NCBI RefSeq assembly: GCF_026151205.1
Contig: NC_087077.1
Coordinates: 2,666,001-2,730,000, forward strand
DNA length: 64,000 nt
Direction: 5' to 3'
Origin: Bolinopsis microptera
Taxonomy: Eukaryota > Ctenophora > Tentaculata > Lobata > Bolinopsidae
Shown here piece by piece: positions 1 through 64,000 of this stretch. The stretch's first letter is position 1; each line of letters begins with the position of its first letter. Position numbers and translations under genes: made by a program. The notes beneath the pieces are model-generated. The model saw only the letters and a list, made by a program, of their open reading frames with translations, was not told the origin of the DNA and made no database searches.

Positions 1-828
1 CGCGTGGCTGAGATAGTTGTAAATTTGTTTGTCACATAACAAGGCGATCACGCGTCATGTGTCATGCCTTATATCTGGAGTACCCATCTAGACTTGATAA
101 TATCAAATATGTCTCCTGATTTATCTTTTCTTATCGCGCGGCTCATCACTCTGATCATGTTATCTTCTCTCTACGGTCCGACTTCATATTGTGGTCCGAT
201 ATTATAACTTTTTCTGAGTCTGTAGATCATTAAATGAACTACCCTACTCAGTGAGATCATTATCATCTGTAGAATGTTTTAAAAATGCGCTAAAGACGTT
301 TTATTTCCACCTAGCTTTTGATAATATTTCTAATATTTGTCCATAAAGTCTGAATTGATATGAAAGTGCATAATTTTGGGAACTTCTTACAAATATTTGT
401 TCATAAAATGTGAACTGATAAAAAGTCCATAATCTTGGTATTTCATCACTAAGTCTCGCTTGAATGACTTAAATGTACATCTTTGTTGGGTATATTTTAA
501 TGTCGAAGCGTGTAATAAATGTTAGAATTTATTTATTTATTTATAAATTTGATTGGCACCCGTTGCCAAATCGTTTCATTTTCATCTTGAACATTTTAAA
601 GAATGCGCGATTATTCGTGCTAAATATTTACGATGTATGAGGCTAAAAGTCGCCCAAGTATTTCAAATCATATTAACACTCTGCAGAACTCCCAAAGCTA
701 GAGAGAGAGAGAGAGAGAGTTGACTGTTTTGTTTTATTTCATACACCCTAAACAATATAATATGAAAAGTAAATAAGGAGCCAATACGGTGAATACGCCC
801 TCTTCACCGTACCTGACCGTTAAGGTGG
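1..828. other. non-coding AT-rich stretch
   Basis: No reading frame or exon here looks like a gene. There is a short (AG)n microsatellite near 699-719 and otherwise AT-rich sequence. Confidence 0.5.
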
Positions 829-2309
829 TTGCTAAACGAGTACCTGATGAAAAAGGTTCAAGTAATCCAATCAGTTCACAATGATGTGGAGATATTGTGG
901 CCTGGGTTGAGAGTCTTCTTTACTTGTGTGTGGTTCAGTAACAACACGGATTTCACTAATAATGGTTTACTTCCCCCTCGCTCACTACTGCTTGCCAAGC
1001 ACCTTACTCAATCTTTGAGGTGCTTCTCAAGGGTTCTCAATTAATCGCTTGTAATTTTCTTCCTTTGAAGTGTTATATATGGTCATTGCTTTACGAATTT
1101 ACGAGCACGGCAGCGCGTGCATCAGTGGAACCTGCATATTATTTTCAAAAAACTGCAATATCATTAAAGATTTTTCTTTCGACTTTTTTTGAGGAGTTAT
1201 TTATTTGGTCCTTGTTACTTCTTTTTCATTTCCTCTATCATCTCATCGAAGAGATTTGATCGCCTTTAAATCAGTCGGCTTCAACGCTTTACTTTGTGGT
1301 CAGTCAAGCTGAACCGCTGGTATTCAGAGAGATTGCGAAGGAATTCTCATAATCTCATGGCTATTGGCTAATGGCTTCTTTTAATACCCACAGAAGTTTC
1401 CTGATTATAATACTATACGGATAACCGGCCGTTCTTCAGTCGTAACCCACCTTGAGTATTTTCGTAGAAGTGGTCTCCAGATATCTACCTGCTACCACCT
1501 TACTTCCATTATTATACCACGTAGTACGTTTTTACTCTGACTTTAAAATATTTCTACTCATAGTCAGAGTCCGACCTAAGACCTAGGTGTCAATATTGCG
1601 GTATCAATTTAATAAAATAGTAAGATTCTTAGAGGGTCGGTTTACTCATTAGCGACTGTTAAAGATATTTTTTAGGACACCTGGTCTAAATAATATGTTG
1701 AAACAACCAGGCCAGTGGGCCAGATTTCTCAGGTGTTGACCTAAACCGTGACCTTTGAATATTTGAGCGTTCGGTATTAAATAAGATGACCTTCAACTTC
1801 GGTTTAAATGGCAGTTTTTGATTTAAACGTCTTAAAAGAATAAATTCAGTGGGTCAGCAACTCCAACACAGATATCACTGTCTCAATATTTCACTGTCGT
1901 ACCGGCTAACACCTACCCTGACCACACCTTATTCTTTGAGGGGGTTCTAGTATACAACATCTCGTGCTCTCAGCGCAGTTCTATTACAGTTTCACCCTTT
2001 TAGTGACCAGGTTTCTGGGGTGATACTATGGCGTATTGCATATATATAGGATATAATCTAATTCAGAGGACCATTTCATCTGTTAGCGGCTTTTAATGAT
2101 ACTGTTTAAAATACAGCTCATTTATAGACCCGAGTTGTCAGGACTTAAACTTAACCGTTAAGTGTTCGAGCATTGCATTTTGAGTGGGTTTGGTTTACGT
2201 TATCATGGTTTACGTTATCATGGTTGTTGGTGGTCGTCCCTGGTAGTTAGTCTTCGCACGTGTAGTTCTTCACACGTGCAGTTATATAAAACTCCTGCAC
2301 AGATTTTAC

Positions 2310-2410
2310 TATTTCACTATCTCACTATTTCACTATTTGACTATCTCACTATCTCACTATCTCACTATCTCACTATCTCACTATCTCACTATCTCACTGT
2401 CTCACTATTA
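2310..2410. repeat. 8-bp tandem repeat (CTATCTCA)n
   Basis: About twelve units of CTATCTCA or close variants (TTTCACTA type at the 5' side). It lies inside the diverged 1 kb block and is absent from the other copies. Confidence 0.85.
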
Positions 2411-3274
2411 TTTCATCTTAATGGTTAATAACATCTCTTGCCCAGCAGCTAACTTTATACTATCTCGGAGAGGCTTCTCAATTAATCACATGTAATGTTC
2501 TTGTTATGAAGTCGTATATTACGAGCTGATGATGATCACCGCTTGGCGGGAGAGCTACACAGTGCACATGTGTCTAATTTAACATTGCATCATTGGAACC
2601 CCATCTTATTTACAACTCTCTATCAAGCAATATTATTGAAGTTTTCAACTTACTTTTGTAATTATATTATTCAGCCGGTCACTCAAGCTGGCATTAGAAA
2701 GATCGAAACTTATATTGCAGCAGAAATTTGCATTTTCAGTACGTGTTTTTACTTTTTAGTTATTCACCTTAATGTCACTTTATTCATATCTCAAATTTGA
2801 TCATATTCGCCTCATCACTCATTTTTAACGTATTTCTTGGACAGTCATTCAAGCTGGGATAAGTACTCTACTATAGATTGCTTGTGAATTTACATTTTCA
2901 CTGGAGTTGTTATTAATGAATTTTCCAGATTATATAATACGGACTTTACTCTTCTGTTATTGGGACCACCTTGTGAATATTCTCAGAAGTGGTCACAATA
3001 TAAATAGAAAGTTATTTGTATTTAACTCATTTCATGTAGTATATTTTAACTGTAACTTTAAAATATTCCCACAGCTAGGAATCATGGTCTTGGTCACAAT
3101 ATTCTGGTATCGGTTTAATAAAATAAATATTATTATTAGTATCGTTTATCATTAAAATACCTGGTTTAGATATGTTGCGCTAACTGAAGCTTCTAGGTGT
3201 TCAGCTAAACCAGGACATGAATAATCGCATTTGTGCTATTGGGCTATTGATTGAAGTGGTCCTCAGTTTTTTAA

Positions 3275-3415
3275 GTGGCAGTAGCTAGTCTCTGACAGAT
3301 AGTCTTTAGTCTTGTGGTTCAGGGCAGTCCCTAGTCCCTGACAGATAGTCTTTAGTCTTGTGGTTCAGGGCAGTCCCTAGTCCCTGACAGATAATCTTTA
3401 GTCTTGTGATCAACT
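3275..3415. repeat. 46-bp tandem repeat, about three units
   Basis: A unit of about 46 bp, recognised by CAGTCCCTAGTCCCTGACAG, occurs nearly three times with few changes. It lies at the end of the second copy of the 1 kb block. Confidence 0.8.
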
Positions 3416-4199
3416 CCAAACAGATTTCACTGTCCGCCCTGACCTCATCTGACTTATTAACACCCTCTCGGAGAGGCTTCTCAATTAATCACATGTCATT
3501 TTCTTGTTATGAAGTCGTATATACGAGCTGATAGTTGTATGATCATTGCTTCACGGGCCGAGCGAACTGTGTCCGACTTATTATTGTATTATTTGAGCCT
3601 CCATCATATTTACAACTCTTCATGTTGCAATTTCATTGGATTTTTAAACTTCTTATTACTTTATTCATTATGTTATTCAGCCGGTCACCCAAGCTGGGAT
3701 TAGAATGATTAAAAGTTCAAACATATGTCGCAGCAGAAGTTCGCATTTTCAGCACGTCGTGTTCTACTCAATCACCTTATTGGGACACATCGTGTTTAAC
3801 TCCGCAGAAGTGGCCGCGGTAAAGCAATTTATTTCAAGTCAGGATTTCCCTGGGTCGAAGTAACATTTTCATAGTCTTTATTTCTATGCCGCGTTCGTTG
3901 GACGAGTAGGGTTTGTTCTTTCACCTTTGAAAATTCCCACTGATATAAATTAAGGTCTTCATCGCAATATTTTGGTGTCCCTCCCTAACAATAAAATGTC
4001 ATTCGTGAAAGACCATTTAACTTAGAAATAAAGTTTGAGACACCAAAATAATAATTATGTTGAACAAACGAGCGCTCTTAGGAGTTGCGCTAAATTTTAT
4101 CGTTAGACATCGCACTTTAGGCTGATTGGCGTTAGTTGTAATTATGAAACCGTAAAGAAACACAGTACACAACACACACAATACACAGATACACAGCTA

Positions 4200-4455
4200 C
4201 CCTCCTGGTCGCGTCAGTATACTTACCTCCCGTCAGTTTACTTACCTCCCGTCAGTATTCTTACCTCCCGTCAGTATTCTTACCTCCCGTCAGTATACTT
4301 ACCTCCCGTCAGTATTCTTACCTCCCGTCAGTATACTTACCTCCCGTCAGTATACTTACCTCCCGTCAGTATTCCTACCTCCCGTCAGTATACTTACCTC
4401 CAGTCAGTATACTTACCTCCCGTCAGTATACTTATCTCCCGTCAGTATACTTACT
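4200..4455. repeat. 20-bp minisatellite, about 12 units
   Basis: Direct repeats of CCTCCCGTCAGTATACTTAC, with a few units carrying ATTC for ATAC. No gene is seen around it. Confidence 0.9.
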
Positions 4456-4764
4456 TAATACTTACAGCACTTATGTCTTAGACTTAGAGTAGGTTTGGCT
4501 AAACCAGACACCAGAGTCAATACACCAGATAATATGATAAAAGGTCCACCCTCGCAAGAATCCAGATCTTAACCGGCCAGATATATTTACACCATTCGCC
4601 CAGGTTCCCAAAGACTCGTATCCCGATCACCGTTGCCCTGTCAACCCTAGGACTCTACCTTGGAATACCGCTAGCAGTGGCGTGCTTCCCTCAAACCAGT
4701 ATCCTAGCTGTAGACAAGCTGGAGCCTACTTGTAACCCTACCGGGAGTTTTGTTTATTACAACA

Positions 4765-4830
4765 AGGGTTTGTAACGCGTAACAAGGGTTTGTAACGCGT
4801 AACAAGGGTTTGTAACGCGATGATCTGAAA
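4765..4830. repeat. 20-bp tandem repeat, about three units
   Basis: Three exact copies of AACAAGGGTTTGTAACGCGT. The flanks (4456-4764 and 4831-6340) are AT-rich, and I see no gene in them. Confidence 0.85.
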
Positions 4831-6339
4831 CCCAATTGTAATTATAGCTAGGGTTTGTAATGTTTGATCTTTAAAACTGTGTTTATGATAATACCGGAGG
4901 TGCTAGGGAGACACACATATATCACAGTTTCTACTGCAGCATGGACCTTTTAATTAACGATTGTTTTTAACATAATGGGAGGTATAGACTATACAAACAT
5001 TTTAACTTGCAGCTCATCTCTCAGCAAAGGGAAGTGTTAAGATATTCAGGGCACGTTTTGTACTGTCATTTTGGCTTTTGTTAGAATCTTCATTTCTATT
5101 GATATTTTGTTGAAGGAAAGGCTGAACTAAGGTGATTATGAATATAATTCTTGAAGAAGCATTCTATGCACGGATATTGGTGATAGCCCGTCCTCTACAA
5201 AATACTATAGCATGAAGCGGGGGTTTTGCTCGTTTTATGTTTAAGAATAGATACATTTACATAGTTTCCGGTTGTTATTTTCCAGACTGCACGTTATGGT
5301 CCTCACAGAGGTTTTATTGTCTGTATTAAACATAATTGTCTATTGATTTTTTGTGTCTAGTCTAATCGATTAAAATGATTTGATTCTGCGAAATAAATAT
5401 TGTGAATTTTTGCTTTTTTGATTTTCCAAATTACATTGTATCGGAGAATATAATGTTTTAGAAAAGTATACCTCGACTTTTATTTATACATTATGAAGAC
5501 TTAACGCAATTATTTCTAGATTCTTAGGTTTATATTATAGAGTGAATTAATTATATTTCTATATTTGATAGTACTAGTACTTAATAATCAAATATATCCT
5601 GACAAGATAGACATTGCTCTATTTAGATTTAATAATTGTATACGTTTTCTTGGGTTCTCTCTTTTTTTAAACTGCTTTTTCCGTTTTATAATTTCCTTAA
5701 GTTCAGACTCATCACGGTTTTGATGATGCACCATGTTTGTATAAAGTAAGTTTTAGTCAAGTAATTTTGATTTATTGTGACATATTATTTAGATGTTGTT
5801 CGATTGTAAATACTATAACATACATCCGATGCACGAAAAACTGCCCTGGAATTGTTATCTACGTACGCGTTTAAAAGTTATCACACTTTAAGTTGGTTGA
5901 TAAATTTGTTGGCGTTTCATCGTCAATGTTTTTACTTTTTGTAACTTTTAATAACCGCAATGAAGCGTTCATATCTCGAAATCTAGGGCCAGCATTTCGT
6001 GCGCCGGATGTACTGCTTGAATCAGTGTACTTGTAATTTCAATTATTAAGATTGGCTTCAAATTTATAATAAATTATGTTCAGTTTGTTGTTTCTATTGC
6101 TGTAAATCATATTGCTCGTTTGGCTTTATGCCAAGTCGGTCGATTAGACAAGAAGCAGATAAAAAGGTTAACCCAGGACTCAGGAATAAGACACGTAGTT
6201 AATAAGCAAACAACCAGTAACATCACGTTCTTAAAATGCTCATTTTACTTTATTCAGCAGCCATATGGTTACATTGTAACCGGCCAATAACAGGAGCTGA
6301 AGGTGCAATTATAAGAGGGCAGAGGTCAGAACTCTGATC

Positions 6340-6600
6340 ACCTCCATTACACTGTATCACACTAATTACACTAATTACTCACTAATTACACTGTATCACA
6401 CTAATTACAATAATTACACAATAATTACACTGTATCACACTAATTACACTAATTACACAATAATTACACTGTATCACACTAATTGCACTAATTACACAAT
6501 AATTACACTGTATCACACTAATTGCACTAATTACACAATAATTACACTGTATCACACTAATTGCACTAATTACACAATAATTACACTGTATCACATTACC
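6340..6600. repeat. 39-bp minisatellite, about six units
   Basis: The unit of 39 bp is recognised by TGTATCACACTAATT. Because 39 is a multiple of three it produces a 73-codon open frame on the minus strand, which is an artefact. The region 6601-7796 downstream shows no gene. Confidence 0.85.
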
Positions 6601-7796
6601 CATCGCTTAACTCATCCAGCACAATCACTACTATACTAAATAATCAGCAGACTACAATAACTAATTAGTGCCTAGTACTACGTTCATCCTTTTAAATAAA
6701 ACATAACAATACCTCAAAATATTGAATAAATGTATGAAGAAGTGAAATGATATCACCACATCCTGTATTCTATTGTCAGACTACTGCTTGCTTCTATTAC
6801 TGTACAGGAAGTGTGAATAAAGTTAATGGTTTGGTTCTACTTCAGTTTGTGTTTCCTTTATTGTTCACGTTTATTTGAAGTATTAAGCTGCTTTGCGGGT
6901 TAGAAATTACTAATATAATTCCTCTTGTGGATTCCGCTGAATACGACGATTTTATTTAGTCCATAGATAAAGCTGGTTTCGTATAAATAGAATATTTTAA
7001 TCATTCTATTGAGAAGTTGGGTAGAATAATGATAGAAATCCCATAATATTTGGTCAGTATAGGTCATGGCTTGTACTTTCATCCAGCAATAAGCAACTAT
7101 GATAACTGCCGAGATAGATGAACAACAATTACTGTTATGCCAAAATATAGTAATTGCTGTTTTAATGGTTAATGGTTGCTGTTAATGGTTCATTCCACAA
7201 AATTGTCAACCAACCTTTATTTCGACGGACGAAGACGGACAAATAAAATTATTCCTTAATTCCTAAATTCGTGATAAAAATATCTTACATAGAGATTTCT
7301 GGTTTCATAGATTAAACACTAAACTGGGATAATTTAATGATTAGTGATTTATTATCATATCCTGCTTTGGCATAAGATGCATGATGATTGCTGAATCATC
7401 AAAATTAAGTGATCATTACGATTTGATATGTAGATTATAATACTCTTTACTCTTTAAAACCGCGGTTCTGCTTCAATGGTCCTATAACTTCGTGTTTGGC
7501 TTCTTTGCTCTTCTTTTACTTGCTCTGGATATTTTTAACTCCCGAAGTGTATATTAAGTACATGATTAGTTTCCTAGTAAATTAACCAATTTTGCCATTA
7601 AATAGTAAAAGTGTCATTATTAAAATAGACCAAACCGTTTCGTTTGAAATGAATTCATCATGCTTTTAATCTTGTCGCGTCGACGTACCTGCAAATTCTA
7701 CTTGAAATTCTCTGCTGTGTGCATGCAAAATGAGCGGTAGACAATTTTGATAGTGTACCAATCCAAATATTATGCAATTCTCTTGCAGGTAGTATA

Positions 7797-7803
7797 AATG
7801 CAG

Positions 7804-7836
<33 letters not shown>

Positions 7837-8210
7837 AATGACTACTTTTGGGGACTTGGGGAATTACGTCAACGATTTTACCCCGAGTCCCCATGATTTT
7901 AGTCCCCATTAGTCCCCAAAAGTCTCCATTAGTCCCCATTTAGATGATTTTTAGTCCCCATTAGTCCCCAAAAGTCTCCATTAGTCCCCATTTAGATTTA
8001 TCCTACTCTTATCTTGGACAAAACATCTCGATCGTATCGTTATTAAACTAACTTGAAAACCATAAATAACTGTCAAAAATTCTGGGGACTTATGGGGACA
8101 AATGGTGAATTACGTCAACGAGTTGACCTCTAGTCCCCATGATTTTTAGTCCCCATTAGTCCCCAAAAGTCTCCATTGGTAGTCATTGGCCCCCCCCCCC
8201 CCAATGCAGC
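7797..8210. mobile_element. non-autonomous hAT-like element with G-run termini
   Basis: The element occupies 7805-8202 and is flanked on both sides by the 8-bp direct repeat AATGCAGC (7797-7804 and 8203-8210), the target-site size of hAT elements. The termini are inverted: a run of 30 G followed by GCCAATGACTAC on the left, and the complementary end with a run of 13 C on the right. Inside are many copies of the motif AGTCCCCATT in both orientations. There is no coding capacity. The class assignment rests on the 8-bp duplication only. Confidence 0.75.
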
Positions 8211-9553
8211 AGAGTTCTCTACATAATCTTGATATCTAGGTTGTTACCCACCTCTTTATTAATCTCACGTATAACATCTAGACTCTAGAGTGGAAATAAA
8301 GCTTTCCTTGCACCATCCTCTAGATTTGATTTGAAACTTTCATCAAATACAAACGACAATAAGATTGAAACATAGCATAACTGTGAAATATATGCTTAGG
8401 CTGCTAAAATGATCAGGTCAATGGTTGGGAGCAAGGTATTGTAAAATCACTGCGCTCGATTTGGGAGTCCAGTATTCAGTAACATAGATCACTCCAGTAG
8501 CATACAGCTAATGACTCTAACTGGGGGCCATTTTAATATTGCATAGATCCGCTTTGTAATGTCAGTAACATTTACAAATGATTCCTTGGGGACTAGTCCG
8601 TAGAACCAGACAATTTTTACTCAAAATAAATTATTTTAGATATTAAAAATCGACACAAAATTAAATATCGTAATACGAATACGTAAAACAATATAATATA
8701 TGAATGAAATAGTCACAACTCACTTACACGACTCAGCTTGTAACTTTGTAAGTGAGTACTTGATTTCTGTTCCAATGACTAAGCGTTCAAATTCTATGAG
8801 ATTTTCGGAGTTCCGGAAAGTTGTTAAGGAAAGTTGTTAAGGAAATTATTCGAGCTCATCCATTCGTTTGGGTTACCTTCTGCCTGGTACCTAATGAACA
8901 GTGATTTTATGCTGTTCTTGTAAATCATTATTTTGTGCAACGATGCAGGCGATACATTACACCCTCATAATGCATCAGAGACTGCGGACGTTCCTATTTT
9001 ATTCCTAGCTTGTGTTTTGATACTCAGTTTGATTATCTTCATGTAACATAGTAAGATTATCCGAACTTGCAATAGAGAAGCCCCCTAAGAGCGCAATCTG
9101 TCCCATGACCTCTAATATGAGCTGCTCCGAAATTGTGGTCCGCCATTGTATCATTAGGTTTAAGTCTTGTGGTTTGGTCTGCTTTAATCTAGTAAGATAA
9201 GCATGCAGCTCTGCGTTGTTTTAATCTTCACTACGGTCATTGCTGCTGTAATCAACAGAATCATTTCTAGATTGTGCTTATATTAAAGCTTGACGTGGAA
9301 CATCTGTTCAACGTTGAGTTTTATTTTATAAATTTGTTCAAAATTACGTTAATTCAATAATTACACGTGCCATTTGCGTCAGATACTAATTTGCGGCTTT
9401 AAAACGTTTTATCGATATTCAATACATAGTATAATTGTATCCAAACATCCATCAAAGGATTAACTTAATACCTACGTTTAGGTTATTAAATGCTTTAAAT
9501 AACATCTCTATTATTTATAGTTTCTAGTAAACTAACCTCCAGTAAACCAGGAG
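8211..9553. other. intergenic region, no gene seen
   Basis: AT-rich sequence without a supported exon. Its 3' part is the upstream region of the GPCR gene that starts at 9554. Confidence 0.5.
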
Positions 9554-10657
9554 ATGATTACTAACGAGACCAGCTCCGTGGAGCCCATCACCAACCCCCT
9601 CCTCGGTACTGTCACCCTGACTCTAGCCATCATAACCGTCATCGGTAACCTCATCACCGTCCTGGCAATCCTCAAGTCCCGGGCCAGGTCCCTGAAGAGG
9701 CCCCACATTACCCTCATCTGCTGCCTGTCCATTGTGGACTTCTTCATCGGTCTCTTCCACGTGCTGTTTGTAGCTATAGCCTGTTTCACTGGCAGATGGC
9801 TGGATATCACGGGTGATCTGGTTGAGAAATGGGATCATCAGATCCTAAATAACAGGACCTGGTGTAAAATATCCTCCTTCCTGGTACAGCCTCTCTTCAA
9901 GATGGCTATATCCACTGTAGCTGTGATAGGGATGGAGCGGATCCTGACAATGAGGTTCCCTTTGAAGAGTGAGACTCTGATCACTAACGTGCGGTGTATC
10001 TTCGTCCTGCTCCTAACCTGGGTTATTGTAGCTTGTCTCCTCGCTCAGGAGATCTTCTCTCAGCACGTCACCGTCTACATGATGCCTGCTTACCAGTGCA
10101 TTGCTAGCTACGGCTCTGCTAATGATGTTGAGTTCATCATCTGGACCAGCATGGCTGTTAACTCTGTCAGCTTCTTCATCATCATTGTTGCTAGTGTCTA
10201 CACCTTCTTCACTCTCCTCAAACTCCGCCGTAAAGCTCAAACTCAGATGGGGGAAGCGAAGGACGCGTCACAAACGAAGATGATCATGACAGCAACAATC
10301 CTGACTCTGATGTGTATTGACACGAGCACCTGGTTGCCCCAGTACGTTGCCACAACCCTGCGGTACCTCCTCCCCGACACCCCTCTCTACTACACCCTGG
10401 TGGAGTACAACCTCCGTACATCTGTCTGGTGGATCCAGTACCTCTCCCCTGCTCTCAACCCTGTTATTTACGCGCTCCGGCTCAAGGCAGTGCGCCGTGA
10501 GATTCTGGTGCAGACGAAAGCGTTCGCACAGCTGGTATATCCGGACTACAAGAGGAATAGTGTGAATGCAGTTGCAGTTCATGTTCCCATGCTGAACAGG
10601 ACCAGGGGTGATAGTTGCTGGAGTGAGGGAGGCCATGTTAAGTCTCCTGTAAAATAA
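9554..10657 (+). CDS. class A (rhodopsin-like) G protein-coupled receptor
   Basis: A single-exon gene of 367 aa for a seven-helix plasma membrane receptor; the ligand cannot be told. Visible landmarks are an N-glycosylation site near residue 4, Asn32 of the TM1 GN motif, Asp62 in TM2 (SIVDFF), Cys104 and Cys182 for the extracellular disulfide, Glu127-Arg128 in place of DRY (GMERIL), Trp155 in TM4, a WLP motif in TM6 near 260, and NPVIY at 302-306 in TM7. The C-terminal tail is short and basic. Of the five receptors in the window it has the most canonical motifs. Codon use is more GC-rich than the flanks. The ATG at 9554 is the first in frame and precedes TM1 by a short outside segment. I cannot assign a subfamily. 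Confidence 0.88.
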   Translation: MITNETSSVEPITNPLLGTVTLTLAIITVIGNLITVLAILKSRARSLKRPHITLICCLSIVDFFIGLFHVLFVAIACFTGRWLDITGDLVEKWDHQILNNRTWCKISSFLVQPLFKMAISTVAVIGMERILTMRFPLKSETLITNVRCIFVLLLTWVIVACLLAQEIFSQHVTVYMMPAYQCIASYGSANDVEFIIWTSMAVNSVSFFIIIVASVYTFFTLLKLRRKAQTQMGEAKDASQTKMIMTATILTLMCIDTSTWLPQYVATTLRYLLPDTPLYYTLVEYNLRTSVWWIQYLSPALNPVIYALRLKAVRREILVQTKAFAQLVYPDYKRNSVNAVAVHVPMLNRTRGDSCWSEGGHVKSPVK

Positions 10658-11323
10658 AGCTACTCTTCCTCTGATCTATAGATCTTACTGATGTGTTACA
10701 TTGACATACATTAACAGCTTCCTCGGCTGATACTGGAATGACTGCTGTTTTGGGAACCGAACTATCGAACTGTCACAACTAACTGTCACAACTGTCACAA
10801 TTGTACTAGTGACAGTGGTTTATGAGTATTGCTGCATGTTTCCACAATGAAATATTCAAATGCTACGATTTTATTTCGAAAGTCAGTTATTGTGCCATAT
10901 TCGCTTACCTATGATACCTGATGCGATGTTTAATGTTGTTGTGTTCTTAAGCAAAGCTGACAAAAAGGAGAGGTGAACTTGCTCCTAATGAAAGTAAGCT
11001 CTTATCCAATTTTATTGTTATTTAAATCTGTGTACTTTGATTTGTACGTATATTCGTCTCGAAACAGTTTCTTATCTGTTGAGTGTTAAGCAAAAAACTG
11101 ACTTTTTATTAACGTATCAGTTAATATTCAATATCAGAACTGAATCATGATACTATCGTAATTAAAGTATGAACAAAATAATTACACTTTATGTTTTGTG
11201 TACAAATCTGGTGTCGCAGTTACAATGAAGATGTCCCTGTAAACAACATATAATATATAATATAGTAATATAACCGACACCAGTACTATAATATCTTATA
11301 AAAGTCAAAAAAGTGTTCTGAAT
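10658..11323. other. intergenic region between convergent genes
   Basis: No gene is seen. This holds the 3' flank of the GPCR (plus strand) and of the DNAJC22-like gene (minus strand). Confidence 0.5.
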
Positions 11324-14300
11324 CTACAGGTCCACAGTGTTTCTCAGTTTCTTCTCCTTTTTCCCGTACTTGTTGAGTCTGTCTGATATCTCTTTCAGTA
11401 GCTTAGCACCCTCAATCTTAGTCTTATAGGACCTCATCTTTATTATCACCTGATGTAGAATAATCAGTTTTAAAAACGTATTATCAAAGATATTGAGCCC
11501 ACACAGATCATATAGATTACCTCCTCATTACTAACAGAGATATAGTTTTAAACTGTTTGAACCCCTAATCAATGTAACTGTTATGATCTTTATACATGAT
11601 TAGTACTCTAACTTACCTCGTAAGCTGCCTTGAGTTCCATGAAGTGCTTGTTAGCCATCTCCCTCTTGTCGGGGGACTGTTTGTCAGGGTGGTACTCCAG
11701 TGTCAGGGCTCTGAACCTGGACAATGTAATTAGTAGCTAGTAGTAGTAACTTGTAGTAACTAGTAGTAACTAGTAGTAACTAGTAGTAACTAGTAGTAAC
11801 TTGTAGTAACTTGTAATAACTATTAATAACTTGTAATTACTGGTTACCTGTGTGGAAATCAGGGTGCGTTTTCTAGGAGGAACCCACTTCTTAGAAGTGA
11901 GGAACATCCGATTTCACAGCGAGCAATTTCCTAAAAATCTGACTAAACTGGCAGTGTGGCATGTCGAGCCTATCATTACAATAACAGAAGATACAATATG
12001 TGTATTATGTGAATTCTACCCGTAAGAGCAAGTACTGACCTCTTCTTAAGAGCGGCATTAGTGATGTTCTCCTCAACTCCGATTATAACATAGGCTGCCT
12101 CCTCCGACAAGGAGTCTGTGTTGAAGAGTTGGAGTCTGTTCAATGCTGGCATTACTCCTATCACCCAGACCTACGAGTAATATGGAATACTAGTATACAT
12201 TGTACATTATACATTACCAGCAAGTAATATGCGGTAATAAAATGAACCTACAAGTAATACGGAGTCAAAACCAAATCCAATAATATTGTGTCGTTTAACT
12301 GGCATTTATGCTAGTGTTATAATACTTTTAGTTTTATGTTCGTTAGAAACTCGGTAATAATCAGCAAAAAAAATGGCAATTGCAGGTACTGCAATAAATT
12401 AAAGTATTATTATCAAATCAAAAGACAGAATCGTGTACTAGCAGTAGCTGCTGTACCTCTTCATAAAATTGCCCCAGTGCTATCCGAGCTTCAATCCAGG
12501 CTGAAGAGTTGAAAAACTCTATCAGTACATCCTTCAAAGGGAGATCTATTCCTTGTATTGATATTGTCGCGTTATTGTAGTAGTAACACCCTGTCAATGT
12601 ACAGTTATTATTATGTCGAAAATATCCGGTTGGGACTTGGGACGTATAATATTTTTTTGAAGGAACATTTTCAAAATATATACCACACATTAGAGTGTCG
12701 GATGACAAAGTTACTAGATAAAATGATATAATGATTGATAATGAAAATTAATTATTTTTATCTGAAGAATATAATCAAGAAACACGTACCTTGAAGTGAA
12801 ACCATGACAACAAGTGTTGCCAAGAATATCTTCTTCTTGTGCTTCAGTATTTTGCCAGGACTCGGGCTCGTGTTATACGACTGATATCTAGCGTAACATA
12901 CCACCGCTCCTGGAATTGTTGTTTCGGCTCAAAAATTCTTGTAATCTAAGAATCTAGGACCAATTTTGAGAAATCAACAGTTTGGTTTGCGGTAGTCTGT
13001 ATGCAATGGTAATGGAGATTTATCTCCTTACCTTCGGCTTCAAACTTTTTATATGATATTTAATCTTGTCAAACTGAAAAATGCCTAATTCAATAATCAG
13101 AGTATCAGTGGACGGCTATAATAACATGTTCATATATATTATATGTTGTGTATTTCACTTGGTCAAACTTGGTCAAACTTGTTTTTCCAGTCGTAAACAG
13201 AAACCAGTTTTTTATTGTTATCTTGAAATAGATAAAACACGTACAGTGCGTGTTCCGTGTACCTACGTCAAGGATTAATGAATATAATCAGTAACATGTG
13301 GACTATGGAGTCAGGACACATACCTAGAGTTGTATCGAAGGGGAAGTATGTGATGGGAATGTGTAGAATGTACTGTAGCACGAAGAATGAGAGGTAGGAT
13401 CCAAGAAGAGTGGCTTTGAAACTGCTTTTAGCGTGGAACACCTTTCCTACCAACCATACTCCTAGGGCCGGGGAGATGATTGTGTTATGCTTATCAGGTT
13501 GAGACAAGCTTTAGATACGGTCGGATTTACCGTGGAAAGTTAAAAACATTTCCATCCCATTACATAATACTCAATAAATGTATTTAATTGCAGTCGTGAA
13601 AATAGTTCAATACTACTCGTATATAACTCACCGATAGTTGAAGCCAGTGGTAGTATGAAGTTTCTAAACACTGTGTACTCGTTATAAGGTATAGATTTGG
13701 TCGCTAGAGTTCTGCTGTATGCTCCTATCACTAGCTGTATTATTATCATACCCACGTGCAACCTAGGCTGAAGTAATAAGAAATTAGTAAGGTTAACTTG
13801 ATAGATCAGTCATCAGCGATTGAGAAATGATATCGACTGATTTTTAATGGGCTAACTATCAGCCCATATGTTGAAAATCAGGTGATAAACCTATTTGTTT
13901 ATCCTTTTGAATCGCTATATATAAAATTGTATGTATTGGATCATTTGTGTCACGTTTTTTCTCCCTTCCATCTCACTCATTATTCATCACACACTTCCAA
14001 TTTCCATCAAACACTCACAGCACATTGAGTTCTGACATACTGAAACACTAACCTTTTTGAAGTGTTTTTTCTCCAACTCTACCAAATCTTTGAAATAAGG
14101 GTGGTTGTTTGCTTGTTCGACGTATCGTGGAATGTAGAAGAAATCCATTATAAGTCCTGATATATGAATATAATAATAATATGAAATATTTTAGAAATAC
14201 TTTACATTTAATTTACACTCTTGCTCCCTCAGCTGCGTTAAATTATTTAAGTGACTCACTTAAGTATGAAAATTCTTATTCAATACCAAATATTGCTAAC

Positions 14301-17300
14301 AAACATCCTTTATATATAGCCAATAGTTTTGCGAGATGGGGCCCTCATTATTATCCCTGATATCTGCGGATGAGATGAACAAAGCACTCTACCCTGCCTT
14401 TCAACATCTTACTAAATGTCTCGGGTACGTTTCCTTAATTTGTGTTTCAATAATAACTTTTTAAACATTTAAAATATAATTTTAAACATGTCAGTGCCAT
14501 CATTCAAATCTCAAACATAAAAAATATTTTGCAGAGTTGTGTGTTGTAATAATACCGCCTAGATAAAAATCCCGATTATAATATATATATATATTGAAAA
14601 TTTGATATTAATTATTGGATAACTTGACTGGATTTTAACCCCAACATTCTCCACATCTCAGACTGTCAACACTAACATCAGACGTGCTCTACCTAAAGCT
14701 ATCAGCCATCCTCCAAAGTTACTACCTCTACCACTACAACTCATCTCTTACAGAGCACTACTGGGGTGTCTCCCGCTCCTACCTTACTCCTTCATCAAAA
14801 TCATCAATGCCAGTATCATGTGACAGCCTTACACCCAAGTCTCACGCTATGCCCGTCCGTTTGATAAAAGTGCTGAAAGTGTTGGGATGTTTGGAGACTG
14901 TCCTGGTTCCGTTTATAAACCAAAAGCTAGGAAACATTCACAACGATCAGTATCATGGTGATGATTTGACCAAGGTTAAAGAGGTCCTGGCACGGGTGTA
15001 CCCTTATTTGAACTTGACCGTTACTGTCACCAATGCTCTTATTAAGCTCGGGTATTTCCTTCACTACACTGAGAGTTTCTCCATCGCAACATCCCTGCTC
15101 GGCATAAAATACAACAGTTCCACCCCTGTGACCCGCACTAAACTGGGCCTCCTTCGTGGACTTATCGAACTTCTCTTTCCAATCTCAATGTTCTACGTTC
15201 AGTTCATCAAACAGTGGTCCTCTATTGAAGGTGTGTCTCCCTACGAAGCTACCATCAAACCCCCACCCCCCTACAAAACAGGGGGTGGAACCCCCGACAT
15301 TTGTCCGATCTGTGATGAGAAGTTCAGGATACCAACCGCAGTGCCTTCTACCGGCATTGTGTACTGTTATGTGTGTATCTTTACGCACGTGCAAAAAAGT
15401 GGGGTGTGTCCTGTTTCCCATCTCCCGGTGGGTACAACTGAACTAATTAAGTTAAACATTAGATAAGTATTTCTAATTAATATTGGAAGATTCAAGATCT
15501 TGGAGATCTGTGTCTTTATCCGTTTCGGAAATTGTTTCTGCTTAAGTACGTGTTTTTAAGCGTCAGAATTTTTTCTTAATGAATGCTTAGAGCGTAGAGT
15601 TTGTGGTCTTATATTAATTCGGAGGTTTATATCATATCTTTTTATTTCGATTTATTGTATATTCTGTTTTATTTTTCTTTAAGTTTGGGAATGTTTATTT
15701 TAGTTTATTGCGATGTTTTTAAGAATTTCCATCTGAATGCTATTTAATAATGCGATGTAAATTTGAACATACTTGACAGTTGTACGATTGCGTCTCATTA
15801 TGATATTATACTGTATCAGTGTTTTCTTTCAATATGATTTTGTACATCGGTCAAGTAACTTGTGTTGTCTTGTTTATTGAGTAAACAATTTTGCTCTAGT
15901 AAGCTACGCACTTTGAATGTCGTGATGCGGTTTATTCATATCAAGCAAATTAATATCAAGCAAATTTTAGTCATCTCCGGTGAAAAAAGGTTTGATATTT
16001 CTATTCAATTATTTTTTGGTTGGTAAATTGCCTATGGTCCGTAGAATTTTATTATACAGTACATTAATTAATCTAGCTTCATGTATCGTGAGAATTGCTA
16101 TTTTTGTTAGATATGGAGTACCTTTGTCAAATTTTGTACTTAACGATAATTTTGGTGTTCGATCTTCAGATGAATTAAGTTCCTTAGAAATTATAAAGCT
16201 GAATTAAACCTTCTTGATATGAGATCATACTTCATAGTCATCATTAAAGTGTAATATTTTAAAAACATATCTTCCATATAGTATATGACATGCTTGATGA
16301 GGAATTCTCTGGCACAAAAAGGCCTTCGATGAATCTGCAACATTTTCATCATCTGCCTTTTACCGAGGTGGATGCATGTGGTGATAACGACAATCTCCCC
16401 ACTGTCCATGTTCTGAATGATGACTGCTTGGACATGATACTGTCTTATTTCGATCTTGTCGAGTTATTTCAACTCAGTTTAGTTTGTAGACGATGGTACA
16501 ATTTATGTATTTATAAAATCTCCTGCAGCAACTATTTTTCTACTGAAACATTCAAAAATTATAATGTTGATTGGCAAAAACGATATGAAATCCTTGCATC
16601 TACCTCTGTTGATGCCGTTATGTCAGTGCTTTGTCTTACTCATCACCTCAAGTCCTTATCATTGTCAAAAGTCGTGGGTCTGAATGCTGAAAGACTGTCC
16701 ACTATAGCAGACTTTCTGCTAAACGTAAAGGAGTTGGAACTTTGTTGGGAGTTAGATTTAGATGAAGCTTTTTTTCAAGTTATAGGGGAAAGGTTCGTTA
16801 AAAACTTAGAGTGCCTGATGGTGCAAAGTTGGCATGCGGATAATATGAAATTGTTACTAAAAGATGCTAGGAATTTGAAGTTTTTGAGCATTACTGGTTC
16901 TGATGACGATGATTATCCAAACCAATTTTGTTTAACAGACTTCTTTTCTACGGACAATCCCCTGATGTGTATTTGCTTTCAACGTTTCAGTCATCTACAC
17001 CCAGATTCAATGAGTTTCATTTTCAAAAACTTCGCTGCAACTTTAGAGTACGTAGATTTATCGTACACAAATCTTCAGGGCCTTGCTAACTGCTCTATTT
17101 CACTGCCAGAGCTTGTAAATATGAAAGTGTTCATTGCTCCTATCGATATATCGGACACTCCTATCGGTGATAATGGACAACCAGATCAGACAAGATGCAC
17201 TCATCAGCTTGTATCAGTTTTAAAACTGATGCCAAATCTCCGTGTTCTAGATTTGACCTACAATTTACATCTGACCTCTAATAGAGTTGACATTGTGGAA

Positions 17301-19311
17301 ATTTTGGCGAACCACTGCCCTTTGCTGGAGCAACTGTTCCTGGGATGTTGCTGGATTTCAGCCGAAAAACTTGTGAATTTACAAAAATTATCATTTCTCA
17401 AGAGACTAGATCTCGACCATTGCCAATCAAAGATTGAGATGTGTTTTGATTTACCAAGTTATGACTACGCAGCCAGTTTTTGGAACATAGCAACTTTTGT
17501 TATCCCCCATTTGAAGGAATTGGAGCATTTTTCGTTGACTCACAGCTATTGGACTGATACAACCATGGATAGGCGTATACAAGGGCATGAATTATTTGAG
17601 TTTCTGAAGAATGCTGGTCCGAAATTTAAAGGAATATTTTTGACGACAGCGAAATCTCAAGATGGTGGTGAACCGTACGAGTTCGTTGCTGAAGCTGTGA
17701 AAATGTGTAAAACACTAAATAGAACTAGCATGATGAAAATTTACCTCCAAAATCAAATGTTTATTAACAAGGATTCTGCGCTGATAATGGATTATTTTGA
17801 TTCAATATCTCCCCCATTTGTTCAAGTGAAGTTTACTGATTATTCATTTTCGGAAAAGTTATATTCCTCCGATGTTCGGTCTAAATATGTGAACCTGCCT
17901 AAGCTCTTGATGTAGATTGTATTGTAGGTGTTCCAACAAATTACTCTGTGTTTTAGTTTTTATCTCTGTTAAAGTTAAAGTTTGCTTACAAATTCTTGTG
18001 TTGTCGATTTACTGTTTGTTTTATAATTCAAATAGTACAATAACATTATGCAAAGAAGAGAAGATTCCACCACAGTGCCATCCAACGGGCATTGTGCACT
18101 TTTATGTCTTTATGTGTGTATCTTTACGCACGTGCAAAAAAGTGGGGTGTGTCCTGTTTCCCATCTCCCGGTGGGTACAACTGAACTAATCAAGTTGAAC
18201 ATTAGATGAGTATTTCTAAATAATATTGGAAGATTCAAGATCTTGGAGATCTGTGACTTTATCCGTTTGGGAAATTGTTTCTGCTTTAGTACGTGTTTTT
18301 TACGTCAGAATTATTCTTTATGAATGCTTAGAGCGTAGAGTTTGTGGTCTTGTATTAGTTCGGAGGTTTATATCAGATCTTTTTATTTCGATATATTGTA
18401 TATTCTGTTTTATTTTTCTTTAAGTTTGGGAATGTTTATTTTAGGTTATTGTGATGTTTTTAAGAACTTCCGTCTGAATGCTATTTAATAATGCGATGTA
18501 AATCTGAACATACTTGAAAGTTGCACGATTGCGTTTCATTATAATATATTATTGTATCATTGTTATCTTTCAACATGATTTAGACTTAAGTACATCGGTC
18601 AAGTAACTTTTGTTAATGTGAACCTGCCTAAGCTTTTGATGTAGGCGCTCCAACAAATTACGATTCCAAAAATATTCTGTGTTTTAGTTTTCAAACTGCA
18701 GTTAAAGTTTGCTAGATATTTTCGTGTTGTCGATTTATTGTTACTTTTTTTTGTTTCAATAGTTTAATAACTACAATAATATTATGCAAAAAAAAAAAAG
18801 ATTTATAAACTTACACTTAAAATAACAAAAAAATTCCAACTATTTAATTTTTACCCAATCCGGTTAACTCACCCAATCCATAGCAGCCCCCTACACTAGC
18901 AATCAGAAGAACAGCCTGATAGTCGTTATTCAGATAAATATGATGAGCCCCCACAAATCCTCCAAATATTAACCTGTAAAGGAAACTTGTTTAGTTCTCA
19001 CCCTTGTGTTGTTATTTGTGAGAGTTTCAAGGTGTTATCATGGTGACTGTCATGTTATATGCGAGCTGTTATTTTTAAAGAAAGTTGATATATCATTTTA
19101 CAATATTCATGAAAGTATTTCTGGAAATGGTGCAATACGGAATACTAAAATATCTCCTCTTATCTTACCAAAGATAAGCTTTGAAAACTGATTTTTCGGC
19201 CTTAACTTTGACTTCATCATCAGTGCTTTCACTGTCCGACATTTTTTCTTTTCGCTTCTCATATTTGAAGGGGTCATCTTTGAAAACTTTCAACTGGTCG
19301 ATATTCGCCAT
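11324..19311 (-). CDS. DNAJC22: DnaJ homolog subfamily C member 22-like, multi-pass membrane J protein (ten exons)
   Basis: I assembled coding exons at 19169-19311, 18873-18973, 14053-14156, 13632-13767, 13324-13461, 12790-12909, 12457-12713, 12040-12170, 11617-11716 and 11324-11449. All junctions are GT-AG, phases agree, and the sum is 1,356 bp (451 aa). After a charged start, exon 2 gives a TM2-like segment with GAHHIYL and a glycine-rich end. Exon 3 gives FYIPRYVEQAN, matching the WKLPSFVAQAN region of animal DNAJC22. Exons 4-6 are hydrophobic helices with the LPLA..GV motif. The J domain is C-terminal (about 355-412) with His386-Pro387-Asp388, as in DNAJC22 (fly wurst). The family is a membrane co-chaperone of Hsp70, linked in fly to clathrin endocytosis. 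The charged 47-residue start is an addition relative to vertebrate proteins. Intron 2 hosts PEX12 and an F-box gene on the other strand. Confidence 0.85.
11730..11845. repeat. 10-bp tandem repeat in a DNAJC22 intron
   Basis: Around ten units of AGTAACTAGT or variants, in the intron between coding exons eight and nine of the minus-strand gene. Confidence 0.8.
14336..15466 (+). CDS. PEX12: peroxin-12, RING-type peroxisome import E3 ligase subunit (two exons)
   Basis: Exon 1 is 14336-14424 and exon 2 is 14662-15466. The junction is GT-AG with phase 2 and gives 297 aa. PEX12 sits in the peroxisome membrane and works with PEX2 and PEX10 to ubiquitinate and recycle the import receptor PEX5. Exon 1 gives MNKALYPAFQHLTKCLG, matching the PALQHVVKVLA region of animal PEX12. 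Exon 2 has HYWGVSR near its start, hydrophobic segments, a proline-rich stretch, and a C-terminal RING-like domain from Cys244 (CPIC, then YCYVC, GVCPV) that ends in ELIKLNI like the ELIKLYS type end of the family. It is shorter than vertebrate PEX12 (about 359 aa). The gene lies inside intron 2 of the DNAJC22-like gene in the opposite direction. Its 3' end and 3' flank are duplicated at 18075. Confidence 0.9.
16290..17914 (+). CDS. F-box and leucine-rich repeat protein (FBXL type)
   Basis: A single open frame of 541 aa from the ATG at 16290. Residues about 41-75 form an F-box (LNDDCLDMILSYF, then LSLVCRRWYNLC), which in this family binds SKP1 and makes the protein the substrate receptor of an SCF ubiquitin ligase. 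The remainder is a series of irregular leucine-rich repeats, for example LKSLSLSKV, LEYVDLSYTNL, LRVLDLTYN and LKRLDLDHC, which would form the substrate-binding arc. Which FBXL member it is I cannot say. It is nested in intron 2 of the minus-strand DNAJC22-like gene, downstream of PEX12 and on the same strand as PEX12. An upstream non-coding exon is possible. The last codons and 3' flank recur at 18615, without the body of the gene. Confidence 0.8.
18060..18785 (+). pseudogene. relic of a tandem duplication: PEX12 3' end fused to F-box gene 3' end
   Basis: 18075-18605 is a near copy of 15340-15865, covering the last PEX12 codons from the STGIV region, the stop and about 400 bp of 3' flank. 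In the copy the RING part is disrupted. Directly after it, 18615-18780 copies 17888-18040, the last codons and 3' flank of the F-box gene (NLPKLLM and stop). The order fits a duplication of a PEX12-tail to F-box-tail unit of about 2.7 kb, followed by loss of the about 2.0 kb that carried the F-box body in the second copy. It lies in DNAJC22 intron 2. It may still act as a 3' end signal, but no complete protein remains. Confidence 0.8.
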
Positions 19312-20100
19312 CAAAATCTAAAACGTGTCAAAACTTAAGTTAAATGAAATTATTCCCGATTACAGAATACAGATAAAATAGTCCGTAAAGTGACAATATG
19401 ACAATCAATGAAACGGTAAAATGTCTGGTTCGACAGGTTAGGTACCTGCTGCAATTAGAGGTGACAAAGTAAGTAAGTAAGAGAAAAAGTAATTAAGACC
19501 CAAACTTAGTAAAAGAGTAAAGACAAAGTAAGTAAGAAACAGGAACAAAGTTGATTTAGAAAACAAAGTATACTGACGTGTCCGGAATCCTAAAGGCTTA
19601 CAGCTCAGCTACTTTCTTGCTCAATCGGCCCCCAATTATTCCATATTTGAGCATAAATAACACCTCCAACAGCTGGCCAACTATTGGTACCTGCTGATTT
19701 AAACTCAGTAGTTAAAAGTCGAGCTGCATTTTGTGCTACAATTTTACAATAATATATAAAAGCTTTGTTAATCATGAGACTGTGCTCCTTTATGATAAAA
19801 CATCTTATCTGAGAAGCCACGTGATGAAACACCATGCCGTTTAAAGTTTTAAGCCAGCTGTTTTGAATTATTCTTTCAAGATTGGTTCTGATCAGACTCA
19901 GTCAAATAAGACTAAACAACAGTGCATTGGTTAACCAGGTGTTAATATTCTGAATTAGTTCTAGTACAAGAATACGGTTTAGTTTGCTGTCTGAAATGAT
20001 GATCAATTAAATCCTTAATTTGAAAACACAATGTTATTAAACTAATAATTATCTAATTACAAAACAATAACAAAAGACACCGACTGTTATAGCGTGAGTA
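19312..20100. promoter_or_regulatory. shared upstream region of divergent DNAJC22-like and TAF6 genes
   Basis: The ATG of the minus-strand DNAJC22-like gene is at 19311 and that of TAF6 at 20101, so about 790 bp must hold both 5' UTRs and promoters. I see no clear TATA box assignment or other motif. The short open frame at 19605-19835 on the minus strand is not supported. Confidence 0.5.
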
Positions 20101-23100
20101 ATGGTTGAGCACGCGGAGCAGGACAACGAACTGGGCAGTGAGAGTATTAAAGCTATCGCTGAAAGTGTGGGTGTTAAAGATCTTAATGGGGACTGCACAG
20201 CTTATCTTGCCAAGCAGGCGCTTCTTCAGGTATGTGGAGAGAAGGCTTATATCATATTTTCACATTAATATGTGTTAAGTTACACTTTCTTCTGGAAGGT
20301 CCTATTTTTGAACATTCAGAAGTATTCAGATATTTGATAGTTGCCTCAGGTATCTCTTGGGTTGGCTAATGTTATGTCAACAGGCTAGAACGATACTGCG
20401 AGATGCTCTCAAGTACAAGCTAATGACGCACTCGGTAGAGTTGACGACAGATCATATGGAGCGAGCTAACAAGCGCCCTGTCCCTATCTACGCCTCTACT
20501 GGCCAGAAACCTAGGAAGTAAGTGCTCAGCAAATTCTTGTGACATTTTGTTGTAATAATGTAGATGAGCTAATGAGAATGAAAAAGTTTGTAAGTAATTT
20601 AACTTATTAAATTTGGCTCTGAGATCAATAGAAATTCCATCCTCTCAATCTCTGTGTGATTTTGTATATGCTACGTGATCTTATGAGGCTACTTCACGTC
20701 ATGTCAAATTCTAAAGTCGGGATACAGTAAATAAAGCAACTGAGTCTGTTATCTGAACTATATTCCAACAAAATGTGTATCGTCAAGAGTTCAGCGAAAG
20801 ACTAAACACTACAAGTAGAGACCTATTGAACCTATTTAGAGGTTTAGAAGTGGGCATCTTTACGGCCGTCACGCAATTCGCGGACCACCTGTGGACACGT
20901 ATGATAACAGTTAATAGTTAATAATAATATGATAAACTACAGTAATTAAAAGAGAGTAGAAACTACCCAAATCCCGTGTTGTGTTAGTGTAGGGGTTTTT
21001 GTTCGCCACTTTGCAGAACAGCATTAACTCCTTTCATTAAAACTTACCAATTTAATTACTATTTCTTATTACCGGCCGCGGCCGGGGATATGAAACATAC
21101 GGTATCTGGCAAGGAGCCCAGAGAGTATAGCTAATGGAGGGGAGGGAATATATTAGGGGTAAAATTAGGCAGTTATTGGTTACCGTGGTCAGCTAACCAA
21201 AGTAAACTGTGCTCGTGCAAAATTAATCTGTTGCTGCTATTGGAATTATTGACTTTCAAAATAAAAATCAGTTTTCCTCTCCGCAATCAAGCTTCTTTGA
21301 CATCTGATATCGTAATTTCACTTCTTTTCCAGATACTGTATGGCGACCTCTAGAGGTCGGGAGATATACGGAGCTCAGGACGAGGAAGTCGATCTGGATA
21401 CTATCTTATCAGCTCCGCCACCCAAGGTACAGGACTCAAGTTTTATCGTGATTAAATGTTATTCTGTCAATCAAAGTGATATTCTGCCGAGTGAAAGGAC
21501 GTGAATTTTAGGAGCAATCAGATTGATAACGTGATGTGCAACAAAACCATAACGAGGTCCGACACTTGGTATCTTACACGTGCAAACATTCGGACCGTTT
21601 CGTCTACAAAATCACCAGTTTCGGTGTGCGCGGCTCACCTACTGTGTGGCAAATTTTACTATAAACGTCGGGCGCTCAGCAAAACTTGTGATAGTCACGT
21701 GATTATTTGTGCGCGTACTAGCAAATTATCTAACAAATTTGATGTCATGTAGTGGAACTAGCTGTTATACTGGTCTATTTGTTGAATCACATGGCATGCA
21801 TTCAAATATCAGTTGATGCCAAAATACATGAATTTAGAGATTTATTTAGACAAGTTTCTTTAAGGTACCGCAAGATGTGCAGGTGAAGGTGCATTGGCTG
21901 ACTATCGAAGGTTCGACCCCAACTATTCCGGACAACCCGCCTATGGAGGACGACAAACTTGTTATCGGTAAAAAATAAAATGCGTCTTTTGTTTCATTCC
22001 AAATAGGGGCCATCTACTTAGGATTTCCGCAAAATCGCAGATATTCGAACCACCCCCCCCCCCCCCCCCCGGATTTGTCCGAAATTCCAAAACCACCCCT
22101 CCCTATTTGCCGGACGTCCTAAGTAGATGGCCCCTTAAGACGTTTCCGTCCAATTTACGTGGAATTTAAACTTTTCGGGTCAGAACTGGGACTGGACGAG
22201 TGATGAAATAATACGAAGAAATAAGTCCCTCCCACTCTTTGTGATGAACTTCGATTTCGCCATACATCTGTTATACAATAATCTATGTTACATTTTCAGA
22301 CGCTCCAGTAGTCTCAATAGACAACGTAGAAGCAGTAAACTCGGTGGCCCCACACGAAATTTCCAGAGAACAGCAACTATATTTCAAGTTAGAAAATGTT
22401 AAATCTGTTTTACATACATCATCGAAAAGAAATATTCACCTCTCGTGCTCCAAAATGTCATTCTATTTTCTATCTTAAAAACAAAAAACACATCAAAAAT
22501 GAAAACAAACAACGAACTCTTCAACAGTACTCTAAATAAAATTTCCACATACCCCCCCCCCCCCCCACATCTATTCCCATCCATTTCCACCTAACCCCCA
22601 ACATCCCCCCCCAGAGAACTGACCACAAAGTGTATATCAAACGAGAAGCAAGTACGAGACGAAGCAGTTCACAGTCTGTCCACAGACCCTGGTCTGGCAG
22701 CAGTCTTGCCGCGTCTCACTGTCTTTATAATAGAGGGCATACGTGTTGGCCTGGGTGACTGCAAGATGTACTATATTCAAGTTAGTTTTATATAGACAGT
22801 TTTCGGGAGTTCCAAATAATTTCCGATTATTCTGATTTATTGCGACAAATGATACTGCACTGTTAGGATAAAAGACGTTTCAAAGTAACAACTTCGTATT
22901 CATGCTCAAATTATTTGAGTAGTGTTGAAAGTATTAAAACTTAGTTTTATAGTTAGTTTAGTTTCTATCATAAGTCATAACCCTTGCATTAAGTTGGTTT
23001 GGTTTAATCTTTTTTCGAAAGCTTCTGCGGTCTGTTCACCCTAAAAGAGTAAAAGGGTGCAAGTGGTTCCTGTTTATGTACAATGTACATTATTGTTTTA

Positions 23101-26100
23101 AATCTGTAAAAATGTAATAATGGGGTTTAAGATATCTGAGTTGAGGGATAACGAAAAATATAATTCGATTTCTCAGGTTTCTCTCTGCCCCTTCCCCCTC
23201 TTTGGCCTTGCCTGTCTCTTAGGCAAGGCCAGGTAGAGTGGATTTAAGAAATTTAGTGAATTTCCACGATTTTTCATTATTCGAGATGATTTGGATCTGG
23301 TTGTAAAAGCAAAACAAAAATTAACACAACAAAAAGTGATAGCGAGATTATTTCCATCAAGACCAATTAAAACATTGACATCTGTAAGATTGCAAACATA
23401 TTTCGGTTAAATGTCTACATCATAATAGATAAATTCACGATATTTGATGATTCTTTAAATTAAGGATCAACACGTCACTCAACTTAAAGCTACTCTCAGT
23501 AATTTCTTCAATAGTCTGTTCCCAGGTATTGGCCTACATTTGTGTTTCGTCGACCTCTTTTTCATTCCTACTTGGAGTTGCAACTGTTTTCTTTACCTCC
23601 TCTTGCCTCCTTCTTTGAGATGCATTTGTATCGATTTTGTGGTTTGTTGAGCCTTTGATGGGGTGTACTCTTTTATGGGTCACAAAACACGGAAATATCG
23701 TAAATAATTTAGTTTTGATGAAATTCCGAAAGCTAGGTATTGAAACTGTGTAGATGAATACATTTGCAATGTTGTTCAAGTATGGAATACATTTACAAAA
23801 CATTACCGTTTTAAAGAGGCTATGATTACCATCAATCACCTGAAGAGCATAATATCCAAAAAGGGGCAGCATACTAATGCAATACACAACTGCTATCAAG
23901 ATTACAGTTACGATTCCCTGAAGATTAGCTGATCTCCCTTGTCGGTGGCTCAACCTTACAGCGATCACTATTAGCCAGATGCCACAAATCACTACTATGA
24001 CAGTGCAGAGTAGTGCTACAAGCAATATCACGAATGCTGATGTAATAAACAATAAAATAGAAATAAACATCAGTTCGCAATTTAGCTGACGTTCACGGTA
24101 TAGAACCTTAATTTTATCTATTTGCACAACTAATATTAAAACAAGGGCTAATGAGGCAGCCCACATGCAGCTTGCTAGAATGTGTCCTTGTCGACACGTC
24201 CAGCTTGCACCTCTAAAAGGAAAAAGCATAGAAGCTAGTTTGGAACAGTTCATAGCAACAGTCAAAAGGGCAGTACAGATAAAGAGAAACCATCTGGAGT
24301 ATGCTTGTAAATCACAGAAGTTTTCTCCTAACAACCAACTGTCCGTGATGGCAGCCAAGCAAGTGGGGAAGAGAATAACTAGTGTAGTTAAGAGGTCGAG
24401 AACTGCAACGTGTTGAATCAGCGCAGTTGTTATCTTGCCCACCCTAATCGCCTTCTGTTTAGTAGCTATTAAGATGACAAAACTTCCAATCAGTCCAACC
24501 AGTGTACCAAGAAGGAAAAACGTTGAGAAGAGTGAACGGGCCAAAACAGGGTTTACATTGTGATAAAGCCACCAGTTCTTCGCGTATCCTCCAAACAGGC
24601 TGTAATTGTTGGGAGGGGCCCTTATTTCTCCCATGTTTATTGCTAAGGATACAGAATTAAAAAATAAGGGTTAATAACTTCTTTGAATAATGAACACCAA
24701 ATATTTAAAAACCCGTAAGACGAAGCTTGTGAGTTTTGTCCTTGACATAGCAAATGTAAAAAAATATGTTTGATTAAAAATTCTGTTTGAAAATGTATCA
24801 TTTTTGTTGAACAGTACATATCATAACGTTAACATGTGGGAAGGGTTGAAAGAAATATCAAACGCTATAATATAATAATACTCTCGCGCTCTGAGGGCCG
24901 CGCATGATAACGCCCGAACGTAGTGAGGGTGTTTGCGCGGCCTGATAGAGTGAGAGAGTATTATCAGTTATATTTATAATGCACGACGGTTCCGATAGGA
25001 AGGGGTGTAATGTGATACGTGCGCATGATACAATATAGTACTAATAAAACAAATATTTAATAAAACAAATATTTATTTTTACGGCACAATCAAACAATAT
25101 CAATAATAAATATATCAGGGGAGGTTTGAAGAGGTTTCAAGTGCCGAAGGCCACTGCTTATCTTTAGGATTTGAGAGTGACCTGTGCTTGAAACCCCCTC
25201 AACCATCCACTACGTCAATATACTTGTTATATAAACTATATAGAAAAATATAACAATCTAAAATTACTTATTGGTTTAGTTTGGTGACATAGGAGAGCCC
25301 AGTTGAGTTTTAGTTTAGGTTTAAGTTTTAAGTTATAGTTTAAAAGGTTAGCCATGTTTCATGGCAGAGAGAGATATCATGTGTGCAGAGCCGTACCGGA
25401 TTTAGAATTTGAGATATAATATAAATTAGTTACCATGTATTAGGGTCATCTCGATTTTGGAGGGATAGCAAGTGCTTTTTAAGGTTAGATTTAATAACAC
25501 CTGACGAGGCTGACAAGTCTGAATTCTTGGAAGAACCCGGGATCATTATCCCATCTACATTAGCATCACATATTTCGAATACATAGGGGCTGAGGTCATT
25601 CCAAATTTTCGTAGAGGTCATTCCAAATTTTCGTAGAGGTGTACTAATTAACTGTGGAGCCGGAAACGTATTACGAGAAATGAAAGTGGTCTCTCGCTGT
25701 TCCTATGGCTATACCTGTTTTGATAATGCTCCCTGACAAAAATTTAGCGTTACCACTTTTCTTCCTCATAACACATTATCACATCTTCAAGTGTTTGCCT
25801 AGTCGGAAAGTGGTCTAAGATCAGACTGCTGGGGCGCCTGGTACAGAACCGTCCTGCGATTAAAGCCCCGAAACGGGGACCAGGTTTGTGGCTGATGATT
25901 CCGATGAAAGTTCCGGTGAGGGAGAGATGTTTTGGTGAGAGAGTAGCTGGTTTGGGAGTTTGATTGGTGTGGTGTTTGGTTGGTTGTGGTGTGATTACTA
26001 GCGTGGTTCGTTTGTTCGCAGTTATAACTGTGTTTCACCCCCAAGAAACATCAGAATAGGCGGACTGGTAGCCGCAAAACGAAATAGGTGGAACTAAGGC

Positions 26101-29100
26101 CATAACAGGGACAAAAGGATTTCGCGGTTATTTTGGCCAAAAATCGCGGCACCCCGACAAGCCAAACTAGGCTAATTCGCGGCGGGAATTTCGAAAATCG
26201 CGGCATATTCGCGGCAAAAAAATCGAAAAAACGCGGCAAAAAATAATGTATTTACAGTGCTTAGTTAGAGTTCACATATTCTTTGACTATTCTGTTTGAT
26301 CGGCACATGTCCCATGAGGATGTGATCTCATCATATGATCTGATACAGGCTGATGGGGGTCCATAACAACAAGAGCTGCCATAACTTTTGACATGATCTC
26401 AAATGTTGCAATGTCATACGTACTGTATGACATATCTCGTTATCGATACTATATAACTTTCAACAGACGACAGGAGACATCATCATTCGACCATCTACAC
26501 TTCACAACTATAGCAATGGAATACTACGAACTTTTCAATCCAATTCCCATATCCTAGTCTATCCCCATCTAGTATCCAACCTCTACCCCTTGAAGTTTAC
26601 ATCAACCTGGACGACATCCTTACCCCGGCCTCCTGCACGAACCTTCTAGATTTTCTAACCACATCCCGAGGGAAGCCCATGATTGTTCCTTATGTGGTCT
26701 ACGACGAGATTACATGCTCTACAAAATAGCTTCCCATTGTCAGCATAAAACGAAGATTTGCCAAATTCAGCCACTCTCGTGGAAGCTGTTACATTGCCCT
26801 GTTTAGCCTGTTTCGAGCGTTTGCTACCCTTCGATACACGATTTTGGACTCGAGGGCTCCCTTGTAATGCGATCTCGGAAGGCAGACCTCCCCTTCGCAA
26901 TACGAGCTTGGAAGCGGGAGCTCCGCCTTCAGAGGTACGTATCGAGAATGACTCGGACAGAAAATTTTCAGTCAAAATTTTTCAAAGTTTTTCTGGAAAC
27001 TACTTTTGTTCATGTTTCATGCTACCCTGATCATTATGAGCCGAAAATATTTTTTCGGTTTTCAAAGGTCACATACCCTTCGATACACGATTTTGGACTC
27101 GAGGGCTCCCCTTGTAATGCGATCTCGGAAGGCAGGCCTCCCCTTCGCAATACGAGCTCGGAAGCTTGACCAGTAGACATATAAAACTTGACCAGACGAC
27201 ATAAAGTTGACCAGTAGACATATAAAACTTGACCAGACGACATAAAGTTGACCAAACGACATATAAAACTTGACCAAACGACATAAAGTTGACCAGACGA
27301 CATTAAGTTGACCAGTAGACATAAAAAACTTGACCAAACGACATAAAGTTGACCAGAAGACATACAATGGATTAAGAAATCGAACTGTATGTTAAATCAG
27401 TGTTGTTATTGAATCGTCACTTGTCAGATATTTCGTCATCGTTATTCGCTTGGTATTGTATTCGCTTGTTATAATGGACCGCTTTGTCAAACGGCCTGCC
27501 GACAAACCGGCTGGACCTTCGTCTAGCAAACGCTCGAAACAGGCTAAACAGGGCAATGTAACAGCTTCCACGAGAGTGGCTGAATTTGGCAAATCATTGT
27601 TTTATGCTGACAATGGGAAGCTATTTTGTAGAGCATGTATCGAAGGGTATGTGACCTTCAGAGGTACGTATCGAGAATGACTCAGACAGAAAATTTTCTA
27701 AGTCAAAATTTTTCAAAGTTTTTCTGGAAACTACTTTTGTTCATGTGTTTCATGCTACCCTGATCATTATGAGCCGAAAATATTTTTTTCGGTGTTCAAA
27801 GGTCACACATACCCTTCGATACACGATTTTGGACTCGAGGGCTCCCCTTGTAATGCGATCTCGGAAGGCAGGCCTCCCCTTCGCAATACGAGCTCGGAAG
27901 CGGGAGCTCCGCCTTCAGAGATACGTATCGAGAATGACTCGGACCGAAAATCTTCTAAGTCAAAATTTTTCAAAGTTTTCATGCTACCCTGATCATTATG
28001 AGCCGAAAATATATTTTTCGGTTTTCAAAGGTCACACATACGCTTCGATACACGATTTTGGACTCGAGGGCTCCCCTTGTAATGCGATCTCGGAAGGCAG
28101 GCCTTCCCTTCGCAATACGATCTCGGAAGCTCCGGAAGCTCGGAAGCTCCGCCTTCAGAGGTATGTATCGAGAATGTACCTACAATCGGAACTCACGGAA
28201 GGCTGTAAATGTGATTAGTTTCATATACTTAATACTTGTAGAAAACGTGACATTTGGCCCGCAGATTGTATGGAAAATACGCAAACTTGGTCCTCAGTTT
28301 TAAAGAAAAATGCTCAAATTTGTCCTCAGATTTAAAGCAAAATGCGCAAATTTGGTCTTTAGATTTAAAGGAAAATGCGCGATTTTTCGCGGAGGACTGA
28401 AAAAATCGCGATTTGACGCGGAGAATGGGAAATTTCGCGATCTGTCGCGGAAAACGTAAAAAATCGCGATTTGTTGCGGAGAATGGGAAATTTCGCGGTT
28501 TCGTACATGCCGCGAAATCCTTTTGTCCCTGGGCCATAAGAACACCAAACTAGGACCCTTATCTCAGTTCAAGGGTCCTAGTTTGTTGGTCGACTGCCAT
28601 CTCAAAAACAAGTTTCACAAATAAAATACGCACGATGACTATTTGGATACAAGATAATCTGGGGAAATACTTCTCTATTTATATGCTTTTCTAAGGGTTA
28701 AGGAGCTCTTTACCCATTATACGACAACAAAGAGCTGTGGTGAGAGTGATGGGTCTAGACACTAGAGGCTAATCAATATTTGATATTAATTAATATTGAG
28801 TTGGCAGATTAGTATATTGCAGACAATGGACCATCAGTGGGCATGGTGAATATAAAAGAAGTACTGATGTACTCACCATTTTGACCCAAATAACAAATTT
28901 ATAGATGGTATTTAGATGGTAATTTATTGTCAATTGTCTAGGTGGCTACAAAGCATCTGTGATTGGTTATTTTGTACCATCTTTATACCATGGTTTATTT
29001 AGAGTGTTCAATTGTATGGTATTAAAATCCAGCACCAAACAAATTGGTGAACAAAGGCTATGATTTAATTTGGTCGATTTAAATTGGTTGAACTGTCGTG

Positions 29101-32100
29101 GATAAAGAGTAGTCGAGACATTTTGTGGGTACAAGATGGAAATATAAAAGTGTCAAACAGTATATATACGATAAAGTAATTCAAGTGTTGCAATTGGCAG
29201 AGCACAATACAGAGGTAACGGAAATTGTCCAATGCTACCAATATTATATAATATGAAATATCGACAATCAGATATATATACACATCTACTCCATCATAGG
29301 GGCAGGGATGAGGTTTTAAGAGACTTCTGATAGTGGTGTCTCATATTTGCTGTGGGTACAAGATAGCGTTCATATAGTTTTACAAGTGTCGTAATGATAA
29401 ACTTACCCGAGGTCTTATTTTTACAATTATTCGACTGATTAAGTCGTGTAGTGTTATTGGGTCTCATTTGACGATTCTTTCAAGAAAATTTCTGATTTTT
29501 TCTGAAGAGACTCAGTGATGACAATGTTCTAATGAAAACAAATAGATAAATCACGTATCATGACGAGGACAAGAGATAAAAGATTAAAGGACAAAAAAGA
29601 AATAAATGGACGGTAGAAAAGTCAAATTTATACGATAATACTACTATTAAATTAAAAATTTATCATGCCACTCAACTTAAAGCTGCTCTCAGTCATTTCT
29701 TCAACAGTCTGTTCCCAGATATGTGCCTACATAGCTGTTTCATCAACCTCTTTTCTATTCTTACTTTGAGTTGCAACTGTTCCTTTACCTCCTCTTGCCT
29801 CCTTCTTACTGTTTTCTGGGTCACGAAACACGAAAATATCGCAAAGAATTTCGCTTTGATGAAATTCCGAAAGCTTGTTATGGAAACCGTGTAGATGAAT
29901 ACATTTGCAATGTTGTTCAAGTATGGAATACATTTACAAAACATTTTCGTTTTAACGTAGCTATGTTTACCATCATAAATCACCTTCAGGACATAATATC
30001 CAAAAAGGGGCAACATGCTGGTGCAATACACAACTGCTATCAAGATTACAGTTAAGATTCCCTGAAGATTAGCTGATCTCCCTTGTCGGTGGCTCAACCT
30101 TACAGCGATCACTATCAGCCATGTGCCAGAAATCACTACTATGACAGTGCAGAGTAGTGTTACACTGAATACTACGATTGCTGATTTAATAAACAATTCC
30201 ATAATAATTATCAGGTCGCAACTTAACTGCTGATGAGAGTATTTAACGCTTATTTTATCTTTTTGCAGAAAAATAGGTAATAAAAGGGCTAATGAGGCAG
30301 CCCACATGCAGCTTGCTAGAATGTGTCCTTGTCGATAAGTCCATCTTGCACCTCTGAAAGGAAACAGGATAGACGCTAGTTTGGAACAATTTATAGTTGC
30401 AGTCAAAAGAGCAGTAGAACAGCTCAGAAACCATCTGGAATATGCTTGTAAAGCACAGAAGTTTTCTCCTAACAACCAACGGTCCGTGATGGCAGCAAAG
30501 CAAGTGGGGAAGAGAATAACGAGTGTAGTCAAGAGGTCGAGAACTGCAACGTGTTGAATCAGCGCAGTTGTTATCTTGCCCACCCTAATTACTCTCTGTT
30601 TAGTAGCTATTAAGATGACAGTATTTCCAGTCAGTCCAATCAGTGTACCAAGAAGGAGAATTGTTGAGAAGAGTGAACGGGCCAAAACAGGGTTTACATT
30701 GTCAAGAACCCACCCGTCTTCAAACAGACTGTCATCTTTGGAAGGGGCCCATATTTCTCCCATATTGCTAAGGATAGAGAACTACGGAATAAGTGTTAAC
30801 AACTTCTTTGAATAATGATCTCCAATTATTTAAAAAACAGTACGAGATAGCTTGTGACTTCTCTCCTTGACAAAAATCTGCTTGATAGAACAAGAAAATT
30901 TCTAATTTTTCTTGAACAGTAGATAGTATAACTTTAACATGTGGGTTGAAAGAAATACCAAACGCTATAAAACACCCTACCGTCATACCAATACCAAGAC
31001 CGGAGACTAAAATCGGAGCAAATACTTATAAGCGCACTTTGAAATATTAAAGAATTAAGTTGCTTCATTATACTTCTAAACGTTGACCACATGCGCGGAA
31101 TTTGAAGCGGAATTACTGCCATAATTGCTCTATTTCGCATTCCTCTCTAGGCCACGAATTACGAAACAGAGAATTCTTACGTCTGAGTTTTTGACTTGTA
31201 AGCCAAGACTCCTGTGTAAAATTTGGCTTAGATTCTGACTCACTGGCTCAAAAGTTGGGCTCACCGAAACTAAATATTAACTAAGTATTGGCGTAGCGGA
31301 TCTAATTTTCCACACTTTCGATTTTTCACTCTTTCGCCGTAGCCCAGGAAAATTAGGAAAATTAGGAAAACCAGGAAAATAGATCTCAACTAGGAAAACC
31401 AGGAAAAACAACCAGGAATCTGGACCATGATTAGAGTATTTGTTTAAAAAAGTCCAAAAGAGCGCGAATAGCAATTTTCGAGCTTCAAAATAAAAAGATG
31501 TTGCCTGTGGCGCACCAGAATTATTTTCATTTAATCTAGTTCGACATGCACTCTAATTCGACAAACCCTAAAGTTCGACTCTGTCGGACTTCAGTACACA
31601 ACCTGAAATCTAGTTCGGCATGTACTGAAATTCGACACGATAACTTCGACTGTCGAACTACGGTACACTACCCGCTGCACTCTCATTGGACACGAATTTA
31701 TCAAAACCAATCAAAACACAGCATCGATGGTTGGTATTTTATAGCATTGATATACCGTGATTATACCATTCAAAACTATCCGTTTGTCAGACTATCTCGA
31801 GTGTTCCACTTGTATGGTATAAAGATAAAGATAATCCGCTAAATCCAGCAGCGAACAAATTGGTGAACAATAGCCATGAACTCGTGTTCAATGAATCTAA
31901 TTGCGCTCTTTTCAACCGAACAAATGCTACCTTCTCCGACTTAGTTTGATAGGATTTTCGTGGATAAGTCGTGAAATAATTTGAATGACACTTTACAGCA
32001 AACGTTGGGCCTTTCATGATCACTTATCAACATGCACAGCTGCTACAAGTTAACGTAAAAACATTAACAGAGTTAAAATTATGTAAGAGGGTGTTCACCC

Positions 32101-35100
32101 CTGGACGCGAGAAGGTATTCAGGATCAGCCATCAGGTATTCAGGTTCAGGTATTCAGGATCAGGTATTCAGGATCAGGTATTCAGGATCAGGTATTCAGG
32201 ATCAGGTATTCAGGATCAGGTATTCACACGCATTTTGAATATTTTGCAACACTCGCCACTGTTTGTATGTGTAATCGACACGACAATCGCACACGTAATA
32301 TGTTCTAGTGTGCATCCTGTAGAAAATCAGACCTCACTCCTCATTAATACCACGTGATCTGTTCATGACGTGACACGTTGGATCACAAGCAGAAAATGGA
32401 GGGAAAATATTTGTCGGACTAGAATACGCTACCTGGACTCTAGTTCGACACGTACCGAAGTTCGACAGGGTTTATCTCTGGTGAACTTTAGTCGTCGAAC
32501 TAAAGTATATTATGTCGAACTGGAGTACGCCAATCTTGGATTCAGTACGCTATAGATTTTAATCGATCTATTAATATGCACTGCATACATTAGGAATTTC
32601 CATTATTATCATCGCGTGTGTTTTAATATCCTAATTGATAAAAGAAGACTCAATCTTGAAAAACAAACAACAGCTATTATTTTAAAATAACATTATGGAA
32701 TTACAATCTGCTACATCTAAATAATTTAGTAAAATTTCCATATTATTAAAATAAAATCAAGAAAGAGTATCTGGTCGACTAAATTGGGTTGGTCTACGAC
32801 TGGATACTGTTCTAGCTAACGTCCCATTCCCTCTACAGAATATCTTAGTGTCAACAAAACGTTTAAAACTTGCTATAGAAAGATAGTAAATGATAGGGTT
32901 GGCCACGAAATTCAGATTTAAAATGTAAACTACAAACCGGTATATCTGAGGAAAATAAAGAATTTTCCGCACATCAATTCCAGTGGCCATCACGGCAAAG
33001 AATGCCGAGTATGGAATGTTTGAAATAAAGAAATTGACAGATACTAAGATTATTGTCACAACCCCTTGCATCTGTAGTCCGGTCGTACTCTTCTTCGCAG
33101 CATACACCAGCAGCCATACCGAAGTTACCAGAATCACGAGAAACGGTCCAAACAGGATGAGAAGAGCAAAATAAATTACAATCCAATCGCACTTAGCTCT
33201 ATAACTACTGTTACACTGAAATGTAGCATAATCAAAGGACTGCGGAGGACTACACAACCAGTAGGGCACCAGTTGAGCCACCAGCACACTTGCCACCCAC
33301 ACCACCACCGCCACAATCCAGCCGGTTTTCTTGGAACGGGCCCGGGTCCTCAGGGGATACAACAGGTTGGTTAGCTTGCTGATGTTCATTGCACATAGAA
33401 GGTAGATGTCCGCGCAGAGGAACACTTCGTCCGCCAGGTTGAAGAAGGAGCTGATGATATCTGCAAATATCTGGCGTTCTGCCACGATGTAGACGGTGGA
33501 GGGGATGATGCAGGTGAAGGTGAAACCAAGATCAGCTAGAGCTGTGTTAGTGATCAGTATCACGGACACGGCGTCTAGTTTTATAGAGCTGTACTTGAGG
33601 GTGGCGAGCAGGACGGTGATGTTTCCTACTGTTGAGATAAGGGCAGAGCAGAGGTTCCAGCTTGCTAGTAGCCACTTCTCTGGGGAGGTTATCGGGGTTG
33701 GGTCCATGTTGTAGGAAATACTTGGTGCTGAGTTGGTTTGTTGAAACAATACAAACTTTGAGAAGTTAGACGAATTAGCTGAAAGGGATGAGTTTGCTGT
33801 GGTGGGAAACTAGGGGGAAATTGTTAGGCTGTTCCAGTAATCTTCGTAGTCATGAAAATCAACACCTGTTGAAAGAAAGACTGGTTAAATTAGGAGAGGT
33901 TAATTTCCTTTTTTGTTATGAAAGTTTAAAATGAGGAGTCCAAAGTATAAGGGTTGAAAAAACGCTCGACATCCTTCGCAATAAACGCAGACGAAAGTTT
34001 CAAGAAGTGTTGAAATTTAAATGGCTTCAAAAACGACGACAAGCTCACTTTATATAAACTTCCCGACTGGACTAAATACCACAGCAAATTTGACGGATGT
34101 TGTCCGCTCTGCATGAACCATCCCTTTGGTCGACATCACCCTGACTCTGACCTAGGCTCCATTCAGGCGGATTGTAATGACCTACAATCACCTGAATCTT
34201 GATATCCTGACAAAAGCGGCCGTTGGTTGGTCTCCATACTCACATACCACACATTTCATACCCTAAACCTATTATATAAGTCACAACACATGGTGCTGCA
34301 TAACCGCAGATCTAAGTAAAACTACAGGTAAATATAAGTACAGATACTGTGATAGTGACGTGTGGGATAGTTCACGTCAAAGCATGTAATTGCAGATCAG
34401 TTCCAGCTGGTAGGTCCAGCTGACAGGTGATCAATAATTGTGGGATTTAGTCCCCGTCCCACCACACCAAGTGACTTTAGGGTGGTAATCAGGGTGGGAT
34501 GAAGTAGCCAAAGCAAACGCTAAAAGTAGTCATGTGACGACGTAAGCTGTGAGAAATTGGCTTACGAAATTTAAATCTAATGAATGAATAATGAGGAACA
34601 ATTTAGAGTCACAGATATGCTATGTTACTACTTGTTATAGCTCTAAAATGCACGAAAGATGTAGAATATGCTCTGATATCCACATATTTTCAGTATATGT
34701 TAGAGATGCTGGATAATCTACTACAAAACAAGGCGATAAGGCTGGAGAAGTTTCTACACGATATCATTCCATCAGTTATCAGCTGTATGGTTTGCACCCA
34801 AATATGTGGTAAGTCAAATGGTTTGTCGATGGTCATAATGCATATATTATGATATGTACATTTTTTCGGGCGATAGTTTGCTGGATTTCTATTATAACTA
34901 GTGGTTAAGATAAGATAATTTTGGATACATCAGCAAGAGTGCGAACTAGACAAAATCTCGTAAAGACATTAAGATTTGAGCGCAGTTTGTGTTAACTTTT
35001 TAAAAATTAATAGGAAGAAAAAAAAATCGTAAGAAGACGTGCTTTTGCACACTTTGCCCTACTTTTGCAGGCTTCATTAAAAACTAATTGTAAAGATCCA

Positions 35101-38100
35101 GGTTTTCAGTTTCAATTCCGATGATTATCAGATTTAGGGATCGTGGAGGTGCTTTTACTTAATTTCATAGCTGGAAAGTTAATTATAAGTTCTTTTCAAT
35201 AACGTGTGTTCGAAAACACTGAAATAAATGAGGAACATCAAATATTCACGAAAACTCTCAATATGTAGTTTCAAAATGAAAAGCGCACAAGTAAGGTTAT
35301 ATTCCTGTTAAAAACAATTAACCTCAGCTAAATTCAGAAAGTAGATCCACCTAACCTCATAGAAAATAACCTCACCTAACCAATAACCTCACCTAACTCC
35401 AGAAAATAACCTCACCTTAACTCATATAAAAACGTCACCTAACCCCAGAAAATAACCTCACCTAATAACCTCCCAGGTCGACCCCTCGAACAGGACCACT
35501 GGTCAGTACGAGGGTTTGCCTCCAGGATCCTAGCAGGACTGGTCCGGTCCCACAACCTGGGAACTAACCAGATCCAGAGTAGGGTTATTAAGATGCTGCA
35601 TCACGCTCTGGATAAACAGAACTCTGGGCTCGTATCCACTTTCGGAGTGCTAGGTATTATGAGTTCGGGAGATTGTACATATCATATTACCTATCAGTAT
35701 TCAGTATCAACTCGTATGATAAAATAGTTATTGAAATATGATAACTTTCTCACGGATCGTACAGACTTCAACAGTCACATGACGAGAGCTGAGTCCCTAG
35801 AAAATAATCTAACCTTATATATTTCAGCTGGTTTGTGTGAGCTGGGTTCGTTAACAATCAGCACGATAGTTCTTCCTGAGATACGGAACATTTACAGGTA
35901 CACTATGACGTAATAGTAAGCAAAATTAGAAAAATATGTTTCTGATTAGAAAATGTCTCTACTGTATGTATATTAATATACACAGCGTTCAGGAGCCGAG
36001 TTGGGTAAAATAAGCTCATCTGAAAGTAGATGTAGCACACTGCGACGGATCCTTCATCTGTTTTGTTTTTCTAGACCACTTCTGGATCGGCTTAGTAAAG
36101 AAATTGTATCGGCAATAATCGCTTGGATTATATATTAATCAGGAATCATAACCAATAATAACAACCGATATAATAATAACTGAATACTGATATACCTGTC
36201 TCAGGAGAGTTGAACTAAAGTGTGCCACCTCCCAAGATCCTATAGACAGGCATGCTAAGGAGAGGATAAAGGAACTGTTAGTGCGGAAATGTGCCCACGT
36301 GGTTCAGGAACATCTCCCAGAGCTTCTCAGGTACAATTTGCTGGTTTATTCGTTTGAACATCTCCCAGAGCTCCTCAGGTACAATTTGTTGGTTTGTTCT
36401 TGAACATCTCCCAGAGCTCCTCAGGTTCAATTTGTTGGTTTGTTGGTTTGAACATCTCCCAGAGCTTCTCAGGTACAATTTGTTGGTTTGTTCGTTTGAA
36501 CATCTCCCAGAGCTCCTCAGGTACAATTTGTTGGTTTGTTCGTTTGAACATCTCCCAGAGCTCCTAAGGTTCAATTTTTTGGTTTGTTTGTTTGAACATC
36601 TCCCAGAGCTCCTCAGGTACAATTTGTTGGTTTGTTCGTTTGAACATCTCCCAGAGCTCCTAAGGTTCAATTTTTTGGTTTGTTTGTTTGAACATCTCCC
36701 AGAGCTTCTCAGGTACAATTTGTTGGTTTATTCGTTTGAGCATCTCCCAGAGCTCCTCAGGTACAATTTGTTGGTCTGTTCGTTTGAACATCTCCCAGAG
36801 CTTCTCAGGTACAATTTGTTGGTTTATTCGTTTGAACATCTCCCAGAGCTTCTCAGGTACAATTTGTTGGTTTATTCGTTTGAACATCTCCCAGAGCTTC
36901 TCAGGTACAATTTGCTGGTTTGTTCGTTTGAACATCTCCCAGAGCTTCTCAGGTACAATTTGTTGGTTTATTCGTTTGAACATCTCCCAGAGCTTCTCAG
37001 GTACAATTTGTTGGTTTATTCGTTTGAACATCTCCCAGAGCTTCTCAGGTACAATTTGCTGGTTTGTTCGTTTGAACATCTCCCAGAGCTTCTCAGGTAC
37101 AATTTGCTGGTTTATTCGTTTGAACATCTCCCAGAGCTCCTCAGGTACAATTTGTTGGTTTGTTCGTTTGAACATCTCCCAGAGCTCCTGAGGTACAATT
37201 TGTTGGTTTATTCGTTTGAACATCTCCCAGAGCTCCTCAGGTACAATTTGTTGGTCTGTTCGTTTGAACATCTCCCAGAGCTCCTCAGGTACAATTTGTT
37301 GGTTTGTTGGTTTGAACATCTCCCAGAGCTCCTCAGGTACAATTTGTTGGTTTGTTCGTTTGAACATCTACCAGAGCTTCTCAGGTACAATTTGTTGGTC
37401 TGTTCGTTTGAACATCTCCCAGAGCTCCTCAGGTACAATTTGTTGGTTTTTCGTTTGAACATCTCCCAGAGCTCCTCAGGTACAATTTGTTGGTCTGTTC
37501 GTTTGAAAATCTCCCAGAGCTCCTCAGGTACAATTTGTTGGTTTGAACATCTCCCAGAGCTCCTCAGGTACAATTTGTTGGTTTGTTTGTTTGAACATCT
37601 CCCAGAGCTCCTCAGGTACAATTTGTTGGTTTGTTCGTTTGAACATCTCCCAGAGCTTCTCAGGTACAATTTGTTGGTTTATTCGTTTGAACATCTCCCA
37701 GAGCTCCTCAGGTACAATTTGTTGGTCTGTTCGTTTGAACATCTCCCAGAGCTCCTCAGGTACAATTTGTTGGTTTGAACATCTCCCAGAGCTCCTCAGG
37801 TACAATTTGTTGGTTTGTTCGTTTGAACATCTCCCAGAGCTCCTCAGGTACAATTTGTTGGTTTGTTCGTTTGAACATCTCCCAGGGCTCCTCAGGTACA
37901 ATTTGTTGGTTTGTTCGTTTGAACATCTCCCAGAGCTTCTCAGGTACAATTTGTTGGTTTGTTCGTTCGAACATCTCCCAGAGCTCCTCAGGTACAATTT
38001 GTTGGTTTGTTCGTTTGAACATCTACCAGAGCTCCTCAGATACAATTTTTTGGTTTATTCGTTTGAACATCTCCCAGAGCTTCTCAGGTACAATTTGTTG

Positions 38101-41100
38101 GTCTGTTCGTTTGAACATCTCCCAGAGCTCCTCAGGTACAATTTGTTGGTCTGTTCGTTTGAACATCTCCCAGAGCTCCTCAGGTACAATTTGTTGGTTT
38201 GTTCGTTTGAACATCTCCCAGAGCTCCTCAGGTACAATTTGTTGATTTGTTGGTTTGAACATCTCCCAGAGCTCCTTAGGTACAATTTGTTGGTCTGTTC
38301 GTTTGAACATCTCCCAGAGCTCCTCAGATACAATTTTTTGGTTTATTCGTTTGAACATCTCCCAGAGCTCCTCAGGTACAATTTGTTGATTTGTTGGTTT
38401 GAACATCTCCCAGAGCTCCTTAGGTACAATTTGTTGGTTTGTTCGTTTGAACATCTCCCAGAGCTTCTCAGGTACAATTTGTTGGTTTGTTGGTTTGAAC
38501 ATCTCCCAGAGCTTCTCAGGTACAATTTGTTGGTTTGTTCGTTTGAACATCTCCCAGAGCTCCTCAGGTACAATTTGTTGGTCTGTTTGTTTGTACATCT
38601 CCCAGAGCTCCTCAGGTACAATTTGTTGGTTTGTTTGTTTGAACATCTCCCAGAGCTCCTCAGGTACAATTTGTTGATTTGTTGGTTTGAACATCTACCA
38701 GAGCTTCTCAGGTACAATTTGTTGGTTTGTTCGTTTGAACATCTCCCAGAGCTCCTCAGGTACAATTTGTTGGTTTGTTCGTTTGAACATCTCCCAGAGC
38801 TCCTCAGGTACAATTTGTTGGTCTGTTTGTTTGTACATCTCCCAGAGCTCCTCAGGTACAATTTGTTGGTTTGTTTGTTTGAACATCTCCCAGAGCTCCT
38901 CAGGTACAATTTGTTGATTTGTTTGTTTGAACATCTACCAGAGCTTCTCAGGTACAATTTGTTGGTCTGTTCGTTTGAACATCTCCCATAGCTCCTCAGG
39001 TACAATTTGTTGGTTTGTTTGTTTGAACATCTCCCAGAGCTCCTCAGGTACAATTTGTTGGTTTGTTCGTTTGAACATCTCCCAGAGCTCCTCAGGTACA
39101 ATTTGTTGGTCTGTTCGTTTGAACATCTCCCAGAGCTCCTCAGGTACAATTTGTTGGTTTATTCGTTTGAACATCTCCCAGAGCTTCTCAGGTACAATTT
39201 GTTGGTCTGTTCGTTTGAACATCTCCCAGAGCTCCTCAGGTACAATTTGTTGGTTTATTCGTTTGAACATCTCCCAGAGCTCCTCAGGTACAATTTGTTG
39301 GTTTATTCGTTTGAACATCTCCCAGAGCTTCTCAGGTACAATTTATTGGTTTATTCGTTTGAACATCTCCCAGAGCTCCTCAGGTACAATTTATTGGTTT
39401 ATTCGTTTGAACATCTCCCAGAGCTTCTCAGGTACAATTTATTGGTTTATTCGTTTGAACATCTCCCAGAGCTCCTCAGGTACAATTTATTGGTTTATTC
39501 GTTTGAACATCTCCCAGAGCTCCTCAGGTACAATTTGTTGGTTTGTTTGTTTGAACATCTCCCAGAGCTCCTCAGGTACAATTTGTTGGTCTGTTGGTTT
39601 GAACATCTCCCAGAGCTTCTCAGGTACAATTTGTTGGTCTGTTGGTTTGAACATCTCCCAGAGCTCCTCAGGTACAATTTGTTGGTCTGTTCGTTTGAAC
39701 ATCTCCCAGAGCTCCTCAGGTACAATTTGTTGGTCTGTTCGTTTGAACATCTCCCAGAGCTTCTCAGGTACAATTTGTTGGTTTGTTCTTTTGAACATCT
39801 CCCAGAGCTCCTCAGGTACAATTTGTTGGTTTGTTCGTTTGAACATCTCCCAGAGCTCCTCAGGTACAATTTGTTGGTCTGTTCGTTTGAACATCTCCCA
39901 GAGCTTCTCAGGTACAATTTGTTGGTCTGTTCGTTTGAAAATCTCCCAGAGCTCCTCAGGTACAATTTGTTGGTCTGTTCGTTTGAACATCTCCCAGAGC
40001 TCCTCAGGTACAAATTGTTGGTTTGTTCGTTTGAACATCTCCCAGAGCTCCTCAGGTACAATTTGTTGGTCTGTTCGTTTGAACATCTCCCAGAGCTTCT
40101 CAGGTACAATTTGTTGGTCTGTTCGTTTGAAAATCTCCCAGAGCTCCTCAGGTACAATTTGTTGGTCTGTTCGTTTGAACATCTCCCAGAGCTCCTCAGG
40201 TACAATTTGTTGGTTTGTTCGTTTGAACATCTCCCAGAGCTCCTCAGGTACAATTTGTTGGTTTGTTCGTTTGAACATCTCCCAGAGCTCCTCAGGTACA
40301 ATTTGTTGGTCTGTTCGTTTGAACATCTCCCAGAGCTTCTCAGGTACAATTTGTTGGTCTGTTCGTTTGAAAATCTCCCAGAGCTCCTCAGGTACAATTT
40401 GTTGGTCTGTTCGTTTGAACATCTCCCAGAGCTCCTCAGGTACAATTTGTTGGTTTGTTCGTTTGAACATCTCCCAGAGCTTCTCAGGTACAATTTGTTG
40501 GTCTGTTCGTTTGAAAATCTCCCAGAGCTCCTCAGGTACAATTTGTTGGTCTGTTCGTTTGAACATCTCCCAGAGCTCCTCAGGTACAATTTGTTGGTCT
40601 GTTCGTTTGAACATCTACCAGAGCTCCTCAGGTACAATTTGTTGGTTTGTTCGTTTGAACATCTCCCAGAGCTTCTCAGGTACAATTTGTTGGTTTGTTT
40701 GTTTGAACATCTCCCAGAGCTCCTCAGGTACAATTTGTTGGTCTGTTCGTTTGAACATCTCCCAGAGCTCCTCAGGTACAATTTGTTGGTTTGTTGGTTT
40801 GAACATCTCCCAGAGCTTCTCAGGTACAATTTGTTGGTTTGTTCGTTTGAACATCTCCCAGAGCTTCTCAGGTACAATTTGTTGGTTTGTTCGTTTGAAC
40901 ATCTCCCAGAGCTTCTCAGGTACAATTTGTTGGTCTGTTCGTTTGAGCATCTCCCAGAGCTCCTCAGGTACAATTTGTTGGTCTGTTCGTTTGAACATCT
41001 CCCAGAGCTTCTCAGGTACAATTTGTTGGTTTGTTCGTTTGAACATCTCCCAGAGCTTCTCAGGTACAATTTGTTGGTTTGTTCGTTTGAACATCTCCCA

Positions 41101-43223
41101 GAGCTTCTCAGGTACAATTTGTTGGTCTGTTCGTTTGAGCATCTCCCAGAGCTCCTCAGGTACAATTTGTTGGTCTGTTCGTTTGAACATCTCCCAGAGC
41201 TCCTCAGGTACAATTTGTTGGTTTATTCGTTTGAGCATCTCCCAGAGCTTCTCAGGTACAATTTGTTGGTCTGTTCGTTTGAACATCTCCCAGAGCTCCT
41301 CAGGTACAATTTGTTGGTCTGTTCGTTTGAACATCTCCCAGAGCTCCTCAGGTACAATTTGTTGGTCTGTTCGTTTGAACATCTCCCAGAGCTCCTCAGG
41401 TACAATTTGTTAGTTTGTTTGTTTGAACATCTCCCAGAGCTTCTCAGGTACAATTTGTTGGTCTGTTCGTTTGAACATCTCCCAGAGCTCCTCAGGTACA
41501 ATTTGTTGGTTTATTCGTTTGAACATCTCCCAGAGCTCCTCAGGTACAATTTGTTGGTTTGTTCGTTTGAACATCTCCCAGAGCTCCTCAGGTACAATTT
41601 GTTGGTTTATTCTTTTGAACATCTCCCAGAGCTCCTCAGGTACAATTTGTTGGTCTGTTCGTTTGAACATCTCCCAGAGCTCCTCAGGTACAATTTGTTG
41701 GTTTGTTGGTTTGAACATCTCCCAGAGCTCCTCAGGTACAATTTGTTGGTTTGTTCGTTTGAACATCTCCCAGAGCTCCTCAGGTACAATTTGTTGGTTT
41801 GTTCGTTTGAACATCTCCCAGAGCTCCTCAGGTACAATTTGTTGGTCTGTTGGTTTGAACATCTCCCAGAGCTCCTCAGGTACAATTTGTTGGTCTGTTG
41901 GTTTGAACATCTCCCAGAGCTCCTCAGGTACAATTTGTTGGTTTGTTCGTTTGAACATCTCCCAGAGCTCCTCTGGTACAATTTGTTGGTTTGTTCGTTC
42001 GAACATCTCCCAGAGCTCCTCAGGTACAATTTGTTGGTCTGTTGGTTTGAACATCTCCCAGAGCTCCTCAGGTACAATTTGTTGGTTTGTTCGTTTGTAC
42101 ATCTCCCAGAGCTCCTCAGGTACAATTTGTTGGTTTATTCGTTTGAAAATCTCCCAGAGCTCCTCAGGTACAATTTGTTGGTTTGTTGGTTTGAACATCT
42201 CCCAGAGCTCCTCAGGTACAATTTGTTGGTTTGTTCGTTTGAACATCTCCCAGAGCTCCTCAGGTACAATTTGTTGGTTTGTTCGTTTGAACATCTCCCA
42301 GAGCTCCTCAGGTACAATTTGTTGGTTTGTTCGTTTGAACATCTCCCAGAGCTCCTCAGGTACAATTTGTTGGTCTGTTCGTTTGAACATCTCCCAGAGC
42401 TCCTCAGGTACAATTTGTTGGTTTGTTCGTTTGAACATCTCCCAGAGCTCCTCAGGTACAATTTGTTGGTCTGTTCGTTTGAACATCTCCCAGAGCTCAG
42501 GTACAATTTGTTGGTTTGTTGGTTTAAACATCTCCCAGAGCTTCTCAGGTACAATTTGTTTGTTTGTTGGTTTGAACATCTCCCAGAGCTCCTCAGGTAC
42601 AATTTGTTGGTTTATTCGTTTGAACATCTCCCAGAGCTCCTCAGGTACAATTTGTTGGTTTGAACATCTCCCAGAGCTCCTCAGGTACAATTTGTTGGTC
42701 TGTTCGTTTGAACATCTCCCAGAGCTCCTCAGGTACAATTTGTTGGTCTGTTTGTTTAAACATCTCCCAGAGCTCCTCAGGTACAATTTGTTGGTTTGTT
42801 TGTTTGAACATCTCCCAGAGCTCCTCAGGTACAATTTGTTGGTTTGTTCGTTTGAACATCTCCCAGAGCTCCTCAGGTACAATTTGTTGGTCTGTTCGTT
42901 TGAACATCTCCCAGAGCTCCTCAGGTACAATTTGTTGGTTTATTCGTTTATGCTGGCACCTGTGCTCTGGTCACAGGTGTGCTTGTCTCAAGTTTGTTCG
43001 CGTTATTTAACAGGTAAATTGCTTACTAGCAATTAATCAGCATATTCACTTTTAACTTGGTCCTTTTTTGGTTTTTGCGTGAGCCCTCTTCACCGGTCTG
43101 TTCTTACTTATCAATACATTTCATCCCAGTGTTGACGACTACGAGCAGAAGTTTGGTGACATAGGACGTGAAATGTTTTACAAGGTCATGAGACCTACTT
43201 CTCACATGCCAATGATGAAATAA
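20101..43223 (+). CDS. TAF6: TFIID subunit 6 (TAF6), histone-fold and HEAT protein, eleven exons
   Basis: Coding exons are 20101-20229, 20384-20517, 21333-21426, 21865-21967, 22300-22387, 22615-22780, 34694-34808, 35477-35653, 35828-35897, 36205-36330 and 43130-43223. All introns are GT-AG, every phase matches, and the total is 1,296 bp (431 aa). TAF6 pairs with TAF9 through its histone fold and forms the HEAT core of TFIID in the nucleus. Residues about 10-85 are the histone fold (SIKAIAESVGV). HWLTIEGSTPTIPDNPP matches the HWLSIEG linker, and QQLYFKELT opens the HEAT part. DHWSVRGFASRIL, NQIQSRVIK and AGLCELG match DHWALRDFAARL, NNIQSRI and AGLAELG. The C-terminus DDYEQKFGDIG matches DAYRAEFGSLG, and the protein stops soon after, so the long Pro/Ser tail of vertebrate TAF6 is absent. 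Intron 6 (11.9 kb) holds three GPCR genes; intron 10 (6.8 kb) is the 48-bp array. Confidence 0.93.
22006..22134. mobile_element. 129-bp palindromic MITE in TAF6 intron 4
   Basis: The termini are inverted repeats GGGGCCATCTACTTAGGA and its complement, and the middle is a run of C flanked by imperfect complementary arms. No coding capacity. The flanks (ATA on the left, TTA on the right) are close to the three-base TWA duplication of PIF/Harbinger elements but do not match exactly, so the class is a guess. Confidence 0.65.
22781..23533 (+). other. start of TAF6 intron 6, no gene
   Basis: The 5' splice site GTTAGT follows TAF6 exon 6 at 22780. The rest is AT-rich intron sequence down to the 3' end of the nested minus-strand GPCR. 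Confidence 0.5.
23534..24634 (-). CDS. divergent class A-like GPCR, paralog A, nested in TAF6 intron 6
   Basis: A single-exon gene of 366 aa with seven hydrophobic segments. TM1 has GSFVILIAT (GS where class A has GN) and TM2 has LDLLTTL with Asp. The DRY position reads NCSKLASMLFPF, so the acidic-Arg pair is missing. TM6 keeps a proline (SMLPLFGYY), and the NPxxY position reads NVFIY. The tail is long and charged (QRRRQEEVKK). These changes are shared with the paralog at 29693, so they are not random decay. Ligand and G protein coupling cannot be told. The ATG at 24634 is supported by the same MGEI start in the paralog. The gene lies opposite to TAF6 within its intron. About 250 bp of upstream sequence is also shared with the paralog. 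Confidence 0.82.
   Translation of the reverse strand: MGEIRAPPNNYSLFGGYAKNWWLYHNVNPVLARSLFSTFFLLGTLVGLIGSFVILIATKQKAIRVGKITTALIQHVAVLDLLTTLVILFPTCLAAITDSWLLGENFCDLQAYSRWFLFICTALLTVAMNCSKLASMLFPFRGASWTCRQGHILASCMWAASLALVLILVVQIDKIKVLYRERQLNCELMFISILLFITSAFVILLVALLCTVIVVICGIWLIVIAVRLSHRQGRSANLQGIVTVILIAVVYCISMLPLFGYYALQVIDGNHSLFKTVMFCKCIPYLNNIANVFIYTVSIPSFRNFIKTKLFTIFPCFVTHKRVHPIKGSTNHKIDTNASQRRRQEEVKKTVATPSRNEKEVDETQM
24870..24965. repeat. ~90-bp inverted repeat (foldback) upstream of GPCR paralog A
   Basis: TAATACTCTCGCGCTCTGAG and a following GGCCGCGCA pair with the complementary end near 24960 (GCGCGGCCTGATAGAGTGAG). The two arms differ at a few bases. It could be a small MITE or a transcribed hairpin. 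Confidence 0.6.
25430..25690 (-). pseudogene. relic of a retroelement reverse-transcriptase ORF C-terminus (tentative)
   Basis: On the minus strand the sequence reads RNTFPAPQLISTPLRKFG, then STKIWNDLSPYV, then IKSNLKKHLLSLQ. This pattern (a WN.LP-like motif followed by a K-rich LK..LL end) is common at the C-terminus of non-LTR retrotransposon polyproteins. Only this short end is present and no RT core is visible nearby, so it is a dead fragment. The surrounding 24966-26097 shows no other gene. Confidence 0.4.
26655..26825 (-). pseudogene. CGGBP1/BED-like zinc-finger fragment inside the hAT element, copy 1
   Basis: The minus strand reads SKRSKQAKQGNV, then TRVAEFGKSSFYADNGKLFC, then RAC, then VDHIRNNHG. 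This resembles the finger region of CGGBP1, a domesticated hAT-family DNA-binding protein (TRV.EFG, GGKLFC.SC, H.RK). The fragment ends right after the finger; the rest of a transposase is missing. Confidence 0.6.
27167..27365. repeat. minisatellite inside the hAT element (~19-39 bp units)
   Basis: Alternating units of the form TTGACCAGACGACATAAAG and a TATAAAACTTGACCAG variant. It gives overlapping spurious open frames on the minus strand. Confidence 0.85.
27474..27660 (+). pseudogene. CGGBP1/BED-like zinc-finger fragment inside the hAT element, copy 2
   Basis: From the ATG at 27474 the frame reads MDRFVKRPADKPAG, then SSKRSKQAKQGNV, then TRVAEFGKSLFYADNGKLFC, then RAC, after which the similarity stops. 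It preserves the N-terminus that the minus-strand copy lacks, so it is probably the true start of the lost transposase gene. The two copies are inverted relative to each other. Confidence 0.6.
28540..29660. other. TAF6 intron 6 sequence with a repeated segment, no gene
   Basis: About 28930-29110 resembles 31690-31870 (shared motifs such as AACAAATTGGTGAACAA and a TTGTATGGTAT segment), so a diverged repeat of about 180 bp flanks GPCR paralog B. No coding region is supported. Confidence 0.5.
29693..30763 (-). CDS. divergent class A-like GPCR, paralog B, nested in TAF6 intron 6
   Basis: A single-exon gene of 356 aa, closely related along its whole length to the receptor at 23534-24634. It shares the MGEI start, the LDLLTTLVILFPTC TM2, the absent DRY (NCSKLASILFPF) and NVFIY in TM7. 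TM1 here keeps the usual GN (GLTGNTVILIAT), where paralog A has GS. The third outer loop and C-terminal tail differ most, and the tail is shorter and ends in a different frame context. Shared flanks (about 250 bp upstream and about 60 bp downstream) show that one unit of roughly 1.4 kb was duplicated. It is on the minus strand, inside TAF6 intron 6. Function beyond receptor is unknown. Confidence 0.82.
   Translation of the reverse strand: MGEIWAPSKDDSLFEDGWVLDNVNPVLARSLFSTILLLGTLIGLTGNTVILIATKQRVIRVGKITTALIQHVAVLDLLTTLVILFPTCFAAITDRWLLGENFCALQAYSRWFLSCSTALLTATINCSKLASILFPFRGARWTYRQGHILASCMWAASLALLLPIFLQKDKISVKYSHQQLSCDLIIIMELFIKSAIVVFSVTLLCTVIVVISGTWLIVIAVRLSHRQGRSANLQGILTVILIAVVYCTSMLPLFGYYVLKVIYDGKHSYVKTKMFCKCIPYLNNIANVFIYTVSITSFRNFIKAKFFAIFSCFVTQKTVRRRQEEVKEQLQLKVRIEKRLMKQLCRHISGNRLLKK
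31300..32560. repeat. repeat-rich intron segment: GTTCGAC motif clusters and a 14-bp minisatellite
   Basis: Two zones (31535-31670 and 32415-32530) carry many TTCGAC / GTCGAA motifs spaced 10-20 bp apart in opposite senses, as in subterminal regions of a non-autonomous DNA transposon, but I found no target duplication. Between them, 32110-32226 holds about eight units of GGTATTCAGGATCA. Near 31330-31420 is a GGAAAATTA / GGAAAACCA repeat. No gene is seen. Confidence 0.55.
32757..33707 (-). CDS. class A GPCR, nested in TAF6 intron 6
   Basis: A single-exon gene of 316 aa from the ATG at 33707 (the frame is open a little further upstream but without an ATG). TM1 has VGNITVLLAT with the GN pair, and TM2 has NTALADLGF with Asp. 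The DRY position reads NISKLTNLLYPL, the same SKL replacement as in the two neighbouring receptors. TM4 has a Trp, and TM7 has ANPIIYYLS, a proper NPxxY, followed by a helix-8-like FKRF. It is only distantly related to paralogs A and B. All three receptor genes in this intron are on the minus strand, which suggests local duplication followed by divergence. The ligand is unknown. Confidence 0.83.
   Translation of the reverse strand: MDPTPITSPEKWLLASWNLCSALISTVGNITVLLATLKYSSIKLDAVSVILITNTALADLGFTFTCIIPSTVYIVAERQIFADIISSFFNLADEVFLCADIYLLCAMNISKLTNLLYPLRTRARSKKTGWIVAVVVWVASVLVAQLVPYWLCSPPQSFDYATFQCNSSYRAKCDWIVIYFALLILFGPFLVILVTSVWLLVYAAKKSTTGLQMQGVVTIILVSVNFFISNIPYSAFFAVMATGIDVRKILYFPQIYRFVVYILNLNFVANPIIYYLSIASFKRFVDTKIFCRGNGTLARTVSSRRPTQFSRPDTLS
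33708..34693 (+). other. 3' end of TAF6 intron 6, no gene
   Basis: The AT-rich segment ends at the acceptor TATTTTCAG before TAF6 exon 7. The open frame starting at 34622 is exon 7 extended into the intron. Confidence 0.55.
35335..35470 (+). repeat. short tandem repeat in TAF6 intron 7
   Basis: Several copies of AATAACCTCACCTAAC and CCCAGAAAATAACCTCACC occur immediately before the acceptor of TAF6 exon 8 at 35477. Confidence 0.75.
36308..42955 (+). repeat. 48-bp minisatellite, about 140 units, made from the TAF6 exon 10 / intron 10 boundary
   Basis: The unit is 48 bp: GAACATCTCCCAGAGCTCCT, then CAGGTACAATTTG, then a T-rich part with variants TTTGTTCG, TCTGTTCG, TTTATTCG or TTTGTTGG. The first unit begins inside TAF6 exon 10: its last 23 bases (36308-36330, coding EHLPELL) and the 5' splice site at 36331 are the first half-unit. 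So each unit carries exon end plus CAG|GTACAA. A few units are short (for example near 37540, 37770 and 42650). Higher-order blocks are visible, such as a 240-bp (five-unit) block at 38579 repeated at 38819. Four of the six frames lack stops, producing open frames up to about 1,200 codons, which I judge artefacts. The array ends at 42955, about 175 bp before exon 11. Confidence 0.95.
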
Positions 43224-43611
43224 TTAACAGGAATGTTACTCCTCCTTCCCTCTGGCCAGCCGTAAAGAGATTTTTTGATTCTGGGACTGAATATTCCCAA
43301 CATTTTGATGAGCTATCCTTTTTAAATTATAACATTTTATTTCATCTCTGTTCTCTATATTTGATAAATTTATGAGCGAATGTTTTTCATAACGTTTGAC
43401 GTATTGTATTATATATATTCACAGTTCATATTCACAGTTGATATTTGTGTTTCACTTACCCATCGTGGGTGGATCAATCCATGTTCTTTCTTAGTATCCT
43501 CTAAATTTGTACCGATACTCTATTCTTTATGTGTAATCAATAAGCATTTTTAAAACAATTTACCTTAGGAGATGTTAACTTGATTTGAACTAATTGGAAA
43601 CAAAGATCAAT
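43224..43611. other. intergenic region between TAF6 and archease
   Basis: The TAF6 stop is at 43221-43223 and the archease ATG at 43612, in the same direction. The roughly 390 bp are AT-rich, with no clear polyadenylation site that I would single out. Confidence 0.5.
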
Positions 43612-44424
43612 ATGGAAGGTAACAAATATACTCTCATTGGAGTAAACATATTTTCTTAACATCTTTACTTACTGTATGATTTCCAAAATGTGACTTATTT
43701 CCATCAACGTTTGGTTAAAATTAGCACAATATCTAATTATCATGCCAATTATTTTTCAGAGGAGGTGCGGTCAGAGAAAAGACGACACAAAACAAGCGAG
43801 TCAGATACCCCACCAGAATATAAGAAGCACGTAAATACCAACCCATCCCATCCATCAACCAACATCTCAGTTTCACATTTAGGGGACGAATGCGCGCCAC
43901 CAACAGAAATAGCTGACAATGAGAACTCTGCAAACCGGCGGGCCCTTGAATCAGACGACCAGCTGCCGCACACTGGACCGGAGGACCCTAACCGACCCTC
44001 CCGCGGCTACGAATACTGTGATCACACCGCAGATATCCAGGTGCATTCCTGGGGAGTAAACCTCAAGGAGGCATTCGAGGAATGCTGCGTGGGAATGTTT
44101 GGGTATATTACAGATCTCACAACTGTTGAACCTAAAGATACCTTCACTTTGGAGGCTGAGGGGCATGACATGGACACCTTACTGTTCCATTTCTTAGATG
44201 AGTGGTTGTACGCGTTCAGTGCTGAACCTTACTTCACCCCTAACGAGATCAATATCCTTGAGTTTGACGAGGCGAATTTTAAAATAAAGTGTGAGGGGTA
44301 CGGTGAGCCGTTTGATCTTCAGAAGCACCCCCAGGGGACGGAAGTGAAAGCTATAACTTATAGTGCTATGCAGATTAAACAACATGATAAGGGTTGCGAA
44401 GTGTACGTTATTGTGGATATTTAA
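43612..44424 (+). CDS. ZBTB8OS: archease, cofactor of the RtcB tRNA ligase complex (two exons)
   Basis: Exon 1 is very short (43612-43618, ATGGAAG before GTAACA) and exon 2 is 43760-44424 after TTTTTCAG. Phase 1 agrees and gives 223 aa. Archease stimulates guanylylation and turnover of RTCB, which joins tRNA exon halves and XBP1 mRNA. The archease domain fills the C-terminal two thirds: YEYCDHTADIQVHSWG (the conserved DHTADI), AFEECCVGMFGYITD, FLDEWLYAF, and the end VYVIVDI whose last Asp is the conserved metal-site end of the family. The first 75 or so residues are polar, Pro/Ser/Asn-rich and low in conservation, an extension compared with the about 167-aa human protein. It directly follows TAF6 on the same strand. 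Confidence 0.9.
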
Positions 44425-45059
44425 CATATTTAACATATTTAAGATATTTTTTAAGGTGGTGTTTTGTTAGCTCGGGACTTGGGTTAGCGACAGTTTTATG
44501 TTGTAGGTTTATAACCTACCAGGACGCGCGCCGAGTTGGACTCGTTGGAACAAATATTTTACGAGTATCACCCGTTAAGTTTTATGTAGCAGGCAGATTC
44601 AGAAGCACTGAAGCAGGTTATATTACCAGTCCACAAAATAAAATTACTTAATATCGTACATAAATTATACAGAAGTTCATTGCACTTTTTTATGTTACTG
44701 TATCTTGATTATTATTATTTGATAAATAATTACTATTTGTGGCGACTCGTTTCTTTCTTAGATGATTTTTATTATTTTACGCAGATTTTAGTGGACTTCA
44801 CATGAATTGGTTGAATCAATTTTTAGAATTGTGTTGAAGTTTATTTCTGTAATTGTTTGTGATATATGCTAGTTTTACTTACATTTCTACAATCATCTGG
44901 TGTGGAAATCTTCTTCTTTCCTTTTTATGAATTATTGTCAATAAATAAGGTGATATGACAAAATCCAGTCAGATATTATTATAAACAACATTCTTTAATG
45001 GTAAATTTTTAATTATCTTAATTTTTTGATCTTTGTAGGGGTATAGGTAGTGCTATGAG
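44425..45059. other. intergenic region, no gene seen
   Basis: AT-rich 3' flank of archease and 5' flank of the thiolase gene. An in-frame TAG at 45048-45050 just upstream of the thiolase ATG limits its start. Confidence 0.5.
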
Positions 45060-46337
45060 ATGGTATCGAAGGCGATGTTTATTGACGGTATCAGGACGCC
45101 GTTCCAACTCCCCCACACCGGTTACGCCAACATGACAGGCGCCGCCCTCCTCTCAGCCGCCATACGCCGCCTTCTCTCCCGAGTTAAAATAGACAAACTC
45201 GAAATCAACCACATGGTAGTTGGCAATGTTTTCCACGAAATAAAGAGCCCTAACATTGGGGCAGTATCCGCTGTGGCGTCAGGTATTAATGTGCCTTCTC
45301 ATTCTCTATCCATGGCGTGCATTAGTGGGCAGGCTGCTCTGGCGAAGGGTATCGAGATGATAAACTCAGATTACGCTGAGGTAGTGTTAGTTGGCGGTGT
45401 TGAGTACCTCTCTGATTTACCTGTGTTAGTCAACGAAAAGGTACGGAAGACTTTCATAAAATGTAAGAACCCAGACTTGACCCGAAGACAGAAACTAGCT
45501 CTCCTCTCCAAAATCAGACCCCGTGACGCGGCCCCAGACTTCCTCAAAGTGGTCGAGTTCCAAACAAAAGAAACTTTCGTGCACAACGGCGACAAGATAG
45601 CTGCCCGGTTCGGTATCAGCAGGTGGGACCAGGACGAGTACGGCTACAGATCTCACCGCCTCTCTAAGAAAGCTGCAGTAGAGGAGAAGTTCCCCTTTAT
45701 TTGTGCCGTACAACATTCTAAAACTAACGAAACTGTCAGTACAGACGGTACGCTGAGACGTTGGACTCGAGAGAAAATGAGCAAGAGACGGCCCGTACTG
45801 CGCGGCGGCTCTGTTACCATCGCTACTGCTAATCAACCCTGTGATGGGGCTGCTGTCTGCCTCCTCGCTTCAGAGCGCGCGGCTCAGCGCCTTAATATGT
45901 CCCCACGTGCGGAACTTTCTCCTGTGTTGTTCGCAGCTTGCTCCCCAAAAACAGACTTACTCATGGGTACCACTCACTCTCTTGCCAGACTCAAGTTAGA
46001 AAAAGGAGTAGACCTCGAGAAAGCTGATGTTTTAGAATTCTATGAAGGGTTCGGAGGTGAAGTTTTATCCCAACTCTCAGCTCTTTCAAGCACTAAGTAC
46101 GCTCAAGACGTGTTCAGTCAGGACACATGTATAGCAGATCTTGATATTGATAAACTGAACCTGTGGGGTGGTACGATAGGACTAGGTCACCCGTTCGGAG
46201 CTACTGGTATCAGGTTGTTGTTGCACACTGTGGGGAGGCTGGAGGAAGAGGATGGGGAATTGGGGGTGGTGGCAGGGTGTGCTGGGGGCGGTCAGGGAGC
46301 CGCATTTACTGTTACCAGGATCAGACTGGGTGGATAA
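45060..46337 (+). CDS. HADHB: HADHB-like 3-ketoacyl-CoA thiolase, divergent
   Basis: A single exon of 425 aa with thiolase N- and C-domains over its whole length. It is closest in pattern to the beta subunit of the mitochondrial trifunctional protein, which cleaves 3-ketoacyl-CoA in fatty acid beta-oxidation. The start VSKAMFIDGIRTPF matches the VVDGVRTPF region. The nucleophile is Cys87 (MACISG), WGGTIGLGHPFGATG gives His377, and CAGGGQG gives Cys407. Oddities: the family's HEAF motif, whose His helps bind the thioester oxyanion, reads YEGF around residue 328. The ANSS..DGA loop reads ANQPCDGA. There is no mitochondrial targeting peptide, and an in-frame TAG lies four codons before the ATG. 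It is intronless and GC-rich compared with its neighbours. It may be a retrocopy or a paralog with altered catalysis; a missing upstream exon is the alternative. Confidence 0.85.
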   Translation: MVSKAMFIDGIRTPFQLPHTGYANMTGAALLSAAIRRLLSRVKIDKLEINHMVVGNVFHEIKSPNIGAVSAVASGINVPSHSLSMACISGQAALAKGIEMINSDYAEVVLVGGVEYLSDLPVLVNEKVRKTFIKCKNPDLTRRQKLALLSKIRPRDAAPDFLKVVEFQTKETFVHNGDKIAARFGISRWDQDEYGYRSHRLSKKAAVEEKFPFICAVQHSKTNETVSTDGTLRRWTREKMSKRRPVLRGGSVTIATANQPCDGAAVCLLASERAAQRLNMSPRAELSPVLFAACSPKTDLLMGTTHSLARLKLEKGVDLEKADVLEFYEGFGGEVLSQLSALSSTKYAQDVFSQDTCIADLDIDKLNLWGGTIGLGHPFGATGIRLLLHTVGRLEEEDGELGVVAGCAGGGQGAAFTVTRIRLGG

Positions 46338-47319
46338 GAGTCTCTCTTGCTCGACAGTTGTGGAGCAAGAGGCCCTGATGTGGCCCTTTTATGTGAGCAG
46401 TGTGCCACAGGAGAACCATGATGATAACTGATTGATCGTCACCAAACGTTACCACGTGATTGGGTTATTTGTACATAAAATGATTTTGAAGTATTCGTAA
46501 ACTGAATGTAAATATGAGTGTTGACTTTGTTATGAAGTGGATTCTGATGCAGTTCTTTTACCTTTACCTTTGCTTTGTCCTTTATACATGAGTAATTTGT
46601 GGGGTAGCTTGTTGTTTTGATTTTGATACTTTATGAGTAACTTATCCTTTATTATTACATTATGTAGGATCAGTAGTAGTATCGCTTATTCTGTGTCATA
46701 TTTTTCTAGAGTTTAGACTACTAGACTATAGGAAAATTGCATTATTACCAAAGCGAATGATTAAACAGAGATTTAAACGGAGGTTTGTGTCAATAAATGA
46801 CGGCTGTTCAAATTTGGTTGATTGGTTGAATAAGGATTTACAGGCTTTCCATACTAAATAACCCATTTATCTAACGAAAAGATTATGATATGGTAATGGT
46901 CCCAGTTTTATTACAATGTAATGTGAGATGTTAACTATTTCTGTTCAAAGAAAGTCATGATTAAGACCATGGCTAAGATATGGTATGTTTTTGAGGCTTA
47001 ATGGCCAATGGTACCGTGGTGCCACTTTGCATTCTGGTCGCGAATTATAGGAGTTTGTTATTCGTGGCCTCTCTTAAACAATTTTTAATGTGTTAACTTG
47101 AGGAATTAAACTTTAAGGTTTTTATTTTCATCTCAAAACTTGTATCTCTGCTTTTATTCTACTTACAGTAGCAAATTAAACGAATTTGGATAATGGTTCA
47201 GTACAAAATTCTATGTAGGTTGTCTTTTAAAGTCAATCTAAAAGTATCCTCTGTGGCAAATACCTAAATTTGTTTTTTTGAAAGATGAGAAGAAAGTTTC
47301 TTCTAATCAAACCGAAATC
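46338..47319. other. intergenic region, no gene seen
   Basis: AT-rich sequence between the thiolase gene and the next frame on the same strand. A 5' exon of the downstream gene could lie here, but I cannot identify one. Confidence 0.45.
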
Positions 47320-50204
47320 ATGTTTCATTATTCACACCGAAAATATCCCAGAATGATAGGACTTGAGACCCTGTATGATCGACTTCTTCTCGAACAATCT
47401 CCCCCTACCCTGCAATCAGACTTCCACGAGCTCTTCCTATCTGTGAAGAATTCTCCTTCTCACATCTCGTCTTTCAACTCTAAAATATTCTACTCGGCCC
47501 TGCTGTCGGATGAAACCTATCCTGTAGCTTTGTCGAAACTTCTGGCGAATGTTTGGCGCCAGTGTCATGGATTCACCGCTACATTGCCGATAAAACTGTC
47601 AGACTATTTGACTGCTGTCGGAGATTTTCAGCTGGAGAAATATTTCGTCGCCGAGCTTCGATCACTACCAGATGTTCTGTTTGAGGAAGTGTCCAACAGG
47701 ATACTTCAGATAGTCATTAATAACAAAGCTTTCGTAAAACTAGTACCTCACATCTTAGAAGTTGACACTTTAAAGTGTAAGACAGGTATTGGTTCTGGTA
47801 ATATTTCAATTAAATGTCTGGAACATGCCACCCAGCGGTTAGATTCACTAGACGAACCATCTGTAACTAAACTAGTCCAACATGTCTCCGAGATATCCTA
47901 CATGGTTTGCTACACGGGCACAGGGACTGTTATCAGGACAACTTCGGAGACTTGCGACATCATCGACAAAGTTTCATCTCACGACACCGACATTTCCTCT
48001 GTTTTTGATCAGATTCACCCCTCGGACTCTGTCTTCGCGGAACTTCATACCGGATCAAAATCAACCTGCTGTCACTTCGAAGTGCTTACCAACCTTAACA
48101 CCCACTTCACTCACCTTGCTCCGGTATATGACGCTGGTAGACTGTTCCTGGACAGTCTCTCCGTACACTGTGTCTGTGATGATGAACCAAATAAACTGAT
48201 ACACCTGTATTCTCTGAGCAAGTACCTGCTGTCCGACCAACTGTCACGTGCTCTCTACACACCGGAACATGTAGAGTATTTGGAGAACCTGGTGGAGAGT
48301 GTTCCTGAAGAGAGCTTGGAGATTATAGTGTCTTCTCCCATCTACAAAGCTCTCAATTTTGACCCGATTACTGCGGAATGGAGAGAGTTAGTCACCCAAG
48401 TCCGGAATGGGTTGTCAAAATCAAACGAGAGTTTTGATGTTATGATGAACACCACTGATTTAGAGTTCAATATGATAGAAGATTGTATCAGTCTAGTGAA
48501 TGTTTTGAATACTTCTCAACTTGCTTTAATGTTCTCGAGGACTCTTGGGGCTAACAATTCCATTATCCCCTTGCAACAGAAAATACTTATCGTACGGAAC
48601 ATTATTGACACTATAAAGAAGTCTTCTGTGAAGAACCTCTCAAGTTTTAGTAAATCTCTGTACAACGATTGTGGGTTTTCTTTCTCTCAACTCGACCAGT
48701 TTTCTCCTGAAACCAAAGATGTTATACTCGGAGATAATGGAAATATGACTAAAACGATCAACCAGCTGGGCAGCAAAGGGGCTGGAAAGTGGAAAGAAAA
48801 ACTTTACCACTCACTCCTAACTTATTTCACTTTAATGCCAGACGAACTATTAAGAAGTTTGATCGGTCAGGCTACTCGCAACAAAGCTTTGTCTTCCTCG
48901 GTGGCTGTATTTCTGAAAGATTCGTTACCTTTTACTCTAAATCCATTGATACCTACTTCAGAAGTCGTGTTCCTTTCCCTTAAAACAGAGTTTCAACTCC
49001 TCAAGACGCTGAAGGAGGTTAAACAGTTTGATGGGTTCATTGAGACCCTCAAACCGCTCGTTTCCCATCAAACAATCCTTAAATTGCTTCTTCTACCGCT
49101 CATAAAATCTTGCCAGGACAACCAATTCACCACTCTAACCTGGCTGCAGCTATACCTCCAACGGGAACCATTCTACAACTTCTCTCTTTTCTATGAGCTG
49201 GTTAGAATCTGGGCTACCCCAGATCTAGACGGGAACTGTTCAGAGCTGCTTGACGATGGAGACATCCTGGACGATCTCAGCGCTCAGATCATGGATTACC
49301 CTAAAGAAGCGTACTTGATGCTGAAGATGGTGACTCAAGGGTGGGGTTGGAAGGCGGGTTTGAGGTTCGCATCAATAATGGAAGAGCCCGAAAATCAAGC
49401 TCCCAAAGATGGTTGGAGATTTGGATTTGAGTGTTCATGTTTTGATGGACTGTTTAGGTTTTGTAGAGGGTGACTTCAGGGACGAGAGAGGTGAACCGTC
49501 AGCTTCTATTGCTCTGTGTCTCCTACAGCTTGCCAAATATTCCAGTTCATCTCTTAAGTTTAAACTCTCTAATCTAAACCAATCTTCTATTACTGATTCT
49601 GTTTTCACACAGTTCAGCAAAATCTCTACGCGATCACTTAAAGAATGGGAAAATGTTTATAGATTCTTGGACGAATGCTTCAGCGAAGAAACTCTAAATC
49701 TTACCCATTTTCTCGTGAACAGAGGAGAGATATCTGATCTAACAGCGGCTATCAAAAAATCTGCAGATGTATGTAATGGAATTGAACTAAATTATCTTCC
49801 TTACTTCACTAATGACGTGCTCACTTTCATTGTTTTATCGGCTGTGTCTGGAAACACCACAGCGCTTCGCTGGTTTGGCAAGGTCTGTGAAACATTTAAC
49901 AACTCCAATCCTGGGCCTGAAACTGATCCTGATGAGAACTTTGTAGTACAGACTATTCACGTCAGTGTTTCCCAAGATGAACCTACAGATAACATCAAAA
50001 AAGCTGAAAGAGAAAACATCGACCAGATCCTTTATCTTCGTGTGCGTTTTGTTGAAGGTGCTTCAATCACAGTCGCTTGAGACCCTCCTCCTAAGCATGG
50101 CTCCGCACGTCAACATTACTTCGGGTGATGCGAAGAAAGCTTTGGCTTTACTACCAGCGTCTCTACAGAGCACTTTATCCATTAAGAGAGTCCCCGTAGT
50201 GTAG
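47320..50204 (+). CDS. large unrecognised protein, probably all-helical, with two frame breaks
   Basis: A long frame opens before 47320 (first good ATG, MFHYSHRKYPRM, with a second at 47353) and runs to 49473. From about 49410 the coding signal continues one base over to 50080, and from about 50050 again one base over to the stop at 50202-50204. Together they would give a protein of roughly 960 aa. Both shifts lie near short homopolymers (GAAAAT or CTCCCAAAG, and CGTTTTG), so sequencing indels are likely; very small introns are less likely because no good splice pair fits. The protein is leucine-rich, with amphipathic segments and no signal peptide or membrane helix, as in HEAT-like or other helical scaffold proteins. 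I do not recognise the family and do not assign a function. Confidence 0.6.
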
Positions 50205-52260
50205 TGCGACACACATCCCAGTGTCTTAAGATTTAAGATGGTTTCCTCTAATGAATAGATATTTGACATATTCTTTTGGTTTTAATTTTCAACGATGTAT
50301 TGATATTCATTTTAAGGATAAAAACTCTTGACTTTTATTTCATTTTATTTAAATTTTTGTTTAATAATATTCAATTTAATAAAATTATGATAAATTGCTC
50401 GTTTTACTTATCACTATCAAATCTACTCAATCTAGTTTCTCATTCAAGTCGGTAGAAAAGTAGAAATTAAACTCTGGTATACAATATACATTTTCATAAA
50501 AGTCAAACTTGGTATATATTATCATCAGTGCTGCTTGATCACGAAATATTGATAAAATGTCGCATTTAAGAGACTGTAAAATAAAATGAGCACTTTGAAA
50601 TGAAAATAAAGAATATAAATATATCCATTATGAATTAAGAGGCGTGAGATTAAAAAAATTCAAACTCTACTCTCCCTTAATTATTGGTTACCTCTCAATA
50701 AATCTGGATTTTGGTGGGGATTGAAAGATATTTTTCCTGAGACGTGACTGGTACTGGTAGTGGTAGCAGCGATTAATCATTAATAAATCGAATAAGCTTC
50801 CATAAATATAAAGATATTTTTCCTGATACGTGACTGGCATTAATAAATCGAATCAGCTTCCTTCATTGACCAATTTAATCCCAGAAGCACTGTCAAGTGT
50901 CAAAACAAATATGTCTCACCTCCAACCTCCCATCCTAATCCAGATCATATTAAAAAAATAATATTTGTGTACGATAACATTTACTGGGCCGCGCTCAGCC
51001 TGTCATTCCGCCGATGATTATGAACATAAATATAAATATAATACTAATATACATATAATAGCCTGAGGTCCCCAGGTGAGATAACATTAGAAAATAATTG
51101 CGATATTATGACGAAAAAACGTTCCAAAGGGCGAAGTCTATCGGTGTCTTGAAAAAGAAGTAGGAAATGAACTCCATTTATAAAATATAATCGCGAAAAA
51201 TAACATTTTGAACACCGACAAGTCCGACATGGTCCATAAAACATGGCCAATGGGCAAATTCATTGTTTATACTCCAGTTTATCGTTCAAAAAGTAAGGAA
51301 TTCATATTCCTTTTATTCCTATCCTAAAATCAGTCTACAGTTGGAAGAGTTTGATATTCTGTCGTTCTAGCCAACTATCGATATCTGAAAGAAGTAGAGC
51401 TCTGTAAATGAAATACCAAAGTAATGTCATGTAGAATTTGTGAGTAAATTCTTCTTTCCGATCTATTTGCAGAGGAAATTAAGCTTAATATAAAGTTGAC
51501 CACTTCTTAACAAGATATGATATTATGAGTTAAGAGTCACAACAGTTGTTCTAACACTAACAGCAACAGGAGAAAATAGGTTTGAAAAACTTAATAATCT
51601 ATTGCATACATTTTCTTAAGCTGTGACTATCGAATATTACGTGAGCAGGAGCAATGACGGATCTTCTGGTGGTTTTGTTGGTTCAGTATTCATGCGCTGC
51701 ACAGAAATCTGATGGAAAATGTCATAAGTAAATTTTAGTGCAAAATGATGTATCGTTATTTAAAGAATGCCCGTTGATTTATCGAAGATGTCAGATGTTT
51801 GCTTCATCTGCCCCAATCCATAATTACGAAACCATGGTCAAGATTAAGAATCACTTATTTAAAATTTTGTTACCTGGAAGTCAAGATAGAGACAGGATTA
51901 ATTAAAAGGTTCTCCTTTTTTCCCGTCAGAGCTTTTGTAGTTCATGATTACCATTTACAATTTTCTATTTATTAATTGTATCTTGCATTTTTCTTAAGCA
52001 TGATACAATTAACATTGTAAATTATTTTAATAACGATTTTAGGCGATAAAAAAACATAATTGTGAGTAATCTAGATAATAATTAAATGTTAAAGCAACAT
52101 CGTGAACAAAAAACATTCCCATGAGTTTTGCTGCACGATATCACACCTTAATTAATGAACTTAATAACTAATAAACTATTTAAATAATAACTTTGTTATA
52201 CATGTTGGGAAACGTATAGTTTTGTTGGGGACCCCGACCATTTCTGGAAACAACTGACCT
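50205..52260. other. AT-rich region, possible secreted-protein first exon at 51654
   Basis: Mostly no coding signal. On the plus strand, an ATG at 51654 starts MTDLLVVLLVQYSCAAQ, a good signal peptide by composition. The frame ends after 25 codons at 51729, and a weak GTAAAT donor overlaps the end. I found no following exon, so it is only noted. Two direct copies of a TTTTTCCTGA.ACGTGACTGG segment occur near 50728 and 50815. Confidence 0.35.
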
Positions 52261-52314
52261 ATTTTCTTTAATCTGATATTAATTGGTTGTGTTTGTACCT
52301 GGTTGTGTTTGTAC

Positions 52315-53400
52315 CTGTTTTTACACAACCAGAGTTGGTGAGACAGCTAGTCAGATTCAGCCCCCCGTTCTGACAGGTCGCTTTCATTTCAATCTTGTTA
52401 CAGTCTCGGTTAGTGTGCTTTCTCTTGCATTTTAGTTGGACAGTCTCGCCGTGCTTCACTGGTAGTTCAGGTTCCGTAATTGACAGGTTCTTCCATGAAG
52501 GATCCATTACGGTGCACTTCGCTGAGAAAATATTGAAAATGTTTATATACACTACTATAGTCATAGATAAATCCTTTAAAATGATTTGTGAATACATTAA
52601 AACATTTTTTAAGAAGTAGTCGAGGATCAGGAATTTTACTTCAAATATGAAATAAGCGAATATTTGTTGTTTTCACCTTTACAAGATGGTTCCGGGTCAG
52701 CTTCAAACTGAGAATCGTTCAAACAAGTCACCGTATTGTTGCCCACAATATCATGGTCCGGTTCTACACACTTTACTGTCAGCACTGTCCCCGGTATCAC
52801 CGGAAACTTCGTTACAGTGGTCATGTTATTCCACGTTGGATCCAATGCCGTTACAATGTACTAGAATTTAACATAACACGATTCTGGGGTGAACAAAAAT
52901 TGAATTAAATAGCATAAATTAAATTATTAAAAAATCTTTTGCATCAATTAAAACGACACCACAGTCACTTCTTGGCGCCATTTTGCATTTCATTGGCAGA
53001 AGAAAAACATAAGGTAAGCTGCAACGAACATAACTATTTCTGAAGTAAAGGTTGTCGTTTTACCTGCTGGTGGTTTGGGTAATTTTATTCGGCAATAACC
53101 CGTTTCATCCGTCGGTCTGCTGGTCCAGATTGTCTTTTTATCTGGTAAAATGGACGGCCAGGGCTGGCAGAAATCATTTTCGACGTTAGTAGCTTGCTTC
53201 CAACTATCATCCTCACTAAAGTTTGCTTCTGACCAGTCCTCGTGATGTGCATTTGAGCATTTCCAATAATTATCAGTTTGAGATTCTATGACGTCCTCAC
53301 CAGCAGCGTCTTGAACTTTTACCTTGATGCCATAAGGTCCACCGGTGTTTTTACATTTTATTCCTACAACGACAGTGGACGCAAGGATCTGTCTAGGTAC
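52315..53400 (-). CDS. extracellular sushi (CCP)-like protein, partial, three exons visible, one with a frame break
   Basis: On the minus strand, exon A (about 53390-53064) reads VVVGIKCKNTGGPYGIKV, then NYWKCS, DDSWKQA, TIWTSRPTDETGYCRIKL. This is a Cys/Trp-rich extracellular domain found in invertebrate surface proteins, galactose-binding-like in pattern. Exon B (52860-52677) and exon C (52521-52315) are each one sushi-like module with matching phase 1 ends. B has PTWNNMTTVTKFPVIPGTVL and SCK; C has AKCTVMDPSWKNL and LKCKRK. In exon B the conserved start (VHCNG) and the rest (LDPTW) are in different frames: the exon is 184 bp, one base too long for its phases. The gene is therefore either broken or carries a sequencing error. 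The true start and end are not found; upstream exons may lie beyond the LINE. Confidence 0.6.
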
Positions 53401-53502
53401 TACGCATACGTATTTCCCGATGATAAATTACGTATTTCAAATTAAGTTGCAGTAACGCGCGAACATCTATATATGAATATTACATTACAGTATATGGAAT
53501 CG

Positions 53503-53590
53503 TGGCCTAATTGGTTAATACGCTAGCTCCATATCAGCAGATTGCGAGTTCGAGACTCGGATAGGATCATTCTTTCCCATACTTTTTGGC
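53503..53590 (+). tRNA. tRNA-like sequence or tRNA pseudogene (anticodon possibly CCA)
   Basis: TGGCCTAATTGG near 53511 is a perfect RNA polymerase III A box, and GAGTTCGAGACTC near 53549 is a good B box. A run of five T (a Pol III stop) follows near 53582. A seven-base loop CTCCATA would put CCA (Trp) in the anticodon. The acceptor stem pairs poorly and one T-stem pair is broken, so I think this is a tRNA pseudogene or the head of a SINE rather than a working tRNA. It lies directly upstream of sushi exon A. Confidence 0.4.
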
Positions 53591-53599
53591 AATTATGAA

Positions 53600-54107
53600 T
53601 AACTAATGAATAACTAAAAATACCTTTGTAATATAACTAGCAAGGTGAAATGAAATCGTCATCCGGCCGAAAAATTTATTATAGCCGTTTTAAAAGTCTA
53701 TTATAGCCGTTTTTTCTTTCCAGGCTGGATTCCTAGTCACTTTTTAAACTTATGCCACTGGGAAGTCCGTGTTAATCCGGTAACCGGTTTCAAAATTCAA
53801 GCAAGAGAGACTTGTGATCTTAGTCTGCGAATATTGTAATAGATAAAAATGCACTGGAACTGGGTCTCGGTTGAAAGTCTATTCCTCGAGGGAGGCATAA
53901 CTGCTTTATAACCTGAGAAGCTCTGCTCTGCAGCAGACCGACTGATTGGTTGCAGTTCAGCATAAGAATAGCAAGTCGCTGCAGCGTTTTCATTCGAGCA
54001 CCGTGAAGTCTCCAAAACGACTGTCAGTATTGCTATATTAATATACCACTGGGCCAGCGACGCACGCGCAAATATCACTAATCTGTAATCACGTATTTCA
54101 AAAGAGA
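53600..54107. other. non-coding flank of the LINE insertion
   Basis: No gene is seen. It includes two near copies of a TATTATAGCCGTTTT segment (about 53680-53712). Confidence 0.45.
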
Positions 54108-54281
54108 TAATAATAATAATAGGATTATGGCCACATAGCCATCTCGACAAAACTTGAAACCCAACTGCACTCTACGCTATTGCAGTTCGCACAATATTTT
54201 CAAAAAGAAAAATGTTCCTATCCGGAACATGTAATGATTAATTATTTTAAGGACGTTAACATGTAGTTCTGAATTTATTAA

Positions 54282-57200
54282 TCAAGATACATTGATTCCT
54301 CGGTATTTAGCAATCAATGGGTTATTAGACATGAAATATGCATATGAATCATGCTCACATGTATTTATTTTTGACATCAAGGTTTCGCTGAGATCCCAGA
54401 AGTGACCCTTTGACGATGCTCCACTCGCTATCAGTTCATTTTTATAACATTGAAGTCGAGCTTTGAATGCGTCTACTGAACTGGCTTCTTTAACCGAACT
54501 TGGTACTTTGTTCCAGTAATTGGCAACCCGGTTACTGAGGACCTGATTTCCTCTTTTATCTTTTAGGATCTTGGTACCACTACGTGATATCCTGAAAAGA
54601 TCTTGTCCATAGTCCACTTTACTCGTCGTTATTTTAAAGGTTTCAATAAGATCACCCCTCATACGGCGCTCCAGTAGTGTTGTTAACTGGAGGATTCTCA
54701 GTCTCTCGTCGTATGGTAGGATACCAATCCCGTCGATTATTCGTGTAAATTCTCTTTGAACATCTTCTATCTTCTTAATAGTCCTCCAGTTTCCGTGCTC
54801 TGCTGGTAGATTCCACACTTGCACAGCGTATTCGATGTGAGGTCGAACTAGAGTTCGGTAGACATTTAGCATAACAAATTTGTTACGGCAGATCAAGCTT
54901 CGTTTGATCCAGCCTATAACAGACTTTGCTTTTTTCACGGACTTATCTATATGGTCACTCCAGTCCAGGTTTCTGGTAGTTAGAACTCCAAGATCCTTTT
55001 CTGACTTCACTTGGGGGAGGCATTCCCCATTCATGAAGTACTCATGCATTGGATTGTTACGCCCAATATGTAGAACCTTACACTTGCCATCCTTCACATT
55101 GAATCTTAGGAGCCATTCCTTCTCCCACGCATTGAGTTTCAGTATATCATCTTGTGCAACACTGTGCTTAGCTGTGCTCGTTACTAGCTTAAGATCGTCA
55201 GCAAAGAGTGATACGAAGCTCTCAATTCCATCAGGGAGATCATTTATGAAGAGCAGGAAGAGCAGGGGGCCCAGCACGGTTCCTTGAGGGACCCCGGATG
55301 TTACAGCAAAGACTCTAGAAAATGATGATCCAACCCTGACGCGAAATGTTCTTCCTGTTAGAAAGTCTTCCACGACTGCAAGGGTGTTGCCAGATATTCC
55401 AAAGGATTGCAATTTTCTCAGCAATCGTTTGTGTGGTACAGAATCGAAAGCCTTCTGAAAATCGAGATACAGTATATCAGCTGACCCGTCCTTCTCTAGT
55501 ATCTCACTGACAATGTCCATACATTCCAGGAGGTTCGAGACGCAGGATCTTTTTGGTAGGAAACCGTGTTGTTCATTCACAATCATGGGGGATACGTGAG
55601 CTAGAATATGGTTTCTTAAAAACCTCTCAAAGATCTTGGAAAGAACACACGTTAGGCTAATAGGGCGATAGTTGCTGGCTTGGGATTTATCCCCCTTTTT
55701 ATGCAATGCAGTGACATTTGCTTGCTTCCAGATTTCGGGAATCTTTCCGTCGTTGTAGCATTTTTGGAACAGTGCTGTGACTGAATCAGCAAACTGTTTG
55801 TTTTCGGCTAGTGTTTTCAAAAGCTTGGGGTGTATATCATCAGGTCCAACGGATTTCCAGATGTTAACTTTACGAAGTTGATCTTGAACTTCACTTGTAT
55901 TGAATTTCAGGTCAGGAATCGTCTCCTTTGCGCTGTCTCCGGGTAGTGGGTCAGGTATTGAGGCCTGATCCTCCTTTACAAACGTGCTCTCAAAGAAAAT
56001 CCCAAGTTGGTTAGCCATATCATGTGCTGAGTGGAGTTCATCCCCACTAGCATCTCTGATTCCAGATATTGCAGCCTTAATCTTGCGCTTGGAGTTCATA
56101 TAGCTGTAGAAAGCTTTTGGATTTATTTTTAGCTGGGCTGCTGCTTTATTCTCATAGCATATCATGAGCTGCTGTTGCTTCTTCTCGTAAGCACCCTGCT
56201 GATGTAGTGCATGATTCAGGTTTTTTGATGTCGGGTCGCTTTCAAAAATAGACCACAGTTTTTCTTTTAGCTTCCGTGCCTTGATTTGACATGGTTTGTC
56301 CCAGACCGATCGTGATTTTATTGTACCTGCACGATTTATCCTCAATTTGACGACTGGAACAGCTTCAGCAATGGTGTTGGCATTGGCCTGAATCAGATTC
56401 CAGTGCTCTTCAATAGTCAAGTCATGATTAGCACTCCATTGCAGCGGCCCTGCTGTATCAATGATTAGGTCTTTGTTTGCTTTTGACCAATTCTTCTTCT
56501 GTTGAGTCACATATTCATCATGGTTAGCAATTGACCACTTACTGATAATTCCCACATGGTCTGATTTTCCCAGCGGTGCGGTTATTTGAACTTCCTGAAA
56601 TATGGCGGGGTCTGAAGTCATAACATTGTCAAGAGTTGACGATTGCACTGTTGTTAAAACCTTCCTTCTGCGAGTTTTAACATCGTCTCCGATAACCCAA
56701 CTGAGATCATGTTTTGCGAAAAAGTCAAGATAACACTGTTGAATCAGGAATTTTTGATTAATTGTATTATTCGGACATTTAACTACACCTAAATCCCACA
56801 CAACATCAGGAAGATTGAAATCTCCCATCATGATCAGTTCGGTATTAGGGGCTAGATTTTCAATCGCTACGGACAGATTAGATAACATAGATTGACACTT
56901 ATCGATTGTTAATGAAGGGGATCGGTATATAACAAATAACGCAATATCAATACAATCAGAATTTAGCATGACACATATGCAATCAGGTACATTTATTGTT
57001 ACATTGTGAGATTGGATAGAATCATGCACATATATACAAGAACCACCACCTTTCCCCGTTAATCGATCTACTCTATACAGCCTAAAGTTCGCTAATGCTA
57101 CCTCTGCATCATACACATCTGCACTGAACATTGTTTCTGTAATTCCCAAAACCTTGCAGTCGCTGGATTCGGCTACAATTTGCAGTTCACTGATTTTATT

Positions 57201-57346
57201 CTTCAAGTCATTTGCATTTGAATAAAAAACTTTCAGAAAATGACTAGCATTGTTTCTTAGTTTAGAGTTATAACTAGAGACAGCTAACCGGTCGCAACGT
57301 TGTCGGAGTTTTCCGATTCCGTACCACCTGTCAATAGTCCCTTGAA
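54282..57346 (-). CDS. LINE ORF2: apurinic-like endonuclease and reverse transcriptase
   Basis: Codes for the enzyme that nicks target DNA and copies the LINE RNA. The endonuclease comes first: VFYSNANDLKNKISEL, ITET with the catalytic Glu, GGGSCIYV, MGDFNLPDVVWD and the SDH end. The reverse transcriptase follows: NYRPISLTCVLSKIFER, LYLDFQKAFDSVPH, SGVPQGTVLGPLLFLLFIND and the catalytic SLFADDLKL. A C-terminal zone has RTLVRPHIEYAVQVWNL and a VANYWNKVPSSV end. No stop interrupts about 1,000 codons. The frame is open from 57346 but has no ATG until inside the endonuclease (ITETMF), and its first about 60 bases overlap ORF1 in another frame, so translation probably depends on reinitiation or frameshifting at the ORF1 stop, or on a non-AUG start. 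Confidence 0.92.
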
Positions 57347-58363
57347 ATCACTGTTCTTCGTCCGCTCCCGTCTTCTTTGCCGCGCCTCGTAGTTCGCTCT
57401 TCTTTCAGCCTGGGATAAGTCTGGATTTATCCAGTAGTCCTCACCATCCTTGAAAACCTTGCAGCCATTTCCGTACTTGTGCTTGCTACGGGCAAGATCT
57501 GGTGTCGCAAGCACAACAACAAGGGGTCGTGGCTTTGTTCTTTCCTTATTAGAGCCAGACCCGAGAGGGGGACCAGCTCTGTAGCAGCGTTCTATCTGGT
57601 CGATTGTGACATCTAGAACCATGGCAGCTATAAGCTTGTCGGCTGCGATCCTGTCCTTTATCTCTGTTAGTGAGCTCTCGGGAACAGTAGTGATCACGAC
57701 GTTCCTGATACCCTTCTCTTTGTCGAACACATCAGCTTCCTGTCGAGCTGTGGTCTGAGATACAATCTCAGACTGGCTTTCCTTAAGCGCAGAGGCTAAA
57801 CTGTTCTCGAAACATTTCTTCGTCTCGCGGCCAATAATACTTTCTGTATTCTTCACAACGTCAGCAAATGTTTTTGTCATTTTGTCTGTTTTGACTATCG
57901 TGGAGACAGTTTCGGTCATAATCTCTTTCAGGTGATCTTTAACGGCCTGCTTCACTTCTTTCTTCATATCTATACCTGATACATCGAGATCTTGCTTCCA
58001 GTTTTCCAAAACAGTCTTGACTTCACCAACAACGTCACTATAGGTCCCAATTAGCGTGTCTGCTCGGGCATTCAAGCTTTCGTTTTCCGTTTGTAACTCT
58101 CTGATTTTGAGCTGAAAATCCTTGATCTCAGCCGATACTCGCACATTCTCCTTTACAATGTAAGTGTATGATGTAGCACCCTTATCAGTGATAACAGGCA
58201 GAATGCTTGTCTTCATGAGGTTGAAAATCTTCAGCTTTGAATTATCAAACGCCTTTTGACTGTCTTCCTTCGATCTGTTGCTTTTATTTATAGTCGGGAA
58301 ACTATCCAATATATCGACAATTTCATTGTAGGCCGTCTTCGCCTTGGCTATATGGTCGGGCAT
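57284..58363 (-). CDS. LINE ORF1: coiled-coil RNA-binding-like protein
   Basis: An open frame of 359 aa ending at TAG 57286-57284. Residues about 80-105 have a heptad-like coiled coil (IKDFQLKIRELQTENESL), followed by a helical charged middle. The C-terminal part reads VVITTVPESSLTEIKDRIAA, then IERCYRAGPP and RPLVVVLATPDLARSKHKYG, the layout of the RRM-like and C-terminal domain of L1/CR1-type ORF1 proteins that coat the element RNA. The tail is basic. Start at the ATG 58363. Confidence 0.85.
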   Translation of the reverse strand: MPDHIAKAKTAYNEIVDILDSFPTINKSNRSKEDSQKAFDNSKLKIFNLMKTSILPVITDKGATSYTYIVKENVRVSAEIKDFQLKIRELQTENESLNARADTLIGTYSDVVGEVKTVLENWKQDLDVSGIDMKKEVKQAVKDHLKEIMTETVSTIVKTDKMTKTFADVVKNTESIIGRETKKCFENSLASALKESQSEIVSQTTARQEADVFDKEKGIRNVVITTVPESSLTEIKDRIAADKLIAAMVLDVTIDQIERCYRAGPPLGSGSNKERTKPRPLVVVLATPDLARSKHKYGNGCKVFKDGEDYWINPDLSQAERRANYEARQRRRERTKNSDFKGLLTGGTESENSDNVATG

Positions 58364-58450
58364 CAAGTTACAAGTACAAGGGGTGCAGTACTGTTAGTGT
58401 TAAAACGAAGAGAGAGAAATTTGACGCAAAACAAAAACAGATTTTCAGAA

Positions 58451-58875
58451 TGAGAGATACGCGCGTATTTTGAGAAATTTTACCATCAAAGAATTTAAGC
58501 GCCAAATTTTGCCTATTTCACGTATTTCTTAGAATTTTTGAATACGGCGTATTTACAGGCGATTTTTTGACGTATTTACCATCGATGTTTTGGACATTAC
58601 CAGTAATTTATGTTTGAAATTACTTGAACTTGAAGTTAAACATAAAATGTAAACTAAGGAAATTTGTGGAATGGAGTTCATTTAACAATAACCATAATCT
58701 ACATGTATCGTTTGTATATTATGTAGATAATTTCAAAGTCAACATAATTAAGGGGAGAAGGCAACCCTGAGGGGCACAATGATAAGTATTCCTGACAAGA
58801 TAGTGGAGGTAACTTAGTTATCAGAGTCTAATATCAAAGTAAGTACCAAGTTACCGTTACCTAGTAACCAAGTTA
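58451..58875. other. AT-rich non-coding stretch
   Basis: No gene. Some ACGTATTT-type short repeats are visible between 58460 and 58580. Confidence 0.45.
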
Positions 58876-58889
58876 CCGAAAGTTTTGCT

Positions 58890-59155
58890 TCCGCACTGCT
58901 AGGACAGTTCACTGCACTACTAGGATATTTCACTGCACTGCTAGGATAGTTCACTGCACTGCTAGGACAGTTCACTGCCCTGCTAGGAAAGTTCACTGCA
59001 CTGCTAGGACAGTTCACTGCACTGCTAGAACAGTTCACTGCCCTGCTAGGACAGTTCACTGCACTGCTAGGACAGTTCACTGCACTGCTAGGACAGTTCA
59101 CTGCACTGCTAGGACAGTTCACTGCACTGCTAGGACAGTTCACTGCACTGCTAGG
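58890..59155. repeat. 21-bp minisatellite, about 12 units
   Basis: Unit TTCACTGCACTGCTAGGACA plus one base. It gives a spurious minus-strand frame with a seven-residue repeat (NCPSSAV). Confidence 0.9.
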
Positions 59156-59529
59156 ACTCTTGCTTCAGGGTTCAGGCCCAACTGGGTTTTCTAAATACTC
59201 ATAATAGCTCACTCATTTAACTGTAAATTCGTATAAATTGGATTGTTTTTTGTGCCGATATGATATGATTTTTGAGCTCCTGGGCCTGGTTTTGAAAATA
59301 GGGGTCGTTCACATATTACGTAATCAGCCGACGAGGAGGGGTAGAGAGATCGCATGTTTGTACAAAGCTGCTTAACGGTGGACATGTCTGATTCCATTCG
59401 AATTAAAATGTATACATAGTTGAAGAAGTATTGAAATATAAATCTACTGTCGAAATTTACGTCGTGCACTTTCTTTTAAAAATCAGAACTCAGAACTCAG
59501 AGGAAACATTTTTAAATGAGTACTGCGAC

Positions 59530-59630
59530 TTATTAAATTATTGCTACAGATCCGTAAATTATTGCTACAGATCCGTAAATTACTGCTACAAATCCGTAAA
59601 TTATTGCAACAAATCCGTAAATTATTGCTG
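59530..59630. repeat. 21-bp tandem repeat, about five units
   Basis: Units of TAAATTATTGCTACAGATCC with A/C changes. The surrounding 59160-59788 shows no gene. Confidence 0.85.
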
Positions 59631-59788
59631 CAATGTTTTGGCATTGCTCTGTACAAATAATCATTAAGTTGCATAACAACATATTATGTATAACAACGTA
59701 GTCTATCTGAACTCACACAAAAAAAACCCAAAGCAATCGTGATTGTCCGAACAAATAAGTCTTTCAGTTTGAAGTTTGTCCGTAAAGT

Positions 59789-59880
59789 TCAAATATCCTC
59801 CAAAGCTTGCTCAGAGTCTCTTCCACTTATATCTTCGATGGTATTGTGCATACTGTTCCACCTACTGCTTACCCATTTAG
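59789..59880 (-). pseudogene. stranded original 3' end of the GPCR gene at 62946
   Basis: On the minus strand, if the MULE and one copy of its target site (TAGATAAC) are removed, the GPCR frame passes from the target site straight into this segment. It stays open for 27 more codons (TKWVSSRW, then NSMHNTIEDISGRD, then SEQALEDI) before TGA at 59791-59789. This is what the C-terminal tail looked like before the insertion. It is now cut off from the receptor by 2.1 kb. Confidence 0.75.
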
Positions 59881-62023
59881 TAGATAACCACTGGGAGACT
59901 TTGGGGCCGAAAACTGATCCGGCCCCCAAAGAGGAGTCAGATCACGTCACCAATTAGTGACGTATAATTAGTGATGTGATCCATCTGTAGAATTTAATTG
60001 GCCCAGAAATAGGCTAGATACTGGGTAGAGTTCACATGTCAATTCTGTACAACATAGCTGTTCATTAAGAAGTAAACATGATCTGACTGCTCGACTCGTA
60101 GAGTCTGGCAGCCATAACCACTGGGAGACTTTGGGGCCGAAAACTGATCCGGCCCCCAAAGAGGAGTCAGATCACGTCACCAATTAGTGACGTATAATTA
60201 GTGATGTGATCCATCTGTAGAATTTAATTGGCCCAGAAATAGGCTAGATACTGGGTAGAGTTCACATGTCAATTCTGTACAACATAGCTGTTCATTAAGA
60301 AGTAAACATGATCTGACTGCTCGACTCGTAGATCACATAAGGGACGGGAGCTCTTGCTAAAGGGGGGTTCTCGTATCAAGGGATGTGAGACGTACGTGTC
60401 AAAGGCTTGCAAGGGGAGTGAGCCGATCTAGTGTTCTAGGTATAAATATTGGGTGATAGAAGGTAGTAGTATCGCATTTAATTCTATCAACAGTCATGCC
60501 TACCTTCTCCAAGTTCCTCAACGGTTTCAGAGGATGTAAACAGGTGCTTGATTCTGACGGATATATCTACAGCCGCAAGAAAAATGATGACACCGTCCTC
60601 TCCTCTGCTTGGCGTTGCCAGAAGAACAAATCCCTTAAATGTCCTGCCAAGTGCTATCTCGCTCTCACAGACAACAATCTTTCCCTTGGAAGTAAACCAC
60701 ACAACCACGATTCAGATCTGGCTACCCCACAGAGACTCGAACTCCTTACAACGCTCAAGAGGAAGGCTGCAGAACAACCCCTGTCGGCGACTCAGAACCT
60801 GATATCAGAAGTCCTTGCTGATGCTTCAACAGAAGTAAACCAGACGCTACCTAATATGGAATCCCTTGGAAAAGTCGTCCAACGAGCCAGAGCTTCTGCC
60901 TCCGGATCTGCCCAACATACCGAGTCGAAGACTTCTCTTGAATTCGTTCTTCCTCCCAGCTGCACATCTACGAGAAGAGACGAACCATTTATCCTCTTTG
61001 ATGGGAAGACTGACCGAGATGTGAGAATCATAGCCTTCGCCACCAACAGGAACCTTCACACCCTCGCAGAATACAACAATTGGATTGCTGACGGGACATT
61101 TTATGTCGCTCCGAAGATATTTCCCCAAAGTTACACCATACATTCGGTGATAGAAAACAAATGTCTACCATTAGTTTATATTTTGACTGGTGATAAGAAA
61201 GGAGACACCTATAGTTATGTTTTGAGTGTGATTAAGTATTTCTTTGACCAGAATTGTCCAACTGACACTGGTACTGTTCTTATAGATTTTGAGAAAGCTG
61301 TCAGTCTGTTCAGAAGAACATCAGCAAAAAATTTAAAGTTTGATATTTTAAGGATAAGATTTTTGCGAGAGCCGCAAGGCTGGTTGCTTTTTTAGCTTTT
61401 GTCCCAATAGCTGATGTTGAGGAGGCTTTCTTTGAAATAACTTTCTACATCCAATCTAACTATCCTGACATGGTGGAGGGGTTTCAACATGAGGTTTCAA
61501 AACCCGAGTGAATCGCCCAAAGCCCTCTGTTCAAAAATATTTTCGTGCTATCAAGGAGCAACAGGTTGTTACAGATTACCATCTGGATCGGCTTGCTGTT
61601 GGAAAGACTCCTTCCAAAAAGAAGAGGATTTCCAGCAGTATTCTGTACGACCTTTGTTCCTTCTACACGACATACCCAACAAAGATTGAGTACTTGTTCG
61701 CTGTTGCGAAATACTTTGGTAATAATATTGAGTAATTTGTTGTATTCTGAAGTATTATATTATTAATCGATTTAACATTTTATAACCAGCCAATACATTG
61801 TCTCAATTTAAAACATGTTCACTTCTTAATTTGTAGCTTCTGTGTGCAGAGTTGTCATATGAACTTTACCCCAGATCTAGCCCATTTCTAGGTCAATTAT
61901 ATTCAATCCATGGATCACATCACTAATTATACGCCACAAGCTTCAAGCTTGCATGTTAATTACTTGATGACGTATATGGTGGATCATATCACTTCGGCCC
62001 CAAAGTCTGGCAGCCTAGATAAC
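59881..62023 (+). mobile_element. MULE (Mutator-like) DNA transposon, 2.1 kb, with long inverted repeats
   Basis: The element occupies 59889-62015, with the target duplication TAGATAAC on both sides (59881-59888 and 62016-62023). The left end (CTGGGAGACTTTGGGGCCGA) and the right end are inverted copies over roughly 200 bp, sharing GACTTTGGGGCCGAA, a GTATAATTAGTGATGTGATC segment and a GGCTAGAT segment. The left repeat is present twice in tandem (59890-60110 and 60120-60332, period 230 bp). The middle carries a damaged transposase gene. It has inserted into the last codons of the GPCR gene on its right. Confidence 0.88.
60496..61735 (+). pseudogene. MULE transposase with FLYWCH-type finger, broken
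   Basis: From the ATG at 60496: an N-terminal FLYWCH-like finger (GFRGCKQVLDSDGYIYSRKK, then WRCQKN, CPAKC, then H.H in KPHNHDSD) for DNA binding. It is followed by the MULE catalytic domain (NWIADGTFYVAPKIF, YTIHSVIENKCLPLVYIL, then GTVLIDFEKA), with the first two acidic residues in DGTF and DFE. After DFEKA, the conserved Cys/His and Glu region is missing, and the frame shifts near 61330. The following KIFARAARLVAFLAFVPIAD and VEEAFFEITF are the later part of the domain in another frame, and a further fragment (61508-61735) is in a third. So there is an internal deletion plus frameshifts, and no working enzyme. Confidence 0.85.
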
Positions 62024-62946
62024 GAGATCTTCTGTTTGATTTGATCATTGTACCGAGGCATCCGAATCAGGTATAAGCACGGGTTGAGTGCAGCATTCAG
62101 GAATACTGGAAAACAAAGCATCATCAAGTATCCGTACCACTTCGTATCATCAATGAATTGTTTCACTATTTCTGAGTGTAAGTTCTTTAATCTCACATTA
62201 GAAAAGAGCAGTTGCACAATAGTTGGGGTGTTGCACGCCAGAAATATGGCTGTGAAGAGTGCTATTGTAGTGGAAACCTGTCTTGATCTTTTCTCTGCAT
62301 CAATGTTGGAGGTTGGTGCCGCCTTCTTTCTCATCAGAGCCACAATACCAACAATAAAACTTACAAAAACTGCTATTGACGGCACAGCGAACTCTGTGTC
62401 GAAAGTGGTATAGTAAAAATTTGTTGCCCAAGAAGGACTTTTATCCGTGAACGACAATACGCATGCTGATACCAGTTGCAGATATACCGGTTTAACCCAG
62501 CCTTGGGCTAAAAATATTATATCAGTGAAAATTAAGAAAGCAACGTAACCCCCAATAACAAACGCCACTAGCTTAGTTTTGATTCGAATGAATCTGTGTG
62601 GTGAGACAATAGCGATGGTCCTCGTTACACTCAAAACAGCAACCAGGAAAATGGACAGTCTCACCGAAAATAATACTGTCATGAGATAGGTTGAACACAA
62701 TGCGGGGATTCCACAGAGCATAGGCTTCCTGTTGTTCAGAAGAGATGTTAACACAGGGAGAGATGAGATACTGGTAATGATATCTACAACAGCTATTGTG
62801 ATGTAAAGTTTATCTGGGAGGGTTTTCAGTTTGTTTGACCAGAAGAACCGCAAAGCTGATATGTTTCCCGCGAGCGAAACAACAAGAATTATTATCAGAA
62901 GAGCTCCAATTATCTTATCGGCTGTTTCGGACTGCTGCAATACCAT
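61984..62946 (-). CDS. class A GPCR with a transposon-encoded C-terminus
   Basis: A single-exon gene of 320 aa from the ATG at 62946. TM1 has LAGNISALRF with GN, and TM2 has AVVDIITSIS with Asp. The DRY position reads SVTRTIAIVSPHRF (TRT). TM6 has ACNTPTIVQLL, and TM7 has LNAALNPCLYLIRMP, a proper NPxxY. The conserved part ends in a short basic helix (YNDQIKQKISLS), and the last ten residues, RLPDFGAEVI, plus the stop codon lie within the terminal inverted repeat of the neighbouring MULE. The receptor core is intact, so it may still work, but the former tail with its Ser/Thr sites is gone. The 5' side also has a 559-bp hAT-type insertion ending 28 bp from the ATG. Confidence 0.85.
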   Translation of the reverse strand: MVLQQSETADKIIGALLIIILVVSLAGNISALRFFWSNKLKTLPDKLYITIAVVDIITSISSLPVLTSLLNNRKPMLCGIPALCSTYLMTVLFSVRLSIFLVAVLSVTRTIAIVSPHRFIRIKTKLVAFVIGGYVAFLIFTDIIFLAQGWVKPVYLQLVSACVLSFTDKSPSWATNFYYTTFDTEFAVPSIAVFVSFIVGIVALMRKKAAPTSNIDAEKRSRQVSTTIALFTAIFLACNTPTIVQLLFSNVRLKNLHSEIVKQFIDDTKWYGYLMMLCFPVFLNAALNPCLYLIRMPRYNDQIKQKISLSRLPDFGAEVI

Positions 62947-62966
62947 TTCTACTCCTGATATTTGAA

Positions 62967-63541
62967 GTTTTAGGCAGGGATCGACCGGGGACGAAATTTA
63001 GCCGGGGCCGGGGCCGGGACCAAGTTGAATCAGCCGGGGCAGGGATTAACCGGGATTTTGAAATGTTGCCAAGGCCGGGGCCGGGGCCGGGATCGGCTAA
63101 AATATGCCGGGGCCGGGGCTGGGGCCGGGATTTTTTAATCTAATTTTGAACATTTTTGTAAGTTTCCGGAAACTCGTATCAATGTAAGCTAGCTTCAAGG
63201 TCAACCTAGAAGGCAGCTACACAATGTTAAGTATAATTACAATGATGTCAAGTCCTCGTATTTAGATTTTTCACTCGATCTCATGTTACCGAAAATTTTG
63301 TGTTTAATTTAAGTCTAAAAATCAAGATAGATTCTGATAATCTATCGGTTTAAATTGAGGCAGAAAATACGAGAAATCCCGGCAAAAATTGACAAAAAAC
63401 AGCCGGGGCCGGGGCCGGGATTGGTGGCCTCTGGCCGGGGCCGGGACCGGGATTTTTAAAATTATTTTGCCGGGGAAAAAACACAAATCCCGGCCGTATC
63501 CGGGGCCGGGGCCGGGATCCCGGTCGATCACTGGTTTTAGG
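62967..63541. mobile_element. 559-bp non-autonomous hAT element, GC-rich
   Basis: The element occupies 62975-63533. It has a perfect 8-bp target duplication GTTTTAGG (62967-62974 and 63534-63541), and the ends are inverted (CAGGGATCGACCGGG and CAGTGATCGACCGGG). Both ends carry many GCCGGGGCCGGG blocks in opposite orientation, so the transcript could fold strongly. It has no gene; open frames on it are low-complexity. It lies just upstream of the GPCR start at 62946. Confidence 0.88.
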
Positions 63542-64000
63542 TAATTTTGATAAAAAGAATAGTGGATCAGACTTTTAAAAGACGACTCAAATTATTACCA
63601 ACTCAAAGAGGCATTTGGAGTTATGGATAGATTTGGCTATTGAACATAGTTTGAAAAGAAAGTTCGACAATTTTGTGATTGATCGAACAAAAGATTTAAA
63701 TCATATTAGGAAAATATCTCATTCACTTGATAAACATCTTCTGATCGTTTCGGTTTGATTATAATTACTCCATGTTCATAGTTACTTCATGAACTCATGC
63801 ACAACGACTGTGCAAACACAAAATACAACACCACCGTCTGAAATTCTTAAGCTCCAGATAATCTAAATTCAATCCAAACAGCAATAAAACACAAGTGTCT
63901 AGACTCTAGGTTTTATTGATTTAGGAAATTACTCACAACGTAGTGAATTACTGCGATAAAAGTTGAAAAACAAAAATGTTACTGAGTATACTGAACAGTA
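63542..64000. other. non-coding end of the window
   Basis: AT-rich, with no supported gene or repeat. Confidence 0.45.

Follow-up and report, generated by a model that had tools for sequence, protein, structure and literature searches.

A 139-unit tandem array of exon–intron boundary copies in the TAF6 gene of Bolinopsis microptera, a likely mirage-type minisatellite of very great length

The closest described counterparts of the array reported here are the amphioxus 'mirages', a word for which Canestro 2002 is said to be the cited source; amphioxus genomes are larger than the 264.65-Mb, 232-contig assembly analysed in this study. A human minisatellite, that of the interferon gene 6-16 / IFI6, is reportedly described by Turri et al. 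1995 as having multiple splice donors (title); the same work is said to be cited elsewhere for 'interfering with gene splicing', and its units are reportedly about 12 bp, little more than a donor. According to the accessible part of PMC3087553, amphioxus Adh3 and globin genes carry minisatellite-like tandem duplications of exon–intron boundaries with AG/GT signals, and the Adh3 data together with RT-PCR on globin genes 'suggest' that these mirages leave regular splicing undisturbed. In amphioxus, boundary arrays have been suggested to be common. In human UBC, a tandem array of dual-specific AG/GT splice sites is reported (PMC10809524, accessible part), while internal tandem repeats at exon–intron boundaries of human duplicated genes have been linked to new introns (PMC2812944, accessible part).

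The window, that is, the whole 64,000-nucleotide stretch of Bolinopsis microptera DNA that was analysed (C6:2666001-2730000 of the assembly), contains on its + strand a TAF6 gene in which a 48-bp unit spanning an exon–intron boundary is repeated 139 times. A first-pass annotation of this DNA had known of no described case like it, a statement that does not survive comparison with the amphioxus mirages, UBC and, by title, the human minisatellite donors. Similar to the 6-16 / IFI6 minisatellite, as far as that title tells, the TAF6 array would supply several donors to one transcript, with the difference that every unit also copies coding sequence and that there are 139 units. The likeness to the amphioxus mirages is closer, as both have boundary-spanning repeats beside an authentic exon and AG/GT in many units, and the BflGb9 mirage duplicates the 3′ boundary of its exon, the same side as in TAF6; unit lengths in Adh3 are 10–72 bp vs. 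48 bp here, while the BflGb6 alleles hold 6 and 3 units of 150–160 bp on the acceptor side, in contrast to 139 units of 48 bp (PMC3087553, accessible part). UBC resembles TAF6 in having AG/GT at a fixed place in each unit and a unit length divisible by 3, but it is built of coding ubiquitin monomers, of which human has 9, and their splicing was shown by RNA, whereas the TAF6 units are intronic and known from sequence (PMC10809524, accessible part). Likewise, the repeats in human duplicated genes share with TAF6 a minisatellite expansion at a boundary that alters gene structure, although they average 30-bp units in four copies and their boundary cases are linked to new introns, while in TAF6 an existing intron was lengthened (PMC2812944, accessible part).

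A literature search on minisatellite, exon–intron boundary, tandem and splice site matched only PMC2812944 and PMC3087553, and no boundary array approaching 139 copies was found in the literature searched, in which TAF6 was not a term and subscription papers were mostly outside the coverage. The accessible part of the amphioxus huntingtin paper (PMC2206037) mentions tandem repeats in the assembly and no mirage. By this comparison, the TAF6 array is best regarded as a new, very long case of the mirage type, a kind already described in amphioxus. The features of the gene and the array are as follows.

22613-22753, + strand: TAF6 exon match (RELTTKCISNEKQVRDEAVHSLSTDPGLAAVLPRLTVFIIEGIRVGL), exon ends approximate
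34694-34808, + strand: TAF6 exon (YMLEMLDNLLQNKAIRLEKFLHDIIPSVISCMVCTQIC)
35477-35653, + strand: TAF6 exon (RPLEQDHWSVRGFASRILAG...), end placed by eye from the frame; the splice-translation script used 35655
35828-35897, + strand: TAF6 exon, upstream (AGLCELGSLTISTIVLPEIRNIYR)
36205-36330, + strand: TAF6 penultimate coding exon, 126 nt, ...RKCAHVVQEHLPELL plus 2 nt of the next codon
36308-42949, + strand: 48-bp tandem array, 139 units, each a 23-nt exon-end copy and a 25-nt intron-start copy
36331-36336, + strand: native 5′ splice site CAG/GTACAA (donor 1), presumed from the sequence to be the real donor
36379-36384, + strand: donor 2, in unit 2, the only other donor keeping the full-length TAF6 frame
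36401-36403, + strand: in-frame TGA, reached since unit 2 is 46 bp
42950-43129, + strand: unique intron tail, 180 nt, with native acceptor TTTCATCCCAG
43130-43223, + strand: last TAF6 coding exon, SVDDYEQKFGDIGREMFYKVMRPTSHMPMMK, stop TAA at 43221-43223

The assignment of the gene to TAF6, already made in the first pass, was confirmed, as the fragment joined from its exons contains the TAF6_C HEAT domain (PF07571, E 3.7e-37, above the Pfam cut-off) and human TAF6 chains with it at E 4.1e-37 with no gap across the exon join. In an exon-by-exon search of the assembly with TAF6_C at E <= 0.001, which can miss weak matches, three exon matches were obtained, all at the TAF6 locus; TAF6 appears to be single-copy in this animal. 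The N-terminal histone fold (PF02969) gave no match at E <= 0.001 in an exon-by-exon search of the assembly, and human TAF6 residues 14–28 and 48–76 had weak matches at 20131 and 20387 (E 0.91 and 6.9); the array-bearing exon, numbered 10 in the first pass, is here called penultimate, with respect to a model whose N-terminal exons are only partly located. Three rhodopsin-family receptor frames (7tm_1) lie on the minus strand at 23534-24670, 29693-30781, and 32757-33809 (E 7.4e-13, 4.6e-16, and 1e-19, respectively); flanked by the TAF6 exon matches at 22613 and 34694 but read from the opposite strand, they are apparently nested genes, and a small TAF6 exon may lie unseen among them. The next gene downstream of TAF6 is archease (PF01951, E 1.8e-44).

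Tandem Repeats Finder (TRF) placed the array at 36308-42949 with a period of 48, 139.0 copies, 94% matches and a score of 11716, which turned the earlier estimate of ~140 copies into an exact number. Unit 1 consists of the last 23 nt of the penultimate exon (36308-36330, ...EHLPELL) and the first 25 nt of the intron, in agreement with the earlier proposal that the gene's own exon–intron junction founded the array. When the array was divided into units, 133 of the 139 were exactly 48 bp long, and the other six measured 46, 47, 45 and, three times, 40 bp; the units with indels are 2, 24, 26, 31, 130, and 133, and units 32–129 are free of them, as if the two ends had escaped homogenisation. The donor string CAGGTACAA (CAG/GTACAA) is unbroken in 130/139 units and GT occupies the donor place in 137/139 (AT in units 37 and 43), so that the donor is indeed kept in nearly every unit, as first described. 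The shorter AGGT occurs in 136/139 units, and 108/139 have the complete 23-nt exon end, with C or T at one synonymous site, together with the donor.

The array stops after a whole unit. The start of the last exon at 43130 had been correctly placed in the first pass, but the array was there given an end ~175 bp before that exon, while it ends at 42949, 180 nt before it. The whole intron covers 36331-43129 (6799 nt), and by arithmetic it would measure 25 + 180 = 205 nt after subtraction of 138 units. A short inverted repeat, GCACCTGTG...CACAGGTGTGC, was seen by eye at 42956-42982, just past the last unit.

A 30-nt core of the unit had 112 matches in the window vs. 0 in shuffles, and also 112 matches in the whole assembly, all forward and none outside the TAF6 array; 100 of these 112 were listed, all in the array, and the equal window count puts the rest there. 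Minisatellites as such are common, as the window alone yielded 49 TRF rows, some of them overlapping. In the assembly, three copies of AGGTAAGT at gaps of 4–34 were found at 398+560 places vs. 0+0 for the reversed word. For three control 8-mers composed of those letters the numbers were 122+478, 197+71, and 46+69, with 392+44, 115+57, and 13+27 for the reversed controls, all counts including overlapping triples from one array. An enrichment of the donor word in arrays was dropped as a candidate, since, although it ranked highest of the eight words, controls reach 600, triples overlap, and the word doubles as a genuine splice motif. Arrays of several scrambled words being numerous as well, it is unsurprising to find a donor within an array.

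Among the 100 of 958 donor-word matches listed, ten clusters at nine loci were inspected by eye, as sequence and in three frames ahead of the first donor, and no exon was recognised at the start of these arrays; the TAF6 array differs in starting inside a well-supported exon. These tandem arrays are built of several unrelated units, each containing AGGTAAGT, and are located at C1:34500-39700, C1:759400-764200, C1:3112200-3116900, C1:3541600-3544800, C1:16702800-16706000, C2:2664900-2669500, C2:2722100-2725300, C2:3985000-3989300, and C2:21864300-21873100 (G000, L008-L016). Two of them on C2, L013 and L014 (about 2.667 and 2.724 Mb), lie ~57 kb apart, share at least 260 nt of near-identical upstream flank and hold 24 and 3 donor-word copies, respectively, which points to a duplication whose array changed length. 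Within the window, a 19-bp array of ~13 units occupies 4212-4454 on the minus strand, with a minus-strand consensus near GGGAGGTAAGTATACTGAC; by eye, 7/13 units contain AGGTAAGT followed by a branch-point-like ACTGAC, and no adjoining exon was seen. Also in the window are a 230-bp unit present twice with 100% matches (59884-60332), either duplicated very recently or doubled in the assembly, and a long open frame of non-LTR retrotransposon type on the minus strand (54282-57347; RVT_1 E 3.1e-32 plus an endonuclease domain). Rfam gave no match at gathering score within the window.

To predict the products, each of the 139 donor places in turn was taken as the end of the exon, and the resulting join to the last exon was translated. 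A complete TAF6 end was predicted from donors 1 and 2 only, with donor 2 adding 16 aa (RYNLLVYSFEHLPELL). With unit 2 shortened to 46 bp by the loss of 2 bp, the frame from donors 3–139 meets the TGA at 36401-36403 and the predicted protein is without its last 31 residues; these messages are probably decayed. As TAF6 is essential and apparently single-copy, the array would be tolerable only if donor 1 (or 2) wins mostly, and splicing most likely proceeds mainly from donor 1, which is nearest to the exon's own acceptor (exon definition). The donor nonamer is kept in 124/133 full-length units, rank 9 of 40 nine-mer windows (median window 114); being neither specially kept nor lost, it gives no sign that selection favours or disfavours the copies as donors. 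Masking of the donors by RNA structure was also considered and dropped, as folds of 36205-36550 and 41713-41904 revealed no special structure hiding donors and both stretches folded less stably than their shuffles (z 2.01 and 1.95, with 99/100 and 198/200 shuffles, respectively, folding at least as well).

We consider it likely that the array is a giant mirage minisatellite whose growth was tolerated and that splicing uses mainly the first donor. A 48-bp stretch straddling the junction of the penultimate exon with its intron would have undergone tandem duplication and expanded to 139 copies, presumably through slippage or unequal exchange. With the exon and the real donor remaining as unit 1, the coding sequence would have been kept and the extra copies turned intronic, lengthening the intron from about 205 nt to 6799 nt. 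Donor 1, closest to the exon acceptor, would be chiefly used, donor 2 would add its 16 residues, and donors 3–139 would bring in the TGA at 36401 and yield a truncated, probably decayed message, so the extra copies would be tolerated decoys with, putatively, no role. Consistent with a mirage, the unit lies across the exon–intron boundary (23 nt of exon and 25 nt of intron), and AG/GT splice signals are present in many units (AGGT in 136/139, GT in 137/139). The authentic exon beside the copies is intact by alignment. Further, an apparently single-copy TAF6 must work, which was counted for a tolerated mirage.

An alternative, which we judge unlikely, is that CTCAG/GTACAA in each unit serves as acceptor and donor at once and that the intron is removed in steps by recursive or dual-specific splicing. 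If donor 1 were spliced to the AG of any later unit, the same junction would be rebuilt, and the final mRNA would therefore carry no trace of the step. CCCAG and CTCAG/GT are found in most units, and the AGGT core kept in 136/139 units fits such a use. By a crude measure on one unit, unit 74, the CCCAG/A site has 15/20 pyrimidines and the CTCAG/G site 12/20, compared with 11–14/20 at five TAF6 acceptors; that these acceptor-like sites are about as pyrimidine-rich as real TAF6 acceptors is a point against the mirage reading. However, the donor is weak by consensus (no G at +5), the UBC repeats are coding ubiquitin monomers, unlike the TAF6 units, and, the array being intronic, removal in one step would be enough. 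A more elaborate form, which we think quite improbable, makes the array a working splicing device of 136 AG/GT dual-specific sites, at which random steps rebuild the junction, while unit 2 now, or more units in past alleles, gave TAF6 variants that differ in how many times a 16-residue repeat occurs. If true, this would explain an excess of synonymous variants among the units.

That excess is one argument for a coding array, in which the 48-bp unit (16 codons, EHLPELLRYNLLVCSF) is or was translated to give TAF6 forms with varying repeat number, a reading that appears very unlikely. The period is divisible by 3, long open frames run in the exon frame of the unit, and 13/27 variant types in the 133 full-length units are synonymous in that frame vs. 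7.0 expected with transition/transversion numbers kept (p 0.003), in a test chosen after the variants had been seen. The exon frame was the best of six frames, and the excess is divided between the exonic half (6/12, p 0.03) and the intronic half (7/15, p 0.07) of the unit. In contrast, the 2-bp loss in unit 2 leads to the TGA at 36401, so only one additional unit is encodable now, and one variant type makes a stop; the test is post hoc on few variant types, and a reverse frame sharing the variable sites reaches p 0.009. The synonymous excess is thus no more than a lead; were it real, the unit would have been translated at some point, and a purely intronic decoy array, as the mirage reading has it, does not predict it.

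As to the origin of the array, the exon most likely preceded it, with a local duplication across the boundary and subsequent growth, as judged from the following comparisons. Subtracting 138 units leaves an intron of ordinary length (205 nt), and the exon-join peptide HVVQEHLPELLSVDDYEQKFGDIG aligns gap-free with human TAF6, although few EHLPELL residues agree with human; the exon-first order proposed in the first pass is upheld by this gap-free join. The core without a match elsewhere, the start inside the exon and the end after a whole unit fit a local boundary duplication that then grew. Units 1 and 17 have the same sequence, and the rare TTTGCTGG variant is confined to units 1, 13, 16, and 17, indicating that the exon copy took part in turnover, as source or recipient. 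Neighbouring units are hardly more alike than distant ones (2.15 differences at lag 1, 2.2–2.4 at lags 8–80), and identical blocks extend to 4 units at most, vs. 5 in shuffles. Unit order thus shows little trace of stepwise growth, which is a further point against the mirage.

An assembly artefact or a wrong copy number seems highly improbable. Long arrays can be mis-sized and the array was read in a single assembly, but 50 distinct sequences are present among its 139 units, the longest identical block lies within the shuffle range, and the contigs are long (C1 26.2 Mb), as in long-read assemblies. That an independent satellite inserted there and replaced the end of the exon is scarcely credible: the array is nearly identical to the exon, the two may have exchanged sequence by gene conversion (unit 1 = unit 17) and few EHLPELL residues agree with human TAF6, but the core is without another match in the assembly, the exon frame and length are kept against human TAF6, and dropping 138 units leaves a normal intron length.

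On the giant-mirage reading, harm from the array is probably slight, since a working message comes from the first copies only. The intron of what is apparently the only TAF6 gene would then have grown about thirty-fold from its own boundary with the protein untouched, and the copy number of this boundary minisatellite greatly exceeds the 3 and 6 units described for a single globin gene (PMC3087553, accessible part). The locus would offer a natural test, without any designed construct, of how the spliceosome chooses among 137 near-identical donors.
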